Notes under the pieces: model-generated
What the model saw: only the letters and a program-made list of their open reading frames with translations
Databases searched by the model: none
What the model was told of the DNA's origin: nothing
Position numbers and translations under genes: made by a program
In this document: positions 1-64,000 of the stretch, one piece after another
Numbering within the stretch: the first letter of the stretch is position 1
Layout: the number at the start of each line of letters is the position of its first letter
From: a virus
DNA: 64,000 bases
Reading direction: 5' to 3' (one strand)
IMG/VR virus record: IMGVR_UViG_3300025872_000036
Coordinates: 1 to 64,000 of that record

Positions 1-1
1 C

Positions 2-1921
2 GTTCGTCTATCTCCTTGGGGTCGTGTAAGTGATCGCACGGTCACGATCATGGGTCGTGCAAACATTGCATATGAGATGCTTGGAATTGCAACACTTGAT
101 TACATTGAAATGTATCGCAAGTTTGCGCCAGGTGGTGTCTCGCAAGAGTCATATAAACTCAACAATATTGCCAATGTGGAGATTGGTGAGAAGAAGATTT
201 CATATGAAGAGTATGACAATCTCCATACTCTTTATCGCGAGAACTATCAGAAGTTCATTGAGTATAACATTCACGACGTTCGTCTTGTGGAAAAGCTTGA
301 CGACAAGTTGAAACTCATTGAACTTGCGTTGACCCTTGCATATGATTCCAAGACGAATTATGAAGATGTATTCACACAGGTTCGCATGTGGGATGCATTG
401 ATCTATAATCATCTTCGCAAGAAGAACATTGTCATTCCGCCAAAGAATGACAATGAAAAGAATGCTGCATATGAAGGCGCATTCGTCAAGGATCCTCTTG
501 TTGGTATGCACAGCTGGATGGCAAGTTTTGACTTGAACTCGCTGTATCCACACTTGATCATGCAGTATAATCTATCACCAGAAACTCTTGTTCAGCCATT
601 GGATTATACCGATGAGATGCATCAGGTATTGCGTAACAGGATTTCAGTTGATGAACTTCTTGCTCGTAATGTGGATACATCTGCGCTCAAGGAATTGAAT
701 GTCACATTGACTCCAAACAAGCAATTCTTTCGCACGGACATTCATGGCTTTCTTCCAGAGATGATGGAACGCATGTATGATGATCGTTCCGTCTACAAGA
801 AGAAGGCTATTGAAGCCAAGAAGGAATTGGAGACTTGCAAGGATGAGGCTATGCGCTACGAAATTGAAAAGCGTATAGCAAGATACAATAATCTACAGCT
901 TGCAAAGAAGGTGTCATTGAATTCAGCTTATGGTGCGATGGGTAATCAATACTTCCGATTCTTTGATATTCGCATCGCGGAAGCAATCACTCTTGCTGGT
1001 CAGTTATCCATTCGCTGGATTGAGTTGCGTATAAATGAATACATGAACAAGTTGCTGAAGACGGAGAATGTTGATTATGTGGTTGCATCGGATACAGATA
1101 GCATTTACCTTACGCTTGATGCGATTGTACGCAGATCTTTTGGTGATCGTGTCGGATCAACTGATCCTGCAAAAATCATCGCATTCATGGACAAGGTATG
1201 TGAAACTAAGATTCAACCTTATATTGATGAGGTGTATCAAGATCTTGCTTCGTATATGAATTCGTATGCACAAAAGATGCAAATGAAGCGAGAGGCTCTT
1301 GCTGATCGTGGCATCTGGACTGCAAAGAAAAGATATATCATGAATGTGTACAACAACGAAGGCGTGCAATATGCAAAGCCCAAGTTGAAGGTCATGGGGC
1401 TTGAAATGATCAAGTCTTCCACACCTGCTGCCATTCGTGAAAAGATGAAGGACGCGATTGAGATCATTCTTCGCGGATCAGAAGCTGATGTCCAAAACTT
1501 CATTGAAAGGTTCAAGGACGATTTTAAGAATCTTCCACCTGAAGAGATTTCATTTCCTCGCGGTGTTACTGGCATGAAAGATTATGCAGATGCCAGTAAC
1601 GTATACAAGAAAGGCACACCAATCCATGTAAAGGGTGCTTTGCTCTATAACAATCTATTGCAGAAGCATAAACTGACAAAGAAGTATCCTAAAATACAGG
1701 AAGGCGAGAAACTTCGCTTTACATATCTCAGACTTCCAAATGTCATAAATGATACCGTGATATCATATCCTGGCAGACTGCCTCCAGAGTTTGATCTACA
1801 TAGATTTGTGGATTATGACTTGCAGTTTGACAAGGCTTTCATTGAACCGCTCAAGTCAATTCTTGATTGCGTTGGATGGAAGGCTTATCAGGAATCTGAC
1901 TTGACTTCTTTCTTCTCTTGA
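2..1921 (+). CDS. 43: T4-like family B DNA polymerase (gp43), 5' end outside window
   Basis: Replicative DNA polymerase. The frame is open to the first base of the window, so the start and most of the 3'-5' exonuclease domain lie upstream; an internal ATG at 50 is not the start. Motif A (DLNSLYP) is near nt 530-550, motif B (NSAYG) near nt 918-935, and motif C (DTDS) near nt 1090-1100. The C-terminus ends in LTSFFS, which resembles the hydrophobic clamp-binding tail of T4 gp43. It is followed by uvsX and gp41 in one direction, a T4-type replication cluster. The gene identity is secure; the only missing information is the N-terminal part. Confidence 0.97.
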   Translation, partial: VRLSPWGRVSDRTVTIMGRANIAYEMLGIATLDYIEMYRKFAPGGVSQESYKLNNIANVEIGEKKISYEEYDNLHTLYRENYQKFIEYNIHDVRLVEKLDDKLKLIELALTLAYDSKTNYEDVFTQVRMWDALIYNHLRKKNIVIPPKNDNEKNAAYEGAFVKDPLVGMHSWMASFDLNSLYPHLIMQYNLSPETLVQPLDYTDEMHQVLRNRISVDELLARNVDTSALKELNVTLTPNKQFFRTDIHGFLPEMMERMYDDRSVYKKKAIEAKKELETCKDEAMRYEIEKRIARYNNLQLAKKVSLNSAYGAMGNQYFRFFDIRIAEAITLAGQLSIRWIELRINEYMNKLLKTENVDYVVASDTDSIYLTLDAIVRRSFGDRVGSTDPAKIIAFMDKVCETKIQPYIDEVYQDLASYMNSYAQKMQMKREALADRGIWTAKKRYIMNVYNNEGVQYAKPKLKVMGLEMIKSSTPAAIREKMKDAIEIILRGSEADVQNFIERFKDDFKNLPPEEISFPRGVTGMKDYADASNVYKKGTPIHVKGALLYNNLLQKHKLTKKYPKIQEGEKLRFTYLRLPNVINDTVISYPGRLPPEFDLHRFVDYDLQFDKAFIEPLKSILDCVGWKAYQESDLTSFFS

Positions 1922-1953
1922 TATAAAATAAGACATATTTGAAGGAGTGTTTC

Positions 1954-3003
1954 ATGAGTAATATTTTCTCGGCCTTGATCAAAGAGGCTGGTAACGAATA
2001 TGCCAGTCTTGTTGAAGACGGCATTGAAGCGGGCGATGTAACTGGCTATATTGGTACTGGTTCATATGTACTGAATGCATTGCTTTCTGGTTCAATCTAT
2101 GGTGGTCTTCCAGCAAACAAGATCACAGCACTTGCTGGTGAGCCTGCTACTGGCAAGACCTATTACACGCTGAATATCGTCAAGCAATTCTTGATTGATA
2201 ATCCAAATGGCGGTGTGATGTACTTTGAGTCTGAGTCGGCTCTAACGAAGCAAATGTTTGTTGATCGTGGAATTGATGTTCGTCGTGTCCATATCATTCC
2301 CGTGACAACAATCCAAGAGTTTCGTACACAGGCAGTAAAGATTCTGGACAAGTATACAGAAACTCCTGCTGGTGATCGTCCACCAATGCTCATGGTGCTT
2401 GATTCGCTTGGCAATCTTTCTACCGAGAAAGAAATCACAGACATCTCCGAGGGTAAAGACACGCGAGACATGACACGCTCTCAGTTGATTCGTGGTGCAT
2501 TTCGTGTCATTACATTGAAACTCGGCAAGGCCAAGGTTTCAATGATCATTACCAATCACACATATGATGTCATCGGTTCATATGTTCCGACAAAGAAGAT
2601 GGGTGGCGGCTCAGGTCTTGAATATGCCGCATCAACGATCATCTTCCTCTCCAAGAAGAAAGAAAAGCAGGACAATGAAGTCGTAGGCAACATCGTCAAG
2701 TGCAAGCTGCAGAAGAGCCGTTTGACGATTGCAGACAAGGTCGTTGAGACGCTTCTTCGCTACGATACTGGTGTAGACAAGTATTATGGTTTGCTTGATC
2801 TTGCAATCAAGTTCAACATCATCAAGAAGGTTTCAACTCGTCTTGAGCTGCCAGATGGCACCAAGGTATTTGAAAAGAACATTCTTGAGAATCCAGAGAA
2901 GTACTTCACGCAGGAAATTCTTGATCAGATCAATGAAAACTGTGCGAATGAATTCTTGTATGGTAAGACGGAGGTAGCGACCGATGATAGTGAAGAAGGT
3001 TAA
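1954..3003 (+). CDS. uvsX: UvsX RecA-like recombinase
   Basis: Strand-exchange protein for recombination-dependent replication and repair. Walker A (GEPATGKT) is at residues 62-69 and a Walker B-type strand (MLMVLDS) near 145-151. The product is 349 aa, a little shorter than T4 UvsX (about 390). An upstream in-frame TTG at 1939 is possible, but the ATG at 1954 sits 6 nt after a good GAAGGAG ribosome-binding site and is preferred. The 3' end overlaps the next gene by 20 nt, which suggests translational coupling. Confidence 0.95.
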
Positions 3004-3409
3004 GGATCTCTTCAAGAAATCCATGGTCATGGACAAGGACTTTGATCTTGATCCAGACTATAAGAGCGAAGACACCAGCAAGATGGCTGCCATCAAGATA
3101 ATTACTGGCAGATACAAAGGAATCACATTTTGCTTTGGTGGCATTAGGGTTGAAGACAAGGAAAATCCTGATGGAACATATACATTACACTTTGATTATG
3201 ATATACTGAATCCAGGTAAACACGATCCAAAAAAACTGGAAGGTAGCCAAGCATTTACGGATACGCTAGGAGCCATTCTAAATTCTATCATCATAGCCGG
3301 GATAGAGAGAGAAAGGGAAATGCACGATGAAGAGACTGGAAACAACTATTCTGAAGAACCTGACACAAAACGAAGAGTACGCAAGAAAGGTTCTGCCGTT
3401 TCTGAATGA
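2984..3409 (+). CDS. Hypothetical protein between uvsX and gp41
   Basis: A 141-aa acidic protein with a short basic N-terminus and a basic C-terminal tail. No motif that I recognise. It overlaps uvsX by 20 nt and gp41 by 83 nt, so it is embedded in the recombination/helicase operon. A role as an accessory to UvsX or the helicase, for example as a loader or mediator, is a positional guess only. Confidence 0.7.
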
Positions 3410-4742
3410 TGACTATTTCACCGAGAGATCGGAGAAACTTGTATTCCAGCACATCAAGGAATTCATTCTAAAGTATAATGCTGTTCCGACGCTTGAAGCA
3501 CTTCATATCAACATCAACAATCTCTCTGGTGTGAAGGAAGAAGAAGTCAAGAATGCTTCTGAAGTATTGAATGCAGTTGAACAAATAAAGGAAGAGAAAA
3601 GCGAACAGCAGTGGTTGATTGACAAGACCGAGAAGTTTTGTCAAGAGAAGGCTATCTACAATGCTGTGCTTGAGTCCATTGGCATTCTTGATGTAAACTC
3701 AAAGTCTACAAAAGACAAAGGTGCAATTCCAAAGATTCTATCTGATGCATTGGCAGTCAGCTTTGACAGTCATGTCGGTCATGATTATCTGGCTGACTCT
3801 GATGCGCGATATGAATTCTATCATCGCACCGAGAAGAAGATTCCGTTTGATCTGGACTTCATGAACAAGATCACCAAGGGCGGCATACCTGCAAAGACAT
3901 TGAATGTGTTTCTTGCTGGTACTGGTGTTGGTAAGTCATTGTTCATGTGTCATGTCGCATCTGCGTGTCTTGTCCAAGGGTATAATGTTCTCTATATCAC
4001 GATGGAGATGGCAGAAGAGAAGATTGCCGAGCGTATTGATGCTAATCTTCTCAATGTCACTTTGGATGATCTTTCAAATCTTCCTAAGGATGTGTATGAC
4101 AAGAAGGTTGAGAAGGTGCGAAAGAATACGGTTGGCAAGTTGATCATCAAGGAATATCCAACTGCTTTGGCTAGCACAACTCATTTTCGCACACTATTGA
4201 ATGAATTGCTCTTGAAAAAGAGTTTCCGTCCTGATATAATCTTCATTGACTATCTCAATATTTGCTGTTCAGCAAGAGTCAAGCCTGGATCAAATATCAA
4301 TTCGTATACCTACATCAAGGCTATCGCGGAAGAGATTCGTGGTCTGGCAGTTGAGTTCAAGGTTCCTATCGTATCAGCTACACAGACGACGAGATCTGGT
4401 TATTCAAGTACTGATGTTGAATTGACAGATACTTCCGAGTCGTTTGGTCTACCTGCAACTGCAGATTTCATGGCGGCTTTGATTTCTACCGAAGAGTTGG
4501 AAGCATTGAATCAGATCATGGTCAAGCAGTTGAAGAACCGATATAATGATCCAACGAGCAACAAGAGATTTGTTCTTGGTATTGATCGTGCAAAGATGCG
4601 TCTCTATGATGTAGAGCAATCGGCGCAAGATGACATATTGGATTCTGGTCAAAAGAAAGGAGCTGATGATAAGTTCGTTGAAAAGGTGATGAAGTCTCCA
4701 TTTGGTCAAAACAAGTTCAAAACGTCAGGATTGAAGGTGTAA
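3327..4742 (+). CDS. 41: DnaB-like replicative helicase gp41
   Basis: Hexameric 5'-3' DNA helicase working with the gp61 primase at 29279. The product is 471 aa, close to T4 gp41 (475). It has an N-terminal helical domain and a RecA-fold C-terminal domain with Walker A GTGVGKS at residues 198-204 and a Walker B-type FIDYLN segment. The ATG at 3327 lies inside the preceding gene and follows a GAAAGGGA-like ribosome-binding site. Confidence 0.95.
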   Translation: MKRLETTILKNLTQNEEYARKVLPFLNDDYFTERSEKLVFQHIKEFILKYNAVPTLEALHININNLSGVKEEEVKNASEVLNAVEQIKEEKSEQQWLIDKTEKFCQEKAIYNAVLESIGILDVNSKSTKDKGAIPKILSDALAVSFDSHVGHDYLADSDARYEFYHRTEKKIPFDLDFMNKITKGGIPAKTLNVFLAGTGVGKSLFMCHVASACLVQGYNVLYITMEMAEEKIAERIDANLLNVTLDDLSNLPKDVYDKKVEKVRKNTVGKLIIKEYPTALASTTHFRTLLNELLLKKSFRPDIIFIDYLNICCSARVKPGSNINSYTYIKAIAEEIRGLAVEFKVPIVSATQTTRSGYSSTDVELTDTSESFGLPATADFMAALISTEELEALNQIMVKQLKNRYNDPTSNKRFVLGIDRAKMRLYDVEQSAQDDILDSGQKKGADDKFVEKVMKSPFGQNKFKTSGLKV

Positions 4743-4743
4743 A

Positions 4744-4935
4744 ATGATTGAGAATTATTACTATCAACTCGTACAACAGAATAATGATACATTTACTTGG
4801 AATGTCGTTGAAACACAAACCGATCAGACGATTGCGGAGTATATATTTGAAGATGACGCGATTTCAATGGTCATGCATCTAATGAGTGGTGGTGGCTTTG
4901 ATGGATTTACTCCGAAGTTCTTTCTGAATCCGTGA
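4744..4935 (+). CDS. Small hypothetical protein
   Basis: A 63-aa protein starting 1 nt after the gp41 stop and ending 1 nt before the next ATG. This packing and the GAAGGTG upstream support it as a real gene. I recognise no domain. Confidence 0.6.
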   Translation: MIENYYYQLVQQNNDTFTWNVVETQTDQTIAEYIFEDDAISMVMHLMSGGGFDGFTPKFFLNP

Positions 4936-4936
4936 C

Positions 4937-5509
4937 ATGTTCATATTCAACACTCTAATGCTTCTTCTGAATGGCATTGATGTACCTCAGGGTAGAATCA
5001 AGGCTACGGACATGAAGAAACGAGTCGCGAATTTATTTGAAAATGTCAAGTTCAATATTGAAAGAACGGATTCTCTTGAAGACGAAGATTACACCATTGC
5101 TGGATTCTATCTTGAAGAATTGCAGGAGATAGAAATCGTTTTCATTATCCCAAAGAAAGCAAAGGGATATTTCAATATAGAGAATCCAAATCTATTTCGT
5201 TTTCATCTAGCACAAACTATACAACACGAATTCATTCATCATCAGCAGTTTCTCAAGAGAGATGAATTGCAAACCGAATCCTTTTCATTATGCATGAGGG
5301 GAAATAGTGAGCAAAAGTATCTTGGTGAGAGGGACGAGATTGATGCGTATTCGTATGATGTTGCGATTGAGGTAAATACATATGGTTGGGAAGATTCACA
5401 AACATTGAGAATATATCGCAAGCAATTTGATCCCAGTCATCCTGTCATGAAGAGGCTTCTAAAGAAGACATACAAGAATCTGGGAGTGCTGAATGGACGA
5501 AAGAATTGA
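4937..5509 (+). CDS. Putative zincin-like metallopeptidase (HExxH)
   Basis: A 190-aa protein with a QHEFIHH segment in which H97-E98-x-x-H101 is a classical zinc-peptidase signature. Acidic candidates for a third ligand (E131, E134) follow about 30 residues later in ERDEIDAYSY, as in gluzincin-like folds. I do not recognise the family by name, so substrate and role are unknown. It lies in the replication operon and overlaps the next gene by 17 nt. Confidence 0.7.
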   Translation: MFIFNTLMLLLNGIDVPQGRIKATDMKKRVANLFENVKFNIERTDSLEDEDYTIAGFYLEELQEIEIVFIIPKKAKGYFNIENPNLFRFHLAQTIQHEFIHHQQFLKRDELQTESFSLCMRGNSEQKYLGERDEIDAYSYDVAIEVNTYGWEDSQTLRIYRKQFDPSHPVMKRLLKKTYKNLGVLNGRKN

Positions 5510-5702
5510 AGAAATGATGCGCGAAACCATGGAGAAGGCTGAAAAGATGGTTTTAGAAGCAAGATCGCGCGACGAATTTCTTGCGGTAAATGGTTCTTTG
5601 CTTGCAGTTGCACAGCGGATGTATGTTGCATATATGGGAAGTGAAGATACGGCCAAGATGTTCTACAACATAGCTGACAAGTTGGCTGTAAGCAAAGACT
5701 AA
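5493..5702 (+). CDS. Small helical hypothetical protein
   Basis: A 69-aa, Met- and Glu-rich, probably all-helical protein overlapping the end of the HExxH gene. No recognised domain. It is the last gene of the replication cluster before a virion-type gene. Confidence 0.6.
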   Translation: MDERIEEMMRETMEKAEKMVLEARSRDEFLAVNGSLLAVAQRMYVAYMGSEDTAKMFYNIADKLAVSKD

Positions 5703-5736
5703 ATACTTGAAAGCATTAAGAAAGAGAAACTGATAA

Positions 5737-7281
5737 GTGGCTCAGTTTAGAATAGACCAACAAGATTTTGTAAGGCCTCATAACAGAACGCTGTTTGAGG
5801 TGAATATGCAAGCCGATGAGTATGGTCATCTCATGGGAGGATCTCGTTCTGGTCCAACTAAGTATAGTTCATTTGGTGAACCTGTCTCTGTTGCTATTAA
5901 TCCGGTTATTCAGTTAGACGCTCTATATGGATTTGATCCAAGAGAGTTTGAAACGCTATCTGCATCCACTGGTTTTTATGAATCAACTGGCACCTTATTT
6001 AAAACTCATACTGGCACTGGTGCGTATGGTTATGCGATAATTCGTTCTAATAGAATTCTTCGTTATCGTCCAGGTCAAGGTGCGTTGTTAAGATTTACTG
6101 CTGGATTTGATAACCCTCAAACTGGTGTTACTCTAAGAGCAGGATTCTTTACACAAGAACAATCTATTATGATTGGTTATGATGGTGATAGATTTGGTGT
6201 GTTGAGGCAGAACGGCGGTAAGGCTCACATAGCAAAATTGACTATAAGTGCTGGCGGCACAGGGACTGCAACAATTACACTAAATGGTGTCGCAACAGAT
6301 GTTGAGATTGCTTCTGCTAATACTACCGTTGTGGCAAAAACTATTGCAGCGGCATCGTTTACTGGATGGATTACAGAACAAGTTAATAATGATGTGTATT
6401 TTTTATCAACGACATTGGGTGTTAAATCTGATGAATATAGTTTGACGGGCACTGGCACCGGCACGTTTACTACAAGTCAAGCAGGTGCCGCCGATGTTAC
6501 TAATTGGACATATCAAGAAGATTTTAACATTGACAAATTAGATGGCACAGGAACTTCTGGTGTCACGCTAGACCCATCAAAATTAAACATTTATCAAATT
6601 AATTTTAGGTGGTTGGGTGCTGGCGAAATTAGATACGCAGTGGAAAATCCTCTGAATGGTGACATGATATTTTTTCATCACGAACACTATTCAAATGAAA
6701 ACACAGATGTACACACCAATAATCCATCATTTAGAATTGGTTATGTTGCCGCTAATCTGACTGGAAATACAATTACAGATGCACATACATACGGCGCATC
6801 ACTGATGGCAGCTATTGAAGGTCAAACAGTTGACAGGGCATTTCCAACAGGAATCACTAGCGATCAAAAATCTTCTTTGGGTGCAGATACTTATCACTCA
6901 ATTATTTCTGTGAAAAACTCATTAATTTATCAAAATAGAATCAATCTAAGATTATGTATATTGAAGAAGTTGACTATTTCCGTTACTACAAACGGCCCAA
7001 CAAGGCATTACCTGGTATTGAAAGGAACAAAAAGCACAGGAACTTCATGGAGTAAAATTGCTAATTACAGTTCAGTATTGCAAGATACATCAACAGGAAG
7101 TTTTACTTTTGCAAATGAACATCCAATGGCTGCATATACTCTTCCTTCTAATGGTTCCGGTAATTTTGATCTAGAAGATCTTCAAATTACAATACCTCCA
7201 GGTATGTGGATTGATTTGATGGTGGTTGGAGGTCAGGTCATCAATAGCGTTATTGCAAGTCTGACTTGGATAGAAGTTTAA
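5737..7281 (+). CDS. Probable virion structural protein
   Basis: A 514-aa, Gly/Thr/Ser/Asn-rich protein with beta-strand-like composition, no signal peptide and no enzyme motif. The start is GTG at 5737 after a purine-rich AAGAAAGAGAAA stretch. The middle (about residues 165-260) carries repetitive GTGT-type segments. Composition and its place before virion-associated genes suggest a tail, fibre or head surface protein. This is inference; no specific T4 homolog is recognised. Confidence 0.6.
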   Translation: MAQFRIDQQDFVRPHNRTLFEVNMQADEYGHLMGGSRSGPTKYSSFGEPVSVAINPVIQLDALYGFDPREFETLSASTGFYESTGTLFKTHTGTGAYGYAIIRSNRILRYRPGQGALLRFTAGFDNPQTGVTLRAGFFTQEQSIMIGYDGDRFGVLRQNGGKAHIAKLTISAGGTGTATITLNGVATDVEIASANTTVVAKTIAAASFTGWITEQVNNDVYFLSTTLGVKSDEYSLTGTGTGTFTTSQAGAADVTNWTYQEDFNIDKLDGTGTSGVTLDPSKLNIYQINFRWLGAGEIRYAVENPLNGDMIFFHHEHYSNENTDVHTNNPSFRIGYVAANLTGNTITDAHTYGASLMAAIEGQTVDRAFPTGITSDQKSSLGADTYHSIISVKNSLIYQNRINLRLCILKKLTISVTTNGPTRHYLVLKGTKSTGTSWSKIANYSSVLQDTSTGSFTFANEHPMAAYTLPSNGSGNFDLEDLQITIPPGMWIDLMVVGGQVINSVIASLTWIEV

Positions 7282-7332
7282 TTTTAGGAAAAAAATAGAT
7301 TAAGAAGAAATTTCAAGATAAGGAATAATAAC

Positions 7333-8307
7333 GTGTTAACATTCAAGAACTTTTTGAATTTATCAGAGTCTTTTTTGATTGAAGCAAATCAAGGTAGTTA
7401 TAGTGACGAACATGCACATGTAAAAGTCTGGAATCACATGGTTGAAAAAGGAATTGCTCATGATAAAGAGGCAATGAAAAGAGAGTTAGAAACTGCAAAG
7501 ACGGATAAAGCACACCCTTTACATTTTGATAATGCTGGAAAAGAAGGATTTATCGGAGGAAAAAAGACAAAAGATTCCAAAAATAGTTATCATTCCGAAT
7601 TAGAAACTGCGATGCATACAGTTCATGCTTTGGCAACACATAAAGGATTTGCTAAAGCAGTAAAAGAAAAACACAAAGCAAAAGTCATGGGTGGTGCAAA
7701 AGGTAGTGTTTCCGACACTTGGAAAAAATACGGAGCAACTAAAGGTGCAACATCTAAAACAGACATTGCAATTTATGATCCGAAAAAAGGAGAACACGAA
7801 GGTATTAGACTTTCAATGAAAAAGGGTGCAGGTTCTCAATTGATGTCTGGTGGTCCAGAAGAGAATAATGCTACACATCATCATGCTGCATTAGAAATGT
7901 TGAATAATCATCCAAAATATGCAAAGTTATCTCCAGAAAAGAAAAAAGAGATTCATAATCATATAATGGGGCATATCAAAAAAGCAGGTAAACATATTGA
8001 TGCTATGAGAACAGCGTCCAGAGAAAATATGGAAAAATTGAAAAATAGAGCGCAAAAACATTTAAATACTGTACACGATGCTTATCCCGAATTGAATCAC
8101 TATGTTAGAAAAGAAGCAACGACGGGTGAAGGTAAATTTGGTAAAGGAGCTGCACATACAGCATCGTTTCTAGTCAAATCTGTATCAGGTAGTAAAGGTG
8201 CTAAAGTAGTTCATGTAGATGAACATGATTATGAAGGATCTCGTCCGAGAGCTGCTTTACCAAAAGGTACTGGGCGTTCGGGTAATTTTAAATTGGATGA
8301 AAGATAA
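7333..8307 (+). CDS. Putative PD-(D/E)xK-like nuclease with capsid-targeting-type N-terminus
   Basis: A 324-aa Lys/His-rich protein starting with GTG. The N-terminus reads MLTFKNFL and runs to a FLIEA site, matching the (L/I)xE rule for T4 prohead protease cleavage. Around residues 138-175 it has TDIAI followed by RLSMKKG and GSQLMSGG, an arrangement like the catalytic core of restriction-endonuclease-fold proteins. The nuclease call is tentative. A head-packaged role is inferred from the N-terminus, which it shares with seven other proteins in the window. Confidence 0.55.
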   Translation: MLTFKNFLNLSESFLIEANQGSYSDEHAHVKVWNHMVEKGIAHDKEAMKRELETAKTDKAHPLHFDNAGKEGFIGGKKTKDSKNSYHSELETAMHTVHALATHKGFAKAVKEKHKAKVMGGAKGSVSDTWKKYGATKGATSKTDIAIYDPKKGEHEGIRLSMKKGAGSQLMSGGPEENNATHHHAALEMLNNHPKYAKLSPEKKKEIHNHIMGHIKKAGKHIDAMRTASRENMEKLKNRAQKHLNTVHDAYPELNHYVRKEATTGEGKFGKGAAHTASFLVKSVSGSKGAKVVHVDEHDYEGSRPRAALPKGTGRSGNFKLDER

Positions 8308-8426
8308 TACTTGGAAAAATATATGGCAAATCGCCATCAAAAGGCGATAGTGCAGGAAGAATAGTTATAACTGACGGAATACCAAAAACCGCACTAATAG
8401 TAAGTATGTCATAATCGGAGAAACAA

Positions 8427-9629
8427 ATGCTAGACTTCAAATCATATTTGATAGAATCAGACGGACAAGGCATAGCCTCAGCAAAACATCAGGAACATCC
8501 CGAAGATGATGCTATGAGAAGTCATGAGCATTTCAAACATGCAGTCTCCGCTCTAAGAGCAGTTCATCATGCACTAAAGACAGGTAACTCTGGCGATACA
8601 CACATATCAACAAAACAAGATGGTGCACCAGCAATAGTCTATGGACATCATCCAAAAACTGGTAAATTCTTCGTAGCAACAAAGCATTCGGCATATGGTT
8701 CAACACCTAGACTTGCGACGACACATGCTGAAGTAGATCAGCACTTTGGTCATTCGCCGGGTCTAGCACAAAAGATGCACGCCGCTTTGGAACATCTACC
8801 GAAGATTGCTCCAAGAAAAGGAGTATTCCAGGGCGACTTCATGCATGATTCAAGTGAGATGAAGCATGATGATCATGAAGTTTCATTCAAGCCAAATACT
8901 ATTAGATATCATCTTGGTAGAAATACACCTGAAGGCAAAAAGGCAGTCAAAGCAAAGATAGGATTTTCTACACATACAAAGATTGATGGAGATCCTGATA
9001 GACCAGAAACATTGCAAGCATCTCCGCTAAGAAGTACGACGGGATTCAGAAGTCATTCAGATGTACATCATATCTCTGCACAAACAAGTCTTGGTTCTGG
9101 CGGACATGTTACGGAAAAAGAAAGCAAGCAAGTAGAACATCACTTGAAACAAGCAGAGAAGATCAACAAGAATCTTCATCCCAATCATCATGATATTGTC
9201 AATAAACATGCTGAACATATTTCTACATACATCAATCAAACTGTAAGAACAGGTGAAAGACCAACAACTCAAGGTCTACGCAAGCATATTCAAACTCGTA
9301 TGCAAAAAGAAGTAGACAAGATGAAGACCGAAAAGGGCAAAGCTGCAAAAACAGAAAGAATGAATGCTGCACTTGCACATCATGATACACATGAAGAACA
9401 TTTTGGTAAAGCACTAGAAATTCATCATCATGTTCAACAAGCAAAGAATATTCTTGTCTCAGGATTGAATAGAGCAACAAAGAATGCAAGTCCAATGAGA
9501 CAAACGATTGACAATAAAGAGACAGATCCTGAAGGACATGTTGTTCATCATGAAGGTAAGACGATGAAAATGGTCAATCGTCAAGAATTTTCTAGAGCAA
9601 ACTTTGCGCCAAAAGATTGGAAGAAGTAA
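8427..9629 (+). CDS. Ligase/nucleotidyltransferase-like protein with capsid-targeting-type N-terminus
   Basis: A 400-aa, very His-rich protein. It begins MLDFKSYLIES, with LIE as a possible prohead protease site. STKQDGAPAIVYG (around residue 67) fits motif I (KxDG) of the covalent nucleotidyltransferase superfamily. VFQGDFMHD, the later FKPNTIRY, and the C-terminal GHVVHHEG plus KMVNR resemble the further motifs that line a ligase active site. I infer an RNA/DNA ligase-like enzyme, but the family is usually left as uncharacterised. The ribosome-binding site CGGAGA precedes the ATG. Confidence 0.55.
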   Translation: MLDFKSYLIESDGQGIASAKHQEHPEDDAMRSHEHFKHAVSALRAVHHALKTGNSGDTHISTKQDGAPAIVYGHHPKTGKFFVATKHSAYGSTPRLATTHAEVDQHFGHSPGLAQKMHAALEHLPKIAPRKGVFQGDFMHDSSEMKHDDHEVSFKPNTIRYHLGRNTPEGKKAVKAKIGFSTHTKIDGDPDRPETLQASPLRSTTGFRSHSDVHHISAQTSLGSGGHVTEKESKQVEHHLKQAEKINKNLHPNHHDIVNKHAEHISTYINQTVRTGERPTTQGLRKHIQTRMQKEVDKMKTEKGKAAKTERMNAALAHHDTHEEHFGKALEIHHHVQQAKNILVSGLNRATKNASPMRQTIDNKETDPEGHVVHHEGKTMKMVNRQEFSRANFAPKDWKK

Positions 9630-9646
9630 ACTGGGATAATTATATT

Positions 9647-10240
9647 ATGAAAATTGAATTGACTAATGATACATCTCTTGTTATTGATGATTTTTTAAAT
9701 GAAAATGACTACGCAAAAATAGTTCAATTATCGTCCAACTATTCTTTTAGATCAAATCATAAGTCAAGTCCTACGGTTGATCCGCATGGTCATTGGGTGT
9801 ACAATTTATTGATTGATGGCCTACAAAATAATTCTACAAGTATCATTAATGTTTCTGATTATTTCAAAGATAACTTTTATAAAAATGTTTGGAATTATAT
9901 ACAAGAAACATATCATCTTCAAGACAAGATTTTAATTAGATGCTATATGAATGCTTATACATACGGTACCGAAGGATATGTTCATACTGATTCATCTCGG
10001 AGTAATGAATGGACAGCCATATTATATGTTTTAAATGATGATTGGGATATAAATTGGGCAGGAGAAACGGTGTTGTTTTCAAATAATGAAATCACAAGAT
10101 CCATTTTACCTAAAAAAAATAGAGCATTTATTTTTCCGTCTAGGATAGCACATGCAGCAAGATCCGTTTCTAGAATATGTTATCAAACACGAAAAACGTT
10201 AATGTTTAAATTTAGAAGCAAATACAAAGAAGAAATGTAA
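9647..10240 (+). CDS. 2OG-Fe(II) oxygenase, prolyl-4-hydroxylase-like
   Basis: A 197-aa protein with the iron-binding HxD in VHTDSSRSNEW, a distal His in RIAHAARSVS and a following Arg in QTRKTLMFKF that would bind 2-oxoglutarate. This is the order expected for P4H-type dioxygenases, which are common in marine T4-like phages. An upstream in-frame ATG at 9617 lies inside the previous gene; the ATG at 9647 is more likely. The substrate is unknown. Confidence 0.85.
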   Translation: MKIELTNDTSLVIDDFLNENDYAKIVQLSSNYSFRSNHKSSPTVDPHGHWVYNLLIDGLQNNSTSIINVSDYFKDNFYKNVWNYIQETYHLQDKILIRCYMNAYTYGTEGYVHTDSSRSNEWTAILYVLNDDWDINWAGETVLFSNNEITRSILPKKNRAFIFPSRIAHAARSVSRICYQTRKTLMFKFRSKYKEEM

Positions 10241-10245
10241 AATAG

Positions 10246-10253
10246 CATAAATA
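10246..10253 (+). promoter_or_regulatory. T4-late-type promoter, CATAAATA
   Basis: CATAAATA followed by C, one change from the T4 late consensus TATAAATA, 32 nt before the membrane protein gene at 10285. Confidence 0.55.
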
Positions 10254-10284
10254 CTCTCGTCACCGCTAATTATGGGAGTATACC

Positions 10285-10569
10285 ATGGAAGCAGAATTCT
10301 TCAAGCTGGTGGCGGAAGTTGGATTTCCAATTGCATCTTCAATAGCAGGCGGATACTTTGTTTTTCTTACGCTAAAGTTTATTCTAGCCGGCGTTCAAAG
10401 TTCAGTAAAAGGATTGAGTGGGATTATCATGGCACTTGACAATCGCGTCAAGACTATGAATCACGATATCGTTAGAATTGATACTTTGGTTTCAACAGCA
10501 CTACATGTCAGACCTGATATCGACAGACTCGCAAGAGCTGACGGTAAAAACGACGCAAGAAAGGACTGA
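10285..10569 (+). CDS. Small membrane protein, paralog A (holin/UviB-like layout)
   Basis: A 94-aa protein with one N-terminal transmembrane segment (about residues 13-37) followed by an amphipathic helix. It shares GFPI, GY and the IxALxxRV...D(I/L)xR pattern with the protein at 11078, so the two are paralogs now separated by a homing endonuclease. The layout resembles small BhlA/UviB-type holins, but a separate 3-TM holin lies at 28064, so the function is open. Confidence 0.65.
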   Translation: MEAEFFKLVAEVGFPIASSIAGGYFVFLTLKFILAGVQSSVKGLSGIIMALDNRVKTMNHDIVRIDTLVSTALHVRPDIDRLARADGKNDARKD

Positions 10570-10574
10570 CAAAT

Positions 10575-11081
10575 ATGAAACACGAACATCATATTATACC
10601 TAAACATATGGGTGGAAATGACGACCCTTCTAATTTAGTTTATCTAACTATTGAAGAACATGCTGAAGCACATAAAATATTATGGGAAAAACATGGGAAA
10701 TTAGAAGATAAAGTTGCTTACATGGGATTATTAAAAATGATTGATCGTGAGCAAATTATACATTGTTTAGTTTCCGCCCCTAAAAGCGAAGAACACAAAA
10801 GAAAAATATCTGAGGCACTTAAAGGTAAATCTAAACCTTGGTTAATTGGTTCTAAGAATGCTGCTGGCAAACGAGGACCCAATACTAAAGAACATAATCA
10901 ACGTATTGCAGAAGCAAAAAAAGGTAAAAAACGTGCGCCTTTTAGTGATGAATGGAAACAAGCACTAAAAAACGCAAAACAAAAACAACCAATACTTCAA
11001 TGCCCACACTGTCAGTTACAAGGTCGTGGCGCTAATATGACCAGATATCATTTTGATAATTGCAAAGGAATCAAATCATGA
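10575..11081 (+). CDS. HNH homing endonuclease with NUMOD3 and zinc-finger tail
   Basis: A 168-aa mobile endonuclease. It starts with an HNH-type HEHHIIPKHMGG and NLVYLT, continues with two NUMOD3-like DNA-binding segments (EEHKRKISEALKGK and EHNQRIAEAKKGK), and ends in CPHC...HFDNC, a likely zinc finger. It sits exactly between two paralogous membrane protein genes; its stop overlaps the next start (ATGA) and its 3' end supplies the next gene's ribosome-binding site. This is typical of a free-standing homing gene inserted into an operon. Confidence 0.85.
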   Translation: MKHEHHIIPKHMGGNDDPSNLVYLTIEEHAEAHKILWEKHGKLEDKVAYMGLLKMIDREQIIHCLVSAPKSEEHKRKISEALKGKSKPWLIGSKNAAGKRGPNTKEHNQRIAEAKKGKKRAPFSDEWKQALKNAKQKQPILQCPHCQLQGRGANMTRYHFDNCKGIKS

Positions 11082-11344
11082 CTGATCAAATTATTGCCAT
11101 GATTAATAAATATGGATTTCCTATCGTTGCTGCTGGCGGTATGGGATATATGATATATTTTGTTTGGAAATGGGCTACAGCAGAAATCAAACCTGTGTTA
11201 TCTGAAGCAAACACAGTCCTGATTGCATTGATCGACCGCGTTAGAATGTTGGACAATGATTTGATTAGACTCAATCAAAAAATCAACATCGTTCTAATGA
11301 TGAGGGAAACACATGCAAGCAAAGACAAGAAGGATACTGAATAA
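11078..11344 (+). CDS. Small membrane protein, paralog B
   Basis: An 88-aa paralog of the protein at 10285: a short N-terminus, a transmembrane helix around residues 13-33, then a helical tail with ALIDRVRMLDNDLIR. The ATG at 11078 overlaps the endonuclease stop and follows AAAGGAA; an upstream TTG-type extension is unlikely. It overlaps the autotransporter gene by 32 nt. Confidence 0.65.
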   Translation: MTDQIIAMINKYGFPIVAAGGMGYMIYFVWKWATAEIKPVLSEANTVLIALIDRVRMLDNDLIRLNQKINIVLMMRETHASKDKKDTE

Positions 11345-13214
11345 CCTTCTACTTTTTGTCACATTATTAATAACACCTATAGCATTATCTCAAGTTCTAC
11401 CCAGCGGTTATATTGGAACCGTAACGAATAATACGCCAAATACTTGGCAGACGTATTCGTACTCGTTCATTCCAAATATATCAGGCACAAACTATGTCGG
11501 ATTTGCGTTTAGGCAAGATCCTGCATATTGGACTTTCGACAATGCAAGTTTGACAGAATCGGGTTCATCCTCAAATCTTCTAACAAACGGAGGATTCACT
11601 ACGGGTGGTGCAATCAACATAACAACCAGCAACGGACCAGGAACGATTCAAGCACCTACTAATTGGGGTGTCTGGTATCAGAATGGTACATATCCTGCTG
11701 CGGCAGGCACATGGCAAGACATCGGAGGAACACATGGAGGTGTCTGGTTTGATGGTGCAGTAGGTACGTTTGACGGTATCTATCAAGGTATCAGTCTTAT
11801 TGCTGGAACAACATATACATTGACGTTTGAAATATTTGGCAATCACACAAGCAATGATAGTTCAGTACAACTTGGTGTTTACGCAGGTCCATGCGCAGAC
11901 ACATCTATCGCTGTCTCCTCATGTACAATACCAAGCAGTGCTGGATTCACAACTCTTGCGACACCTGCAGAAGGTGCAGCAGCTGGTAATCCAACGCCAA
12001 CAGTAGTAAGTACTACGGCAGGACCAGACATCGTAGATTCTTCTTCCAATAGAGGAGCCACGACATCAACCACTACAAGCACAAGAGGCACAACAAGCGC
12101 AGTTGCAACAACAACACTAACACCAACAAGACAAGAACAAATACTATCAGTAAACAGAAATATCACTACAGTTGCAACAACACCAATCACAACAGTTGTC
12201 AGATACACAACACCAATTACTACTACAACAATCACAACTCCAACTACAATTCAAACATGGAGTGATGGCACAACAACCACAGTAAATGGAACACCAGTAA
12301 CAACAACATCAATTATCAATGAAATTGTCACAGCAACAACAACGACCGATGAAGTAATTACAACAGCAGATAATCGTGCATTCACGACTCGTATTGATCA
12401 ACTTGCAAAACTTGACAAGATCAGCACTCTACAAAATGAAAACTCATTGGCTGATCCTCTATCAAGAAACAAGGCTGCAAATGACAAGATTACAAATAGA
12501 AGTGATCCTACAAAACAGTCTCAAGTATATGTAACTGGTTATTCTCTTCGCTCTGGTACCAAGGACACATACAAATATACGACAAATGTCTTTGGTATTG
12601 GATATGAAGAGAAGTATAATGACTCTCTATTGTTGGGTGGTCAATTGAACATTGGCACAACCGATCTTAGAGGCGACGATTCTGGTGGCGAACTAAGAAA
12701 GTATTCAATAGACTTCTTCGCGCTAAAGTCTTATGAAGATTGGCTATTGAAGACAAATCTAGGCACAGCATACAATGAGTTTGAAACACATCATTTCATG
12801 CGTGGTTTGAATTTGTCAAATACAGCAGAAACATCTGGTCATGATGCTTGGTTTGTCAACAGAGTCTATACGCCAGATGCATATGGTTTTAGACCATTTG
12901 CTGGTATTAAATTTGAATACGACTATAGAAAGAACATCTTTGAAAGCGGCTCACCAGTAACTGCAGTCAATCATGCTGCCAGAAAAGACTTCACGACTTC
13001 TGGGCATGGTGGTCTACGATTTGAACAAGAACTTGTGGACGATCTAACCGCAGTTGTTGAAGGTGTATTGGAAACATCAAAGACCAAGACAATCTTTGGT
13101 GGATTCAATTACTCATTTGATCCTAGTGCATCAATAATGCTAAAGTATGCAGTACAAGAGAAAGAAAATGTGGTAAATAACATTATTGGTGCTCAAATAA
13201 GGATTGTATTCTAA
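11313..13214 (+). CDS. Autotransporter-like outer-membrane protein
   Basis: A 633-aa protein with a clear signal peptide (RRILNNLLLFVTLLITPIALS, cut before QVLP). A beta-sandwich, carbohydrate-binding-like passenger covers about residues 28-190. A Thr/Ser-rich stalk follows (about 215-345). The C-terminal region (about 385-633) has the alternating pattern of a beta-barrel and ends in AQIRIVF, with the terminal Phe expected of a Bam-recognised outer-membrane barrel. The architecture is that of a type V secreted surface protein. The ribosome-binding site GAGGGA precedes the ATG. A phage gene of this kind is unusual; target and function are unknown. Confidence 0.75.
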   Translation: MQAKTRRILNNLLLFVTLLITPIALSQVLPSGYIGTVTNNTPNTWQTYSYSFIPNISGTNYVGFAFRQDPAYWTFDNASLTESGSSSNLLTNGGFTTGGAINITTSNGPGTIQAPTNWGVWYQNGTYPAAAGTWQDIGGTHGGVWFDGAVGTFDGIYQGISLIAGTTYTLTFEIFGNHTSNDSSVQLGVYAGPCADTSIAVSSCTIPSSAGFTTLATPAEGAAAGNPTPTVVSTTAGPDIVDSSSNRGATTSTTTSTRGTTSAVATTTLTPTRQEQILSVNRNITTVATTPITTVVRYTTPITTTTITTPTTIQTWSDGTTTTVNGTPVTTTSIINEIVTATTTTDEVITTADNRAFTTRIDQLAKLDKISTLQNENSLADPLSRNKAANDKITNRSDPTKQSQVYVTGYSLRSGTKDTYKYTTNVFGIGYEEKYNDSLLLGGQLNIGTTDLRGDDSGGELRKYSIDFFALKSYEDWLLKTNLGTAYNEFETHHFMRGLNLSNTAETSGHDAWFVNRVYTPDAYGFRPFAGIKFEYDYRKNIFESGSPVTAVNHAARKDFTTSGHGGLRFEQELVDDLTAVVEGVLETSKTKTIFGGFNYSFDPSASIMLKYAVQEKENVVNNIIGAQIRIVF

Positions 13215-13537
13215 TGAAAAACATTATAATATGTGCAATGGCTCTGGCGCTTTTCGGCGCCAGAGCATATGCTCAGGAAGAATTGACATGGCGTCAAAAG
13301 CCAGTATTGTGTGGTGAAACAAAGACAGTATTGGAACAATTGAAAAATGAAAATTATACGATTATAGGGAAATCAACAATTGTTCTCGACAAGACTGAAA
13401 GAACTATGGGATATGTTTGGCTGCTTCTAAAAGATGATGAACTACTAATCATTGAAAATTTCAGAGGTGTTAGTTGCTTGATCAGCGTTTCAAAAGACTA
13501 CATCGAAATAAATCTAAAGAAAGAAAATGACCTATAA
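13214..13537 (+). CDS. Small secreted (periplasmic) protein
   Basis: A 107-aa protein with a signal peptide (MKNIIICAMALALFGARAYA, cut before QEE). It has two Cys residues in the mature part that could form a disulfide. Its start overlaps the autotransporter stop (TAATG), so the two are probably co-translated and may act together at the envelope. No domain recognised. Confidence 0.7.
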   Translation: MKNIIICAMALALFGARAYAQEELTWRQKPVLCGETKTVLEQLKNENYTIIGKSTIVLDKTERTMGYVWLLLKDDELLIIENFRGVSCLISVSKDYIEINLKKENDL

Positions 13538-13640
13538 GACATCCGACATGGCTGTCGCACTATGGGGTGGAATATTCATAGGATTCATATTTGGAATAAT
13601 TGTTGGCGTTGCCTTTCAATTATTCAAATGTTCATTTTGA
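13527..13640 (+). CDS. 37-aa single-pass membrane peptide
   Basis: Starts at ATG 13527, overlapping the previous stop by 11 nt. The product has one hydrophobic segment with a glycine-zipper pattern (GGIFIGFIFGIIVGVAF). It converges with, and overlaps by 9 nt, the end of the minus-strand cyclase gene. Operon position and membrane pattern support coding; the function is unknown. Confidence 0.5.
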   Translation: MTYKTSDMAVALWGGIFIGFIFGIIVGVAFQLFKCSF

Positions 13641-15683
13641 AGTAGCCCTATAGACACCATCCCAATCTGCTGGTGGTGGATTTCTTAGATACTCTTCACA
13701 TCTTTCCTTCATCATTTCATAGTATGCTTTCATCTGACCATTGAATGCTCTGTCTAATTTCTCGCACATGCTTATTGCACTTCCGAATTTTTGTGAGCGA
13801 TAGTCATCAAGCATGATATTATGCATTTCTCTAAATGGTGCATAATTCAAGAATTCCATTTCTCTATTTGTTCCTATCACGGTATAGATATTTACACCTT
13901 GCTTCTTACCCTTGACTGCAATTGTATCAAGTTCAATGATGAAGTATTCATCGGCAACATATTCTGCTGTCTTTGATCCGATTACGAGTTTTACTCCGTA
14001 CGGTTTGGATTGTCCCTCAAGACGACTAGCAAGGTTGACAGCATCACCGAGGCAAGTATAATCGAAACGTTGATCGCTGCCCATGTTTCCAACAACAACC
14101 ATACCAGTATTGATACCAAGACCCATGCCGAAAGGAGGAACACCTTCAGCTCCGATTTTTCTGTTGAACTCATCTAGATCTCCTAACATGCTTAGAGCGG
14201 TTTTTACTGCATTCTTGGCGTGCTGCTTGTCGTCAAGTGGTGCATTCCAGAACGCCATCTGTGCATCACCAATATACTTGTCCAATGTGCCTTCATTCTC
14301 AAGGATCTTTGCTGTCATCGCAGTCATGTAGCGATTCATGATTTGTGTCAGACCCTGAACGTTTTCTCCATAGTGTTCACTAATAGAAGTAAATCCACGA
14401 ACATCGGTAAACATGATTGATAGTTCTCTGGTATCGCCACCGAGTTTCAATAGTTCTGGATTCTTCTGCAGTTTCTCAACAAGTGCCTTTGAAAGATAAG
14501 ATTGAAACTGTTTCTTGATTTGTTGCTTTAGTCTGAACTCTCTTGCAAAGTTGTTGAAGACTAGCCATGAGAATACTAAAGTAATTGCAAATAAAGGAAA
14601 TGAATAATCAAACATAATATTCATTTCGTACATATAGAAGCAGGAACCGACGATTCCTACTGCCGAAACCACATAAAAAGGTATGGTTTGCCAAATCTTT
14701 AGTCTTGGAACAAGAAGAATGAATAGTAATCCAATGAGAGTCAATGTGAATAATTCAATACCATCAGCATAATCCAATCGCGTCAAACTATCGCCATTTA
14801 CCAACGTAGAAATCATGGCTGCCTGCACTTCAGCTACGTTCTTTAGACCATAAGGCGTTGGAACGTTTGTGGCTAGTCCCTCGGCAGATAGAGTCAATAT
14901 TACGACACGGTTCTCTATGTCGTTTAGATGATACATATGACGATAATCGAATTCCTTGTTGTACTTTATCCAGACGCGACCATTTGAGTCCGTTTGGATA
15001 GTTTCAAATTGTGGAATGCGAACTGACTCAATGCCATTCAATCCAACTTTCATTTGGTAACTAGGATCACCAGTCAATGCACGAATGACTTCCAGAGACA
15101 ACGTTGGATAAAGTTCCTTGTCTATTTGCACGACCATTGGCATACGACGTACGACGCCATCTATCTCTCCAGATGCAGCAAGAACACCGACACCAGCTGC
15201 CTTATCTTCAAACACTTTCAATGGGCGAACGATACCTAAAAATCTTTGTATCCACCCTTCGGGGTTTTGACCAATTATTGCGATTCCTCTTGGTGAACCT
15301 TCTGCTTTGCTGGCCTTGTTTGATGGTGCCTGTGATATGACAACACCATCGAGCGCATTTGCAAGATCTTGATCTTTTCCAAAACGATCTGGCTCCGAAA
15401 ATATTATTGGCATGACTATCATCGCAGGATTCATCGTCTTTATCATTTCAAGTAGTTTTGCAACTTTATCACGAGGCCATGGCCACTGACCTTGATTTTC
15501 AATATCGTCGTCAGTTATTTCAATAATTGAGATTTGTTCGCTGGATGTTCTTTCTCTTGATACTTGATAGTAGTCAAATGTTTTTAGTCGTGCTGTCTCA
15601 ATCAACCAACCATCTTGGAATCTCAACGCAATCAAACCTATCAAAACAACAACAACAATTTTCCAAGATGTAAAGAAGTTCAT
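13632..15683 (-). CDS. CHASE2-domain class III adenylate cyclase
   Basis: A 683-aa membrane receptor cyclase. It has an N-terminal membrane anchor (about 8-21), an extracytoplasmic CHASE2 sensor (about 25-300) and three transmembrane helices (about 308-380). The catalytic domain (about 415-600) has metal Asp427 (FTDVRGF) and Asp473 (IGDA), Lys469 and Thr543 at the purine-selecting positions (the Lys/Thr pair of class IIIb adenylate cyclases), and transition-state Asn550 and Arg554. All catalytic residues are present, so it should make cAMP. It overlaps the FecR gene (ATGA) and closes the curli-type operon. Confidence 0.92.
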   Translation of the reverse strand: MNFFTSWKIVVVVLIGLIALRFQDGWLIETARLKTFDYYQVSRERTSSEQISIIEITDDDIENQGQWPWPRDKVAKLLEMIKTMNPAMIVMPIIFSEPDRFGKDQDLANALDGVVISQAPSNKASKAEGSPRGIAIIGQNPEGWIQRFLGIVRPLKVFEDKAAGVGVLAASGEIDGVVRRMPMVVQIDKELYPTLSLEVIRALTGDPSYQMKVGLNGIESVRIPQFETIQTDSNGRVWIKYNKEFDYRHMYHLNDIENRVVILTLSAEGLATNVPTPYGLKNVAEVQAAMISTLVNGDSLTRLDYADGIELFTLTLIGLLFILLVPRLKIWQTIPFYVVSAVGIVGSCFYMYEMNIMFDYSFPLFAITLVFSWLVFNNFAREFRLKQQIKKQFQSYLSKALVEKLQKNPELLKLGGDTRELSIMFTDVRGFTSISEHYGENVQGLTQIMNRYMTAMTAKILENEGTLDKYIGDAQMAFWNAPLDDKQHAKNAVKTALSMLGDLDEFNRKIGAEGVPPFGMGLGINTGMVVVGNMGSDQRFDYTCLGDAVNLASRLEGQSKPYGVKLVIGSKTAEYVADEYFIIELDTIAVKGKKQGVNIYTVIGTNREMEFLNYAPFREMHNIMLDDYRSQKFGSAISMCEKLDRAFNGQMKAYYEMMKERCEEYLRNPPPADWDGVYRATSK

Positions 15684-16711
15684 TTTTGTATTATCCTTAT
15701 CTTATTGACATACGGAGACTCGGCATCGTTTATGCTAAACGTCACCGTTCTATCGCCTTGAGTTATTGACATGTCGTAGTTTTTGTCTTTTTCTATGTCC
15801 ATTTGGACAGCACTTTCAACATTACGAAGTAGCCTGACTTTTGTGGCAGTGAATATAGTATATATTTGAGTAGATTGATTGAGTCCTGCAATCTTTCCGA
15901 CCGAAGACGCATCATATTCGCTCAACACATTTTGCAATAAATCCATATCAAGAAGATTGACATCAAGATCGTTGAACTTGAGATTGTCTTTGTCTAGATC
16001 TGTCGTATCAAGTTCTCTGAATTCCAGAAGATCTATTCTCAATGGATCATTTTTGTCGTGAGTGTCTTCGTCCTTTGACTTCTCTGGCTTTGACACAATC
16101 AAAAGATTATTGATTTGACTCTCAAGTAGATTCAATATCGTTGGCTGTGCTGGTTTTCCCTCACTTGACGCGACATATGTGGATTGAAATGCCTTGTTCA
16201 ATATCACTTGTCCAGCATCGGATTCAACTCGTATCTCACCGACTGTGCCATCGCGATTGGGTAATAGAATTATAAGACTTTGACCTATTTCGTCAACCGT
16301 CATGCTAAATGATGTGCCGCGAACACCAACTGTTGCAACTGGTGTTTGGATGTTTATGTTTTCATTATTGTTCTTTGCGATTGCACCAGATGCATACCTG
16401 ACCGTGCCAAGTGCAATCTTCATGGACATCTTGCCAGCACCACGATTGGGATCATAGACATATTCGTCTATGACAAGTTTGCTATTCTCGGTGATGGCTA
16501 CTTGTGTTTCATCCTTGAATTTTATATTTGCTCTTGCGCGAGCTGTGCGAATCGTGTCCAATGATTCAACTTTACCACCTAAAGAAGCATCAACTGACGA
16601 GCCAGCTTTTTTGTCTATTTGTGCTGGACCCGTCAGTTGAATAAATTCACCAATAGAATTGGCTTTAGCCTCAGTCAGACTGAGTAATAGTAGCAGTAAG
16701 ATTATTACCAT
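15680..16711 (-). CDS. FecR-domain periplasmic protein
   Basis: A 343-aa protein with an N-terminal signal peptide (MVIILLLLLLSLTEAKA) and a FecR domain whose hallmark TPVATVGVRGTSF is at residues 123-135. The C-terminal half is acidic and of unknown fold. It overlaps the curlin-like gene upstream by 41 nt and the cyclase downstream by 4 nt. FecR-domain and CHASE2-cyclase genes are often neighbours in proteobacteria, so a sensing partnership across the membrane is plausible. Confidence 0.85.
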   Translation of the reverse strand: MVIILLLLLLSLTEAKANSIGEFIQLTGPAQIDKKAGSSVDASLGGKVESLDTIRTARARANIKFKDETQVAITENSKLVIDEYVYDPNRGAGKMSMKIALGTVRYASGAIAKNNNENINIQTPVATVGVRGTSFSMTVDEIGQSLIILLPNRDGTVGEIRVESDAGQVILNKAFQSTYVASSEGKPAQPTILNLLESQINNLLIVSKPEKSKDEDTHDKNDPLRIDLLEFRELDTTDLDKDNLKFNDLDVNLLDMDLLQNVLSEYDASSVGKIAGLNQSTQIYTIFTATKVRLLRNVESAVQMDIEKDKNYDMSITQGDRTVTFSINDAESPYVNKIRIIQK

Positions 16712-17339
16712 TTGTCGTCACATTCATGACCTTTTGTATGCTACCAGATTGAGAATATGTAAAGGTTCCGCTATTACCTGTGTGCGTGATCGTTGCTGTA
16801 TGAGGTAATGTAGGAGCACCCGATTGACTAAAGTTTGTTACATTCAGATCGCCCGTAATATTCATTGTTAGCGATCCCGCCGTTGAATTCATTAGTATTG
16901 TAGTTTGATTATTGTCGCCAGTAACAGTTGCATCAAGTATCACGCTACTCTTCTTGATCGTGATATCTGTTGTATTGTTATCTCCGATGTTGTAGAATTT
17001 CGCATCTACTGATGCACACGCATCAGTATTTCCAGCATTACACTTGAACTCCATCGTGTTCGTGCTGCCCTCTTGTTTTAGATCAACAAGATTTCCGTTA
17101 CCATTCAATTCAAAATTCAATGTGTTTATCGCGCCGTTTTGCATTATGGTTATATCGTTATTGTCGCCTGTAATCAAAGCAGGCGTCGTTGACGAATTGA
17201 TTTGATTCAATGCACCATTTTGTTGGGTGATTGTCAATGTCAATGCGTCTCCTGTTTGATCAATATAGATTTTACTATCCGTCGCGTTTGCTACATTGAA
17301 TAACAAAACCATGAACAATGCTGCCCATAGTTTTCTCAT
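16671..17339 (-). CDS. Curlin-like secreted repeat protein (CsgA/CsgB type)
   Basis: A 222-aa protein with a signal peptide (MRKLWAALFMVLLFNVANA, cut before TDS). Its mature part is rich in Asn, Gln, Gly and Thr and has repeated GDNN and QxGxxN units (for example MQNGAIN, KQEGSTN, YSQSGSI), as in curlin amyloid repeats. The ATG at 17339 overlaps the csgG stop (ATGA) and follows a strong AAGGAAGG site, so the longer upstream reading is rejected. Probably exported through the CsgG pore encoded just upstream. Confidence 0.8.
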   Translation of the reverse strand: MRKLWAALFMVLLFNVANATDSKIYIDQTGDALTLTITQQNGALNQINSSTTPALITGDNNDITIMQNGAINTLNFELNGNGNLVDLKQEGSTNTMEFKCNAGNTDACASVDAKFYNIGDNNTTDITIKKSSVILDATVTGDNNQTTILMNSTAGSLTMNITGDLNVTNFSQSGAPTLPHTATITHTGNSGTFTYSQSGSIQKVMNVTTNGNNLTATITQSD

Positions 17340-18112
17340 TTGTTTCCTTCCTTTCTTTTCCAAAATCCTTTTCTTTCGCCTTCCATGATTGTTTCTATTA
17401 CACTCTGCTCTATCGCAGCCTTGACAGCGTAGTTTGTTGGTTCATTTACTGCAAGACCTGTTTCTATTTCAAGTGCCTTTGTTCCCATGTCAACGAACTT
17501 CAACACATCAACTGATGTCTTGATGCTCAATATTGTTTTTTGTACTGCAACGGATGTTAGAACTTCGCCCGTTTGAACCGACACAAGACGAAGAAATACC
17601 GTGACAATATCCTGTCTATATTGTGTTGATACACCAATACCAAGGTATCTTGCACCAACACCACCCGATGATATGTTTGTATCATAACTTATGACGCCAC
17701 CCTCGGCAATCAATCCAGCAAATAGTAGTGGGCGTAATTCTTTTGCTCTTTCTCCTTCAAATGCTTCGCGAGCAGTACGAATCAATTGTCTTTCCTTGAT
17801 TAGATTATCAAGACCTACACGTTCAACAACACGAAACCATTTACCTTTTCCGACATCTTGCATGGCTTTGATCAACCATGCTTCTGCGCCTTGTGTTATT
17901 GCTGTGCTTAGATGTGCAACATTTTCACTTGGTTTTCTTTGTCCGGTCTTGTCAAGATACGAGTAGACGGCCACGATCAATGGCTGTCCATCAATTTCTT
18001 CTATCATTTCAAACATGCTTTGAGCCTTTGATGGCATCAATTCTGGCTCAGTCACTTCCATGGGTGCAACGCATCCAGCAAGCAACAAGAGCATTAGTAA
18101 TGCTTTGTACAT
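17336..18112 (-). CDS. csgG: CsgG-like outer-membrane secretion lipoprotein
   Basis: A 258-aa protein with a lipobox (LLAGC, Cys14). The conserved CsgG core is present, including GKWFRVVERVGLDNLIKERQ, SSGGVGARYLG and the TVFLRLVSVQTGEVL strand region that builds the membrane channel. Length agrees with CsgG (about 260-280). The start overlaps the CsgF stop (TAATG). Curli-type csgF/csgG pairs have been reported in some marine pelagiphage-like myoviruses; here they are coupled to a putative substrate and to a FecR/cyclase pair. Confidence 0.93.
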   Translation of the reverse strand: MYKALLMLLLLAGCVAPMEVTEPELMPSKAQSMFEMIEEIDGQPLIVAVYSYLDKTGQRKPSENVAHLSTAITQGAEAWLIKAMQDVGKGKWFRVVERVGLDNLIKERQLIRTAREAFEGERAKELRPLLFAGLIAEGGVISYDTNISSGGVGARYLGIGVSTQYRQDIVTVFLRLVSVQTGEVLTSVAVQKTILSIKTSVDVLKFVDMGTKALEIETGLAVNEPTNYAVKAAIEQSVIETIMEGERKGFWKRKEGNK

Positions 18113-18555
18113 TAGAACTTGAACTCGCCTATTGGAACTTCAACGGTTGTTGTATTTCCATTTGATTGGACTATTGATAATGTAACAGCATCTGTAGTCT
18201 TCACGAAGGATATTGTGTTTCCTTCAATGACGACGGTGCCAGAATTGCTTGCATTCTCACCAAACATTGTATCTACAAGTTGCTTGCTCAATTGAGCATA
18301 TATTCTACCTTCAACATTCAATAGAAACTTGGATAGATTTGAATTGTCTATCTTTCTTTGTTCAGCAGCTTTTCTTGCTTCTTCTTCGGCTTTTAGTTTC
18401 TCTCTACGCTGGTATTCCATTGTTTCAATGGTTAGAACGTGTGAAGAATATCCAATGCCGCTAAACGAAGGATTCTTGAAGCCAAATTGTAGATTATCGG
18501 CTAAAACATGATCAGATATCAGCAAAAACATGACTAAGAAAGGTAATTTTCTCAT
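18112..18555 (-). CDS. csgF: CsgF-like curli assembly factor
   Basis: A 147-aa protein with a signal peptide (MRKLPFLVMFLLISDHVLA, cut before DNL). The mature N-terminus QFGFKNPSFSGIGYSSH is the CsgF signature that docks into the CsgG pore. The ATG at 18555 follows AGAAAGGA; the longer upstream reading lacks support. First gene of the minus-strand operon. Confidence 0.9.
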   Translation of the reverse strand: MRKLPFLVMFLLISDHVLADNLQFGFKNPSFSGIGYSSHVLTIETMEYQRREKLKAEEEARKAAEQRKIDNSNLSKFLLNVEGRIYAQLSKQLVDTMFGENASNSGTVVIEGNTISFVKTTDAVTLSIVQSNGNTTTVEVPIGEFKF

Positions 18556-18587
18556 GATATTGAGTCCTTTCTTACAAGTATTATTTA

Positions 18588-18595
18588 GATAAATA
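18588..18595 (+). promoter_or_regulatory. T4-late-type promoter, GATAAATA
   Basis: GATAAATA, one change from TATAAATA, 28 nt before the ATG at 18623 in the divergent region between csgF and the polydomain gene. The surrounding AT-rich sequence could also serve the minus-strand operon. Confidence 0.45.
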
Positions 18596-18622
18596 TTACA
18601 TACCACAACGTATTGGTGCATA

Positions 18623-21319
18623 ATGAAAGACTATAGATCGTTTATTATTGAGGCTAAAAAGAAAGCATTGAAGACTGTCGTGATGGCTTTTGGGCGCATG
18701 AATCCGCCAACTGTAGGTCATCAAAAACTTGTAAATAAAGTTAGAGAATTGGCAGATCGTCACAATGCTCATCATGAAGTCATAGTCTCTCATTCACAAG
18801 ATGCACAAAAGAATCCATTATCGCAAGAACAAAAACTAAAACACGCAAAAAGATATTTTCCTGGCACAAATATAGTTGGCTCAAGTAAAGAGCATCCTAA
18901 TTTTCTTGCACATGCACAACGTCTACATCAAGCAGGAAATGAGCATCTGGTCATGGTTGCTGGTCAAGATCGCGTCAAGGAATTTCATGACACATTGAAA
19001 AGATATAATGGTACACATCCTGGTGCACTATTCAATTTCAAGAAAATATCGGTAGTTTCTGCTGGTGCAAGAGATCCAGATGCTGAGGGTGTTGAGGGAA
19101 TGTCAGCATCAAAGATGCGCGAACATGCAAAAAACAATAACTTTGATGAGTTTCGCAAAGGAGTTCCCGGACATGTATCAGATGAACATGCAAAAGAATT
19201 GTTTCATGATACACGCAAGGGTATGGGATTGCATGAACAAGTTGATGAAGCATGTTGGGATGGATATAAAGCTGCTGGCATGAAAAAGAAAGGGAATCGC
19301 ATGGTTCCAAATTGTGTTCCTGAAGAATCTATCTTGAATAAACCGACAATGTCACCAGAAGAAATAGCAAAGAAACATAAAGTTGATGTCAAAGAAATCA
19401 ATCGTCAACTTGAAATGGGAATCAAAGTAGAAAAAGAACACACCAAAGATGAAAAGACAGCTAGAGAAATCGCTCTTGATCATCTTGGTGAAAAGCCAAA
19501 TTACTATAGCAAGTTGAAGCAATACGTTGAATCAGTAGTAAAAGTAGGCACATTGATTGAAAATGATTTGGGTGAAGTTGGCAAAGTGCTTTCACTTCGC
19601 GAGAATTCAGTAGTATATAATGTTCTTGCTACAGGTATGATGAAGTCGTCAGGATATGGCGACTTTTCTCTTGTTGAGGCCATTGGTCATTTGGCTACAG
19701 GCGCACCAGATTATTTCTTTGGTGGTGTTGCAGACGCTCCAAAAGACAAGCAAGAAGAAATTGATCGCTCTCCTCAAGACAAGGATGTTGGACATAAAAA
19801 ACACACAACTCCAGCAAAATATTATGCAGGTCTTGAAAAGGGCACCAAGGAAAAGCGTTACGACCATTTTAGAAAGAACACAAAGAAAAGTTGGAAAGAT
19901 CCTTCTGCATATGAACTAGCACCTGGCGATGCCAATGCAAAGACAAAACCATCCAAGCATACAGAAAAATACAAGAGAATGTATGGTGAAGAACAAATAA
20001 ATAATTTACAAACTGAAAATCTTTCAAGGGACGAAACCATGAATGAAGAAGCAGCAAAGGGTCTAGCCGCAAAGGCGAAGAAGTCGGGTATTCCATTGAG
20101 CACTTTGAGAAAAGTGTACAATAGAGGAATGGCTGCATGGAGAGGTGGTCATAGACCAGGAACTACTCCACAACAATGGGGTATGGCTCGCGTCAATTCA
20201 TACATCACAAAAGGCAAGGGCACATATTATGGGGCTGACGCTGATCTGAGTGGTCAGGGCAAGAAGAAGATGAAGAAGGAAAATGTTTCTACTGATTTTG
20301 TAGGAACAGGAATGAATACTCCATTTTATGGAAGTCTTGACAAGGTTGGCGTTCATAATGAAAGCATTGACGAAGCATTTGAATCATTCATGAATGAAAA
20401 TGTTCATGCTCTTGATACGAACATGGAATCACATTTATTTGGAACCGATGCTGCACGGATTGCAGCACAACAGATGACACCGGGTGAGCCAGGCTATGTG
20501 GGAATGGGTAAAGAGGCTTCTAACTTCGTCCACTCAAGAGAAGGCGAACCCGAAGCCGATAAAGAAAAAAGTAAAGAAAAAAATAAAAAAAGCCAAGAAG
20601 AAGACTATCCGGGTGGCGACTACAACTCCAGACTTTCCGGAGCGCCAGCAGCCGTAGGTGGTCTTGGTGGATCATATAGCATCAATGTCCAAGAGAATGC
20701 ACTACCAAATGTAGATTCTATTCGTGCATGGGCCTTGAAGGAATCCACACAAAGAAATTTCGTAGAAAGATATGGCAATGATGCATCCAAGAAATTGATT
20801 GAGGCTGCACATCGCATGGTCAATTCAAAGACATCTTTCACATCGTTTAGACAAAAACTAGATGAAGCAGATTATGCACCACAAGCATTTTCCATGGGAT
20901 CTGGCTCAGGTCCAGTACTAAGTCCGCCAGAAACAGGATATGCAAAACAAGCATTTGGTGAAGGCAAGAAGAAGCCAAAGATGGAAAAAGTCAATGAAGA
21001 TGAAGTGACATTTCATTGTGAAGAAGATGAATTGATTGAAGCACTTCAATGGGATGAAGAGACAACACCAATTGAAGAAGCTGAATATCAAGGCAAAAAA
21101 GTACAACTAGGCAAACCAATGGCTGGTGATGTAAAGAAGTCTAAGGTGTATGTCAAGGGACCTTCTGGTCGTGTCGTAAAGGTAAACTTTGGCGACAAGA
21201 ACATGACAATCAAGAAGAATATTCCTGCTCGTAGAAAGTCATTCAGAGCAAGACATCATTGCGATACAAATCCGGGACCAAGATGGAAGGCACGCTATTG
21301 GTCGTGCAGGGCATGGTAA
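18623..21319 (+). CDS. Multidomain virion-associated protein: nucleotidyltransferase plus core-type domains
   Basis: An 898-aa mosaic. It opens with MKDYRSFIIEA, close to the T4 capsid-targeting pattern. A HIGH-superfamily nucleotidyltransferase follows (GRMNPPTVGH at 24-33, GMSASKMRE near 159-167). Later come a DUF5661-like helix pair (about 262-300), a region common in marine phages (about 475-545) and a C-terminal basic domain (about 822-898) with RRKSFRARHHCDT and GPRWKARYWSC. Seven (L/I)xE-Ala sites (after residues 10, 352, 584, 727, 748, 806, 819) lie at domain borders, so it may be cut by the prohead protease. The function of the enzyme part is unknown. Confidence 0.75.
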   Translation: MKDYRSFIIEAKKKALKTVVMAFGRMNPPTVGHQKLVNKVRELADRHNAHHEVIVSHSQDAQKNPLSQEQKLKHAKRYFPGTNIVGSSKEHPNFLAHAQRLHQAGNEHLVMVAGQDRVKEFHDTLKRYNGTHPGALFNFKKISVVSAGARDPDAEGVEGMSASKMREHAKNNNFDEFRKGVPGHVSDEHAKELFHDTRKGMGLHEQVDEACWDGYKAAGMKKKGNRMVPNCVPEESILNKPTMSPEEIAKKHKVDVKEINRQLEMGIKVEKEHTKDEKTAREIALDHLGEKPNYYSKLKQYVESVVKVGTLIENDLGEVGKVLSLRENSVVYNVLATGMMKSSGYGDFSLVEAIGHLATGAPDYFFGGVADAPKDKQEEIDRSPQDKDVGHKKHTTPAKYYAGLEKGTKEKRYDHFRKNTKKSWKDPSAYELAPGDANAKTKPSKHTEKYKRMYGEEQINNLQTENLSRDETMNEEAAKGLAAKAKKSGIPLSTLRKVYNRGMAAWRGGHRPGTTPQQWGMARVNSYITKGKGTYYGADADLSGQGKKKMKKENVSTDFVGTGMNTPFYGSLDKVGVHNESIDEAFESFMNENVHALDTNMESHLFGTDAARIAAQQMTPGEPGYVGMGKEASNFVHSREGEPEADKEKSKEKNKKSQEEDYPGGDYNSRLSGAPAAVGGLGGSYSINVQENALPNVDSIRAWALKESTQRNFVERYGNDASKKLIEAAHRMVNSKTSFTSFRQKLDEADYAPQAFSMGSGSGPVLSPPETGYAKQAFGEGKKKPKMEKVNEDEVTFHCEEDELIEALQWDEETTPIEEAEYQGKKVQLGKPMAGDVKKSKVYVKGPSGRVVKVNFGDKNMTIKKNIPARRKSFRARHHCDTNPGPRWKARYWSCRAW

Positions 21320-21321
21320 AA

Positions 21322-21558
21322 ATGAAGACATTTACAACTTTTCTAAAAGAAGCATCTGGTAATGATGCAGACAACTACGATGAATATCGCGGACAGATGG
21401 CGCGAACACAGCTGATGTCTACGGCTGACAAGGCTAGAGAATTGGCTATGGAAATAAAGGATGACACGCAATTGGAAGCGTGGGTTGAATCCAAGATTAC
21501 ACTGGCTGAAGATTATATTCAAACAGTTTACGATTATCTCAAATATAATAAGAAATAA
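21322..21558 (+). CDS. Small protein with capsid-targeting-type N-terminus
   Basis: A 78-aa protein beginning MKTFTTFLKEA, nearly the T4 internal-protein pattern with LKE as cleavage site. The ATG at 21322, 2 nt after the previous stop and about 10 nt after AGGG, is preferred to in-frame starts inside the previous gene. The mature remainder is helical and acidic. Likely an internal head protein. Confidence 0.65.
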   Translation: MKTFTTFLKEASGNDADNYDEYRGQMARTQLMSTADKARELAMEIKDDTQLEAWVESKITLAEDYIQTVYDYLKYNKK

Positions 21559-21570
21559 AGGGATCAATAA

Positions 21571-23190
21571 ATGTTTACCAAGAATTTCAATAGTCTGCCA
21601 GACAGCTTGATTGAAGCATCAAAGAAGATCATGACTGAGGCATCAAATGAAGCGCCAAATATTCAGCGTTTGACATTGACACAAGAAGAGATTTCATCAA
21701 TCAATGAGTTGATGAGCGTTGCTGAAGAAGCATTGAATGAATATGTTGTCAATCAAGCCGCACATGAAAAGATTACAAAGGAAAGAGATGCTGGCAATGA
21801 AGCAATGAAAGTTGCACATAATGCACCAGATCGCGCACATGATGCATTGAGCAATCTTCATGATCGTCTTTCAAGCGCACATCCAGAACAAAAAGTTGCA
21901 AAGGCTCATCTTGCTGCATCTATTGACATGCTCAAGCGTGCAAAGAATGCACCAAATGACAAGGAAAGAGCACAGCATCTGGACAATGCAAGAGATGCTC
22001 ATCAAAAAGCACACGAATTGCTTGGAAAACATTTACAGAACAATGCACAGCAATTGTCTCGTCAAAATGTTCATGTTGAAGAAGTGAATGAAGCACTATC
22101 ACCAGAGGCTAAGAAGCGTCGTGATGAATTGAAGGCAAAAGTTCGTTCGGCTAAAGATGCTTACAAAGAAATTTCAAAGCAAGCAAAGTCACCTAAAAGC
22201 GGACTGGCTCCTCTCAAGACATCCGTCACACCAAAAGAACATGAGTCAGAAGATCCAGAAGAATCTGCTCGCAAGCATCCAATTGATAGACTAAGAAGAA
22301 TTGCTCTATCAACAGGCGGCGCACATTTTGAATTTGACAACGGAGAAAAGCACAAAATTTCCAGAGATGTTGCTCGCACGATTGTCAAGCACTATGAACT
22401 TCCGACTGAGAGAGGTGGATTAAAACCTTATGAAAAAGAAAAATTGCAGAGCGATATTACAAAGTCGCACGATCACATGATGAAGCATTACAACAAGATT
22501 TCCGGCACAAATGAAGCAAAGAAACTCGATGAAGTTCCAGTTGAGACAATCAAGCAGGTTAGAACATTCAATGTAGAAGAAACTGATGACGAGACACCAC
22601 CATTTGAACCAGACAAGAAAAAGAAATATACAGGTAGTGCTAAGTCTCGCGCAACATGGCTTGCAAAACATGCTCGCGACACGATGAAGAAGCAGATGAA
22701 AACAGAACAGGTGAAGCCTGGTGGCAATATGGCTGCAAAAATACAAGTTCCTGAGGAAAAAATTGTGAACTTGGGAACTGTTCATAATCCAGAAAAATAT
22801 CCTAATGCAATTCCTGATCCAACAGGAAATCTACAACGTGCAATACGCAAACTAGCAGATCCTAAACGATCTGGAAATGAACGTTCTGATAGTTCTACAT
22901 CAATTCAAACCAGAATTGGCGAAGAGCCTATTGATGAGCGTGAAATGACAAAAGCGGAAATGAATAAGCGCGAAGAGATTGTCATGAAATTGAAGAAAAA
23001 GATGACAGAATTTGAAAAAAATTATGGCAAGAAAGCCAAGGATGTGATGTATGCAACTGCCACAAAGATGGCCATGAAAGAAGAGACACCAAAGGGTAAG
23101 ACGATGACTGGTCAAAAAGCTGATCCAGTAGAAGTAAATCCTTCGGCCCCAACCAAAGAGGGTATTGGAGTAAAGTCAACAACCACCTAA
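21571..23190 (+). CDS. Prohead-core-like helical protein
   Basis: A 539-aa, Lys/Glu/Ala-rich, largely helical protein. SLIEAS (LIE, residues 13-15) is a possible first protease site. A C-terminal YGKKAKDVMYATATKMAMK segment recurs in marine T4-like head proteins. Composition and position between other capsid-targeted proteins suggest a scaffold, core or internal protein. No enzyme motif seen. Confidence 0.6.
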   Translation: MFTKNFNSLPDSLIEASKKIMTEASNEAPNIQRLTLTQEEISSINELMSVAEEALNEYVVNQAAHEKITKERDAGNEAMKVAHNAPDRAHDALSNLHDRLSSAHPEQKVAKAHLAASIDMLKRAKNAPNDKERAQHLDNARDAHQKAHELLGKHLQNNAQQLSRQNVHVEEVNEALSPEAKKRRDELKAKVRSAKDAYKEISKQAKSPKSGLAPLKTSVTPKEHESEDPEESARKHPIDRLRRIALSTGGAHFEFDNGEKHKISRDVARTIVKHYELPTERGGLKPYEKEKLQSDITKSHDHMMKHYNKISGTNEAKKLDEVPVETIKQVRTFNVEETDDETPPFEPDKKKKYTGSAKSRATWLAKHARDTMKKQMKTEQVKPGGNMAAKIQVPEEKIVNLGTVHNPEKYPNAIPDPTGNLQRAIRKLADPKRSGNERSDSSTSIQTRIGEEPIDEREMTKAEMNKREEIVMKLKKKMTEFEKNYGKKAKDVMYATATKMAMKEETPKGKTMTGQKADPVEVNPSAPTKEGIGVKSTTT

Positions 23191-23191
23191 T

Positions 23192-23199
23192 TATAAATA
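23192..23199 (+). promoter_or_regulatory. T4 late promoter, perfect TATAAATA
   Basis: Perfect match to the T4 late consensus, 28 nt before the structural protein gene at 23228, which also has a strong AAGGAG site. Suggests high late expression. Confidence 0.75.
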
Positions 23200-23227
23200 A
23201 TAGAAAAGACAAACAAGGAGAAAAACA

Positions 23228-23812
23228 ATGGCCCTATGGGGAGCACAAGATAATTCAGCAAATGCACCAAAGTGGACTGTACTTAGCGGTCTTGGTTCAG
23301 ATGCGAATGGATTTACAGCATATCAAAACACAACGACAAGTGCATTTGTAAATCAAGCGCAGATTGGTATTGAAGGTGTCAATACTGTAGAAGTTGCAAA
23401 TACACTACTATCAAATGGTGCTGGATTTGGTAAAGCCGCACACGTTGGCTGGAACTTGAGAAAGCAGGGAACAGGATATGTTTCCAGCGTTGCAGTTTCA
23501 AGCGGCGGTCAGGGATATAATGCAAATGCATACATCGTCTTCACTGGCGGTGGTGGAATTAGTGGGAGCAATGCAAATGCAAGTTACACGATTGCAAATT
23601 CCATCAACACAAGCCAGTCATATTCTTCAAACGCACTACAGAATACAATCGTTTCAGTAACGATCAATTCACCCGGTTCAAACTATACGTCTGCACCAAC
23701 AGCAACAGCACAAGGTTCAAACATTTCAGAAGCAACATTCACCGTAACAATGGGTGGTCGTGTTGGTCGCGTACAGTTTGAAACACTTGTTGCTCTAAAC
23801 AACGTAGCCTAA
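23228..23812 (+). CDS. Small virion structural protein
   Basis: A 194-aa Gly/Asn/Ser/Ala-rich beta-type protein without signal peptide, beginning MALWGAQDNSANAP. It has the best late promoter and one of the best ribosome-binding sites (ACAAGGAG) of the window, so it should be abundant. Small proteins of this type are structural in marine T4-like phages; whether head decoration, neck or tail is not clear. Confidence 0.65.
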   Translation: MALWGAQDNSANAPKWTVLSGLGSDANGFTAYQNTTTSAFVNQAQIGIEGVNTVEVANTLLSNGAGFGKAAHVGWNLRKQGTGYVSSVAVSSGGQGYNANAYIVFTGGGGISGSNANASYTIANSINTSQSYSSNALQNTIVSVTINSPGSNYTSAPTATAQGSNISEATFTVTMGGRVGRVQFETLVALNNVA

Positions 23813-23824
23813 TAGGATAGTCAA

Positions 23825-25609
23825 ATGAAAGTCCCTTCGTTCAAGAAATTCCTGGAAGAAGAAGATAGCAAGGCTATCGTTCAAACAGGATTGAATTCCA
23901 AGAGTATTGACAATAGCGTGACAAAAGAGATCATCAACTCTCGTCTTGCTAATGCAACAAGCAATCCATTCCTAACACCATATATTGCACTAGGAAGCAT
24001 TGCTCGCATTCTTGCTTATGTCAATATTGTTGTACCTCAATATACATTCTTGGATAGAGACGAAGGCGAAGTTGTATTTGATGCAACTCAGGTCGGACAA
24101 ATTGCTGGTGTAAATCTTGATGGTTCACCAGCAAGATCCGAAGCTGATCATTTCATCTACTTCTCATATTCCATGAATGATGAAGGATACTATGATTGCT
24201 TTGCAGCTCTTGTAGATTCAGATGAACTTGAAGATATCATGGACATGGGTGGAGACGATGATGTTGATCAATTTGATGTTGATCAAAAAGTGAATGAAGA
24301 GCAGATTGACGAGTTGAGCAAGGATACTCTCGGAAGTTATGCTCTAAAAGCCCATAGAAAAGGTGACATGGCTGCAAGAATGTCAAGGGATGCAAATGAT
24401 GACATGGGTAAAATTGCCAGAAAAAGATATGGCGGAACTCAATTGGCCATTAGAAAACTTTCTGGTAATGCAGAAGTAAATGCAACTGAAGAACTAAAAG
24501 GCAATCAGCACAAACTTGATGTTGCTGAACCAAAGGGTAAATTGACATCAGCAGACTTCAAGAAACTTCGTGGTGAAGAAGTTGATGAGGGATTTGACAA
24601 ATGGCACAATAAACTCAAGAAGAGAAATTGGCTAAGAAAATCTGGGTATGAAAAGTCATCAGTAGATCATACAAGCCCAGGTAACACAGCAGCCATGGCT
24701 GTTCGTGCAGGTAGAGATAAGCTGAAAAAAGAAGAGACTGAGCATGTTGATGAGTCTGGGGGTGCTCTCAGTAGTGATGGTATGCGCAGAATAAAAAAAG
24801 GTGAAAGTCCATTTAGACCTAAAAGCACAGCAAGAAAGATTGACAATTGGGTAACTACCAAAATTAGAAGTTTATTTGGTATGAAGCCCAAAAAATTTGC
24901 TGAAGAGTCAGTTAAGGAAGAACCCACTAATCCAGCTACGGAACTAAGGACTCGTATTGCTGCACATCAAGCAGCAATTGCTGCACACAAAGCAGCAAAA
25001 CCACAATCAGTTCGTAAACCAGCTGCAACCCCAGCACCAAAACCAGCACCAAAAAGTGAGCCGTCAGTTTATGATGCTGCTAAAAACTTACCATCAAATC
25101 CTGCTGCGCAATCTTATAAGAAGGAAATTGCTGCACGTCAAGCAGGAAAAAAAGTAGATGAAGAATCCATAAATGAAAGAAAATCATCTGATCCCAAAGG
25201 GCTTGCTTATAAAGTAACTGCAGCAAGTCATGCAGCAAATCCACAATGGGGTCCAGCTGATCATACACAAGATCCGAAGACACATTTTGGAACAGCAGCA
25301 ACAAGAAGTTCAACACTTGCTGCAGTCAGATCAATAAGAGCACAAAGATCACAGGGTGGTTTTGATGCAAATAATCCAAAACATGTTGATGCCGCTGCAA
25401 AAGCTGTTCACGGTTCACCTCAAGATTATGAAGGTAAGCCAAAAGGTTGGTCACAAACTGCAATGACTCATTCTGGTCAATCACCAGAACAAAAAGAACG
25501 TAGAGCAAAGCTGACTGGTCCTTATGGTTCTCTATCAGAACCAGAAAAAGAAAAAGATAGAGAAATAGTTAGAACAGTAGCTGCAAATATGCCTACAAAA
25601 AAAAAGTAA
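23825..25609 (+). CDS. Virion-associated protein with capsid-targeting-type N-terminus; possible -1 frameshift extension
   Basis: A 594-aa protein beginning MKVPSFKKFLEEED. The N-terminal part (about 15-140) is a compact domain; QIDELSKDTLGSYALKA (about 160) is a motif I recall from marine phage head proteins; the rest is basic, Ala/Pro-rich and probably disordered. It ends at A9-G-TAA: the dnaX-type heptamer A AAA AAG lies directly before the stop, and the -1 frame stays open for 23 more codons to 25677, just before the next gene. No other function recognised. Confidence 0.65.
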   Translation: MKVPSFKKFLEEEDSKAIVQTGLNSKSIDNSVTKEIINSRLANATSNPFLTPYIALGSIARILAYVNIVVPQYTFLDRDEGEVVFDATQVGQIAGVNLDGSPARSEADHFIYFSYSMNDEGYYDCFAALVDSDELEDIMDMGGDDDVDQFDVDQKVNEEQIDELSKDTLGSYALKAHRKGDMAARMSRDANDDMGKIARKRYGGTQLAIRKLSGNAEVNATEELKGNQHKLDVAEPKGKLTSADFKKLRGEEVDEGFDKWHNKLKKRNWLRKSGYEKSSVDHTSPGNTAAMAVRAGRDKLKKEETEHVDESGGALSSDGMRRIKKGESPFRPKSTARKIDNWVTTKIRSLFGMKPKKFAEESVKEEPTNPATELRTRIAAHQAAIAAHKAAKPQSVRKPAATPAPKPAPKSEPSVYDAAKNLPSNPAAQSYKKEIAARQAGKKVDEESINERKSSDPKGLAYKVTAASHAANPQWGPADHTQDPKTHFGTAATRSSTLAAVRSIRAQRSQGGFDANNPKHVDAAAKAVHGSPQDYEGKPKGWSQTAMTHSGQSPEQKERRAKLTGPYGSLSEPEKEKDREIVRTVAANMPTKKK

Positions 25610-25682
25610 GTGAGCAAGGTATAGAAGTAATTGAACCTAAAGAATATTCAACTTGGAGAGACACACAAACTCAATAACATGA

Positions 25683-26069
25683 ATGAATGATGATCTAAAT
25701 GATGAAAACTTCATGATATTTGCGATCAAGGCTTATAACAAACCTAATTGTGTTATGAGCGAGTTTTACGAAGATCTGAAAAGAATCAAATATGTAAAAC
25801 GATTGTTCATCAAATATCATAAGAACAAGGAAATAAAAGAACGTCTCGTCATAAACCATTTGATAGTAATATATAATGTGTTTGGTGCAAATTCAGCAAC
25901 TAGAATTTTATTCTACAAGGTTGACGAGAAATATTATACAATTTTGAAGACATTCTTGATATTCTTGAACTACATGCCAAAATATGTGATGGGAATAAGA
26001 GGAAAGAACATACGATCATCCGAAATATCAGTTGATCTAAAATTAGCAGACATATTGAGAAAGCAATGA
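25683..26069 (+). CDS. Conserved marine-phage-type hypothetical protein
   Basis: A 128-aa basic protein with an HLIVIYNVFG segment followed by LKTFLIFLNYMPKYV. I recognise this layout from marine T4-like phages but no function is known. The ATG at 25683 lies 5 nt after the stop of the possible frameshift extension; its end overlaps the next gene by 4 nt. Confidence 0.65.
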   Translation: MNDDLNDENFMIFAIKAYNKPNCVMSEFYEDLKRIKYVKRLFIKYHKNKEIKERLVINHLIVIYNVFGANSATRILFYKVDEKYYTILKTFLIFLNYMPKYVMGIRGKNIRSSEISVDLKLADILRKQ

Positions 26070-26584
26070 CCGACATCAAAGAAGACGCACCAGCAAATGC
26101 AGCAGGATCAGGAGCAGTAGCTGGACTCGGTGTTGGTCCACAGGGCGAGCCGCCAGGACCTCAAAGCATTCTCACACGAATGCTCAAGCGTAAAAAACTG
26201 GAACAAGAAGAAAAGTGGTCACAAGACTACAAGAAAAGCATTGATTGCTCCAATCCAAAAGGATTCAGTCAAAAAGCCCATTGCGCTGGACGCAAGGCTA
26301 GACAAGCAGGTCGCGACACAAAGTCCGAACCAATCACAGAAGCAACATTTGCTGGCAATCAAGTATTTGTAGTGCCATCAGATTATTATCATAATTGTAG
26401 AGTAGGAAAACAAAGATATCATAAGTATGAAAAATATGTGGGTAAGGATGAAATTGGTGAGACAATTAGACGGTATGGTAGAGATAGAAAGAATCGCAAC
26501 AAACCTATAATCGTCCAAGACGAGAAAACAGGTGCGATGACTTATCTACGATACGGTGGAAAGCATAGAAAGGATCACACATGA
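26066..26584 (+). CDS. Conserved hypothetical protein (virion region)
   Basis: A 172-aa protein with an N-terminal Ala/Gly segment (NAAGSGAVAGLGVGPQGEP), then SIDCSNPKGFSQKAHCAGRK with two Cys, and a basic C-terminus. Both segments recur in marine T4-like phages near capsid genes. It overlaps both neighbours by 4 nt. Function unknown. Confidence 0.65.
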   Translation: MTDIKEDAPANAAGSGAVAGLGVGPQGEPPGPQSILTRMLKRKKLEQEEKWSQDYKKSIDCSNPKGFSQKAHCAGRKARQAGRDTKSEPITEATFAGNQVFVVPSDYYHNCRVGKQRYHKYEKYVGKDEIGETIRRYGRDRKNRNKPIIVQDEKTGAMTYLRYGGKHRKDHT

Positions 26585-27189
26585 TTACTCCTGAAATTCT
26601 CAAGGAATGTCTACCACAAGCCACAATGCAGGCTTGCGAAGCATTTGCCGAACCAATGGAGCAGGCTTTTGAGCCATATGAAATCAATACACCACAAAGA
26701 CTTGCTGCATTCATTGCACAAGTTGGTCACGAAAGCGGCAATCTTCGCTTCGTGAAAGAAAACCTAAACTATTCAGCACAAGGTCTTCGCAAGATATTTC
26801 CAAAGTATTTCCCTAATGATCAGATTGCAATGCAGTATCAGCGCAATCCAGAAGCAATCGCAAATCGCGTATATGCAAATCGCATGGGTAATGGACCAGA
26901 AGAATCTGGCGATGGATGGAGATATCGTGGTCGCGGGCTAATTCAATTGACAGGTCATGACAACTATCACAAGTGCATGACTGATCTTGAAGTAGATGAT
27001 CCAGAATACTTTGAGACACCAGAAGGCGCAGTATATTCTGCTTGCTGGTTCTGGGATACAAGAAAATTGAATGCAGTTGCCGACACGGGCGATATCAAGA
27101 AGATGACGAAGCTGATCAATGGTGGCTTCATCGGTCTTGAAGATCGCATCAAGCATTATGAACACGCATTGCATGTCCTAGGTGCGTGA
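26581..27189 (+). CDS. GH19-type endolysin
   Basis: A 202-aa muralytic enzyme of the glycoside hydrolase 19 (chitinase/lysozyme) family. The catalytic Glu51 is in QVGHESGNLRF and the substrate-cleft signature is GRGLIQLTG. No signal peptide, so it would depend on the holin. First gene of a lysis cluster (endolysin, spanins, holin). Confidence 0.9.
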   Translation: MITPEILKECLPQATMQACEAFAEPMEQAFEPYEINTPQRLAAFIAQVGHESGNLRFVKENLNYSAQGLRKIFPKYFPNDQIAMQYQRNPEAIANRVYANRMGNGPEESGDGWRYRGRGLIQLTGHDNYHKCMTDLEVDDPEYFETPEGAVYSACWFWDTRKLNAVADTGDIKKMTKLINGGFIGLEDRIKHYEHALHVLGA

Positions 27190-27656
27190 TGCTGGGGTTC
27201 GTTGCTTCCAAGGCAATGCTCATGGTTGTAATCGCTGCTGTAGGTAGTGGCGGTTACTTCTATGTTCAAAGTTTACGCAGTCAACTTCAAGCAGCTGTAG
27301 AAGCACAGCAAAAACTTGAAGACGCAATAGCCGCAAAAGAACTTGTCATGAAACAAGTACAAGAAGACATTGAAAAGATCAGAAAAATAAATGCAGATCT
27401 AAATATCAAGTTCTCAAATGCACAAAGAGATGTTTCTGATCTTGAAAAGAAATTCCAAGATGCACAAGGTCGTCAAAGAGACTTCGCAAGAGCAGCCATG
27501 CAAAATCCAAAAGCATTGCAAGACAAGATCAATCGTGGAACACAGTTTGCTCTACGATGCAATGAAATTGCAACTGGTTCACCATTGAAGCCAGAGGACG
27601 ACAAGAACAATATATGTCAAGAATTGATAAAGAGTAAGAAAGCAGAGAAAAAATGA
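27189..27656 (+). CDS. Inner-membrane spanin candidate (Rz-like)
   Basis: A 155-aa protein with an N-terminal transmembrane helix (about 8-27) and a long periplasmic coiled coil (about 28-110). ATG 27189 overlaps the endolysin stop (TGATG); a GTG one codon earlier is possible. Its start lies 1 nt into the endolysin end and it overlaps a lipoprotein gene by 4 nt, the arrangement of an i-spanin/o-spanin pair. Assigned by layout, not by sequence family. Confidence 0.7.
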   Translation: MLGFVASKAMLMVVIAAVGSGGYFYVQSLRSQLQAAVEAQQKLEDAIAAKELVMKQVQEDIEKIRKINADLNIKFSNAQRDVSDLEKKFQDAQGRQRDFARAAMQNPKALQDKINRGTQFALRCNEIATGSPLKPEDDKNNICQELIKSKKAEKK

Positions 27657-28054
27657 ATCGTCTGTTACTATGTGCTACGTTATTGCTTGCAGGATGTGGC
27701 GGCGTAGCCCCAAAGATTGTAGAAAAGCCGATACTTGTTGATAGACCTGAATTGATTGTTCCAGAAATACAACCTGCTGAACAATACAATTTTGAGTGGG
27801 TCGTGATAACAAAGGAAAACTTTGCGGAAGTTGCAAAGGATCTTGAAAGCAAGGGACAAACAATTGTTCTTTTTGCTGTCACACCACAGGGCTATCAGAA
27901 TCTTAGCGTGAATATTGCTGAACTTAGACGATTCATAACACAACAGCAGTCTGTGATCGTGTCATACAAGACATACTATGGTAAAAAGACTGAAGAACCA
28001 AAAGTAGAAGAAAAGAAAGAAGAAGAAAAGAAACCATTTTGGAAAATATTCTGA
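27653..28054 (+). CDS. Outer-membrane lipoprotein, o-spanin candidate (Rz1-like)
   Basis: A 133-aa lipoprotein with lipobox LLLAGC (Cys15) and a proline-containing linker after it. The C-terminus is Lys/Glu-rich. It follows the Rz-like gene by ATGA overlap and precedes the holin, which supports an o-spanin role. It is longer than classical Rz1, so another periplasmic role is possible. Confidence 0.65.
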   Translation: MNRLLLCATLLLAGCGGVAPKIVEKPILVDRPELIVPEIQPAEQYNFEWVVITKENFAEVAKDLESKGQTIVLFAVTPQGYQNLSVNIAELRRFITQQQSVIVSYKTYYGKKTEEPKVEEKKEEEKKPFWKIF

Positions 28055-28063
28055 GGTACTACC

Positions 28064-28558
28064 ATGGCAGTAAATGCAGAAACAGAAGTAAAGACACCTG
28101 AAGGCAAACCAGCCGAAGATTGGATGAGCAAGAGATGGAGACCAATGATGGGTTGGCTATACATGGGAACATGTACAGTTGACTTCATCGTGTTTCCTAT
28201 CGTCTGGTCCATTCTACAAGCAACAACAGGACAGCAAGTGACACAATGGAATCCTATCACCCTACAAGGTGCAGGATTGTATCACCTAGCAATGGGTGCA
28301 ATTTGTGGTGTTGCTGCATGGTCGCGCGGTCAAGAAAAGATGGCTGGCTCGGGTATGAGCGGCGGCATGGGTATGGGTATGGGTATGGGCGGAATGGGAA
28401 TGAGCGGTGGTATGGGCATGGGCATGAGCAGACCTATGGGACTAAATAGTACTACACCGACATCTTCGTCATATGCTAGAACACCTGCGTCAGCCTCAAG
28501 ATCGGTGTTACCTGATACTGACATGGAAGACGCAGATAATATGATTAGAAGAAGATAA
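28064..28558 (+). CDS. GTA-type 3-TM holin
   Basis: A 164-aa protein with RWRPMMGWLYM, a second hydrophobic segment ending WSILQ, and QWNPITLQGAGLYHLAMGA, the pattern of the 3-TM holin family found in gene transfer agents and phages. A Met/Gly tandem-repeat stretch follows the last membrane helix (about residues 95-128). It would control release of the GH19 endolysin at 26581. Confidence 0.88.
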   Translation: MAVNAETEVKTPEGKPAEDWMSKRWRPMMGWLYMGTCTVDFIVFPIVWSILQATTGQQVTQWNPITLQGAGLYHLAMGAICGVAAWSRGQEKMAGSGMSGGMGMGMGMGGMGMSGGMGMGMSRPMGLNSTTPTSSSYARTPASASRSVLPDTDMEDADNMIRRR

Positions 28559-28569
28559 AGGAGAAACAA

Positions 28570-28740
28570 ATGGACTTTATTACAAATATATTGTCACTCG
28601 CATGGGCACTACTTTGGACTAAGGAAGCATTTTGGCTAGTCGTTGGTCTTCTTGTTGGCTGGAACATTCTTCCACAACCAACGTGGGTCAAGAGCCTTGT
28701 TGCAAAAGTACTTCCTAAAAAAGTAACATCTCCAGAGTGA
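28570..28740 (+). CDS. 56-aa membrane protein
   Basis: Starts at ATG 28570 with a strong AAAGGAG site 6 nt upstream. One or two hydrophobic segments, many Trp, and a basic C-terminus (VAKVLPKKV). It lies between the holin and a coiled-coil membrane protein, so a lysis-accessory role (antiholin or second holin) is possible but unproven. Confidence 0.65.
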   Translation: MDFITNILSLAWALLWTKEAFWLVVGLLVGWNILPQPTWVKSLVAKVLPKKVTSPE

Positions 28741-28741
28741 T

Positions 28742-29239
28742 ATGATAAACATGGGCGCGGTCAAGAGAAAAACAAGTGTAAATACTGAAGTTGAATTATT
28801 GAAAAAAGATATAACTTTGATAAACGATGTGTTCAAAAAGTTAGATACGACGATAGAAAAACTAGAAGAATTGACCGCGTCCATGACCAAGATTCTTTCA
28901 CTTCATGAACAAAAACTGGAATATCACGAAAGAAAAGATCAAGACTTGGATAGACTAATAGAACTAAGAAGAACAGAATTGCTAAACGACATAAAAGAAC
29001 TACATTCAAGAGTAACAACGGTAAATCGCGAACTTACAACGCAAATTGAACATACTGAAAACAAGATAACAAACGAAATCAAAGCACTAAAAGATCATAT
29101 AACACAAGAACATAAGCAAGCATCAAACGTAGTAGAACAAATACAACGCTGGAAGTGGATGATTCTTGGTGGGTCAGCTGCAGTAATGTGGCTGATCTCC
29201 AGCGTCAACTTCGCTGCTCTTTCCAAACTATTCAAATAA
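28742..29239 (+). CDS. Coiled-coil protein with C-terminal membrane anchor
   Basis: A 165-aa protein: a long charged coiled coil (about 15-135) then a C-terminal transmembrane segment (WKWMILGGSAAVMWLISSV). It starts 1 nt after the previous stop. The tail-anchored layout near lysis genes is consistent with a lysis or membrane role; the family is not recognised. Confidence 0.6.
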   Translation: MINMGAVKRKTSVNTEVELLKKDITLINDVFKKLDTTIEKLEELTASMTKILSLHEQKLEYHERKDQDLDRLIELRRTELLNDIKELHSRVTTVNRELTTQIEHTENKITNEIKALKDHITQEHKQASNVVEQIQRWKWMILGGSAAVMWLISSVNFAALSKLFK

Positions 29240-29243
29240 TCGT

Positions 29244-29272
29244 TTGACTTTCCGCCTTGTGTCGTCTATACT
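29244..29272 (+). promoter_or_regulatory. Sigma70-type promoter of the primase gene
   Basis: TTGACT, 17-nt spacer, TATACT. Only six bases separate the -10 box from the primase ATG, so the predicted transcript starts at or next to the start codon (leaderless). Confidence 0.8.
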
Positions 29273-29278
29273 GACGAC

Positions 29279-30277
29279 ATGATATGGCTAGACAAAAAAT
29301 ACCTGAACCTGATCTCGCATAAGCTGGAACGCTTTGCGTGGAAAAGCGACAAACTTGCAAACATGAGATGCCCACTCTGTGGTGATTCTCAAAGAAACAA
29401 GTTGAAGGCGCGTGGTTATGCATTTGAACTGAAGGGAAGCCTGATGTACAAGTGCCACAACTGCTCTGCGTCAATGGCTATTCCAGCATTCATCAAGATG
29501 ATTGATGAAAATGCATATCGTGAATACATGATGGAAAAGTTTGGCACGGCCAACAACGTCGTCACGACGCCACCAAAGATGACGACGAAGCCCCCTGTCT
29601 TTCGCGCAAGAATTGATCTTCCCACGATTGAATCTTTGGAAGAAGAGCATTATGCTCGCCAGTACATTGCAAATCGCAAGATCCCAAAGGAGTTCTGGAC
29701 CAATCTATATTATGCTGAAGACTTTCGCGGGTTCATAGATGAACTGGTTCCTAATCATGGCAAGGAACTAAAGAGCGATGCTCGTATCGTCATTCCATTC
29801 CATGATGCACGAAAGAAACTTGTTGCGATTCAAGGTCGTGCATTGGCTGCCGACAACAAGATCCGATATATCACGATAAAGATTGATGAAGAAGCACCAA
29901 AGATCTATGGACTTGATCGTGTGGACGTTACCAAGACGACATATGTCGTTGAAGGTCCGATTGATTCCATGTTTCTACCAAACGCACTTGCAATTGCTGG
30001 TGCAAATCTGATTCAGGTGAGACAATATGTGAATACCGAGACAGCTGTATTCATCTCGGACAATGAGCCAAGAAACAAGGATATCGTTCGCCAGATTGAT
30101 CAAAGCATCAATGCGGGTCTTCGCGTTTGCATTTGGCCACAGACGATGAATTGCAAGGACATCAATGACTTGATCTTGTCAGGTAAGAATACGCAACAAA
30201 TCGTGAAGATGATTGATGGAAACGTATTTAGCGGTGTGAAGGCTAAGTTCATGTTGAATCAATGGAAAAAAATATAA
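29279..30277 (+). CDS. 61: DNA primase gp61 (DnaG-like)
   Basis: A 332-aa primase that would work with gp41. An N-terminal zinc-binding domain has Cys31, Cys34, Cys59 and Cys62 (CPLC and CHNC). A Toprim core has VVEGPIDSM near 223-231 and a following FISDNEP. Its length is close to T4 gp61 (342). There is no ribosome-binding site: ATG is 6 nt after the -10 box. Confidence 0.92.
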   Translation: MIWLDKKYLNLISHKLERFAWKSDKLANMRCPLCGDSQRNKLKARGYAFELKGSLMYKCHNCSASMAIPAFIKMIDENAYREYMMEKFGTANNVVTTPPKMTTKPPVFRARIDLPTIESLEEEHYARQYIANRKIPKEFWTNLYYAEDFRGFIDELVPNHGKELKSDARIVIPFHDARKKLVAIQGRALAADNKIRYITIKIDEEAPKIYGLDRVDVTKTTYVVEGPIDSMFLPNALAIAGANLIQVRQYVNTETAVFISDNEPRNKDIVRQIDQSINAGLRVCIWPQTMNCKDINDLILSGKNTQQIVKMIDGNVFSGVKAKFMLNQWKKI

Positions 30278-30290
30278 AAAATATTTTTTG

Positions 30291-30318
30291 TTGATATTTT
30301 CTACGTTTGTGATATTAT
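30291..30318 (+). promoter_or_regulatory. Sigma70-type promoter upstream of thyX
   Basis: TTGATA, 16-nt spacer, TATTAT. The thyX start is 40 nt further, so this transcript has a leader, unlike the primase promoter. Confidence 0.55.
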
Positions 30319-30357
30319 CTATGATAAGTATACTATCCTCAACATCATGGGTGAGTC

Positions 30358-31026
30358 ATGAAAATAGAATTAGTGTCATATACACAGCCAGTGAAAAGAT
30401 TGCAAGATCAAGGGATTATTACGCCCATTGATCTGATTGCATTTTGTGCTCGCGTTTCCAATCCAGCCAATCAATTCAATAACGACACATCGGAAAAACT
30501 TGTCAATTACTTGATCAAGAACAAGCATTGGTCTCCGCTTGAAATGGTTGACATGACATTGGAGATTGAGACAACACGCGACATTGCGCGCCAGATTCTG
30601 CGCCATCGCTCGTTTGTATTCCAAGAGTTTTCTCAGAGATATGCTGTTGCCGATCTTGGCTATGAGTTCCGCGATGCCAGATTGCAGGACAAGAAGAATC
30701 GTCAGAATTCAATTGATGTAGAAGACTTTGATTTGAATTCCGAATGGAAGACTGCGCAGATGCGAGTCATGATGGAAGCGCAGAATGCATATGATTGGGC
30801 GATAGATAACGGTATCGCAAAGGAAGTTGCAAGATCTGTTCTTCCTGAGGGAATGGTTCTTTCTCGTCTTTACATGAAGGGCACCCTTCGTTCTTGGGTC
30901 CACTATATAGATCTACGTTCAGGCAACGGAACTCAAAAAGAACACATGCTTATCGCCATTGGGGCTGCAAAGGTAATATCCCAAGTATTCCCTATAGAAA
31001 AAGTACTTTCAACTAATAATCAATAA
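30358..31026 (+). CDS. thyX: Flavin-dependent thymidylate synthase ThyX
   Basis: Makes dTMP from dUMP with FAD and methylene-tetrahydrofolate. The ThyX signature RHRSFVFQEFSQR starts at residue 82, followed by the conserved EVARSVLPEG. Length 222 aa is normal. It sits directly before nrdJ, forming a nucleotide-supply pair. Confidence 0.97.
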   Translation: MKIELVSYTQPVKRLQDQGIITPIDLIAFCARVSNPANQFNNDTSEKLVNYLIKNKHWSPLEMVDMTLEIETTRDIARQILRHRSFVFQEFSQRYAVADLGYEFRDARLQDKKNRQNSIDVEDFDLNSEWKTAQMRVMMEAQNAYDWAIDNGIAKEVARSVLPEGMVLSRLYMKGTLRSWVHYIDLRSGNGTQKEHMLIAIGAAKVISQVFPIEKVLSTNNQ

Positions 31027-31036
31027 AGAGGCAAAA

Positions 31037-32956
31037 ATGAGTAATTCACTACCGACGCAATATCAGTCGTTCATCCACCTTTCGCGCTATTCAAGATGGT
31101 TACCAGAAAAGAATAGACGCGAAAATTGGTTTGAGACTGTTGGCAGATACTTTGATTTCTTTGAAGATCATCTAAAGCAACATTGCAATTACAAGGTAAA
31201 GCCAGAAGAGCGTCGTGAACTGGAAGACGCAGTTCTTAGCCTAGAGATCATGCCATCAATGCGATGCCTCATGACTGCAGGTGAAGCATTGTCTCGCGAG
31301 AATGTTGCTGGATACAATTGCTCATACGTTGCTGTTGACTCGCCTCGTTCGTTTGACGAAATCCTATACATTCTCATGAATGGAACTGGTGTTGGTTTCT
31401 CCGTCGAGCAAAAGTTCACCGATCAGCTTCCGATCATTGCTGAAGATTTCTATGAGTCCGACACCACTGTCGTCGTTGGTGATTCAAAACTTGGTTGGGC
31501 CAAGGCTCTGAAGGAAATCATTCATCTTCTCTATGGTGGTCAGATTGCTCGCTGGGATGTATCAAAGGTCAGACCCGCAGGCGCACCACTCAAGACATTT
31601 GGTGGTCGTGCATCTGGTCCAGAACCACTTGTCTCTTTGTTTGAATTCGTCACACGCATCTTCAAGAATGCTGCTGGTCGCAAGCTGACATCTCTTGAAT
31701 GCCATGACATTGTCTGCAAGATCGCCGAGATCGTTGTCGTTGGTGGTGTTCGTCGTTCTGCACTCATTTCATTGTCAGATCTTTCTGATGATGGTATGCG
31801 TACTGCAAAGAGTGGCATGTGGTGGGAAAACAATGCACAGAGAGCATTGGCCAACAATTCATTCGTTGCAAAGCGTAAGCCAGACATGTCAGTATTCATG
31901 AAGGAATGGTTTGCGCTGTATGAGTCCAAGTCGGGTGAGCGCGGAATCTTCTCGCGCACAGCATCACAGAATCAGGCCAAGAAGTATGGTCGTCGCAATC
32001 CAGATTTTGACTTTGGTACGAATCCATGCTCCGAGATCATTTTGCGTAATCGCGAGTTCTGCAATCTGACCGAAGTCGTCGTTCGTGCCTTAGACACATC
32101 AGTTGATCTTCATCGCAAGATTCGGCTTGCAACAATTCTTGGCACATGGCAGTCAACGCTGACCAACTTCAAGTATCTTCGCAATACATGGAAGAACAAC
32201 TGCGATGAAGAAAGACTACTTGGCGTTTCATTGACTGGTATCATGGACAATGAAATCACGAATGGCAAGAAGGGTCGTGAAGAACTTCGTTCGGTTCTGA
32301 ATGCTATTCGCAATCGTGCTGTCGAGACGAATGTTGAATGGGCCAAGAAACTTGGCATTCCTCGTTCGGCTGCGATTACATGCGTGAAGCCATCTGGCAC
32401 AGTATCGCAGTTGGTTGATTCGGCATCTGGTATTCATGCGAGACATGCGCCATATTATATTCGCACGGTTCGTGCTGACAAGAAAGATCCATTGGCCAAG
32501 ATGATGGTTGATGCTGGCTTTCCTGTTGAAGACGATGTGATGAAGCCAGAACACACATATGTCTTTGCATTTCCAATGAAGACACCAGAGAATGCAGTAT
32601 TTCGCAAGGACATGACTGCGATTGAGCAGCTTGAACTTTGGCTTGAGTATCAGAGACATTTCTGCGAGCATAAGCCATCTGTCACCATCTCGGTCAAGGA
32701 AGATGAGTGGATGGAAGTTGGTGCATGGGTCTATGAGCATTTTGACGAGATGTCTGGCGTATCGTTCTTGCCATTCTCTGATGCGTCTTATAAGCAAATG
32801 CCATATCAGGATTGCACGAAAGAGCAGTATGAGGCAATGGTAGAAAGAATGCCTAAGAATGTTGATTGGTCAAAGCTGTCAGATTATGAAAAACGTGATA
32901 CAACAACTGGTACACAGGAGTTGAGCTGCACTGCGGGTTCCTGTGAAGTAGTATAA
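31037..32956 (+). CDS. nrdJ: Adenosylcobalamin-dependent ribonucleotide reductase (class II)
   Basis: A 639-aa monomeric-type B12-dependent reductase. Active-site cysteines are Cys95 (YNCSY), Cys331 with Glu333 (NPCSEI) and Cys342 (FCNLTE); the C-terminal redox pair is Cys631/Cys636 (CTAGSC). It starts 10 nt after thyX with AGAGG. It depends on host cobalamin, but not on oxygen. A GIY-YIG gene runs antisense over its last 73 nt, and a terminator hairpin follows its stop. Confidence 0.95.
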   Translation: MSNSLPTQYQSFIHLSRYSRWLPEKNRRENWFETVGRYFDFFEDHLKQHCNYKVKPEERRELEDAVLSLEIMPSMRCLMTAGEALSRENVAGYNCSYVAVDSPRSFDEILYILMNGTGVGFSVEQKFTDQLPIIAEDFYESDTTVVVGDSKLGWAKALKEIIHLLYGGQIARWDVSKVRPAGAPLKTFGGRASGPEPLVSLFEFVTRIFKNAAGRKLTSLECHDIVCKIAEIVVVGGVRRSALISLSDLSDDGMRTAKSGMWWENNAQRALANNSFVAKRKPDMSVFMKEWFALYESKSGERGIFSRTASQNQAKKYGRRNPDFDFGTNPCSEIILRNREFCNLTEVVVRALDTSVDLHRKIRLATILGTWQSTLTNFKYLRNTWKNNCDEERLLGVSLTGIMDNEITNGKKGREELRSVLNAIRNRAVETNVEWAKKLGIPRSAAITCVKPSGTVSQLVDSASGIHARHAPYYIRTVRADKKDPLAKMMVDAGFPVEDDVMKPEHTYVFAFPMKTPENAVFRKDMTAIEQLELWLEYQRHFCEHKPSVTISVKEDEWMEVGAWVYEHFDEMSGVSFLPFSDASYKQMPYQDCTKEQYEAMVERMPKNVDWSKLSDYEKRDTTTGTQELSCTAGSCEVV

Positions 32957-33645
32957 TCATATCGTTCTATGGATAGGCCTCTATGTTTACCTTTTGCATA
33001 GGGGCCTTTTCCTATCTTGTGTCTAACTGCACTATAAGATAAACCAAGTTCATCACACATTTTTCGGGTATCATCAACAATAATTTTCTTTCCATCAATG
33101 AAAGTCCATATTGTTTTTTTACGACCATCTTTTCCATAACCTTTTGTTTTGTATTTGCTAGAATTATTAGAATGTGTTGTTGATTTACCTCTATTGTGGG
33201 CTGGCTTACCTTTATTTTTTGCAGCAACTTTTGCTGCAATTTCGGGTCTTTTCATTGGATTATTTTGCAACATTTTTTCTTTTTGTTGAAGATTGGGCAA
33301 TCCTTTATTCCAAGGCGATCTTCCTAGCGCCTTTTGTCTTATTTTTTCTTTTGTTTGCTCATTGTGTTTCTTTATATAAAATTGACCATTGTTATTTGAT
33401 TGATTATAATAATTTGAATTTTCGGCTGCATTCGCTTCGCGCAGCATTTTTGTTTCAAGATTGTACATGTCTTCAAATAATCCATGTGCAATAATTTCTC
33501 TCCTGAAATTAGATGGATTTATTTGATATTCTTCAAGCATGATTTTAGATGAGCATATGTATCCGTCATCTGAACTACCTTTATGTACACCAATGTACTT
33601 TTTACCGGTAGTTAGATTAGTCCATATATATACGAATGAATCCAT
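32884..33645 (-). CDS. GIY-YIG homing endonuclease, antisense to the nrdJ 3' end
   Basis: A 253-aa protein with an N-terminal GIY-YIG domain (FVYIWTNLTTGKKYIGVHKG), NUMOD-like segments (HNEQTKEKIRQKALGRS and PWNKGLPNL) and a C-terminal DNA-binding HTH-like part (KMCDELGLSYSAVRHKIGKG). ATG 33645 is preferred, since the longer reading lacks domain support. Its last about 24 codons are antisense to nrdJ. A free-standing mobile gene inserted beside nrdJ is the likely explanation. Confidence 0.85.
   Translation of the reverse strand: MDSFVYIWTNLTTGKKYIGVHKGSSDDGYICSSKIMLEEYQINPSNFRREIIAHGLFEDMYNLETKMLREANAAENSNYYNQSNNNGQFYIKKHNEQTKEKIRQKALGRSPWNKGLPNLQQKEKMLQNNPMKRPEIAAKVAAKNKGKPAHNRGKSTTHSNNSSKYKTKGYGKDGRKKTIWTFIDGKKIIVDDTRKMCDELGLSYSAVRHKIGKGPYAKGKHRGLSIERYDYTTSQEPAVQLNSCVPVVVSRFS
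32975..33010 (+). terminator. Rho-independent terminator after nrdJ
   Basis: An 11-bp stem (32975-32985 with 32997-33007, one G-T pair), an 11-nt loop and a T4 run, 19 nt after the nrdJ stop. It lies inside the antisense endonuclease coding sequence. Confidence 0.75.
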
Positions 33646-33730
33646 TGCTGATGGCTCCTCTTTAGCTGTTAGAGTGGTTGGGGCCTCGGAACCCGCGAAC
33701 CACATCTATTTAGCAATTAGGAGATTGTAA

Positions 33731-33898
33731 ATGACAGAGAGGACTCTAATGTGTGTATCGTGTGACTCTGAATACACGATAGAGTATGATGAAGACGCAG
33801 TAATGGGCAAGGATTGTTATTGCCCATTCTGTGGCCACATGTATGACTTTGATGATGACGAAGAGGAAGATGATTCCTGGAGTGATGAGGAAGAATAA
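33731..33898 (+). CDS. 55-aa zinc-ribbon protein with acidic tail
   Basis: ATG 33731 follows TTAGGAG. Two knuckles (CVSC and CYCPFCG) could bind zinc; the last 20 residues are almost all Asp/Glu. Short zinc ribbons with acidic tails often contact transcription or replication proteins; no specific role can be assigned. Confidence 0.7.
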   Translation: MTERTLMCVSCDSEYTIEYDEDAVMGKDCYCPFCGHMYDFDDDEEEDDSWSDEEE

Positions 33899-33901
33899 AT
33901 A
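33894..33901 (+). promoter_or_regulatory. T4-late-type promoter, AATAAATA
   Basis: One change from TATAAATA, about 30 nt before the repeat protein gene at 33931; it overlaps the zinc-ribbon stop codon. Confidence 0.4.
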
Positions 33902-33930
33902 GTACATAAAATCATCTAGAAAGAGATACC

Positions 33931-34572
33931 ATGGACGATAATACATCAATTCAATTCAGACTTCGTTTGGCGCAGATCAACGGAATCAATATGAATGAAG
34001 AGCAGCTTTCGGAGACTAACCATCAACGCATAGATGAATCGCTAGATCATATTACGCGCATTACACAAGCATTGAAGGATCCAAATCCAGATGTTCGTAG
34101 AAATGCGATATCTCATCGTTTGGCAACACCTAAACACATAACGCAAGCATTGGAAGATCAATCGTCTGATGTTCGTGTGGCTGCAATCAATCATCCCAAT
34201 GTAACATCAAAACATATTACACATGCATTGAAGGATAAAGTCATGGCCGTGCGTATTGTCGCAATCAAACATCCTAAAGCAACGCCTGAACATATAACGC
34301 AAGCATTGAAAGATGGAGACAGGTATGTTCGTCAGGCGGCTTTGAAACATCATAATGTAACATCTGAACATATAACGCAAGCAGTGAAGGATCCAAATCC
34401 AGATGTTCGTAGAAATGCAATTACTCATCATTTGGCAACACCTGAACATCTTGAGCAAGGAATGAAAGACCCTGATGGAAGTGTGCGAACAGTCGCTAGT
34501 ATAATACATAAAAGAGATCATGATCCTATAACAGACGCCGCGCGGCCACAACATTTGGGTGATGAAGACTAA
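33931..34572 (+). CDS. LRV/HEAT-like helical repeat protein
   Basis: A 213-aa protein. After about 45 residues come six to seven repeats of about 25 aa with the pattern HITQALKDPxPDVRxxAIxH and an (A/V)T(P/S)(E/K) turn. This is the period and consensus of leucine-rich-repeat-variant/HEAT-like solenoids. Two repeats have an identical KDPNPDVRRNAI core, suggesting recent repeat duplication. Presumably a binding scaffold; partner unknown. Confidence 0.7.
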   Translation: MDDNTSIQFRLRLAQINGINMNEEQLSETNHQRIDESLDHITRITQALKDPNPDVRRNAISHRLATPKHITQALEDQSSDVRVAAINHPNVTSKHITHALKDKVMAVRIVAIKHPKATPEHITQALKDGDRYVRQAALKHHNVTSEHITQAVKDPNPDVRRNAITHHLATPEHLEQGMKDPDGSVRTVASIIHKRDHDPITDAARPQHLGDED

Positions 34573-34595
34573 TAAAATCCCTACTATATAATGGT

Positions 34596-35015
34596 ATGGA
34601 TTATGAAAACCCCTGGATCTATCTAGATTCGCCTTTTACTTCTGAACAAATAAGCGACCACATTGGCTTTGTGTATAAAATCACAAACACCAACGATGGG
34701 CGTTTTTATATTGGCAAAAAACTCTTTACTCGTGCTGGACGAAAGAAAGTCAAGGGCAAGACAAAGAAGATCCGTGTGGAATCTGATTGGATGAAATACT
34801 ACTCATCATCTGATGAATTGAATGAAGATGTGCAGAAACTAGGTAAGAATGTGTTTCGCCGTGAGATACTCAGACTATGCAAATCAAAGAGCGAATGCAC
34901 ATACTACGAAGCAAAGTATCAATTTGAGTTGTCCGTGTTGCTTGTGAATACATATAACAAATGGATTCAATGCAAGATCAGAAGAAATACACAATTGAGA
35001 ATTGAACATGAATAA
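34596..35015 (+). CDS. Small GIY-YIG nuclease-like protein
   Basis: A 139-aa protein with a GIY-YIG core (GFVYKITNTNDGRFYIGKK), a downstream Arg in FRREILRLCKS and a Glu in YYEAKYQFE, the order of catalytic residues in this family. No NUMOD domains, so it could be a resident phage nuclease rather than a homing enzyme. It overlaps the radical SAM gene by 8 nt. Confidence 0.75.
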   Translation: MDYENPWIYLDSPFTSEQISDHIGFVYKITNTNDGRFYIGKKLFTRAGRKKVKGKTKKIRVESDWMKYYSSSDELNEDVQKLGKNVFRREILRLCKSKSECTYYEAKYQFELSVLLVNTYNKWIQCKIRRNTQLRIEHE

Positions 35016-36342
35016 ATTTTTGCAATCTTCAGTATTTTGTAGTAGACCCTTCACTTCTTTATATATTGCAACTGACGGCACTTTTAGATTTTGCTGTGTA
35101 GAAACGCATAATTCTTTAGAAAGCATATCTTTAAAAAACAATATAACAAACACTGATCTGTGTGAACTTTGGAATTCTTCAACCTATCAAAATTTTAGAT
35201 CTAAATTTCTAAATGATATTCAACCAGATGCATGTCAAAATTGTTTCAAATTGACACAAAAGTCGTGTGATGGGAAACATTATCAATCAAATGGTGCAAG
35301 AAGGTTTTTTGATTCGCAATTGGGCATAAACTTTCAAAATTATAATCCCGCAATGGATTTGAGTTCAATAACTTTTATTGAATTGTGGTTTTCAAACAAA
35401 TGTAATTTGAAATGTAGAATGTGTAATCCAAAACACACAAATCAATTGGTTGATGATTGGAATGATATTTTTCAATCAAACAAAGGTATGCAAGAATTAC
35501 ATTCTTTTTTGAGCGATCAAGAAAAAGAGCAACTAAAAAAAAGAAGTTGGGACGATGATGAAAGATCTTGGATAAATTTGTCGAATTTCGTAAAAAAAAT
35601 ATATGACAATAATCCCGATCAAATCATTACCTTTGTCTTATCTGGCGGTGAACCCATGATATGTGAGGGTATGTATAAATTTTTTAATTTTGTGATTGAA
35701 CATGGTATTTCAAAGAATATCATATTGAGATATAATACAAATCTTACAGTTCTTCCAAACAAAATGTTGGAATATTGGAAATATTTTAAAGTGGTAAATT
35801 TATCAATTAGCCTAGATGGTTATGATCATGTAAATGACTACATAAGATATCCTTCTAAGTGGAACAAAATAGTTTCAAATATAGATTATGCTAATGAATT
35901 ATCCAATGAAATCAATATTCGAGCCCAAATTAAACCAACAGTACAAGCATATAATATATTATCCATAACGGAATTATATGAATGGATGTTGAATAAATCT
36001 TTTAATAATTATCCATCAAAAGGAAAAAAGTATAATCATATAATGTTTTATAAATTAAATGATCCACTTACAGGTCCTGAAATATTTGATATACAAGTTT
36101 TGCCTAAAAAATTAAAAGATATATCAACTAAAAGATTATTATCTTTTCTAGAAAAAAATAAAAATAATAATCATATAATAGATACAAACATTTATGAAAG
36201 CGGTATAAATTTGATAAAATATCTTTATTCAAAAGACAAAACTCATTTATTTACAAAATTTATAGAAACTACAAAATATTTTGATAAAAAAAGAAATCAA
36301 AATATTTTAAATATTATGCCAGAACTTAAAGAACTATATTGA
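35008..36342 (+). CDS. Twitch/SPASM-type radical SAM protein
   Basis: A 444-aa protein. The radical SAM motif CNLKCRMC (CxxxCxxC) is in WFSNKCNLKCRMCNPKH, followed by VLSGGEPMICEG, the SAM-binding GGEP. An upstream Cys cluster (CCVE, CQNC, KSC) could hold an auxiliary iron-sulfur cluster. ATG 35008 is used; the preceding TTG is unlikely. First gene of a packed, very AT-rich cassette, so it probably carries out the key radical step of that pathway. The substrate is unknown. Confidence 0.88.
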   Translation: MNKFLQSSVFCSRPFTSLYIATDGTFRFCCVETHNSLESISLKNNITNTDLCELWNSSTYQNFRSKFLNDIQPDACQNCFKLTQKSCDGKHYQSNGARRFFDSQLGINFQNYNPAMDLSSITFIELWFSNKCNLKCRMCNPKHTNQLVDDWNDIFQSNKGMQELHSFLSDQEKEQLKKRSWDDDERSWINLSNFVKKIYDNNPDQIITFVLSGGEPMICEGMYKFFNFVIEHGISKNIILRYNTNLTVLPNKMLEYWKYFKVVNLSISLDGYDHVNDYIRYPSKWNKIVSNIDYANELSNEINIRAQIKPTVQAYNILSITELYEWMLNKSFNNYPSKGKKYNHIMFYKLNDPLTGPEIFDIQVLPKKLKDISTKRLLSFLEKNKNNNHIIDTNIYESGINLIKYLYSKDKTHLFTKFIETTKYFDKKRNQNILNIMPELKELY

Positions 36343-36367
36343 TTTGAACTTGTTGTGTGATTAAATC

Positions 36368-37621
36368 ATGAATAAAGACATACACGGATATTATGTAGTA
36401 AACAATCAAAAATTTCATTCTAAAGTTCAAGCACTAATTTGTGCATCTAAACTACTCAATAAAATAAATGAAAAAATTAGTGAATCAAGTTTCAAGATAG
36501 AAGATCCTAAAATTTTGATAAAATGGAATTTTAATGATGAGGTTTTTCAAGCGTATAATTGGAAAATTGAACCAGAAGAAGATCTAGATACTCTCTATCA
36601 CAGAAGAGCACTACAACTTAGACAAAAATATGATCATATTATTGTTTATTATAGTGGTGGTTCTGATAGTCATAATATGATAATGTCTTTTTTAAATCAA
36701 AATTTATTCATAGATGAGATCATTGTTCATCATGTAAATTCTGGAATAAAAATTCTTGAAAATTTAGAAATGAGTAATGTTGATGCAAGAATACAACCTT
36801 TAACTGAGACAAAACTGCAATTATTTCCCAGATTAAAAGAAATATCGAGTTTATCTCCAAAAACAAAGATAAAGATATTTGATACGACCAATCACACGAT
36901 TGAAAACTTTTCAAACAAGCAAGACGGAAGCTGGGTATTGAACGTTAGAGAAGAGTTGAATCCCATAGATTCCGCAAAATATAATTTTGTTTCTTTTGAT
37001 GAATACAAGACAATTGTTGAAAAGAATGAAAAAATAGGAATACTGGTTGGCCTTGATAAGCCAAGATTAAAGATTAGAAATAAAAAAATACATTTGTGTT
37101 TTATAGATAGAACCTACAACATGAATTTATTTTATCCTGAAATAGAAAAATACTCAAACGCTCAAATTGAATTTTTTTATTCTAGTCCTGATGCATGTGA
37201 TTTGATTTGTAAACAATCACATGCATTAAAAAAATGGGTTTTGTCTTCCAAACAAAATATATTGTCATTAACTGAAGATTATGAACCAGATTTCTTTGAA
37301 AAAACAAAAGAGAAAATATTAACATTAAATAGACTCTCCAGACTCTTTTTTGAAGAAAACGCAAGACTTTTATTGTATCCAAATACTTGGAAAAAAGATT
37401 GGTTTCAAGCAAAGAAATCAACTCTAAATTGGAATTCGGAAGCGGATCTTTGGTTTCATAATCGCTTCGATGCAAATTCTTTGCATGGATCTTGTTGGAG
37501 AAATTCGATCAGATATGTAAGACAAAGAATTAATGAACAGTTTTTGGTAAAGTTTGATGATACAACAGGATATGATGGTTTTTGTGAGTATTCAAAATAT
37601 TATGAAATAGGAAATATTTAA
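36368..37621 (+). CDS. PP-loop ATP-pyrophosphatase-like protein, copy 1
   Basis: A 417-aa protein with a PP-loop (IIVYYSGGSDSHNMI, near residues 94-108) of N-type ATP pyrophosphatases, which activate a substrate by adenylation before amide, thiol or nitrile formation. It shares the layout (RAxQxRxxYDxxVxxYSGG and a later KQ-H pattern) with the next protein, so the two are paralogs. Its stop overlaps the next start (TAATG). It belongs to the same cassette as the radical SAM protein. Confidence 0.8.
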   Translation: MNKDIHGYYVVNNQKFHSKVQALICASKLLNKINEKISESSFKIEDPKILIKWNFNDEVFQAYNWKIEPEEDLDTLYHRRALQLRQKYDHIIVYYSGGSDSHNMIMSFLNQNLFIDEIIVHHVNSGIKILENLEMSNVDARIQPLTETKLQLFPRLKEISSLSPKTKIKIFDTTNHTIENFSNKQDGSWVLNVREELNPIDSAKYNFVSFDEYKTIVEKNEKIGILVGLDKPRLKIRNKKIHLCFIDRTYNMNLFYPEIEKYSNAQIEFFYSSPDACDLICKQSHALKKWVLSSKQNILSLTEDYEPDFFEKTKEKILTLNRLSRLFFEENARLLLYPNTWKKDWFQAKKSTLNWNSEADLWFHNRFDANSLHGSCWRNSIRYVRQRINEQFLVKFDDTTGYDGFCEYSKYYEIGNI

Positions 37622-38895
37622 TGATCGATAAAGATAATCCGTACTATTATTACTATAGTAAAAACAACACGACATATTTAAGTAAATTTGATGTGCTTAA
37701 GTCTGAACCGGATGTGTTTTCAAAAACAAGAATATTTTTTCATATTCCAAATATTGAAAAATCGTTTAGTGAAATGAATTTATATGAAGAGCCAATTGAA
37801 GATCTACAAAAACTTTACTTGGATAGAGCGATTCAAATAAGAAATAACTATGATTACGTTGTGTTGTTTTATAGTGGCGGCGCTGACAGTCATTGCATAC
37901 TAGAAACTTTTATGTTAAATAATATTTTTTTAGATGAAATTGTAATATTTGATATGTTTGATACTACAACAAAAAAACAAATAGAAATTGAAGATAGTGA
38001 AAAATTTTTATATTTGAATGCTGAAGGTCGCGGTCATGAAATTGAAAAATCAGCAATACCTTTGGCAAAGTATTTTGTTGAGAATTTTTCACCACGCACT
38101 AAAATAACTTATTTTCCTAAAATGCAAGAAGAGCATCTTCGTTTTTGGAACAATTTGAGTAAAAATAGTTTTCATGAGAATCTAGATTCAAACGTTACAG
38201 AGTTGATTATAAATAGACCTGTTTTTCGTATTAGAGACACAAATGTCTTCAATCCAGATTGGAAAAAACTAAAACAAAATAAAAAAGTTGTTCATCTCTG
38301 GGGAAGAGAAAAACCAGCAATTCGTTATGATGATCATGGGTTTTATTTTTTCTTCAACGATTCTTTATTTCACACCACATTTGATAATAAATATGATCTA
38401 ACAACAGACGGTCTACCAACATATCATGAATATTTTCATATACATCCAAGTTCCGCAAAATTGTTTTTAAAACAAGCACACATGTTGGTTAATAAATTAC
38501 CGAAAAGTTTTTTTTATGAAGATAAAAAAATGATATTAGATACAAGATATTACCAAAATAAAGTTTCTGATATCATTTACAATTTTAAAGTAAAATTACC
38601 ATATCAAGGATTAAAATCTGAAGATCTATTTTTTGGCTATAAAAATAATCCAAACAATTATCCAAATTTTAAAAAAATTGTTGAACACGCAGGAATAAGA
38701 GCAATACAAGCATGGCCAAGCATTATGAAATTTTTCATTGACAATAAGAACTTGACTGCAATTGAAAATCATGATAACTTTAAAAAGTTTATCTATGATA
38801 ATTTTTTTATACAGACAAAAAACAAGAGTTTTAATGTGTTTAATGATTTAACAACTTTGTGCATAACTAACAAATTTTATTTTAAAAAATGCTAG
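37621..38895 (+). CDS. PP-loop ATP-pyrophosphatase-like protein, copy 2
   Basis: A 424-aa paralog of the previous gene, with YVVLFYSGGADSHCIL as PP-loop. The C-terminal halves are aligned (SPDACDLICKQSHAL versus HPSSAKLFLKQAHML). The two copies may form a heteromer or act on successive substrates. It overlaps the TctA start by 7 nt. Confidence 0.8.
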   Translation: MIDKDNPYYYYYSKNNTTYLSKFDVLKSEPDVFSKTRIFFHIPNIEKSFSEMNLYEEPIEDLQKLYLDRAIQIRNNYDYVVLFYSGGADSHCILETFMLNNIFLDEIVIFDMFDTTTKKQIEIEDSEKFLYLNAEGRGHEIEKSAIPLAKYFVENFSPRTKITYFPKMQEEHLRFWNNLSKNSFHENLDSNVTELIINRPVFRIRDTNVFNPDWKKLKQNKKVVHLWGREKPAIRYDDHGFYFFFNDSLFHTTFDNKYDLTTDGLPTYHEYFHIHPSSAKLFLKQAHMLVNKLPKSFFYEDKKMILDTRYYQNKVSDIIYNFKVKLPYQGLKSEDLFFGYKNNPNNYPNFKKIVEHAGIRAIQAWPSIMKFFIDNKNLTAIENHDNFKKFIYDNFFIQTKNKSFNVFNDLTTLCITNKFYFKKC

Positions 38896-40189
38896 AAATT
38901 ATATTTTCCCTATTATTGGGTATTTTTGTCGGAATACTTGTTGGATTAGCGCCTGGTGTTGGAATAACAACTTCAGTCGTTTTCATGTATGGTTTTCTCA
39001 TAGATCAGAGTTTATTGTTCAATATAATTTTTTATTCTACTCTTTTGAGCACAACACAATATTTTGGTAGTATCCCCACTTTGATATTAGGTGTTCCGGG
39101 AGAAACAACTGGACTACCATTGATGAAATTGAGAGAACAAATAATAAACGAAAACAAGTTGGAAGATGTATTATTCGGAACATCAATAGGAAGTTTTTTT
39201 GCCGCCATCTTTTCTTGTATTCTATGTTGGTATATAATTGTAAATTTTTCAAATGTACTATTCTATCTAAAAACTTATATGGTTTTGATATTTTCAGCTA
39301 TAGGTTTTATACTATCAATTGTTTTTAGTGACAACAAATTATACCAGTCTTTTTTATTTTTTGTATTTGGCTGGTTGTGTTCAAAAATAGGATTTAATAT
39401 ACAAACAAGAGAAGAGTTCTTGACTTTTAATAACATTTATCTATTTGGCGGATTGCCAACAATATCAGTCATCTTTGGCATTTATGGAATACCAAAAATA
39501 ATAGATTTTTTTAGTATCAATAAGATTGTTTTTAAGTATGATAATAATGTAAATTCTAGAAAAAAAATAATATGGGAAAACAAATTTGTAATTTTTAGAT
39601 CTTCAATTATTGGATTTTTTTCCGGATTGATACCTTTTTGCGGAAATTACATGAGTAGTTTCATAGCATTTTTTATACAAAAAAAGATCGACTCTAAAAA
39701 TTTTGTGGCTCAGGCAATAAGTTCTGAAACAGCAAACAATTCAGGATACATAGCCGTTCTTTTTCCGTTGTTGGCGGTAGGAGTTGCGATGACACCAACT
39801 GAATATATTTTTTGGATATTCTTGAGCAAGGAAACATATCAATAAGCAAAAGCAATGTAAACGAAATACTGTTTACAATTTTTATAACCTTAATGGTTGC
39901 AAATATAGTCTGCATGTTTTTTTCTTGGAAAACAATCAAATTTATCATGTCTTTCTATCAAAAAATTCATCTACTTGTTCCACTGTTTTTTATTGCTTTT
40001 GGTATTTTTACGATATATAATGCTGGTGTTCAATACTCACAAGAGATCTATTATTTGATAACTTTTTGTGTTTTTTCATTAATTGGTTTCGTGTTTAGAA
40101 GAAAAGACATGATACCATTTATTTTTGCATTCTTGCTGCAAAACAACATAGAGAATGCATTGATATATACTAAAGCATTGTATTTTTGA
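38889..40189 (+). CDS. TctA-like permease, split by a frameshift near nt 39805
   Basis: Large membrane subunit of a tripartite tricarboxylate transporter (TTT). The first frame (38889-39845) has the TctA N-terminal LLGIFVGILVGLAPGVGITT and many membrane helices, then runs out of frame. The remaining TctA C-terminal helices, ending FLLQNNIENALIYTKAL, continue in the -1 frame to 40189 (visible from 39812). The switch lies at a T6 run (about 39803-39808); one extra T would restore one 430-aa reading frame (EYIFLDILEQGNIS). So this is either a broken gene, slippage, or a homopolymer sequencing error. A TctC-like binding protein follows; no separate TctB is visible. Confidence 0.75.
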
Positions 40190-40201
40190 ATGAGGATTAT
40201 T

Positions 40202-41074
40202 ATGCGTAGATTGATTTTTACCACAATTTGCTTGCTATTGGCATCACTAAACGCATTTGCACAAGAAATACTTCTTGTAAACACTGGATCTCTTACAGGA
40301 AATGTGATGTTTTATGCCAAAGAGACATCAAAAGTTCTAGAACAAAACAACATGAAACATTCGATAAAGACAACAGGAGACAACTGTGCTTTGGGAAAAA
40401 TGCTTTGGGATAAGTCTAAAGATCCAACTTTGTTTTTTACAGGAAACAATTCCGGAAACTTGGATAAAAACATAGAAAACTGTTTCATTAATCCAACCAA
40501 CGAAAATCTTTTCTATTGGATACTGTCGTCTCCGTTTTATTTTTGTTCAAGCGGACCTGACGGTAAGACACTACAAGACTTTGTAAAGTCCGGCACATCA
40601 CATAAAGTAGTAACTGACATAATGCCAGAAATAGATGATATTTTTCAAGAAATAGACAAGAGACTAAACATAAAGACTAGATTGGTAAAAGTTGGAAACA
40701 ACGGAACAAACATATCTGTTAATATGGCCAAATCAAAAGAAGTTGATTTTACTTTTAAATCGGGCAAACTTGTTTCAAGTCAAACCGGCGGCAATTGCTT
40801 TTTCTCAACCAAAAGCACAAAGACGATAAAGACTCCTAATGAATTGTGGAACACATCTGACATATCGTTTTTGTCTTCTGATTTCTTTATAATGGGAAAA
40901 AACTTCAAAGCAAACGAAAAAGATGTAATCGTTTCATTAATTCAAAAAGCATGGAATGATAAACCATGGACAGAACTGCGAGTAAAAAGAGAACATGATG
41001 ACGACATAGTTTCGTTTTCTTCAATCTCGGAGTACAAAACAAAAATTGACATGTTACTCAAATCTTTGAGATAA
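40202..41074 (+). CDS. Periplasmic TctC-like substrate-binding protein
   Basis: A 290-aa protein with a signal peptide (MRRLIFTTICLLLASLNAFA, cut before QEI). ATG 40202 has GAGG upstream; ATG 40190 is an alternative. The mature part begins ILLVNTGSLTGNVMFYA, similar in layout to Bug/TctC receptors, and it directly follows the TctA gene. Sequence similarity to TctC is weak, so the call rests partly on position. Confidence 0.65.
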   Translation: MRRLIFTTICLLLASLNAFAQEILLVNTGSLTGNVMFYAKETSKVLEQNNMKHSIKTTGDNCALGKMLWDKSKDPTLFFTGNNSGNLDKNIENCFINPTNENLFYWILSSPFYFCSSGPDGKTLQDFVKSGTSHKVVTDIMPEIDDIFQEIDKRLNIKTRLVKVGNNGTNISVNMAKSKEVDFTFKSGKLVSSQTGGNCFFSTKSTKTIKTPNELWNTSDISFLSSDFFIMGKNFKANEKDVIVSLIQKAWNDKPWTELRVKREHDDDIVSFSSISEYKTKIDMLLKSLR

Positions 41075-41077
41075 GTC

Positions 41078-41596
41078 GTGTTTTTAGAAAAAAATATATG
41101 TGATATTTTTTTGTCTCTTTGTACAAAAGACATTGAAGTTTACAAATCGCATTTTAAAATTCATTACTCAAAAAAAAGAGATTCCACAGACATAGAAAAA
41201 AAAATCTATGAAACTTATGCTAGTCATGATAAATCGTTGTCTACAATATATTATGAATATCAATCTTTGGAATTTAATAAAAAAATACCTAAAGAATTTT
41301 ATGATTACTACAATTTTGTTGAAGAAAAATGTTATATTAAGATATTGAAAATGCCCCCAGGTAATTTCATGATACCGCATTATGACAATTATTCAGGATT
41401 GAAAAACCCCGATGCTGATGCATCTAGATTGTGGATTTCTTTGACCGAGCCAAAGTTTGGTCATCTTTTAATTATTAACGATAGGGTTTTTCATATGGTT
41501 AAACAAGGAACAGCAACTCGTTTTGAAAAAAACGAGTTGCATTTTTCAGCAAATCTTGGTTATGAAGATAGATATGTAATGTTAATAACAGGATAA
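41078..41596 (+). CDS. 2OG-Fe(II)-type hydroxylase-like protein, copy 1
   Basis: A 172-aa protein starting with GTG. IPHYDNYSG provides the HxD iron ligands, ELHFSANLG the distal His, and the following EDRY an Arg. It shares RLWISLTEPKFGH exactly with the next gene. The fold is that of aspartyl/prolyl-hydroxylase-like dioxygenases. It would oxidise the product of the upstream genes or a protein. Confidence 0.75.
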   Translation: MFLEKNICDIFLSLCTKDIEVYKSHFKIHYSKKRDSTDIEKKIYETYASHDKSLSTIYYEYQSLEFNKKIPKEFYDYYNFVEEKCYIKILKMPPGNFMIPHYDNYSGLKNPDADASRLWISLTEPKFGHLLIINDRVFHMVKQGTATRFEKNELHFSANLGYEDRYVMLITG

Positions 41597-41602
41597 CTTT
41601 AA

Positions 41603-42256
41603 ATGCATATTTTTAATGATAGTTTATCGGCAGATATATGCAATAAAATGATTAATGTTTCTGAATTTCATTATCAAAAATACGTTGTAGAATATAAAAA
41701 TCAAAAAAATATAAAATTAATTGTTAAAGATAGAAATGAAGTATCTTCAAAATTAAACGATGAATGGTCTAATTTTTATGCTAAAGATGATAGAGAGATA
41801 CTAATATCAAATGTGTGGCCAACAAAAACATTCAAAGAAATTCAAATAACAATCAATAATACAAAAAATCGCATAAATTTTGGACCATTTTATGTTCATT
41901 ATGAATTAGAAGAAATTTTTAATTTAATTCCGGATAGTTTTTTAAACAAATTCAATATGAGTAAAAATACTGCCCGAATAGTTTTAAGAAAAAACTTACC
42001 TAAAAGAATTTGGCCACCACATAGAGATTATTTTGTCTCAACTTTTTCAAAACCAATAGATAATATTATTAGATTGTGGATTTCTTTGACAGAGCCAAAA
42101 TTTGGTCATGTTCTAATTGTAGAAGACAAAATACTATATCATCTAAAACAAGGTACAGTTGTTACTTGGGATCCAAAAGAATTACATACTGGTGCAAATC
42201 TTGGAATAGAAAATAGATATTTTTTAACCATTGTCGGAGAAAGTATTCCAAAATGA
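41603..42256 (+). CDS. 2OG-Fe(II)-type hydroxylase-like protein, copy 2
   Basis: A 217-aa paralog of the previous gene with PPHRDYF as HxD, the shared RLWISLTEPKFGH, and ELHTGANLG with the distal His. It has a longer N-terminal region than copy 1. ATGA overlap with the carbamoyltransferase gene. Confidence 0.78.
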   Translation: MHIFNDSLSADICNKMINVSEFHYQKYVVEYKNQKNIKLIVKDRNEVSSKLNDEWSNFYAKDDREILISNVWPTKTFKEIQITINNTKNRINFGPFYVHYELEEIFNLIPDSFLNKFNMSKNTARIVLRKNLPKRIWPPHRDYFVSTFSKPIDNIIRLWISLTEPKFGHVLIVEDKILYHLKQGTVVTWDPKELHTGANLGIENRYFLTIVGESIPK

Positions 42257-43839
42257 AATTGTTGGCCATAACCATAGAATCGCACGATTCTAGTGCAACT
42301 TATTTTGACGGAAAAAGATTATTTTTTCATAAAGCCGAGAGAAGTCTTCAATTAAAAAGATGGCCACAATTTGCTAGAATAACTTTGAATGACGGTAAAA
42401 AAATTCCTCTAAACACAAGAGATAAAAGATCTTACGATGTGCTAAAAGGATTTTGGGAGCAAGAAGTAAAAAGAGTGTGGAATATCAATTTTTCCGATAT
42501 TGATCATGTATGGTTTGATGTTCAAGAAACAAATAGAATAGATCACCACGAGAGACATGCACAAGGTATAAATTTATTAAACTACGAAGAACCTTACGAT
42601 GCTTTTGTAATCATGGATGGATTGGGTGGAGATGCTTGGTGGAGCATTTTCAAAAAAGATAAACTATATGTCAAGGGGCACTTTGATAGTTCTGGTGGAT
42701 CCGTTGGAGTTGGTATGATGATTCTTGCTCATCAACTAATAAATGATGTTGAAGCAAGCAAAGTTATGGGATACGTTAGTTATGGAAAAATAAAAGAAGA
42801 TTTGTTAGAACATTTAAGACAAGAATATGATATGCAAAGAGTTGGATCACCCATAACATTTCATAGAAAGTGGCCAGGTGGGTTTTCAGAATTTTTGAAA
42901 AAAATGGATAGTAATGATATTGATATGAATTCTTTTGGATCAAAGGAATACTTTACAAATTTTTTCAATAATCATATGGAAATGTTCAAGATTCCTAAAA
43001 ATGTTAGTTTACAAGAACAATTAGACTATGGTAGAACGATATTTGAGAGATCTGGTGAAATTGTTTTGGAAATATTCAAAAAGTATTTGAAACCAACCGA
43101 TAAAATAGGATATGCTGGTGGGGTTGCTCAAAATGTAATATGGAATACTACTTTAAAAAAACATTTTCCAAAATTAACAGTTGTGCCATATAGTACAGAT
43201 GAAGGTTTGTCTCTGGGTATGATGGAATGCATGAGAAAAAAGTTTAATCTTCCAAAAATGTATTTTGAAAAATATCCTTTCGTAGAAAGTGATCAACATC
43301 CAAATTCAATACCAACAGAAGACACAATTAGTAAAACTGCCGATTTTCTATCTCAAGGAAAAATTGTCGCTTGGTATCAAGAAAACGGCGAGATAGGACC
43401 ACGCGCTTTGGGTAATCGATCTATATTCTTGGATCCTAGAATAGAAGACGGCAAGAATATCATAAACAAAGTAAAGAATAGAGAATCGTTTAGGCCTTTT
43501 GGTGCTTCCATTTTGGAAGAGTACGCAAAAGAATACTTCGATTTGTCATATCCAAATCCATACATGTTATATGTAGGACAAACTCAAAAAGAAAATTTAA
43601 AATGCATTACACACGTTGATGGTACATGTAGAGTTCAAACTGTAAGCAAAGATTTTCCTAGTTTTATAAGACCACTATTAGAAAACTTTTTCAATAAAAC
43701 AGGATGTCCTGTTTTGCTAAATACAAGTTTGAATATTGCAGGAAAACCAATTGCAGGAAAAATAGATGACGCAAAAAAACTTTTTGCTAGTCAACCAATC
43801 GACGTTCTTGTTATAGGAAATGAAATTTATACAAAGTGA
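42253..43839 (+). CDS. NodU/CmcH-type carbamoyltransferase
   Basis: A 528-aa protein that transfers a carbamoyl group from carbamoyl phosphate to a hydroxyl. The N-terminal Kae1-like domain has the metal-site DHHERHAQG and MDGLGGDAWW; the C-terminal YrdC-like domain has GEIGPRALGNRS, RESFRPFGAS, HVDGTCRVQTV and LLNTSLNIAGKPI. All family motifs are present. A likely tailoring step following the two hydroxylases; carbamoyltransferases also occur in cyanophages with unknown substrate. Confidence 0.93.
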   Translation: MKLLAITIESHDSSATYFDGKRLFFHKAERSLQLKRWPQFARITLNDGKKIPLNTRDKRSYDVLKGFWEQEVKRVWNINFSDIDHVWFDVQETNRIDHHERHAQGINLLNYEEPYDAFVIMDGLGGDAWWSIFKKDKLYVKGHFDSSGGSVGVGMMILAHQLINDVEASKVMGYVSYGKIKEDLLEHLRQEYDMQRVGSPITFHRKWPGGFSEFLKKMDSNDIDMNSFGSKEYFTNFFNNHMEMFKIPKNVSLQEQLDYGRTIFERSGEIVLEIFKKYLKPTDKIGYAGGVAQNVIWNTTLKKHFPKLTVVPYSTDEGLSLGMMECMRKKFNLPKMYFEKYPFVESDQHPNSIPTEDTISKTADFLSQGKIVAWYQENGEIGPRALGNRSIFLDPRIEDGKNIINKVKNRESFRPFGASILEEYAKEYFDLSYPNPYMLYVGQTQKENLKCITHVDGTCRVQTVSKDFPSFIRPLLENFFNKTGCPVLLNTSLNIAGKPIAGKIDDAKKLFASQPIDVLVIGNEIYTK

Positions 43840-43846
43840 GGAAAAT

Positions 43847-45418
43847 ATGTTTAAATTATTGACTTTTGTATTTGCTTTTATGATGTTTTTGATTTCACAG
43901 TTGGCACTTGCTCAACCGAGAGATAGAATATTAATTATTGGTGCAAATATTTCTGATGGAAAAACATACGATCCAAGTCGTCAAGCAGATTTAACAACAC
44001 CTCTTACAATTGGAAATGTATACGAGACTTTGGTTACAGCCACATCGGACAATTATGAGGTTCTAAAGCCGGCACTTGCTAAAAAGTGGGAACTTTCAAA
44101 TTCTGGTAAGTCTTGGAGATTTTATCTTCGCGACAATGCTAAGTTTTGGAACGGCGCCCCCGTCACCGCACATGATGTAAAGTTTTCATTTGATAGATTG
44201 AAGAATCTTAAAGATCAGCCAGCGGAATTTGCAGACAACATCAAGGAAATTGTCGTGCTAGACAATAATACTCTTGATATTTTTGTTGTAAATCCACAAG
44301 AATCATTGCTTCCAGTTCTAACAACTGTGTCACTTTCCGTCTTTTCAAAGAGTCAGCTTGAAGCACTCGGTGGCGTTAGTGATGTAACAGCAAAAGACAA
44401 GGATACTGCGACTAAGCATCTTGATGAAAAGTCTTACGGATCTGGTCCATATAGAATGACAAGATGGACAAGAAACGAAGTTGTTGTTCTTGAGCGTAAT
44501 CCATTTTGGCACGAACGTCTACAGTTTGATAGAGTAATCATTCGTCATATAGCTGATGGTGCTGCACAATTTTTGGCTCTTCAGAGAAATGATATTGATA
44601 TTGCATTCAATCTATCAAATGAGCAGCTTGATCTAGCAAAGAGTAGAGATTTTAGAGTTATTTCCGAACCAAGTCTTGATTATGTTTACATGGTTCTTAC
44701 AAATAGTTCTGAGTTGAATGGCGCTCTTGCAAACAAGAACGCAAGACTTGCAATTGCACATGCCATAGATTATGACGGAATCATCAAGAATCTTCTTGGG
44801 GGACATGGTGTAAGACCAGCATCAATTCTTCCAATTGGAATTGGTGGCACAACACAGGAACAAACAGAAAGATTTGGTTACAAACTGGATCTGGAAAAGG
44901 CTAAAAAGTATTTGAGCATGTCAAACAATCCAAACGGATTTGAATTTACATTCGCATATTCAACAACACCAATGTTAAGTGTCAATCCAGGACTGCTGGC
45001 TCAAAAAATGCAGGCAGATCTTGCAAAGATCAACATCAAGATGAATTTGACTCCTATGGATCAATCATCATTGGTAACACAATATAGAACTGCAAAACTG
45101 CAATCAGGTGTCGTGTCATATACGATTGATGCTCTTGATGCTAATCTTTGGACTAGACCCTTTGTTACCAGAATTGCAAAGAGAATGCATTGGGAGCCAT
45201 CAAAAGACTTCGTGAGTCTCGTTGAGATGGCAGCAGTAGAATCCAATGTTGTTCGTAGAAATGAGATGTATGAACAGTATCAAAAAAATATGGTAAATGA
45301 AGCAACTTTCATCAATATTGTTCAACCAACACTCAAGATTGCTACAAATAAGCAATTAAAGAATGTAAACTTGACTGCAGCTGGGTGGTACATGAATCTA
45401 AAAGATGTTAAAAGATGA
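43847..45418 (+). CDS. Family 5 extracellular solute-binding protein (SBP_bac_5)
   Basis: A 523-aa protein with a signal peptide (FKLLTFVFAFMMFLISQLALA, cut before QPRD) and the family pattern: YETLV, LAKKWELSNSGKSWRFYLRD, KFWNGAPVTAHDVKFS and SGPYRMTRW. Normally the periplasmic receptor of a peptide/nickel-type ABC importer. No permease or ATPase is present, so it must use host partners or act alone. ATG 43847 follows GAGGAAA. Its base composition is less AT-rich than the rest of the cassette, which suggests a separate origin. Confidence 0.9.
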   Translation: MFKLLTFVFAFMMFLISQLALAQPRDRILIIGANISDGKTYDPSRQADLTTPLTIGNVYETLVTATSDNYEVLKPALAKKWELSNSGKSWRFYLRDNAKFWNGAPVTAHDVKFSFDRLKNLKDQPAEFADNIKEIVVLDNNTLDIFVVNPQESLLPVLTTVSLSVFSKSQLEALGGVSDVTAKDKDTATKHLDEKSYGSGPYRMTRWTRNEVVVLERNPFWHERLQFDRVIIRHIADGAAQFLALQRNDIDIAFNLSNEQLDLAKSRDFRVISEPSLDYVYMVLTNSSELNGALANKNARLAIAHAIDYDGIIKNLLGGHGVRPASILPIGIGGTTQEQTERFGYKLDLEKAKKYLSMSNNPNGFEFTFAYSTTPMLSVNPGLLAQKMQADLAKINIKMNLTPMDQSSLVTQYRTAKLQSGVVSYTIDALDANLWTRPFVTRIAKRMHWEPSKDFVSLVEMAAVESNVVRRNEMYEQYQKNMVNEATFINIVQPTLKIATNKQLKNVNLTAAGWYMNLKDVKR

Positions 45419-45466
45419 AAAACTATCATGCTCAATAATCAATAAAGATTCATTCAACGGCAACAC

Positions 45467-45474
45467 TATAAATA
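45467..45474 (+). promoter_or_regulatory. T4 late promoter, perfect TATAAATA
   Basis: Perfect late consensus 34 nt before the NUDIX gene at 45509. A late promoter on a NUDIX gene fits the idea that the protein is packaged. Confidence 0.75.
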
Positions 45475-45508
45475 TAACGTCGTGTCAAGCACTTGTCAAG
45501 AGGGAAAT

Positions 45509-45949
45509 ATGAAAACACTTAGGTCTTTTTTACGCGAACAAGACAATGAAAGACAAGCAGCCGGTGCATTGTTCTATGCACAGGACACAGGTAAGTATGG
45601 TATTGCCAAGAGAAGCCAGCATTGCGATTGCCCGCATACATATTCACCAGTAGGTGGTTCAGCTGACACGAACGACAAGGATCTCATGGATACAGTCGTT
45701 CGTGAAGTTGGCGAAGAGATCGGATGCAAGATTACCAGAGATCAGCTCAAGCACATGTATACGGACTATAGCAGACCTAATTTCCAGTATCATACATTTC
45801 TTTGCACGATTCCAAAGCAATCCGAATTCATGCCAAATCTGAATTATGAAAACGATAGATTTGATTGGTTTGGCAAAGACGAGATGCCCAAGAACTTGCA
45901 TCCCGGCTTCTCAAAAATGCTCAAGGATACGCATCACAATCTTCCATAA
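45509..45949 (+). CDS. NUDIX hydrolase with capsid-targeting-type N-terminus
   Basis: A 146-aa protein. MKTLRSFLREQ resembles a capsid-targeting peptide with LRE as the cleavage site. The NUDIX box REVGEEIG follows GGSADTNDKDLMDTVV, with Asp replacing the usual first Glu. Enzymes of this fold hydrolyse nucleoside diphosphate derivatives such as NADH, ADP-ribose or capped RNA. ATG 45509 follows AGGGA; a GTG at 45482 is rejected. Late promoter upstream. Confidence 0.88.
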   Translation: MKTLRSFLREQDNERQAAGALFYAQDTGKYGIAKRSQHCDCPHTYSPVGGSADTNDKDLMDTVVREVGEEIGCKITRDQLKHMYTDYSRPNFQYHTFLCTIPKQSEFMPNLNYENDRFDWFGKDEMPKNLHPGFSKMLKDTHHNLP

Positions 45950-45992
45950 GTCGCCGAACGACGACAAATCAAAATGTCGTTGAACGACGACA
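45950..45992 (+). repeat. Two 17-nt direct repeats, operator-like
   Basis: 45950-45966 and 45976-45992 are the same 17-mer with two differences, centre spacing 26 nt, each containing GAACGACGACA. They lie in the regulatory gap before the 46105 gene and could bind a protein on successive turns. Confidence 0.5.
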
Positions 45993-46015
45993 TGCGACAA
46001 GTTGTCATGGAAATT

Positions 46016-52182: not shown

Positions 52183-52259
52183 GGTCCGTTCGTCTAGTGG
52201 CTTAAGACATCCGCCTGTCACGCGGAAGATCACGGATTCGAATTCCGTACGGATCGCCA
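52183..52259 (+). tRNA. tRNA-Asp (GTC)
   Basis: 77 nt with CCA; loop CTGTCAC; discriminator G73 as usual for Asp. Confidence 0.93.
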
Positions 52260-52263
52260 TTAT

Positions 52264-52338
52264 GGGGGTGTGGCTCAATCGCGGAGCGTTCGCCTGATTA
52301 GCGAAAGGTTGTAGGTTCAAGTCCTACCACCCCTACCA
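52264..52338 (+). tRNA. tRNA-Ile (GAT)
   Basis: 75 nt with CCA; loop CTGATTA; G1-U72 in the acceptor. Confidence 0.92.
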
Positions 52339-52386
52339 ATTGGTGTATAGTAGCATGTAGTTTGTGTAAGTCGTTCGTCCAGAATT

Positions 52387-52469
52387 GGACCGGTCACCGT
52401 AGTGGCGAGCGGCGCAGACTTTTAATCTGCTATTATACATCGTGGGTTCGAGTCCCACCCGGTCCTCCA
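52387..52469 (+). tRNA. tRNA-Lys (TTT)
   Basis: 83 nt with CCA; loop CTTTTAA. The variable region is about 11 nt, longer than usual for Lys. Confidence 0.88.
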
Positions 52470-52474
52470 TTTAT

Positions 52475-52549
52475 AGCCTCGTAGTATAACGGAGAGAACA
52501 TCTGACTACGAATCAGAAGATGAGGGTTCGATTCCTTCCGAGGCTGCCA
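52475..52549 (+). tRNA. tRNA-Arg (ACG)
   Basis: 75 nt with CCA; loop CTACGAA; would need A34-to-inosine editing by the host TadA to read CGC/CGA. Confidence 0.92.
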
Positions 52550-52553
52550 GTTA

Positions 52554-52629
52554 CGGAGAGTTTGATAGCGGCTAATCGACATGCTTTGGGAGCATGGTTT
52601 CGTGGGTTCGAGTCCCACCTCTCCGACCA
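52554..52629 (+). tRNA. tRNA-Pro (TGG)
   Basis: 76 nt with CCA; loop TTTGGGA; C1-G72 start as usual for Pro. Confidence 0.93.
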
Positions 52630-52633
52630 TTTT

Positions 52634-52709
52634 GGATCGTTAGTGAAGCTGGTGCACACGTTCCGCTGAAGACGGAAAGAACTCTGTTCGATTCAGAGAC
52701 GATCCACCA
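52634..52709 (+). tRNA. tRNA-Phe (GAA)
   Basis: 76 nt with CCA; loop CTGAAGA. Confidence 0.93.
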
Positions 52710-52723
52710 TTATGGAGATATAC

Positions 52724-52960
52724 ATGATTGAATTGGAAAATCTTAGTGACATTCAAAAGTCACTATGTGATATTCTTTGGGAACTTGATGGTCCCGATGA
52801 ACTTCAGGCATTTCTCAATGGTCTTCCAGAACGTCTGCGTAGAGATGCTGAATCCATGATTCAGATGATGCTCTTAAATAGTATTGACAAGACGGAAGAT
52901 ACCAAGTATGCTGATGAAATCTTGAGTAAGATACTGAACAAAGACAAGACTACTGATTGA
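52724..52960 (+). CDS. Small acidic hypothetical protein
   Basis: A 78-aa acidic helical protein. ATG 52724 follows GGAG by 6 nt; an in-frame ATG at 52712 is less likely. It is probably transcribed with the tRNAs, since it starts 15 nt after tRNA-Phe, and precedes an HNH gene. Function unknown. Confidence 0.65.
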   Translation: MIELENLSDIQKSLCDILWELDGPDELQAFLNGLPERLRRDAESMIQMMLLNSIDKTEDTKYADEILSKILNKDKTTD

Positions 52961-52977
52961 ATTGAAAGGAGGTAACA

Positions 52978-53535
52978 ATGTCTATCGGACTCAGAACGCT
53001 CGTACTAAATGCGGACTATCATCCAATATCATTGTTTCCTCTGCACACAATTCCAGTAGAGGATGCGGTGACGCGCCTGTTCAATGGCACCTGTCAGCTT
53101 GTATATGAGCATGATCGCAAGATCTTGACGCCAAGTCTGAACATGAAGTGGCCATCGGTCATTGCTCGTATTGACACCAAGCGTGTCAAGGAGCGTGTAA
53201 AGTTGGGCGCTGAAGGTTTGTATTACCGTGATCACGGTCTGTGTGCATACTGCGAAACTCCTTTGACGCTAAAGTGCATCACATTCGATCACGTTGTTCC
53301 AAAGAGCAAGGGTGGAACCTATTCTTGGGACAATCTTGTTTCGGCTTGCAGTACCTGCAATCTGCTCAAGGGCGATTCTCCGCCTGTGGGTAAGTGGGCA
53401 CCAAAGCGTAAGCCATACAAGCCTTCATACTATGACCTGCTTGCTGTAAGAAAGAAGTTTCCGATTCAGATCGATGACGAGAATTGGATTCAGTTCATTG
53501 GTAAGTGGGATGCGCCTGTGGTGGTCAAGAACTAG
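52978..53535 (+). CDS. HNH endonuclease
   Basis: A 185-aa protein with a Zn-HNH core: CAYC, then TFDHVVPKSKGGTYSWDNLV, then CSTCNLLKGD. A strong AAAGGAGG site precedes the ATG. No NUMOD domains and a codon use like its neighbours, so it may be a resident nuclease (host DNA breakdown or packaging-type) rather than a homing enzyme. Confidence 0.88.
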   Translation: MSIGLRTLVLNADYHPISLFPLHTIPVEDAVTRLFNGTCQLVYEHDRKILTPSLNMKWPSVIARIDTKRVKERVKLGAEGLYYRDHGLCAYCETPLTLKCITFDHVVPKSKGGTYSWDNLVSACSTCNLLKGDSPPVGKWAPKRKPYKPSYYDLLAVRKKFPIQIDDENWIQFIGKWDAPVVVKN

Positions 53536-53544
53536 AAATAGTTC

Positions 53545-53573
53545 TTGACTCACCCAACAAGATATAGTATATT
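53545..53573 (+). promoter_or_regulatory. Sigma70-type promoter of the second tRNA block
   Basis: TTGACT, 17-nt spacer, TATATT; predicted start about 3 nt before tRNA-Tyr. Confidence 0.75.
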
Positions 53574-53582
53574 ATGGATTAT

Positions 53583-53675
53583 GGGAGCGTTGGTACTATG
53601 GTGTGTGTGCCTCCTGACTGTAAATCAGGTCCCTTGTGGTAAACGATGCTGGTTCGACTCCGGCCGCTCCCACCA
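53583..53675 (+). tRNA. tRNA-Tyr (GTA)
   Basis: 93 nt with long variable arm and CCA; loop CTGTAAA. Confidence 0.92.
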
Positions 53676-53679
53676 AATT

Positions 53680-53753
53680 GCGTGGTTGGTATATTGATTG
53701 TGCCTCGGCCTTCCAAGCCGATGAAACGAGTTTGATTCTCGTACCACGCTCCA
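53680..53753 (+). tRNA. tRNA-Gly (TCC)
   Basis: 74 nt with CCA; loop CTTCCAA; U73 as usual for Gly. Confidence 0.93.
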
Positions 53754-53758
53754 GTTTT

Positions 53759-53833
53759 GCGGATGTAGCACAGTGGTAGTGCATCACGTTGCCAACGTGA
53801 ATGTCGTGGGTTCGACCCCCATCATCCGCTCCA
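53759..53833 (+). tRNA. tRNA-Gly (GCC)
   Basis: 75 nt with CCA; loop TTGCCAA; U73. Confidence 0.93.
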
Positions 53834-53918
53834 GTTTTTGAGCCTACGCCTAGCGGCGATAGGTCTATCGAGGTTTTCTTGGCTGTACCAGCATAGCAAA
53901 ACAACCAAGACGAGTTTT

Positions 53919-53995
53919 GCCCTTGTATCCCAATTGGCAGAGGAGGCTGATTCAAAACCAGCATGTTGTCGGTTCGACTCCGACCGAGGGCACCA
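53919..53995 (+). tRNA. tRNA-Leu (CAA) with short variable loop
   Basis: 77 nt with CCA; loop TTCAAAA; A73. The variable loop is only ATGTT, whereas bacterial Leu tRNAs normally have a long arm. Confidence 0.85.
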
Positions 53996-53999
53996 AAAC

Positions 54000-54124
54000 A
54001 CCGAATGCGACGACCAGTATCGCATTCGGTCAGCACCGAAGTACGTTAGAATTTGAGCGTTTGAAGTGACGTAATGGCGATGAGAGGTCATATGACTCAT
54101 TGTAACCATCTCCCGCTTCGGTGC
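54000..54124 (+). ncRNA. Two-hairpin structured RNA between Leu tRNAs
   Basis: An 11-bp perfect hairpin (54000-54010 with 54020-54030) followed by a 9-bp stem (54033-54041 with 54116-54124) enclosing 74 nt. No ORF. Ends 10 nt before tRNA-Leu(TAG). Confidence 0.5.
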
Positions 54125-54134
54125 GAATCTATAT

Positions 54135-54211
54135 GCTCCTGTAGCCCAACTGGCAGAGGCATTGGTCTTAGGAACCAAGTGTTGTGAGTTCGACTCTCAC
54201 CGGGAGCACCA
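54135..54211 (+). tRNA. tRNA-Leu (TAG) with short variable loop
   Basis: 77 nt with CCA; loop CTTAGGA; A73; variable loop GTGTT only. Confidence 0.87.
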
Positions 54212-54224
54212 TTTTGTTTGTTAT

Positions 54225-54300
54225 GAGCGTGTGACCCGAATGGCTAGGGACCTGACTGCAACTCAGGTATATGTAGGTTCAACTCCTATCACGCTCTCCA
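54225..54300 (+). tRNA. tRNA-Cys (GCA)
   Basis: 76 nt with CCA; loop CTGCAAC; U73 as usual for Cys. Its last 12 nt overlap the antisense sulfotransferase gene. Confidence 0.93.
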
Positions 54301-54900
54301 ATGTTTAGGAATTGCATCTTTCATTTGAGATTCTATCTCTTGTTTTATCTCTTCGTAATTTTCAGGTTGTTGTGTTTTCTTATAATTACTTTTCAATTCT
54401 GAAAAATCAATGTCCTCGTAATATATGCGTTGATTAAAAATTTGCAGATGATTGGCATAAAAAAGACTTCTAGATAATCTTGTTATTAGGATAGAAATAT
54501 CTTTAGGTATAATTTTCACCGTATATTTTTTTTCTAATTCGTGTTTCAAAGTATGAAATTTATCAAGATGATCTGCAATATACCAACTAGCCAATTGAGA
54601 TACTATATCTTTTCGCATTAGTAATATTTTGTATCCATTCTCTATTTCGTTTAGATATGGTGATCTAAATTGCAAGTCGTGTAGCCAAAATTTTACTATG
54701 TATTTGTTTGTGGTTTTTTTATACTGAATGTATTCTTCATAATGTAATAGATAAGATTTGTCTAGACTGTAAATTTTAGAATGCCAGGGCTCACGAAATG
54801 CTCTTATTTTTAGTTTCTGTTCTAATAATTCCACATAAGGTGTGGATCCACATCTAGGAGCAACACCAATAATAACTATAGGGAATTTGTCAAAATTCAT
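54289..54900 (-). CDS. Sulfotransferase-like protein
   Basis: A 203-aa protein with the PAPS 5'-phosphosulfate loop type IIGVAPRCGSTPY (PRCGST at 15-20) and a second motif GYKILLMRKDIVSQLASWY, where Arg and Ser would bind the 3'-phosphate. This is the motif pair of the Stf0-like sulfotransferases. Its ATG overlaps the stop of the APS kinase gene (TGATG), which would supply PAPS. Very AT-rich. The acceptor is unknown. Confidence 0.82.
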   Translation of the reverse strand: MNFDKFPIVIIGVAPRCGSTPYVELLEQKLKIRAFREPWHSKIYSLDKSYLLHYEEYIQYKKTTNKYIVKFWLHDLQFRSPYLNEIENGYKILLMRKDIVSQLASWYIADHLDKFHTLKHELEKKYTVKIIPKDISILITRLSRSLFYANHLQIFNQRIYYEDIDFSELKSNYKKTQQPENYEEIKQEIESQMKDAIPKHWRA

Positions 54901-55679
54901 CACAGTCCCATTTCCTTTCTTATCTTAGTCGCACTAATGCTGGTAATGCTTTCATCAAATGTTTCTTGCTCAATCTTGTATCCAACATCTCGTCCATATG
55001 TGATGTTGACGATGTTTGGTACAAGACGAATGATATAACGATTGTTGTATTCGCAATCCAAATCACGACGAATTCGTTCCTCTACATCGGAGAATGAGAA
55101 TGGATTCTTTTCGTCGTTGCAATTGCGAACCATGATGGCAACTTGACCTGTTTTTGCAATTGCACGTTCAAACAATGCACGATGGCCTTTGTGCCATGGT
55201 TGCCAGCGACCAAGCATTTGCACAGTTGGTTTTTCCCAATCAAATTCAGGACGTAAGTTATTCATTATTGCATGAGCAATTTTTGGCGCCCATTTCTTTG
55301 CATCCATTTCAGAGATACGGAAATCATAATTGTGGTGTGATGGTTTTTCAAACAAAGCATTCGTGTTTGCATATTTGCTTTGATCAATCGTGTCCATCCA
55401 TATGATCCAATCGGCATCATATATTTTTCGCATGTCCAATAATGGACAGACAAAGTCAACAATGACGTACTTGCTGTCAGATTTGTCTGCAAGCAAACGC
55501 ATTCTCTGCGCTTGGCGCAATCTTCCCTTTATGGAAAAATCCCAATCATTGTGCATCTCCCTGACTTGGTCAGCATTATACCAGACTGCGTTATGATTTT
55601 TTAGGCAATTAAGAAGTTCTTTTGCTAGTGTAGTTTTTCCAGATCCCGGAAGACCCATGATTAGAATTCGCGTTGACAT
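54900..55679 (-). CDS. APS kinase fused to a HIGH-type nucleotidyltransferase
   Basis: A 259-aa protein. Residues 1-145 are APS-kinase-like: P-loop GLPGSGKTT at 9-17, YNADQVREMHNDWDFS at 34-49 and a lid-type ALFEKP at 108-113. Residues 150-259 form a cytidylyltransferase-fold domain with GRWQPWHKGH (HxGH 163-166) and SISATKIR at 247-254. The pairing suggests PAPS formation, with the second domain possibly activating sulfate or another group. ATG 55679 lies 6 nt after GGAG. Confidence 0.85.
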   Translation of the reverse strand: MSTRILIMGLPGSGKTTLAKELLNCLKNHNAVWYNADQVREMHNDWDFSIKGRLRQAQRMRLLADKSDSKYVIVDFVCPLLDMRKIYDADWIIWMDTIDQSKYANTNALFEKPSHHNYDFRISEMDAKKWAPKIAHAIMNNLRPEFDWEKPTVQMLGRWQPWHKGHRALFERAIAKTGQVAIMVRNCNDEKNPFSFSDVEERIRRDLDCEYNNRYIIRLVPNIVNITYGRDVGYKIEQETFDESITSISATKIRKEMGL

Positions 55680-55723
55680 CATATACTCCGCATAATAAGA
55701 CAAACTATATATTCATGTTTGCA

Positions 55724-55799
55724 GGGACCATAGTTCAGTGGCAAGAACACCTGCTCGACACGCAGGGGGTCGTTGGTTCAAATCCATCTGGTCCCACCA
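55724..55799 (+). tRNA. tRNA-Val (GAC)
   Basis: 76 nt with CCA; stem CCTGC/GCAGG and loop TCGACAC, in which the near-universal U33 is C. Confidence 0.85.
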
Positions 55800-55800
55800 C

Positions 55801-55875
55801 GTCCTCATAGTATAGTGGCGATTACACGGCTTTGGTAAAGCTGAGATGGCAGTTCAATTCTGCCTGAGGGCACCA
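55801..55875 (+). tRNA. tRNA-Thr (GGT)
   Basis: 75 nt with CCA; loop TTGGTAA. Third Thr tRNA. Confidence 0.92.
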
Positions 55876-55882
55876 TTTCCTC

Positions 55883-55911
55883 TTGACATTCTAAAACGAC
55901 TACTATATACT
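55883..55911 (+). promoter_or_regulatory. Sigma70-type promoter of the barrel gene
   Basis: TTGACA, 17-nt spacer, TATACT, 41 nt before the ATG, with AAAGGAG in the leader. Confidence 0.82.
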
Positions 55912-55952
55912 GTACATGCTAGTGTTTTCTAGTGATTTCAAAGGAGAAGTAA

Positions 55953-56399
55953 ATGATGAAGTATCTTTCTGCACTTGCGGGCGCCATGATGGCAACCACC
56001 GCTATGGCTGGTGATCTTTATGTAACTGGTAGCCTGGGCACCCATGCTACTGGATCTGGTGATGCTGTCGTTGGCGTTGCTCTTGGCATGGAGACACACA
56101 AGAATCTTCGCGTTGAGGCTGCATATGAGTACGATGTAGACACCAAGGGCAATAGGCTGTTTGCACATGCTCTTCCTCAGGCTCAGATTCCCGGCACTGC
56201 TCTGACACCATACGTTCTCGTTGGTGTTGGCGTTGATCTTGAATCTCTTGATTCAAAGCCAATGTATGCTCTTGGTGGCGGCGTTCGCGTCGAGTTGACC
56301 AAGTCTACAGATCTTGATCTTCGTTATCGTCGTGTTGATAACACCGATAACACGGACAAGCGTGAAGTCGTTTCCGCTGGTGTTAGCGTAAAGTTCTGA
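55953..56399 (+). CDS. Small outer-membrane beta-barrel protein
   Basis: A 148-aa protein with a signal peptide (MMKYLSALAGAMMATTAMA, cut before GDL). About eight alternating strands follow (for example LYVTGSLGTHATG, VVGVALGMETHK, LRVEAAYEYD), ending in AGVSVKF with terminal Phe. Resembles small OmpA/OmpX-like barrels. Strong promoter and ribosome-binding site suggest strong early expression; it could change the host surface, for example to block superinfection. ATG 55956 is an alternative start. Confidence 0.82.
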   Translation: MMKYLSALAGAMMATTAMAGDLYVTGSLGTHATGSGDAVVGVALGMETHKNLRVEAAYEYDVDTKGNRLFAHALPQAQIPGTALTPYVLVGVGVDLESLDSKPMYALGGGVRVELTKSTDLDLRYRRVDNTDNTDKREVVSAGVSVKF

Positions 56400-56408
56400 T
56401 CGAAAGTA

Positions 56409-56434
56409 GTGGCGGCGGCATTAGTCGCCGCCAC
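56409..56434 (+). repeat. 9-bp GC-rich hairpin after the barrel gene
   Basis: Perfect GTGGCGGCG/CGCCGCCAC stem with 8-nt loop, 10 nt after the stop. No T-run follows, so it may be an RNA-stabilising hairpin or weak terminator. Confidence 0.6.
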
Positions 56435-56442
56435 AATCAGAA

Positions 56443-56991
56443 ATGCATACGTTCAAGTTCCACAAAAATTTCTGGCAGTTGATTGTTACCACGACTGCCA
56501 AATCAAGACTCGCCCCCAATTTCGTTGGGCTAGTCCAGGCAGCATATGCCAAAACACCAGAAGGTAGTTTTGTCAACACGCTAAATGACGTTGTCGCAAC
56601 TAACTGGATTGCCCTAGACTGGGACAAAGACGAAGATGCTGACTCTTGCATTTTCTTCAGAAAGTCGAGGCCAAATGAATCTTGGAAAGGATTCAAGATT
56701 CAAGGAATAGGACACGATACGCAAAGGACATCTATCGATAAAGTCTTGATCAAAGTCAAGGATCAGTTAAGAAAGAAAGGTTGGTGGATAGAGGCATCTG
56801 ATGCTTTTGAGCATATCCTCTATAAGGATAGAAGAGTTCCCGTCGTTACAGACGAGGATTTTCTAGTCTCCTTGTTTCCGACTTCAAATCTTCAACTTTT
56901 GAATGATCGACAAAAGCCGGGAAAATATGTCAGAGGAGTTGCAGGTAAGTCTGTCAAGGAAAGTGTATTTGGCAACCCCACGTTAAAATGA
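56443..56991 (+). CDS. Hypothetical protein
   Basis: A 182-aa protein without signal peptide or membrane segment; contains RKSRPNESWKGFKIQGIGHD and KKGWWIEASDAFEHIL. I have no family assignment. No clear ribosome-binding site before the ATG. It precedes the peroxiredoxin gene. Confidence 0.6.
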   Translation: MHTFKFHKNFWQLIVTTTAKSRLAPNFVGLVQAAYAKTPEGSFVNTLNDVVATNWIALDWDKDEDADSCIFFRKSRPNESWKGFKIQGIGHDTQRTSIDKVLIKVKDQLRKKGWWIEASDAFEHILYKDRRVPVVTDEDFLVSLFPTSNLQLLNDRQKPGKYVRGVAGKSVKESVFGNPTLK

Positions 56992-57006
56992 TAAATGGAG
57001 AAAAAT

Positions 57007-57528
57007 ATGCTCACGAAGGTACCCAATGTTGTTTTTCATACTCGCGTTCGCGATGATACTGCTACTGGTCCAAATCCGTATAGATGGGCGCAAGTAAGCA
57101 CGTTTGAACTCTTTGGCGAAAAGAGAATCCTTGCATTCTCTCTTCCCGGTGCATTTACACCAACATGTTCCACATATCAGGTTCCTCGCTTTGAGGAAAT
57201 GTACAACAAGTTCCGCGCTCTTGGCATTGATGATGTCTACTGCATTTCTGTCAATGATGCATTCGTCATGAATGCTTGGGCCAAGAAGCAGGGCATTGAA
57301 AACATCAAGATGATTCCAGATGGCTCGGCCAAATTCACTCGCCAAATGGGAATGCTTGTTGACAAGGATAATCTGGGATTCGGCATGCGTTCATGGCGAT
57401 ATGCATTCTTGGTAGAGAATGAAAAGATCGTCAGGTCTTGGATTGAGCCTGGTCTAAAGGATCTCGCAATGGATGATCCATATGGCGAGACAAATCCAGA
57501 AAAGATCTATGAGGATCTAACCAAGTAA
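57007..57528 (+). CDS. Peroxiredoxin-5-type peroxidase
   Basis: A 173-aa atypical 2-Cys/1-Cys peroxiredoxin. The peroxidatic Cys54 is in PGAFTPTCS, and a conserved Arg follows in MRSWRYAFLV. Reduces peroxides, probably with the glutaredoxin at 59347. ATG 57007 lies 6 nt after GGAG; the upstream ATG at 56995 overlaps this site and is rejected. Useful to a marine phage under oxidative stress. Confidence 0.92.
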   Translation: MLTKVPNVVFHTRVRDDTATGPNPYRWAQVSTFELFGEKRILAFSLPGAFTPTCSTYQVPRFEEMYNKFRALGIDDVYCISVNDAFVMNAWAKKQGIENIKMIPDGSAKFTRQMGMLVDKDNLGFGMRSWRYAFLVENEKIVRSWIEPGLKDLAMDDPYGETNPEKIYEDLTK

Positions 57529-57536
57529 CATAAATA
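57529..57536 (+). promoter_or_regulatory. T4-late-type promoter, CATAAATA
   Basis: One change from TATAAATA, directly after the peroxiredoxin stop and 50 nt before the 57586 gene. Confidence 0.45.
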
Positions 57537-57585
57537 AAAATGTAGATTTTTTCTACACAACACACAACACACAAAGGAATAAATC

Positions 57586-57774
57586 ATGAAAAATCCATAT
57601 GAAATGCGCTATGAATATTATCGCTCAGCTAAAGAACAGTTGCTAGAGGAATATCATGCAAAAATTACTGAAATGCAAATCGCAGATCGTAAAGACGATT
57701 TTCCAAAGTACCCAACAACTGACGATATCATTGCGCTAGCTGAACGAATCAAATCTTTTACAGAAAAAAAATAA
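57586..57774 (+). CDS. Small conserved-type hypothetical protein
   Basis: A 62-aa protein starting MKNPYEMRYEYYRSAKEQL, a pattern I recall from marine T4-like phages. AAAGGAA precedes the ATG. Helical; function unknown. Confidence 0.7.
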   Translation: MKNPYEMRYEYYRSAKEQLLEEYHAKITEMQIADRKDDFPKYPTTDDIIALAERIKSFTEKK

Positions 57775-57777
57775 GCC

Positions 57778-57806
57778 TTGACATTTCCAGAACTGTCGCG
57801 TAATAT
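57778..57806 (+). promoter_or_regulatory. Sigma70-type promoter, leaderless configuration
   Basis: TTGACA, 17-nt spacer, TAATAT; ATG at 57814 follows after seven bases. The -35 box starts right after the stop of the preceding gene. Confidence 0.78.
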
Positions 57807-57813
57807 GATGAAC

Positions 57814-58185
57814 ATGAAGATCATCTATGTCCGCGACAGTTCTGGAAAGAAAAAGCCTTCCAAGTCCAAGCGACTGGAAGCAATTCGTCTAGAACATCAG
57901 AAGTTTCTTGCCTCCGTCGGTTACAAGGGAACTTCCCGCTTGGTGCGAGCAAAGCCAGCTGCGCTGGTTGCTCCTAGTGCGCCATCAATTCCTTCCAGCT
58001 CGCTTCGCGACATGATCGCACCTTGCCCAAAGAAGGATATCTTTGAGCGTACCAGAAACGAGTCCGAAGAAGTCAAGGAAGCCATTCGTGCAAAGGCTGC
58101 TAGAACTGCGCCAGCCTATAACAAGGGCGCTCTGCAGTACATTACTGATGGTGATAATTTGAAGACACTCGGTAGAAAGGTTTAG
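57814..58185 (+). CDS. Basic hypothetical protein, leaderless candidate
   Basis: A 123-aa Lys/Arg/Ala-rich protein with a basic N-terminus (SSGKKKPSKSKR). Two in-frame ATGs (57805, 57808) overlap or abut the -10 box, so 57814 is the first start that could be transcribed. No domain recognised. Confidence 0.6.
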   Translation: MKIIYVRDSSGKKKPSKSKRLEAIRLEHQKFLASVGYKGTSRLVRAKPAALVAPSAPSIPSSSLRDMIAPCPKKDIFERTRNESEEVKEAIRAKAARTAPAYNKGALQYITDGDNLKTLGRKV

Positions 58186-58197
58186 GAGAATAAGCTG

Positions 58198-58296
58198 ATG
58201 GATATACTATTATCAATTTTCATTGGCATGATATTAGTGAGAATATGGGATTGTTATTGGGAACTTGAAAAAATTCGCAAAGAAGAAAAAGAATGA
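58198..58296 (+). CDS. 32-aa membrane peptide
   Basis: ATG 58198 after TTAGGAG; one hydrophobic helix (ILLSIFIGMILVRIW) and a charged tail. ATGA overlap with the next gene supports translation. Function unknown. Confidence 0.5.
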   Translation: MDILLSIFIGMILVRIWDCYWELEKIRKEEKE

Positions 58297-58493
58297 AAGC
58301 GCAAATTTTACTCAATGGTCAAATGATTAGATTTGATAATTTTACGATGGAGATTCTAAATGGAATTTTATTCATCTCCGTTTTGGTTGTGGATGTATCT
58401 TCGCGCCAACTCAAGGCACTTGCTGACTGGTTTGCTGAGAAATACCCAAATCAGACTATAATTGCTATAGTTTCCCAAAATTCAAAGGTTTGA
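58293..58493 (+). CDS. Small hypothetical protein
   Basis: A 66-aa protein, likely alpha/beta, coupled to the peptide gene upstream by ATGA. No family recognised. Confidence 0.55.
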   Translation: MKAQILLNGQMIRFDNFTMEILNGILFISVLVVDVSSRQLKALADWFAEKYPNQTIIAIVSQNSKV

Positions 58494-58495
58494 AC

Positions 58496-58762
58496 ATGAA
58501 AGACAATATTAAACCGTGCCTGATGGATACCATCATTGTTCCCAGGGAACGAAATACAATTTATCAACACCCAGAATCCTATCTCTGGTCGCAGCGTAGC
58601 ATTTATCTAATGGAAAACAAGATGGAAAGTCTCAAGAACGCCCTTGACAATATCCGTCAGATATGTGAGAATGAAAACATCAAGCCGAAGATGAAGTTGA
58701 CGTTTGTGGAAACAATTGCTGGTCTTGCTCTTGGATTGACTAATGATGACGGCCGTAGCTGA
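58496..58762 (+). CDS. Small hypothetical protein
   Basis: An 88-aa helical protein starting 2 nt after the previous stop (the earlier TTG is unlikely). Overlaps the next gene by 20 nt. No family recognised. Confidence 0.6.
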   Translation: MKDNIKPCLMDTIIVPRERNTIYQHPESYLWSQRSIYLMENKMESLKNALDNIRQICENENIKPKMKLTFVETIAGLALGLTNDDGRS

Positions 58763-58925
58763 ATACACACCCGAACAGATTGAGACAATCAAGCTGCGAG
58801 CGCGGCGACTAATCAATGGTGTTTCCCATACACCGACTTTCATTGACGCTAATCACCTGATGATTGAACAGCTTCTAAATATTGTGGATCAATATGAAAG
58901 GCTCAAGGAGGCCTCAGATGCGTAA
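58743..58925 (+). CDS. Small helical hypothetical protein
   Basis: A 60-aa protein overlapping both neighbours (20 nt upstream, 8 nt downstream). It carries the AAGGAGG site of the next gene in its 3' end. No family recognised. Confidence 0.55.
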   Translation: MMTAVAEYTPEQIETIKLRARRLINGVSHTPTFIDANHLMIEQLLNIVDQYERLKEASDA

Positions 58926-59331
58926 TGTCGTTCTTTCTCTTTTTGCTGCTTCTATGCTTGCCGGCTGTGCTGGTGCTGGTCCTAATCAGACTGGCGGTGC
59001 TGTCGTTGGCGGTGTCGCAGGTGGCGTTCTTGGCTCTATGTTTGGTGGTGGTACCGGGCGCCTCGTTGGCACTGGCCTGGGTGCTGCTATTGGCACAGCG
59101 GTAGGCTCTTCTGTCGGCGCATCCATGGATCGCCAGGAGCAGATGCAGAATCAGCCCGTGCATCAGCCATATCATGCGCCGTCGCATATGTATGGTCAGA
59201 ACAATCTTTCCCGCCCTCACGCCTCAGCTGGTGAGGAGTCTGCATACAATCGCGGCCGCGCCGAGCGCGAGGCTCAGATCCAGCAGCGTCGTGAGCAGGA
59301 CGCATACATGCGTGGTCTTCGCGGTTACTAA
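58918..59331 (+). CDS. Glycine-zipper outer-membrane lipoprotein
   Basis: A 137-aa lipoprotein with lipobox SMLAGC and a glycine-zipper membrane region (GGAVVGGVAGGVLGSMFGGG then GTGLGAAIGTAVGSSVG), as in the rickettsial 17-kDa antigen/SlyB type. The C-terminus is Gln/His/Arg-rich. ATG 58918 has AAGGAGG 7 nt upstream. With the barrel at 55953 it is another envelope protein brought by the phage. Confidence 0.85.
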   Translation: MRNVVLSLFAASMLAGCAGAGPNQTGGAVVGGVAGGVLGSMFGGGTGRLVGTGLGAAIGTAVGSSVGASMDRQEQMQNQPVHQPYHAPSHMYGQNNLSRPHASAGEESAYNRGRAEREAQIQQRREQDAYMRGLRGY

Positions 59332-59346
59332 TAAGGAGTTTTTGTA

Positions 59347-59604
59347 ATGGAATTTACTGTCTACACCTCGCCATCTTGCGGTTATTGCAAGATGGCCAAG
59401 GAACTGATTTCACAAAAGGGTCACAAGTATATTGAAAAGAGCATCGGCAAGGACTTGACTAAGGATGAGTTCTTTGCTAAGATGGGTCCAGGTATCAAGA
59501 GTGTGCCTCAGGTCTTCATTGGAGATAAGCGTATCGGTGGATACGAGAATCTTCGTGAATACTATGAGGAGATCACCAACAACTTTGGCAAGCAAGGATT
59601 TTGA
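59347..59604 (+). CDS. Glutaredoxin
   Basis: An 85-aa glutaredoxin with active site CGYC (Cys11, Cys14), the cis-Pro loop SVPQVFIGDK and the glutathione-binding GGYENL. Likely electron donor for the NrdJ reductase or the peroxiredoxin. RBS AAGGAG precedes the ATG. Confidence 0.95.
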   Translation: MEFTVYTSPSCGYCKMAKELISQKGHKYIEKSIGKDLTKDEFFAKMGPGIKSVPQVFIGDKRIGGYENLREYYEEITNNFGKQGF

Positions 59605-59605
59605 T

Positions 59606-59854
59606 ATGTACACCAAGCACCAGCTCAAGGAATTTTGTCAGAACGGTGTTGTCACCGTCGTGTTCACCAAGGCCGATGGATCAGAGCGTACCATGAAGGC
59701 TACGCTGCTTCCAGAGTATGTGAACAATGGCAAGACTCTGCTTCAGGAGAACGAGAACAAGCGCCCAGAGAATCCTGATGTCCTCGCCGTGTGGGATGTT
59801 GATGCAAATGGATGGCGCAGTTTTCGTATTGATTCAATCAAGGGAGTTTCATAA
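59606..59854 (+). CDS. WYL_2/DUF2693-type small beta-barrel protein
   Basis: An 82-aa protein with the phage SH3/Sm-like barrel pattern (VVTVVFTKADGSERTMKATLLPE and LAVWDVDANGWRSFRIDSI). ATG 59606 lies 1 nt after the glutaredoxin stop. Possibly nucleic-acid binding. TAATG overlap with the next gene. Confidence 0.75.
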   Translation: MYTKHQLKEFCQNGVVTVVFTKADGSERTMKATLLPEYVNNGKTLLQENENKRPENPDVLAVWDVDANGWRSFRIDSIKGVS

Positions 59855-59940
59855 TGCCACACGCACATAAGAACCGTCCGCGCAAGGGTCGTCGCAAGAT
59901 TGGCTCCAAGAAGCGTCGCGCACGTTCTCTTCGCAAGTAA
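59854..59940 (+). CDS. 28-aa extremely basic protein
   Basis: ATG 59854 overlaps the previous stop (TAATG) and follows AAGGGAG. Half of the residues are Lys or Arg (14 of 28), plus two His. Too short for known phage ribosomal proteins; a nucleic-acid-binding, protamine- or Thx-like peptide is possible. Confidence 0.65.
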   Translation: MPHAHKNRPRKGRRKIGSKKRRARSLRK

Positions 59941-59947
59941 GATATCT

Positions 59948-60024
59948 GCCCACATAGACCAATAGGCAGAGTCAAGGAACTTAAAATTCCTGTGTTGTGA
60001 GTTCGAATCTCACTGTGGGCACCA
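59948..60024 (+). tRNA. tRNA-Leu (TAA) with short variable loop
   Basis: 77 nt with CCA; loop CTTAAAA; A73; variable loop GTGTT. Last tRNA of the window, away from the main array. Confidence 0.88.
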
Positions 60025-60039
60025 ATTCCAGAGGATACC

Positions 60040-61149
60040 ATGGCACTATCTGTAAAGATCGCCAGAAAGCCTAAGAAGCCTCGCGTCACCCGTGAAATCA
60101 ACATGGGTTCCGAGCCTCGCTTTGATCCAGACAAGATCGCCGATCCGCAGGAACTTTCGGATGCGTATAACTGGTACAATACCGAGTACGACTATGCGGA
60201 CTCGCGTCGTTTTCTTTTGACCTATATGAAGGCCAATGGATACGACAAGGATCAGCTTGAGAAGGTATCCAATCTTCCTACAACATTCCATGTGACGACT
60301 GTGGGCTGGGTTGCTCGCATTCTGTCGCGTGGTGCAACTGTAAATGATCAATGCCGTGAATGGTTTGATGCTCAGGTTCAGAGTATTCTGGAGCATCAGC
60401 CAAAGGCTGTCGTGCAGGAAGTCAAGTTTACGGTAGACAAGTCATTTCTGTTGTTTGATCGCATCGTGTCCACGATTGACGAACAGCTGGATCTTTTCTT
60501 TGATGACAAGGTCGAGTCTTGGAATCTGAAGGAGCATCTTTCTGGTGTGACTATCACTCCCGCTGTTGGAAAGCGTGTGGTGTCGCATTTTGATCGTCTC
60601 ATGCAGGAATATGATGAGGCTCTGACTCGCAAGGACGAGCAACTGAACGAGGCTTATTCCAAGATCTCTCGTCCCAAGCTGAAGCGTATGCGTGAGTTTC
60701 TGGCTTCCATCATTGCGTCTCTAAGTGCTGAGAGCCACAAGACCAAGGTGGTTCGTGCTGCTCGCGCTCCTCGTGCGAAGTCGGCGCATCAGCTTGTGCA
60801 GAAGATGAGGTATCAGCTTTCTCACAAGGAGCTGGATCTTCTTAGTGTTGCACCAGAGTCCATCATTGGTGCATCGCAGCTGTGGGTGTACAATACCAAG
60901 ACGCGGAAACTTGGCGTGTACAATGCACAGGGCACTTCTGGATTGAAGGTCAAGGGTTCTACCATTCTGGGCTTTGATGAAGCAACGTCTGTGTCCAAGA
61001 AGCTGCGTAAGCCCGAGAAGGTTCTGCCTACGGTTGCACAGGGTGGTAAGGTTGCTCTTCGGTCTGTGCTGGATGATGTAAATGCAGTTGCATCGCCCTT
61101 GACTGGGCGTGTGAATGCTGATACAATTCTGCTTAGAACCGTGAAGTGA
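60040..61149 (+). CDS. Conserved-type hypothetical protein
   Basis: A 369-aa, highly basic protein with a helical middle and a C-terminal beta-rich part (GASQLWVYNTKTRKLGVY and GSTILGFDEATSVSKKL). GC content and codon use are higher than in most of the window. I recall similar proteins from marine T4-like phages but no function. RBS-like AGAGGA precedes the ATG. Confidence 0.65.
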   Translation: MALSVKIARKPKKPRVTREINMGSEPRFDPDKIADPQELSDAYNWYNTEYDYADSRRFLLTYMKANGYDKDQLEKVSNLPTTFHVTTVGWVARILSRGATVNDQCREWFDAQVQSILEHQPKAVVQEVKFTVDKSFLLFDRIVSTIDEQLDLFFDDKVESWNLKEHLSGVTITPAVGKRVVSHFDRLMQEYDEALTRKDEQLNEAYSKISRPKLKRMREFLASIIASLSAESHKTKVVRAARAPRAKSAHQLVQKMRYQLSHKELDLLSVAPESIIGASQLWVYNTKTRKLGVYNAQGTSGLKVKGSTILGFDEATSVSKKLRKPEKVLPTVAQGGKVALRSVLDDVNAVASPLTGRVNADTILLRTVK

Positions 61150-61164
61150 AATGGAAGGTGAACA

Positions 61165-61506
61165 ATGAGCCTTGACGTATACATATCAGCTGTCAGAACT
61201 GTGAATGTCTATGAGGGTAATATTACCCACAATCTGAACAAGATGGCCATGGAAGTGAAGCTGTCCAATGGGCACACTCTGTATGACGTTCTGTGGCGTC
61301 CAGAGGAACATAACTACATGAAGGCCAGCGAGATCTCGCCTCTTCTTGTAGAAGGAATCATGATTCTTCGCTCAGAGCGTGAGAGGTTCCTTCCTTTCAA
61401 TCCTCCAAATGGTTTTGGAGATTATTGGGGTCTTGTTGACTTTACACAAGAATATCTCAACGCCTGTCTGGAAAATCCAGATGGTGAGATTCGGGCTTGC
61501 AGATGA
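61165..61506 (+). CDS. Hypothetical protein
   Basis: A 113-aa protein, MSLDVYISA start, with GFGDYWGLVDFTQEYLNACLENPDGEI near the C-terminus. Small proteins of this layout occur in many phages; function unknown. GGAAGGTG precedes the ATG. Confidence 0.65.
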   Translation: MSLDVYISAVRTVNVYEGNITHNLNKMAMEVKLSNGHTLYDVLWRPEEHNYMKASEISPLLVEGIMILRSERERFLPFNPPNGFGDYWGLVDFTQEYLNACLENPDGEIRACR

Positions 61507-61512
61507 AAGATC

Positions 61513-61686
61513 ATGAATCCGTTTGACCATGTACAGATAACCATAACGCCCTTGATGGACGATCCACAATATGCAAGCTGTCCAAGGTGTCGCAAGTACA
61601 CACGCGAAGGTATCCATAACATGGATTGTCTATGCAATAGATGCGTGGATGCATTGGAACATATGAAAAAGGATGATAAACGATGA
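61513..61686 (+). CDS. 57-aa protein with two CxxC pairs
   Basis: ATG 61513; CPRC and CLCNRC could bind one zinc. Overlaps the next start (ATGA). Function unknown. Confidence 0.6.
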   Translation: MNPFDHVQITITPLMDDPQYASCPRCRKYTREGIHNMDCLCNRCVDALEHMKKDDKR

Positions 61687-61907
61687 CGATGAGCGAGAAT
61701 TACCTTACCGGCGTAGAGAGAATGATAGACGAGCGAAACAAGCCATCATGCGACGAGCGGATTGATGAGTTGTCTGAACTGGCAAACGCATACATGGATC
61801 AGTATGTCCATTTCAAGGACATGGTCTTTGATATCATTGAAGGCAAGCTGTCTATTGAAGACGCCAAGATCCAAATGCATGGACTTGAGAGAGGATATGA
61901 CAAGTGA
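61683..61907 (+). CDS. Small acidic hypothetical protein
   Basis: A 74-aa acidic, helical protein, coupled by 4-nt overlaps to both neighbours. Function unknown. Confidence 0.6.
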   Translation: MTMSENYLTGVERMIDERNKPSCDERIDELSELANAYMDQYVHFKDMVFDIIEGKLSIEDAKIQMHGLERGYDK

Positions 61908-62269
61908 CTGAAGACAATCCGACTAACGTGCTTTCGTTTCCCAAGAAAAAGCTGACGGGAACACTAAGCGCAACACAATCCAAGGAAGAGTTTGTAAAGC
62001 AGCTCGGCGAACACAAGGAAAAGTATATTGATATGGTTCTTGCAAGGACCATGAATCAGCTATACAATCGTATGGCAACCGAGGGCTTCAACACCGAAGA
62101 TGATGTCTTCTTCAATGATTTCTGCTTTGTTGTGGAAGGATTGAAGTCTGCCATGCTTCGCCAGTGTGGACTGGAACATCCAATCCAGAAGTTCGTTGAT
62201 GAGAACTTTGAATCTGCGCCACAGGAAAATACGGAAGACGATATTCCAGATGACGATGAAGACAAATAA
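61904..62269 (+). CDS. Acidic-tailed hypothetical protein
   Basis: A 121-aa protein starting with GTG (GTGA overlap). Helical middle, very acidic C-terminus (DDIPDDDEDK). Function unknown. Confidence 0.65.
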   Translation: MTEDNPTNVLSFPKKKLTGTLSATQSKEEFVKQLGEHKEKYIDMVLARTMNQLYNRMATEGFNTEDDVFFNDFCFVVEGLKSAMLRQCGLEHPIQKFVDENFESAPQENTEDDIPDDDEDK

Positions 62270-62275
62270 AAGTCC

Positions 62276-62304
62276 TTGATTTTCCCAGTAACATAACATA
62301 TAAT
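62276..62304 (+). promoter_or_regulatory. Sigma70-type promoter, leaderless configuration
   Basis: TTGATT, 17-nt spacer, perfect TATAAT; the Rnh ATG follows after six bases. Confidence 0.8.
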
Positions 62305-62310
62305 GAATTC

Positions 62311-63153
62311 ATGATTATCATTGATTACAATCAGCTCTGTATTGCAAATTTGATGAAGCAGATTGGCAATACTTCAAACCTGGAAGAGGGCCTTGTGCGA
62401 CACATGGTCCTCAATTCCATTCGTGCAATCTCCAAGAAGTTTCGGAATCATGGCGATATCGTTATCGCATGTGATGGTCCGACATATTGGCGTCGCGAAG
62501 TCTTTCCGCAATACAAGCAGCATCGCAAGAAGGACCGCGAAAAGTCTGGGCATGATTGGTCTGCCATCTTCACCATTCTGCACAAGATCCGTGAAGAGAT
62601 TTCTACCAACATGCCATACAAGGTCATTCGTGTGGAAGGTGCCGAGGCAGACGATATCATTGCGACTCTTACCAAGAAGTATTGTCCGCATGAATCTGTC
62701 GTGATCGTGTCATCCGACAAGGACTTTGTTCAGCTCCATGTCAGCAAGAATGTGAAGCAGTGGTCGCCCATTCTCGGCAAGTTCGTGGCTACGGATACGC
62801 CAATGCGCGACAAGCTGGAGCATATTCTGCAGGGTGATCGTGGCGACGGTATTCCGAATGCGCTGTCCGCAGACGACTCTTTTGTCACTGGTCAGAGACA
62901 GAAACCTATAAATAAGACGAGACTAGCCGAGTGGGTGGAGATGTCTTATGACGATCTATCCAAGCACGGCCAGCTCGGACATGGATTTACACGGAACAGA
63001 ATGCTTATTGATTTTGACAACATTCCTAGCGCAATCTCGCAAGCCATCGTCGCTCAGTACGAATCCATTACGCCCAAGCCTCGCGCTGCCATGATCAATT
63101 ATTTCATGGCGTCTCGCCTAACCAACCTAATTTCCTCTATTGATGAGTTTTGA
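62311..63153 (+). CDS. rnh: T4 Rnh-type 5'-3' exonuclease/RNase H
   Basis: A 280-aa FEN-family nuclease that removes Okazaki primers. Acidic metal-site residues are in MIIIDYNQ, VIACDGPTYWRREVFPQYK, EGAEADDIIATL and VSSDKDFVQL, in the expected order, with the GDRGDGIPN helix-hairpin region. T4 Rnh is 305 aa. No ribosome-binding site; leaderless promoter. Confidence 0.93.
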   Translation: MIIIDYNQLCIANLMKQIGNTSNLEEGLVRHMVLNSIRAISKKFRNHGDIVIACDGPTYWRREVFPQYKQHRKKDREKSGHDWSAIFTILHKIREEISTNMPYKVIRVEGAEADDIIATLTKKYCPHESVVIVSSDKDFVQLHVSKNVKQWSPILGKFVATDTPMRDKLEHILQGDRGDGIPNALSADDSFVTGQRQKPINKTRLAEWVEMSYDDLSKHGQLGHGFTRNRMLIDFDNIPSAISQAIVAQYESITPKPRAAMINYFMASRLTNLISSIDEF

Positions 63154-63155
63154 AA

Positions 63156-63596
63156 ATGATATTGACAATTTCTGAAGTGTTTGAACGATTTGAGAAAGCG
63201 GAGACAGATGCTGATCGCATCAATGTTCTCCGTGCAAACAATACCAGGACGCTACGCAAGGTTCTTGCGTGTGCGTTCAATCCAAATATTGAATTCACGA
63301 CTGAAGGTCGTTGGCCAAATTGGAAGCCGTCAGATGTACCTACGGGCATGACATATGGTGATCTGCATCGCGAGTTTGATCGCATGTATCTATTCATCAA
63401 GAATCATCCAAAGCGCCCTACGACTCTTACAGAGAAGCGTTCAGATCAGCTATTGATCCAGATGCTGGAGATGATGCCTCAAGGCGATGCAATTGTCACG
63501 CTGAACATGATGGGCAAGAACCTGAAGGTCAAGGGTCTTACTAAAGAACTAGCCGAAGCTGCATTCGGTCCAAATCTATTGAATGAGAGTGTTTGA
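63156..63596 (+). CDS. Conserved marine T4-like phage protein (DUF6433-like)
   Basis: A 146-aa protein starting MILTISEVFERFEKAETDADRI with later LTEKRSDQLLIQMLEMM, a pattern I recognise as a conserved protein of T4-like marine phages next to rnh. The in-frame TTG at 63150 overlaps the rnh stop; ATG 63156 is used. Function unknown. Confidence 0.75.
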   Translation: MILTISEVFERFEKAETDADRINVLRANNTRTLRKVLACAFNPNIEFTTEGRWPNWKPSDVPTGMTYGDLHREFDRMYLFIKNHPKRPTTLTEKRSDQLLIQMLEMMPQGDAIVTLNMMGKNLKVKGLTKELAEAAFGPNLLNESV

Positions 63597-63626
63597 TTAT
63601 GATTACCGCAAACAGGAGATATCCAA

Positions 63627-64000
63627 ATGCGAAATCGTACCAAATCAAAGTTAGCAAAGGAAATGTCACGCACACATGAGAAGTGCAAGTATGTTCCAAC
63701 GCAAGAAGAAATTTCTCGTTGGTTCAATATAATCAATCGCGAGATCTTCAAGAATGATCTTCCGCAGTTTAGAAAGATTGAGATTCGTCGTCGCCATGGT
63801 TGTTGGGGTGAGTGTATTGGAGACACCAGCAAGACCAAAGGCCGTTTCTCTGATCTTTCCCTCAACCACTACCAAAAATCAAAAAAGCATTTCATCGAGG
63901 TTCTGATACACGAAATGGTTCACCATTATCAATGGATCCACGAGAACACGATGACACACGGCGAAAGTTTTTTCGCATGGAAGCCAATCCTGGCAAAGTA
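63627..64000 (+). CDS. SprT-like metalloprotease, 3' end outside window
   Basis: 124 residues visible. The zinc site HEMVH (His95, Glu96, His99) with a third His111 in THGESFFAWKP fits SprT/Spartan-type proteases, preceded by the family's conserved GCWGECIGD strand region. ATG 63627 follows ACAGGAGA. Could cut DNA-bound proteins. Confidence 0.85.
   Translation, partial: MRNRTKSKLAKEMSRTHEKCKYVPTQEEISRWFNIINREIFKNDLPQFRKIEIRRRHGCWGECIGDTSKTKGRFSDLSLNHYQKSKKHFIEVLIHEMVHHYQWIHENTMTHGESFFAWKPILAK

Follow-up and report, generated by a model that had tools for sequence, protein, structure and literature searches.

What does a T4-like phage do with an operon that joins curli-type export genes to a FecR-domain protein and a receptor adenylate cyclase? 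The locus lies in positions 1 to 64,000 (hereafter "the window," 64,000 nucleotides) of IMG/VR record IMGVR_UViG_3300025872_000036, a T4-like phage of 196,948 bp in total. Its replication genes are of the T4 type, it has 34 tRNA genes, and its DNA polymerase shares ~54% identity with those of cyanomyophages; a cyanophage-host reading was rejected on the weak evidence that psbA was not found in the record. The tRNA genes are packed in 12 kb (window positions 47902 to 60024) and cover most amino acids, and a single permuted tmRNA lies outside the window, at 97147 to 97559 of the whole record. The G+C content of the curli module is that of the window, 0.40.

Parts of the five-gene module

The module consists of five minus-strand genes (Table 1). 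A sequence-only reading of the locus had claimed that these genes overlap, that two of them bear the signatures of CsgG and CsgF, that the third product is curlin-like, and that the cyclase keeps all its catalytic residues; all of these claims held up. The overlaps amount to 1 nt between csgF and csgG (TAATG), 4 nt between csgG and the curlin-like gene (ATGA), 41 nt between the latter and fecR, and 4 nt between fecR and the cyclase gene (ATGA). Both Csg proteins are recovered by their Pfam families, and the CsgG of the window, which is 53% identical to the copies in phages HTVC008M and Melnitz, matches solved CsgG at 1.7e-61 in a profile comparison. The sequence carries the hallmarks of type VIII secretion, namely, a CsgG lipoprotein pore, CsgF, and a secreted curlin-repeat substrate.

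Table 1. Module genes, neighboring genes, and promoter-like motifs, by position in the window
Feature	Positions	Strand	Description	Match or remark
Late-promoter-like motif upstream of small gene a	10246..10253	+	CATAAATA	Motif conserved among relatives
Small membrane protein a	10285..10569	+	94 aa	phrog_18771 1.4e-32
Small membrane protein b	11078..11344	+	88 aa, paralogue of a	phrog_18771 1.5e-33
Exported protein	11313..13214	+	633 aa, C-terminal end like outer-membrane barrel (...IGAQIRIVF)	No Pfam family
Exported protein, clade-specific	13214..13537	+	107 aa	Found in closest relatives only
CHASE2 receptor adenylate cyclase	13632..15683	-	683 aa, class III	Pfam CHASE2 4.1e-41; Guanylate_cyc 1.1e-19
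FecR-domain periplasmic protein	15680..16711	-	343 aa, signal peptide	Pfam FecR 3.6e-12; phrog_37870 1.7e-77
Curlin-like exported substrate (predicted)	16671..17339	-	222 aa, signal peptide, GDNN...Q.G-type repeats	Pfam Curlin_rpt 19.6 bits
csgG homologue	17336..18112	-	258 aa, lipoprotein pore, LLAGC lipobox	Pfam CsgG 4.3e-50
csgF homologue	18112..18555	-	147 aa, signal peptide, ATG at 18555	Pfam CsgF 6.7e-17; phrog_35372 3.5e-43
Late-promoter-like motif upstream of csgF	18582..18588	-	CTAAATA	Motif conserved among relatives

The curlin-like protein itself scores slightly under the Pfam curlin repeat cut-off of 20.7 bits, and a profile built from 30 of its relatives settled the assignment, matching curlin-repeat protein 8c50 (4.7e-10) and CsgA fibril 8enq (0.0037) among solved structures. 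Its AlphaFold model is nearly all beta (mean pLDDT 87.7, pTM 0.82). A fold search with this model among solved structures gave no confident match, and the curlin identity therefore rests on the sequence profile. The second curlin of HTVC008M (L002, positions 10638 to 11963) bears a PA14 domain at its N terminus besides its curlin repeats, which suggests a sugar-binding fiber subunit.

The closest solved relatives of the window cyclase are adenylate cyclases, and the class III catalytic set is complete: the metal Asp pair (D427/D473), the substrate Lys and Thr (K469/T543), and the transition-state residues N550 and R554. Among 83 phage copies, down to ~39% identity, the essential D, D, N, and R are retained in 82. 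The sole exception is the Melnitz cyclase (L003, positions 11571 to 13622), which reads GDSVSTAAR where most others have GDxVNLASR; both its catalytic Asn and its substrate Thr are changed, so that its activity is doubtful and cAMP output may not be essential. In HTVC008M, the cyclase has no C-terminal tail. Phages commonly carry genes derived from their hosts, and the altered catalytic site of Melnitz could be taken as a sign that the whole cassette is passive cargo, currently functionless. Yet the conservation of catalytic residues in all other copies, together with that of gene order and promoter motifs (see below), makes this reading very improbable.

The operon layout, the gene identities, and the intact cyclase are supported, and to see in the gene set a secreted curlin-like substrate, its pore, and a cAMP-making receptor is a fair reading. 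No cAMP-binding domain was found across the 197-kb phage record, which rules out a phage-encoded cAMP receptor; the receptor must therefore belong to the host.

Conservation of the module and its small membrane-protein partners

The sequence-only reading had further regarded the linkage of a curlin-like substrate to a cAMP-producing receptor as undescribed, which was mistaken. Wittmers et al. 2022 (PMC9599517) report the order csgF-csgG-csgA/B-fecR-(second curlin)-adenylate cyclase from pelagiphage podo- and myoviruses and across ocean metagenomes, the csgGF part having been described by Zaragoza-Solas et al. 2020 (PMC7029224) and Buchholz et al. 2022 (PMC9004378), and the module is present as csgF-csgG-curlin-fecR-curlin-cyclase in HTVC008M (a Pelagibacter phage) and Melnitz (a Methylophilales phage). 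The gene set is thus already published from marine phages; what we add is a small membrane-protein pair, a late-promoter pattern, and an apparent two-unit origin.

That the module might be unique to this phage was likewise rejected, given these isolates and more than 500 cyclase relatives in IMG/VR. The cyclase query yielded at least 598 relatives, of which the best 80, together with the known phages and the window, formed our synteny sample; close relatives are included, so that counts are not independent events. Every one of the 51 loci that extend 4.5 kb or more upstream had the complete ordered module, and the linkage, far beyond chance, is not confined to one contig. A second curlin gene is present in 25 of these loci and absent in 26, the window being of the type without.

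The five genes stood as claimed, but the extent given to the module was too narrow, in that a tandem pair of small membrane-protein genes on the plus strand belongs with it and had been missed. The pair, whose family is phrog_18771, was present in 50 of the 53 loci that extend 3 kb or more to each side of the module. Conversely, of the best-matching 80 loci fetched by the small protein, again with close relatives among them, 69 had genes of the module; in the remaining 11, the sequence stops ~1.1 kb or less downstream of the small genes. Some loci place csgF between the two small genes. Of 50,697 phage records, six encode the small protein, and these HTVC008M and Melnitz records are the ones with a phage curli module; a seventh CsgG match is a 1.5-kb Salmonella record. 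The pair is therefore a near-inseparable partner of the phage curli module. In the window, a free-standing HNH/NUMOD3 homing-endonuclease open reading frame (10575 to 11081) splits the two genes. Locus L004, with a 98% identical cyclase, has no such frame and its small genes are 2 nt apart, and the insertion therefore looks recent.

According to Wittmers et al. (PMC9599517), csgF is invariably preceded by one histidine kinase or, in some cases, by two. Judging by position, these kinases are presumably the small pair. The small proteins, however, are ~90 aa long without a kinase domain, protein a being modeled by AlphaFold as a single long helix, and HATPase_c had no match in three whole records (this one, HTVC008M, and Melnitz), whereas 14 of 14 control genomes matched. 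We rejected a histidine-kinase partner on these grounds; the pair was apparently mistaken for kinases in earlier work, and correcting this would remove the supposed kinase from models of the module.

The small proteins could be called holin-like only in the sense of a slight similarity. Of 28 members each, 27 for protein b (best, 4e-5) and 12 for protein a weakly matched the holin family phrog_4898, and YvrJ was matched in 7 of 28 small-protein members. This similarity underlies the main rival to a secretion function, in which the CsgG pore and the holin-resembling pair would bring about lysis or set its timing and the FecR-CHASE2 cyclase would act as sensor; it extends the pinholin proposal of Buchholz et al. 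2022. Such a role would agree with matches that are weak but consistent, with the tight association of pair and module, with the late-type motifs described below, and with the fact that no holin is named in the Melnitz paper (PMC9004378). In the window protein, however, the phrog_4898 match is confined to ~20 residues at the N terminus, Pfam YvrJ does not reach its cut-off, and a direct search for the YvrJ holin family in the phage's own record was empty. Moreover, a hole needs neither a curlin substrate nor CsgF, and CsgG is located in the outer membrane, not the inner. We consider lysis control unlikely.

Late-promoter-like motifs and the proposed function

TAAATA forms the core of the late promoter of T4, TATAAATA, and motifs of this kind stand ahead of csgF and small gene a. 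We counted TAAATA at most 60 nt upstream of the start among distinct sequences and took the expectation from shuffles. It preceded csgF in 85 of 106 cases (~13 expected) and small gene a in 96 of 133 (~12 expected), mostly 10 to 37 nt ahead of the start. It was absent upstream of csgG (0/119) and nearly so upstream of fecR (2/96) and small gene b (1/119); the cyclase gene had it in 21 of 99 cases (~7 expected) and the curlin genes in 35 of 206 (~22 expected). Counts of CTAAATA or TATAAATA across the whole window were not above chance, nor were the results of sigma-70 promoter and terminator scans. The signal thus resides in the position of the motif upstream of csgF and gene a, as tested across relatives, and nowhere else. 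Combined with the abutting or overlapping genes, these positions support two putative late transcription units, one led by csgF and the other by small gene a. Cotranscription of the five genes is supported indirectly, by the overlaps and by the conserved late motif that csgF has and that csgG and fecR lack. For phage curli modules, the pattern suggests a time of action that can be tested.

Sequence alone shows which parts are present and that their order is conserved, and it shows the catalytic residues, the promoter-like motifs of late type, and the linkage of the small pair. On balance, we lean toward the view that the parts form a curli-type (type VIII) secretion device, expressed late and equipped with an envelope sensor that signals through cAMP. 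CsgG and CsgF would form a pore in the outer membrane through which the curlin-like protein is exported onto the surface of the infected cell, while the FecR-domain protein in the periplasm and the inner-membrane CHASE2 cyclase would sense the condition of the envelope or of the secretion process. The cyclase would then make cAMP, to be read by a host cAMP receptor, and the tandem small inner-membrane proteins encoded nearby would act as a near-constant partner. Most simply, the phage might benefit from an altered cell surface, through aggregation or exclusion of competitors. Export, fiber formation, cAMP output, the thing sensed, the reader of cAMP, and the benefit to the phage are all steps that we infer. 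Buchholz et al. (PMC9004378) saw no clumping of Melnitz-infected cells and predicted an altered phage CsgF, both of which count against this view. The lack of any reported CsgE gate, the loss of the catalytic Asn in Melnitz, the want of a phage cAMP receptor, and the fold search of the curlin model weigh against it as well.

No CsgE gate is reported in phage curli modules (PMC9599517), a point that would also fit a proposal made in PMC7029224 and PMC9599517: an ungated CsgG pore might admit nutrients, or CsgG and the fiber might block other phages, with FecR and the cyclase as regulators. FecR is classically linked to outer-membrane receptors. Late-type motifs, however, suit the feeding of replication poorly, and the FecR-domain protein here is exported and cyclase-linked, unlike the iron-citrate regulator. 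We regard uptake or exclusion of this kind as decidedly unlikely.

Starting again from the secretion device, it is tempting to speculate that all seven proteins cooperate in one late phage apparatus, in which the small inner-membrane pair, an outer-membrane amyloid exporter, and the cAMP-making envelope sensor would, for example, link surface-fiber assembly to the timing of release. We put this forward as a tentative possibility, rather unlikely as it stands; as far as was searched, no comparable phage system has been demonstrated. The ocean is rich in phage curli modules, which account for ~0.1% of assembled viral proteins (PMC9599517).

Bacterial counterparts and known phage modules

The best 80 cellular matches of the cyclase are almost all alphaproteobacterial, at 33 to 39% identity over nearly the full length. 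In this sample, which includes close relatives and whose counts are therefore not independent events, a FecR-domain gene is close to the CHASE2 cyclase in 37 of 80 loci, and csgG is within 9 kb of it in none. The marine alphaproteobacterial cyclase clusters examined also hold cNMP-binding proteins. In small-genome marine alphaproteobacteria (L314, positions 5093 to 14019; L293, L299, and L310), several of these flank the CHASE2 cyclase, and a cNMP-binding domain is fused to an HlyD-type secretion subunit, an arrangement that suggests cAMP-gated type I secretion.

Curli genes, in turn, are rare in this class, with csgG in 7 of 385 alphaproteobacterial genomes at the threshold used. Five alphaproteobacterial curli loci with csgF, csgG, and curlin-type genes gave no match to profiles of the phage FecR or cyclase within ~9 kb, and FecR and adenylate cyclase are described as absent from bacterial curli operons (PMC9599517). 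Since FecR-cyclase pairs and curli operons lie apart in the sampled alphaproteobacteria, the phage module looks like a bacterial curli unit and a bacterial FecR-cyclase unit joined; the curli side was sampled in five loci, and rare operons that combine the two may exist. Such a mosaic shows how the module could have arisen.

In Sinorhizobium meliloti, CHASE2 cyclases make cAMP on signals received by the outer-membrane barrel NsrA, which acts with CyaK and CyaD1/D2 (PMC7529298, PMC13001267), a precedent for signalling from the outer membrane to a cyclase of this type. A FecR-domain gene adjoins cyaD1 there and is not needed for signal perception (PMC5498481). The 633-aa barrel-type protein of the window, which accompanies the module in this clade only, could be an NsrA-like receptor. 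Another 12 loci have strong homologues close to the module; the gene is either convergent with the cyclase gene or upstream of csgF, the latter in L021, L024, L025, and L035.

Bacterial curli operons, both csgBAC/csgDEFG of Escherichia coli and csgF-csgG-curlin of alphaproteobacteria, share adjacent csgF and csgG and curlin repeats with the phage, whereas the five alphaproteobacterial loci differ from its module by having neither a FecR or cyclase match nor the small-protein pair. The bacterial FecR-CHASE2 clusters examined, such as that around cyaD1 of S. meliloti, have a cyclase like that of the phage and carry type I secretion genes instead of csgG. The type VIII secretion module of pelagiphages (PMC9599517, PMC7029224) is a further close counterpart, with the same order of csgF, csgG, curlin-repeat gene, fecR, and adenylate cyclase, and with an optional second curlin gene that the window lacks. 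In the window, moreover, the small-protein pair lies downstream on the opposite strand rather than upstream, and a gene for an outer-membrane-type protein is gained. Melnitz and HTVC008M (MZ577097 and KC465899; PMC9004378) share genes and order with the window at 29 to 53% protein identity, both with the second curlin gene that distinguishes them from it.

Follow-up and report, generated by a model that had tools for sequence, protein, structure and literature searches.

A viral PP-loop enzyme family paired with solute-binding proteins in an exchangeable phage cassette

The window considered here, a stretch of 64,000 nucleotides, belongs to a virus record of 196,948 bp (IMGVR_UViG_3300025872_000036) from an aquatic phage. 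The terminase of this record is T4-like, ~59% identical to the terminases of Synechococcus and Pelagibacter phages, and it narrows the affinity of the phage down no further than the T4-like phages that infect cyanobacteria or SAR11. At 35008-45418, the open reading frames of the window include nine collinear genes, most of which overlap or are separated by a few bases, in the order rSAM, PPa, PPb, TctA, TctC, OX1, OX2, CarbT, and SBP5 (Table 1). The initial annotation had described such a nine-gene cassette, and all of its genes were recovered on the plus strand in overlapping or near-adjacent positions. Its gene list is likewise supported for the nine families by profile, fold, or motif, with the correction that tctA is here present as two ORFs. 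A motif scan indicates that all catalytic motifs of the cassette enzymes are intact. The AT-richness ascribed to the first eight genes is real: rSAM to CarbT have a GC content of 28.8%, against 41.3% upstream and 45.6% downstream, and SBP5 has one of 37.4%.

Table 1. Features of the cassette and its borders (positions in the window).
Feature	Position	Strand	Evidence or remark
GIY-YIG-type gene	34596..35015	+	left border of variable slot
Radical SAM (rSAM), N-terminal twitch/SPASM-like domain	35008..36342	+	NF033640, PF04055, PF13186, CNLKCRMC motif
PPa, PP-loop protein of viral family PP1	36368..37621	+	SGGSDS
PPb, second PP1 paralogue	37621..38895	+	SGGADS; AF2 model, Foldseek
TctA permease, first part	38889..39845	+	PF01970 E 3.7e-39
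TctA permease, C-terminal part, separate ORF	39812..40189	+	PF01970 positions 338-416, E 0.063
TctC/Bug-type periplasmic solute-binding protein	40190..41074	+	AF2 model and Foldseek
2OG-Fe(II) oxygenase OX1	41078..41596	+	PF05118 weak; motif
2OG-Fe(II) oxygenase OX2	41603..42256	+	PF05118 E 0.009; motif
NodU/TobZ-type O-carbamoyltransferase (CarbT)	42253..43839	+	PF16861, phrog_1601, PDB relatives, motifs
ABC family 5 solute-binding protein (SBP5), dipeptide/heme/nickel class	43820..45418	+	PF00496, PDB relatives
Right slot border ATTCAACGGCAACACTATAAATATA	45454..45480	+	recurs at other filled alleles
NUDIX-like gene, right flank of slot	45482..45949	+	assigned from sequence only

Three of the genes are related to transport. 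TctA matches the PF01970 profile and retains the conserved glycines and the ANN motif. Its gene lies in two ORFs because one T is missing from a run at ~39807-39812, which counts 6 T here and 7 T in two relatives (L003 and L004), where tctA is one ORF of 433 aa. Considering the 7-T run and the single ORF of both relatives, a programmed frameshift is unlikely. In the window, neither the space between tctA and tctC nor their immediate vicinity has an ORF for a TctB-like small subunit; another locus, L014, holds a 104-aa TctB candidate. TctC has no Pfam match, and a search of PDB profiles with a TctC alignment gave nothing significant; its AlphaFold (AF2) model matches Bug27, BugD, TphC, and MatC in Foldseek (E 3e-10 to 2e-7), and the solved proteins among these fold matches bind malate, terephthalate, or similar acids. 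TctC/TctA transporters take up carboxylates. As read from the sequence, TctC begins with a hydrophobic, signal-like helix, and most phage TctC genes open with a signal-like segment. No relative of TctC was found in 50,697 isolated-phage (GenBank) records; a broad TctC alignment was set aside as a search query, being too divergent. SBP5 is a clear member of PF00496 (E 2.1e-70), with 5u4o, HbpA, and DppA as PDB relatives.

The cassette constitutes exchangeable cargo, an island in a hypervariable slot that extends from the GIY-YIG gene to the NUDIX gene. On the left, the GIY-YIG gene is conserved as far as ...RRNTQL and allele-specific beyond, and its stop codon is overlapped by the rSAM start (ATG at 35008). 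On the right, the border element ATTCAACGGCAACACTATAAATATA, which contains a T4-late-like TATAAATA at 45467-45474, recurs at the edge of other filled alleles; where the slot is empty, it forms the end of the GIY gene. The slot is empty in L016 and L018, where the NUDIX gene follows 39 bp after the GIY gene, and in the L092 contig it is occupied by a single nuclease-like gene. Filled alleles have 27-32% GC, against 37-46% in the flanks, the cargo being AT-rich in every allele. Such a sharp drop in GC, together with the one frameshift, might be expected of an assembly chimera or host contamination, the former having been named in the initial annotation as a possible source of error. The locus with both of its flanks is nevertheless held by two further contigs (3300021962_000947 and 3300017788_000197), and a ~57%-identical version with both flanks by a third, which rules out a contig chimera and leaves a negligible chance for an artifact of either kind.

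Various combinations of the nine genes can be found in related alleles. 3300021962_000947, which is ~97% identical, harbors rSAM-PPa-PPb-TctA-TctC-SBP5 without OX1, OX2, and CarbT, while in 3300017788_000197 rSAM is missing, PPa is frameshifted, PPb-TctA-TctC-OX1 follow, and SBP5 is reduced to a remnant. The order in 3300042879_004872 (L021/L097) is SBP5-PPa-OX-PPb-TctA-TctC-OX1-OX2-CarbT; in L097, all genes other than rSAM are 39-69% identical to those of the cassette, in a different gene order, and the radical SAM gene lies on the opposite strand, its counterpart in L019, a sister contig, having 33% identity. L020 has TctA-PPb-TctC. L014 combines a PPb-like protein, a second PP-loop type, a Rieske protein, TctC, a 104-aa protein, TctA, a B12-type radical SAM, another PPb-like protein, and an ATP-grasp protein. 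With regard to co-conservation, on which the initial annotation had made its reading depend, the PP-loop/Tct core is thus stable, whereas rSAM, OX1/OX2, CarbT, and SBP5 are variable among close relatives. A single fixed nine-step pathway is not supported, since rSAM, the hydroxylases, CarbT, and SBP5 come and go between close relatives. The stable core is the PP1 family of PP-loop proteins coupled to solute-binding proteins, with variable tailoring enzymes.

PPa and PPb are 27% identical, and the start of PPb overlaps the stop of PPa. Neither has a match in Pfam, NCBIfam, or the PDB, nor a significant one among PHROGs, and PP1 alignments compared with PDB profiles gave nothing significant. Eight aligned PP-loop proteins (alignment A3), used to search IMG/VR, returned 336 matching stretches, and the SGGxDS motif is kept in 114 of the 121 full-length members. 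With two members as queries, no PP1 was found in the 50,697 GenBank phage records, and two scans of GTDB gave no more than a pair of small MAG contigs (L095 and L096, the latter looking phage-like); PP1 is essentially confined to phages. The source phage has a third PP1 gene (128853-129971), which stands by itself in a region of tail-fibre genes that also includes a 2OG gene. In the AF2 model of PPb (pLDDT 77.8, pTM 0.82), the PP-loop follows the first core strand. In structure, this model strongly matches nothing but unnamed proteins from uncultured phages; weak but mutually consistent matches, covering part of the chain (best E 6e-3), are to carbapenam synthetase, LarE, NAD synthetase (NadE), and beta-lactam, GMP, and asparagine synthetases. 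In the structural comparison suggested in the initial annotation, the PPb model thus shows a weak resemblance to the N-type PP-loop ATPases, LarE, NadE, and asparagine synthetase being among its matches. At the level of profiles, no Pfam or PDB match links PP1 to the beta-lactam/carbapenam/asparagine synthetase family. N-type PP-loop enzymes such as AsnB, NadE, beta-lactam synthetase, and LarE use ATP for activation and release pyrophosphate, mostly joining a carboxylate to an amine and sometimes transferring sulfur. From the predicted fold, adenylation and ligation by PP1 can be offered as a guess at the level of the enzyme class.

The association of PP1 with solute-binding proteins extends far beyond the source phage. 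After dereplication, 57 viral PP-loop loci were set against 64 background loci: a gene for a solute-binding protein (TctC, DctP, or family 5), counted within the fetched flank of each locus, is present at 41 of the former and at none of the latter (Fisher p ~2e-19), a comparison that serves as a guide and not as a calibrated rate, the background loci having been picked by their GIY-YIG gene and their contigs being shorter on average. At 31 loci this gene is directly adjacent to the PP-loop gene (same strand at 29; most gaps -56 to +75 bp), and 16 of the 57 loci have none nearby. Over whole records, the Pfam TctC model matches 25 of the 45 PP-loop records but a single one of the 39 background records (p 4e-8); in that one, TctC is located ~340 bp downstream from a match to the PP-loop family. 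In the reciprocal test, which starts from tctA, a PP-loop gene lies within 10 kb of the permease gene at 12 of the 19 dereplicated viral loci; at 3 others there is a radical SAM gene. Distances among PP1 and among TctC proteins co-vary over 34 adjacent pairs (Mantel r 0.63, reached in 0 of 5000 permutations), which may partly come from shared phage ancestry. Dozens of distinct virus lineages carry PP1 paired with nutrient-binding proteins. The uptake and ATP-dependent conversion proposed in the initial annotation gain support from this linkage of the PP-loop family to binding proteins of the TTT, TRAP, and ABC types.

It can also be hypothesized that the slot merely gathers independently useful auxiliary metabolic genes with no joint pathway. 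Its hypervariability, up to being empty or holding one nuclease-like gene, the close relatives without OX1, OX2, and CarbT or without rSAM and SBP5, and the AT-rich cargo of all alleles agree with such a loose collection. We consider it unlikely, given that the linkage of PP-loop and binding-protein genes recurs in slots and phages that are unrelated, that these genes often overlap and co-vary, and that the reciprocal tctA test agrees with the linkage.

The tailoring enzymes of the cassette belong to three classes. The radical SAM protein is best described as N_Twi (NF033640, E 4.5e-88), with matches to PF04055 and PF13186 and an intact CNLKCRMC; its QueE-like PHROG match is weak, N_Twi being far better. 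An anti-phage defence system, for example of the viperin type, was rejected, since among the cassette proteins PADLOC gave only a partial pVip match of this radical SAM protein (E 4.6e-7) and the NCBIfam viperin model scored 21.9 bits versus a cut-off of 180. OX1 and OX2 are paralogues (~40%) that fall below the PF05118 cut-off (E 0.067 for OX1), with intact 2OG HxD...H...R motifs (in OX1, HYD at 101, a distal LH at ~154, and R; in OX2, HRD at 140, a distal LH, and R); OX1 has orthologues in L004 and L097. CarbT matches PF02543 and PF16861 (E 6.8e-54), with a Kae1-like N-terminal domain bearing HxxxH, a YrdC-like C-terminal domain, and intact HHERH and DGLGG. It also matches phrog_1601 in full length over 528 positions (E 1.5e-122) and is ~40% identical to proteins of Synechococcus phages. 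Its PDB relatives are 7xb6, GdmN, decarbamoylnovobiocin carbamoyltransferase, and TobZ, and the solved TobZ, GdmN, and novobiocin enzymes act on natural products. Further neighbors recur at the 57 PP-loop loci: 29 of these loci have a second PP-loop type, 16 a fatty-acid hydroxylase, 12 an N_Twi radical SAM, and 11 a 2OG oxygenase gene, with Rieske (5), desaturase (5), nitronate-monooxygenase-like (4), and carbamoyltransferase (3) genes at others. The second type, here called PP2, has weak QueC/ATP_bind_3 similarity and is missing from the cassette of the window.

Two readings of these enzymes concern macromolecules. If PP-loop, 2OG, and CarbT proteins altered a lipid or sugar of the host surface against other phages, with the binding proteins supplying a building block, a NodU-type carbamoyltransferase and PF05118-like oxygenases would be in place, PF05118 being the family of LpxO and OlsC. 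Fatty-acid hydroxylase and desaturase neighbors at other PP loci, and, in L108, a gene for a UDP-sugar dehydrogenase next to PP1-TctC-CarbT, also point toward such an envelope or glycan modification. It is nonetheless improbable: Pfam, PHROG, and NCBIfam recognise neither a glycosyltransferase nor an acyltransferase among the cassette genes of the window, and the fatty-acid genes are missing from this allele. A hypermodified base, built by a QueC-like PP-loop protein, a QueE-like radical SAM, and CarbT, is very unlikely. It would draw on the weak similarities of PP2 and of the radical SAM protein just mentioned, whereas PP2 is not part of the cassette, the radical SAM is far better explained as N_Twi, and the binding proteins would be left unexplained. 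The earlier suggestion that the product might decorate DNA finds no backing either, as no TGT/DpdA, QueD, or ThyA (thymidylate-synthase) type of enzyme was found in the 197-kb record, which is possibly incomplete.

Carboxylate uptake followed by ATP-dependent ligation is the simplest joint reading because of the transporter class and the N-type PP-loop chemistry. Through the secreted TctC-type binding protein and the phage TctA permease, the infected cell would take up a small carboxylate; the second, ABC-type binding protein possibly works with a host ABC permease. PP1 enzymes would then activate the carboxylate with ATP, release pyrophosphate, and couple the activated acid to a nucleophile, either an amine or sulfur, the resulting amide- or thio-product passing on to the tailoring enzymes, here presumably the radical SAM, the 2OG hydroxylases, and the O-carbamoyltransferase, in other phages Rieske, fatty-acid hydroxylase, CoA-transferase, or acetyltransferase gene products. 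With tailoring enzymes swapped, different phages would therefore make different end products by the same logic, each probably of benefit to its phage. Gene content, slot borders, the empty site, the family assignments, and the PP-loop/binding-protein linkage with its co-variation are observed, and from them the direction of transport, the carboxylate as substrate, the adenylation chemistry, the sequence of steps, and the product with its benefit are inferred. Points against the reading are the weak fold matches of PP1, the 16 PP-loop loci with no binding-protein gene nearby, the isolated third PP1 gene, the unstable retention of tailoring genes and SBP5 in close relatives, and the frameshifted tctA of this contig. 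We hold this reading tentatively, with somewhat less than even confidence. That viral PP-loop ligases with their own binding proteins form a widespread class of biosynthetic islands in aquatic T4-like phages, turning an imported environmental acid into allele-specific small molecules, is a bolder extension, serious but rather doubtful. Metabolic genes in phages are mostly understood as individual host genes by which the metabolism of the host is adjusted; the recurrent and translationally coupled PP1/binding-protein pairing would imply that virocells run an uptake-and-synthesis chemistry of their own. The ligand of the binding protein is then expected to be the substrate of the enzyme, and the pairing provides a functional handle on a family with hundreds of IMG/VR members that is nameless in Pfam, NCBIfam, and PHROGs.

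Parts of the cassette have been encountered individually. tctA is mentioned on two viral contigs without an assigned role (PMC4164917, PMC8115048), and SUP05-linked contigs are among its carriers (PMC4164917). Cyanophages are known to have carbamoyltransferases and 2OG oxygenases (PMC3037559). In the literature on phages with TTT or PP-loop proteins that was searched, the PP-loop/binding-protein module is not described, so that the statement that no described phage system has this content holds within that literature, tctA, CarbT, and 2OG oxygenases being reported singly.

Compared with tripartite tricarboxylate transporters (TTT; TctABC) and orphan Bug/TctC proteins, the transport genes share the TctA profile, the glycines, the ANN motif, the TctC fold, and the signal-like segment. 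Unlike TctABC, they are phage-borne, come without TctB in the cassette, with a TctC under Pfam detection, and are coupled to PP-loop genes; most phage loci have TctC without TctA. PP1 resembles the N-type enzymes (beta-lactam/carbapenam, asparagine, and NAD synthetases, LarE) in its SGGxDS loop and, by the predicted model, in its core fold order, but differs by the lack of a sequence-level match, by its own N- and C-terminal regions, and by conserved GxxKP and KQxH. CarbT is similar to NodU/TobZ/GdmN and to the cyanophage Nol-like carbamoyltransferases of phrog_1601 (full-length match, conserved HHxxH), but is linked to PP-loop and transporter genes. There is a real chance that the cassette, as phage metabolic cargo, represents a new class of phage biosynthetic island. 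Like the metabolic genes of T4-like hyperplastic regions (2OG oxygenases, carbamoyltransferase, PstS), it is swappable cargo of a T4-like phage (PMC3037559); unlike these single host-derived genes, it is a recurrent module of an enzyme and a binding protein, with a new enzyme family.

The reading frame of tctA, the permease gene of the cassette, is interrupted at a run of six T (39807-39812), while seven T and a single tctA ORF are found in two relatives (near 7354-7362 in L003 and near 4981-4987 in L004). Either a sequencing error or a recent loss may account for the break.

Around the island, the class II ribonucleotide reductase gene overlaps at its end with the apparent homing endonuclease gene, and the HEAT-like tandem-repeat gene differs strongly in length and sequence among relatives. 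The first place of the slot is taken in two relatives by a phosphoribosyltransferase-like gene (L008 1847-2518; L010 3088-3777), followed by a PP-loop gene. Directly downstream of the slot, some relatives carry phage-encoded iron-sulfur assembly genes, which are not present at the corresponding place in the window.

Positions of the features discussed
Feature	Location	Remarks
Apparent GIY-YIG homing endonuclease gene	window 32884-33705	- strand
HEAT-like tandem-repeat gene	window 33931-34572	upstream of slot
34 tRNA genes	window 47902-60024	all on one strand; downstream of island
IscU-like (PF01592) and IscA-like (PF01521) genes	L089 8165-8858; L090 10374-11067; L091 11154-11847	
Third PP-loop paralogue of the phage	record 128853-129971 (= L172 8847-10022)	391 aa; outside window
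DctP gene adjoining PP-loop gene	L095 505-1461	
Further DctP genes adjoining PP-loop genes	L116, L127, L129, L138, L146	

PP-loop genes and other genes of the cassette types can also be found in other settings. The third paralogue lies among tail-fibre genes, next to an opposite-strand 2OG oxygenase gene and a gene for a 148-aa protein, an arrangement found again in three other loci (L101, L151, L163). L096, a 12.7 kb contig that binning assigned to a Nitrososphaerales archaeon and that is probably a misbinned virus, carries a phage-like island with three PP-loop genes, two desaturases, acetyltransferases, a CoA-transferase III and TctC. In other phages (L186, L187, L191), four or five radical SAM genes of the N_Twi class are clustered beside TctA, DctP and TctC genes.

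Regarding the TRAP-type DctP proteins encoded beside PP-loop genes, a signal peptide is apparently absent from the N-terminus of all six (one begins MKTIRWVIAHEP...), which suggests a cytoplasmic binding protein. In contrast, most of the TctC proteins appear to begin with one.
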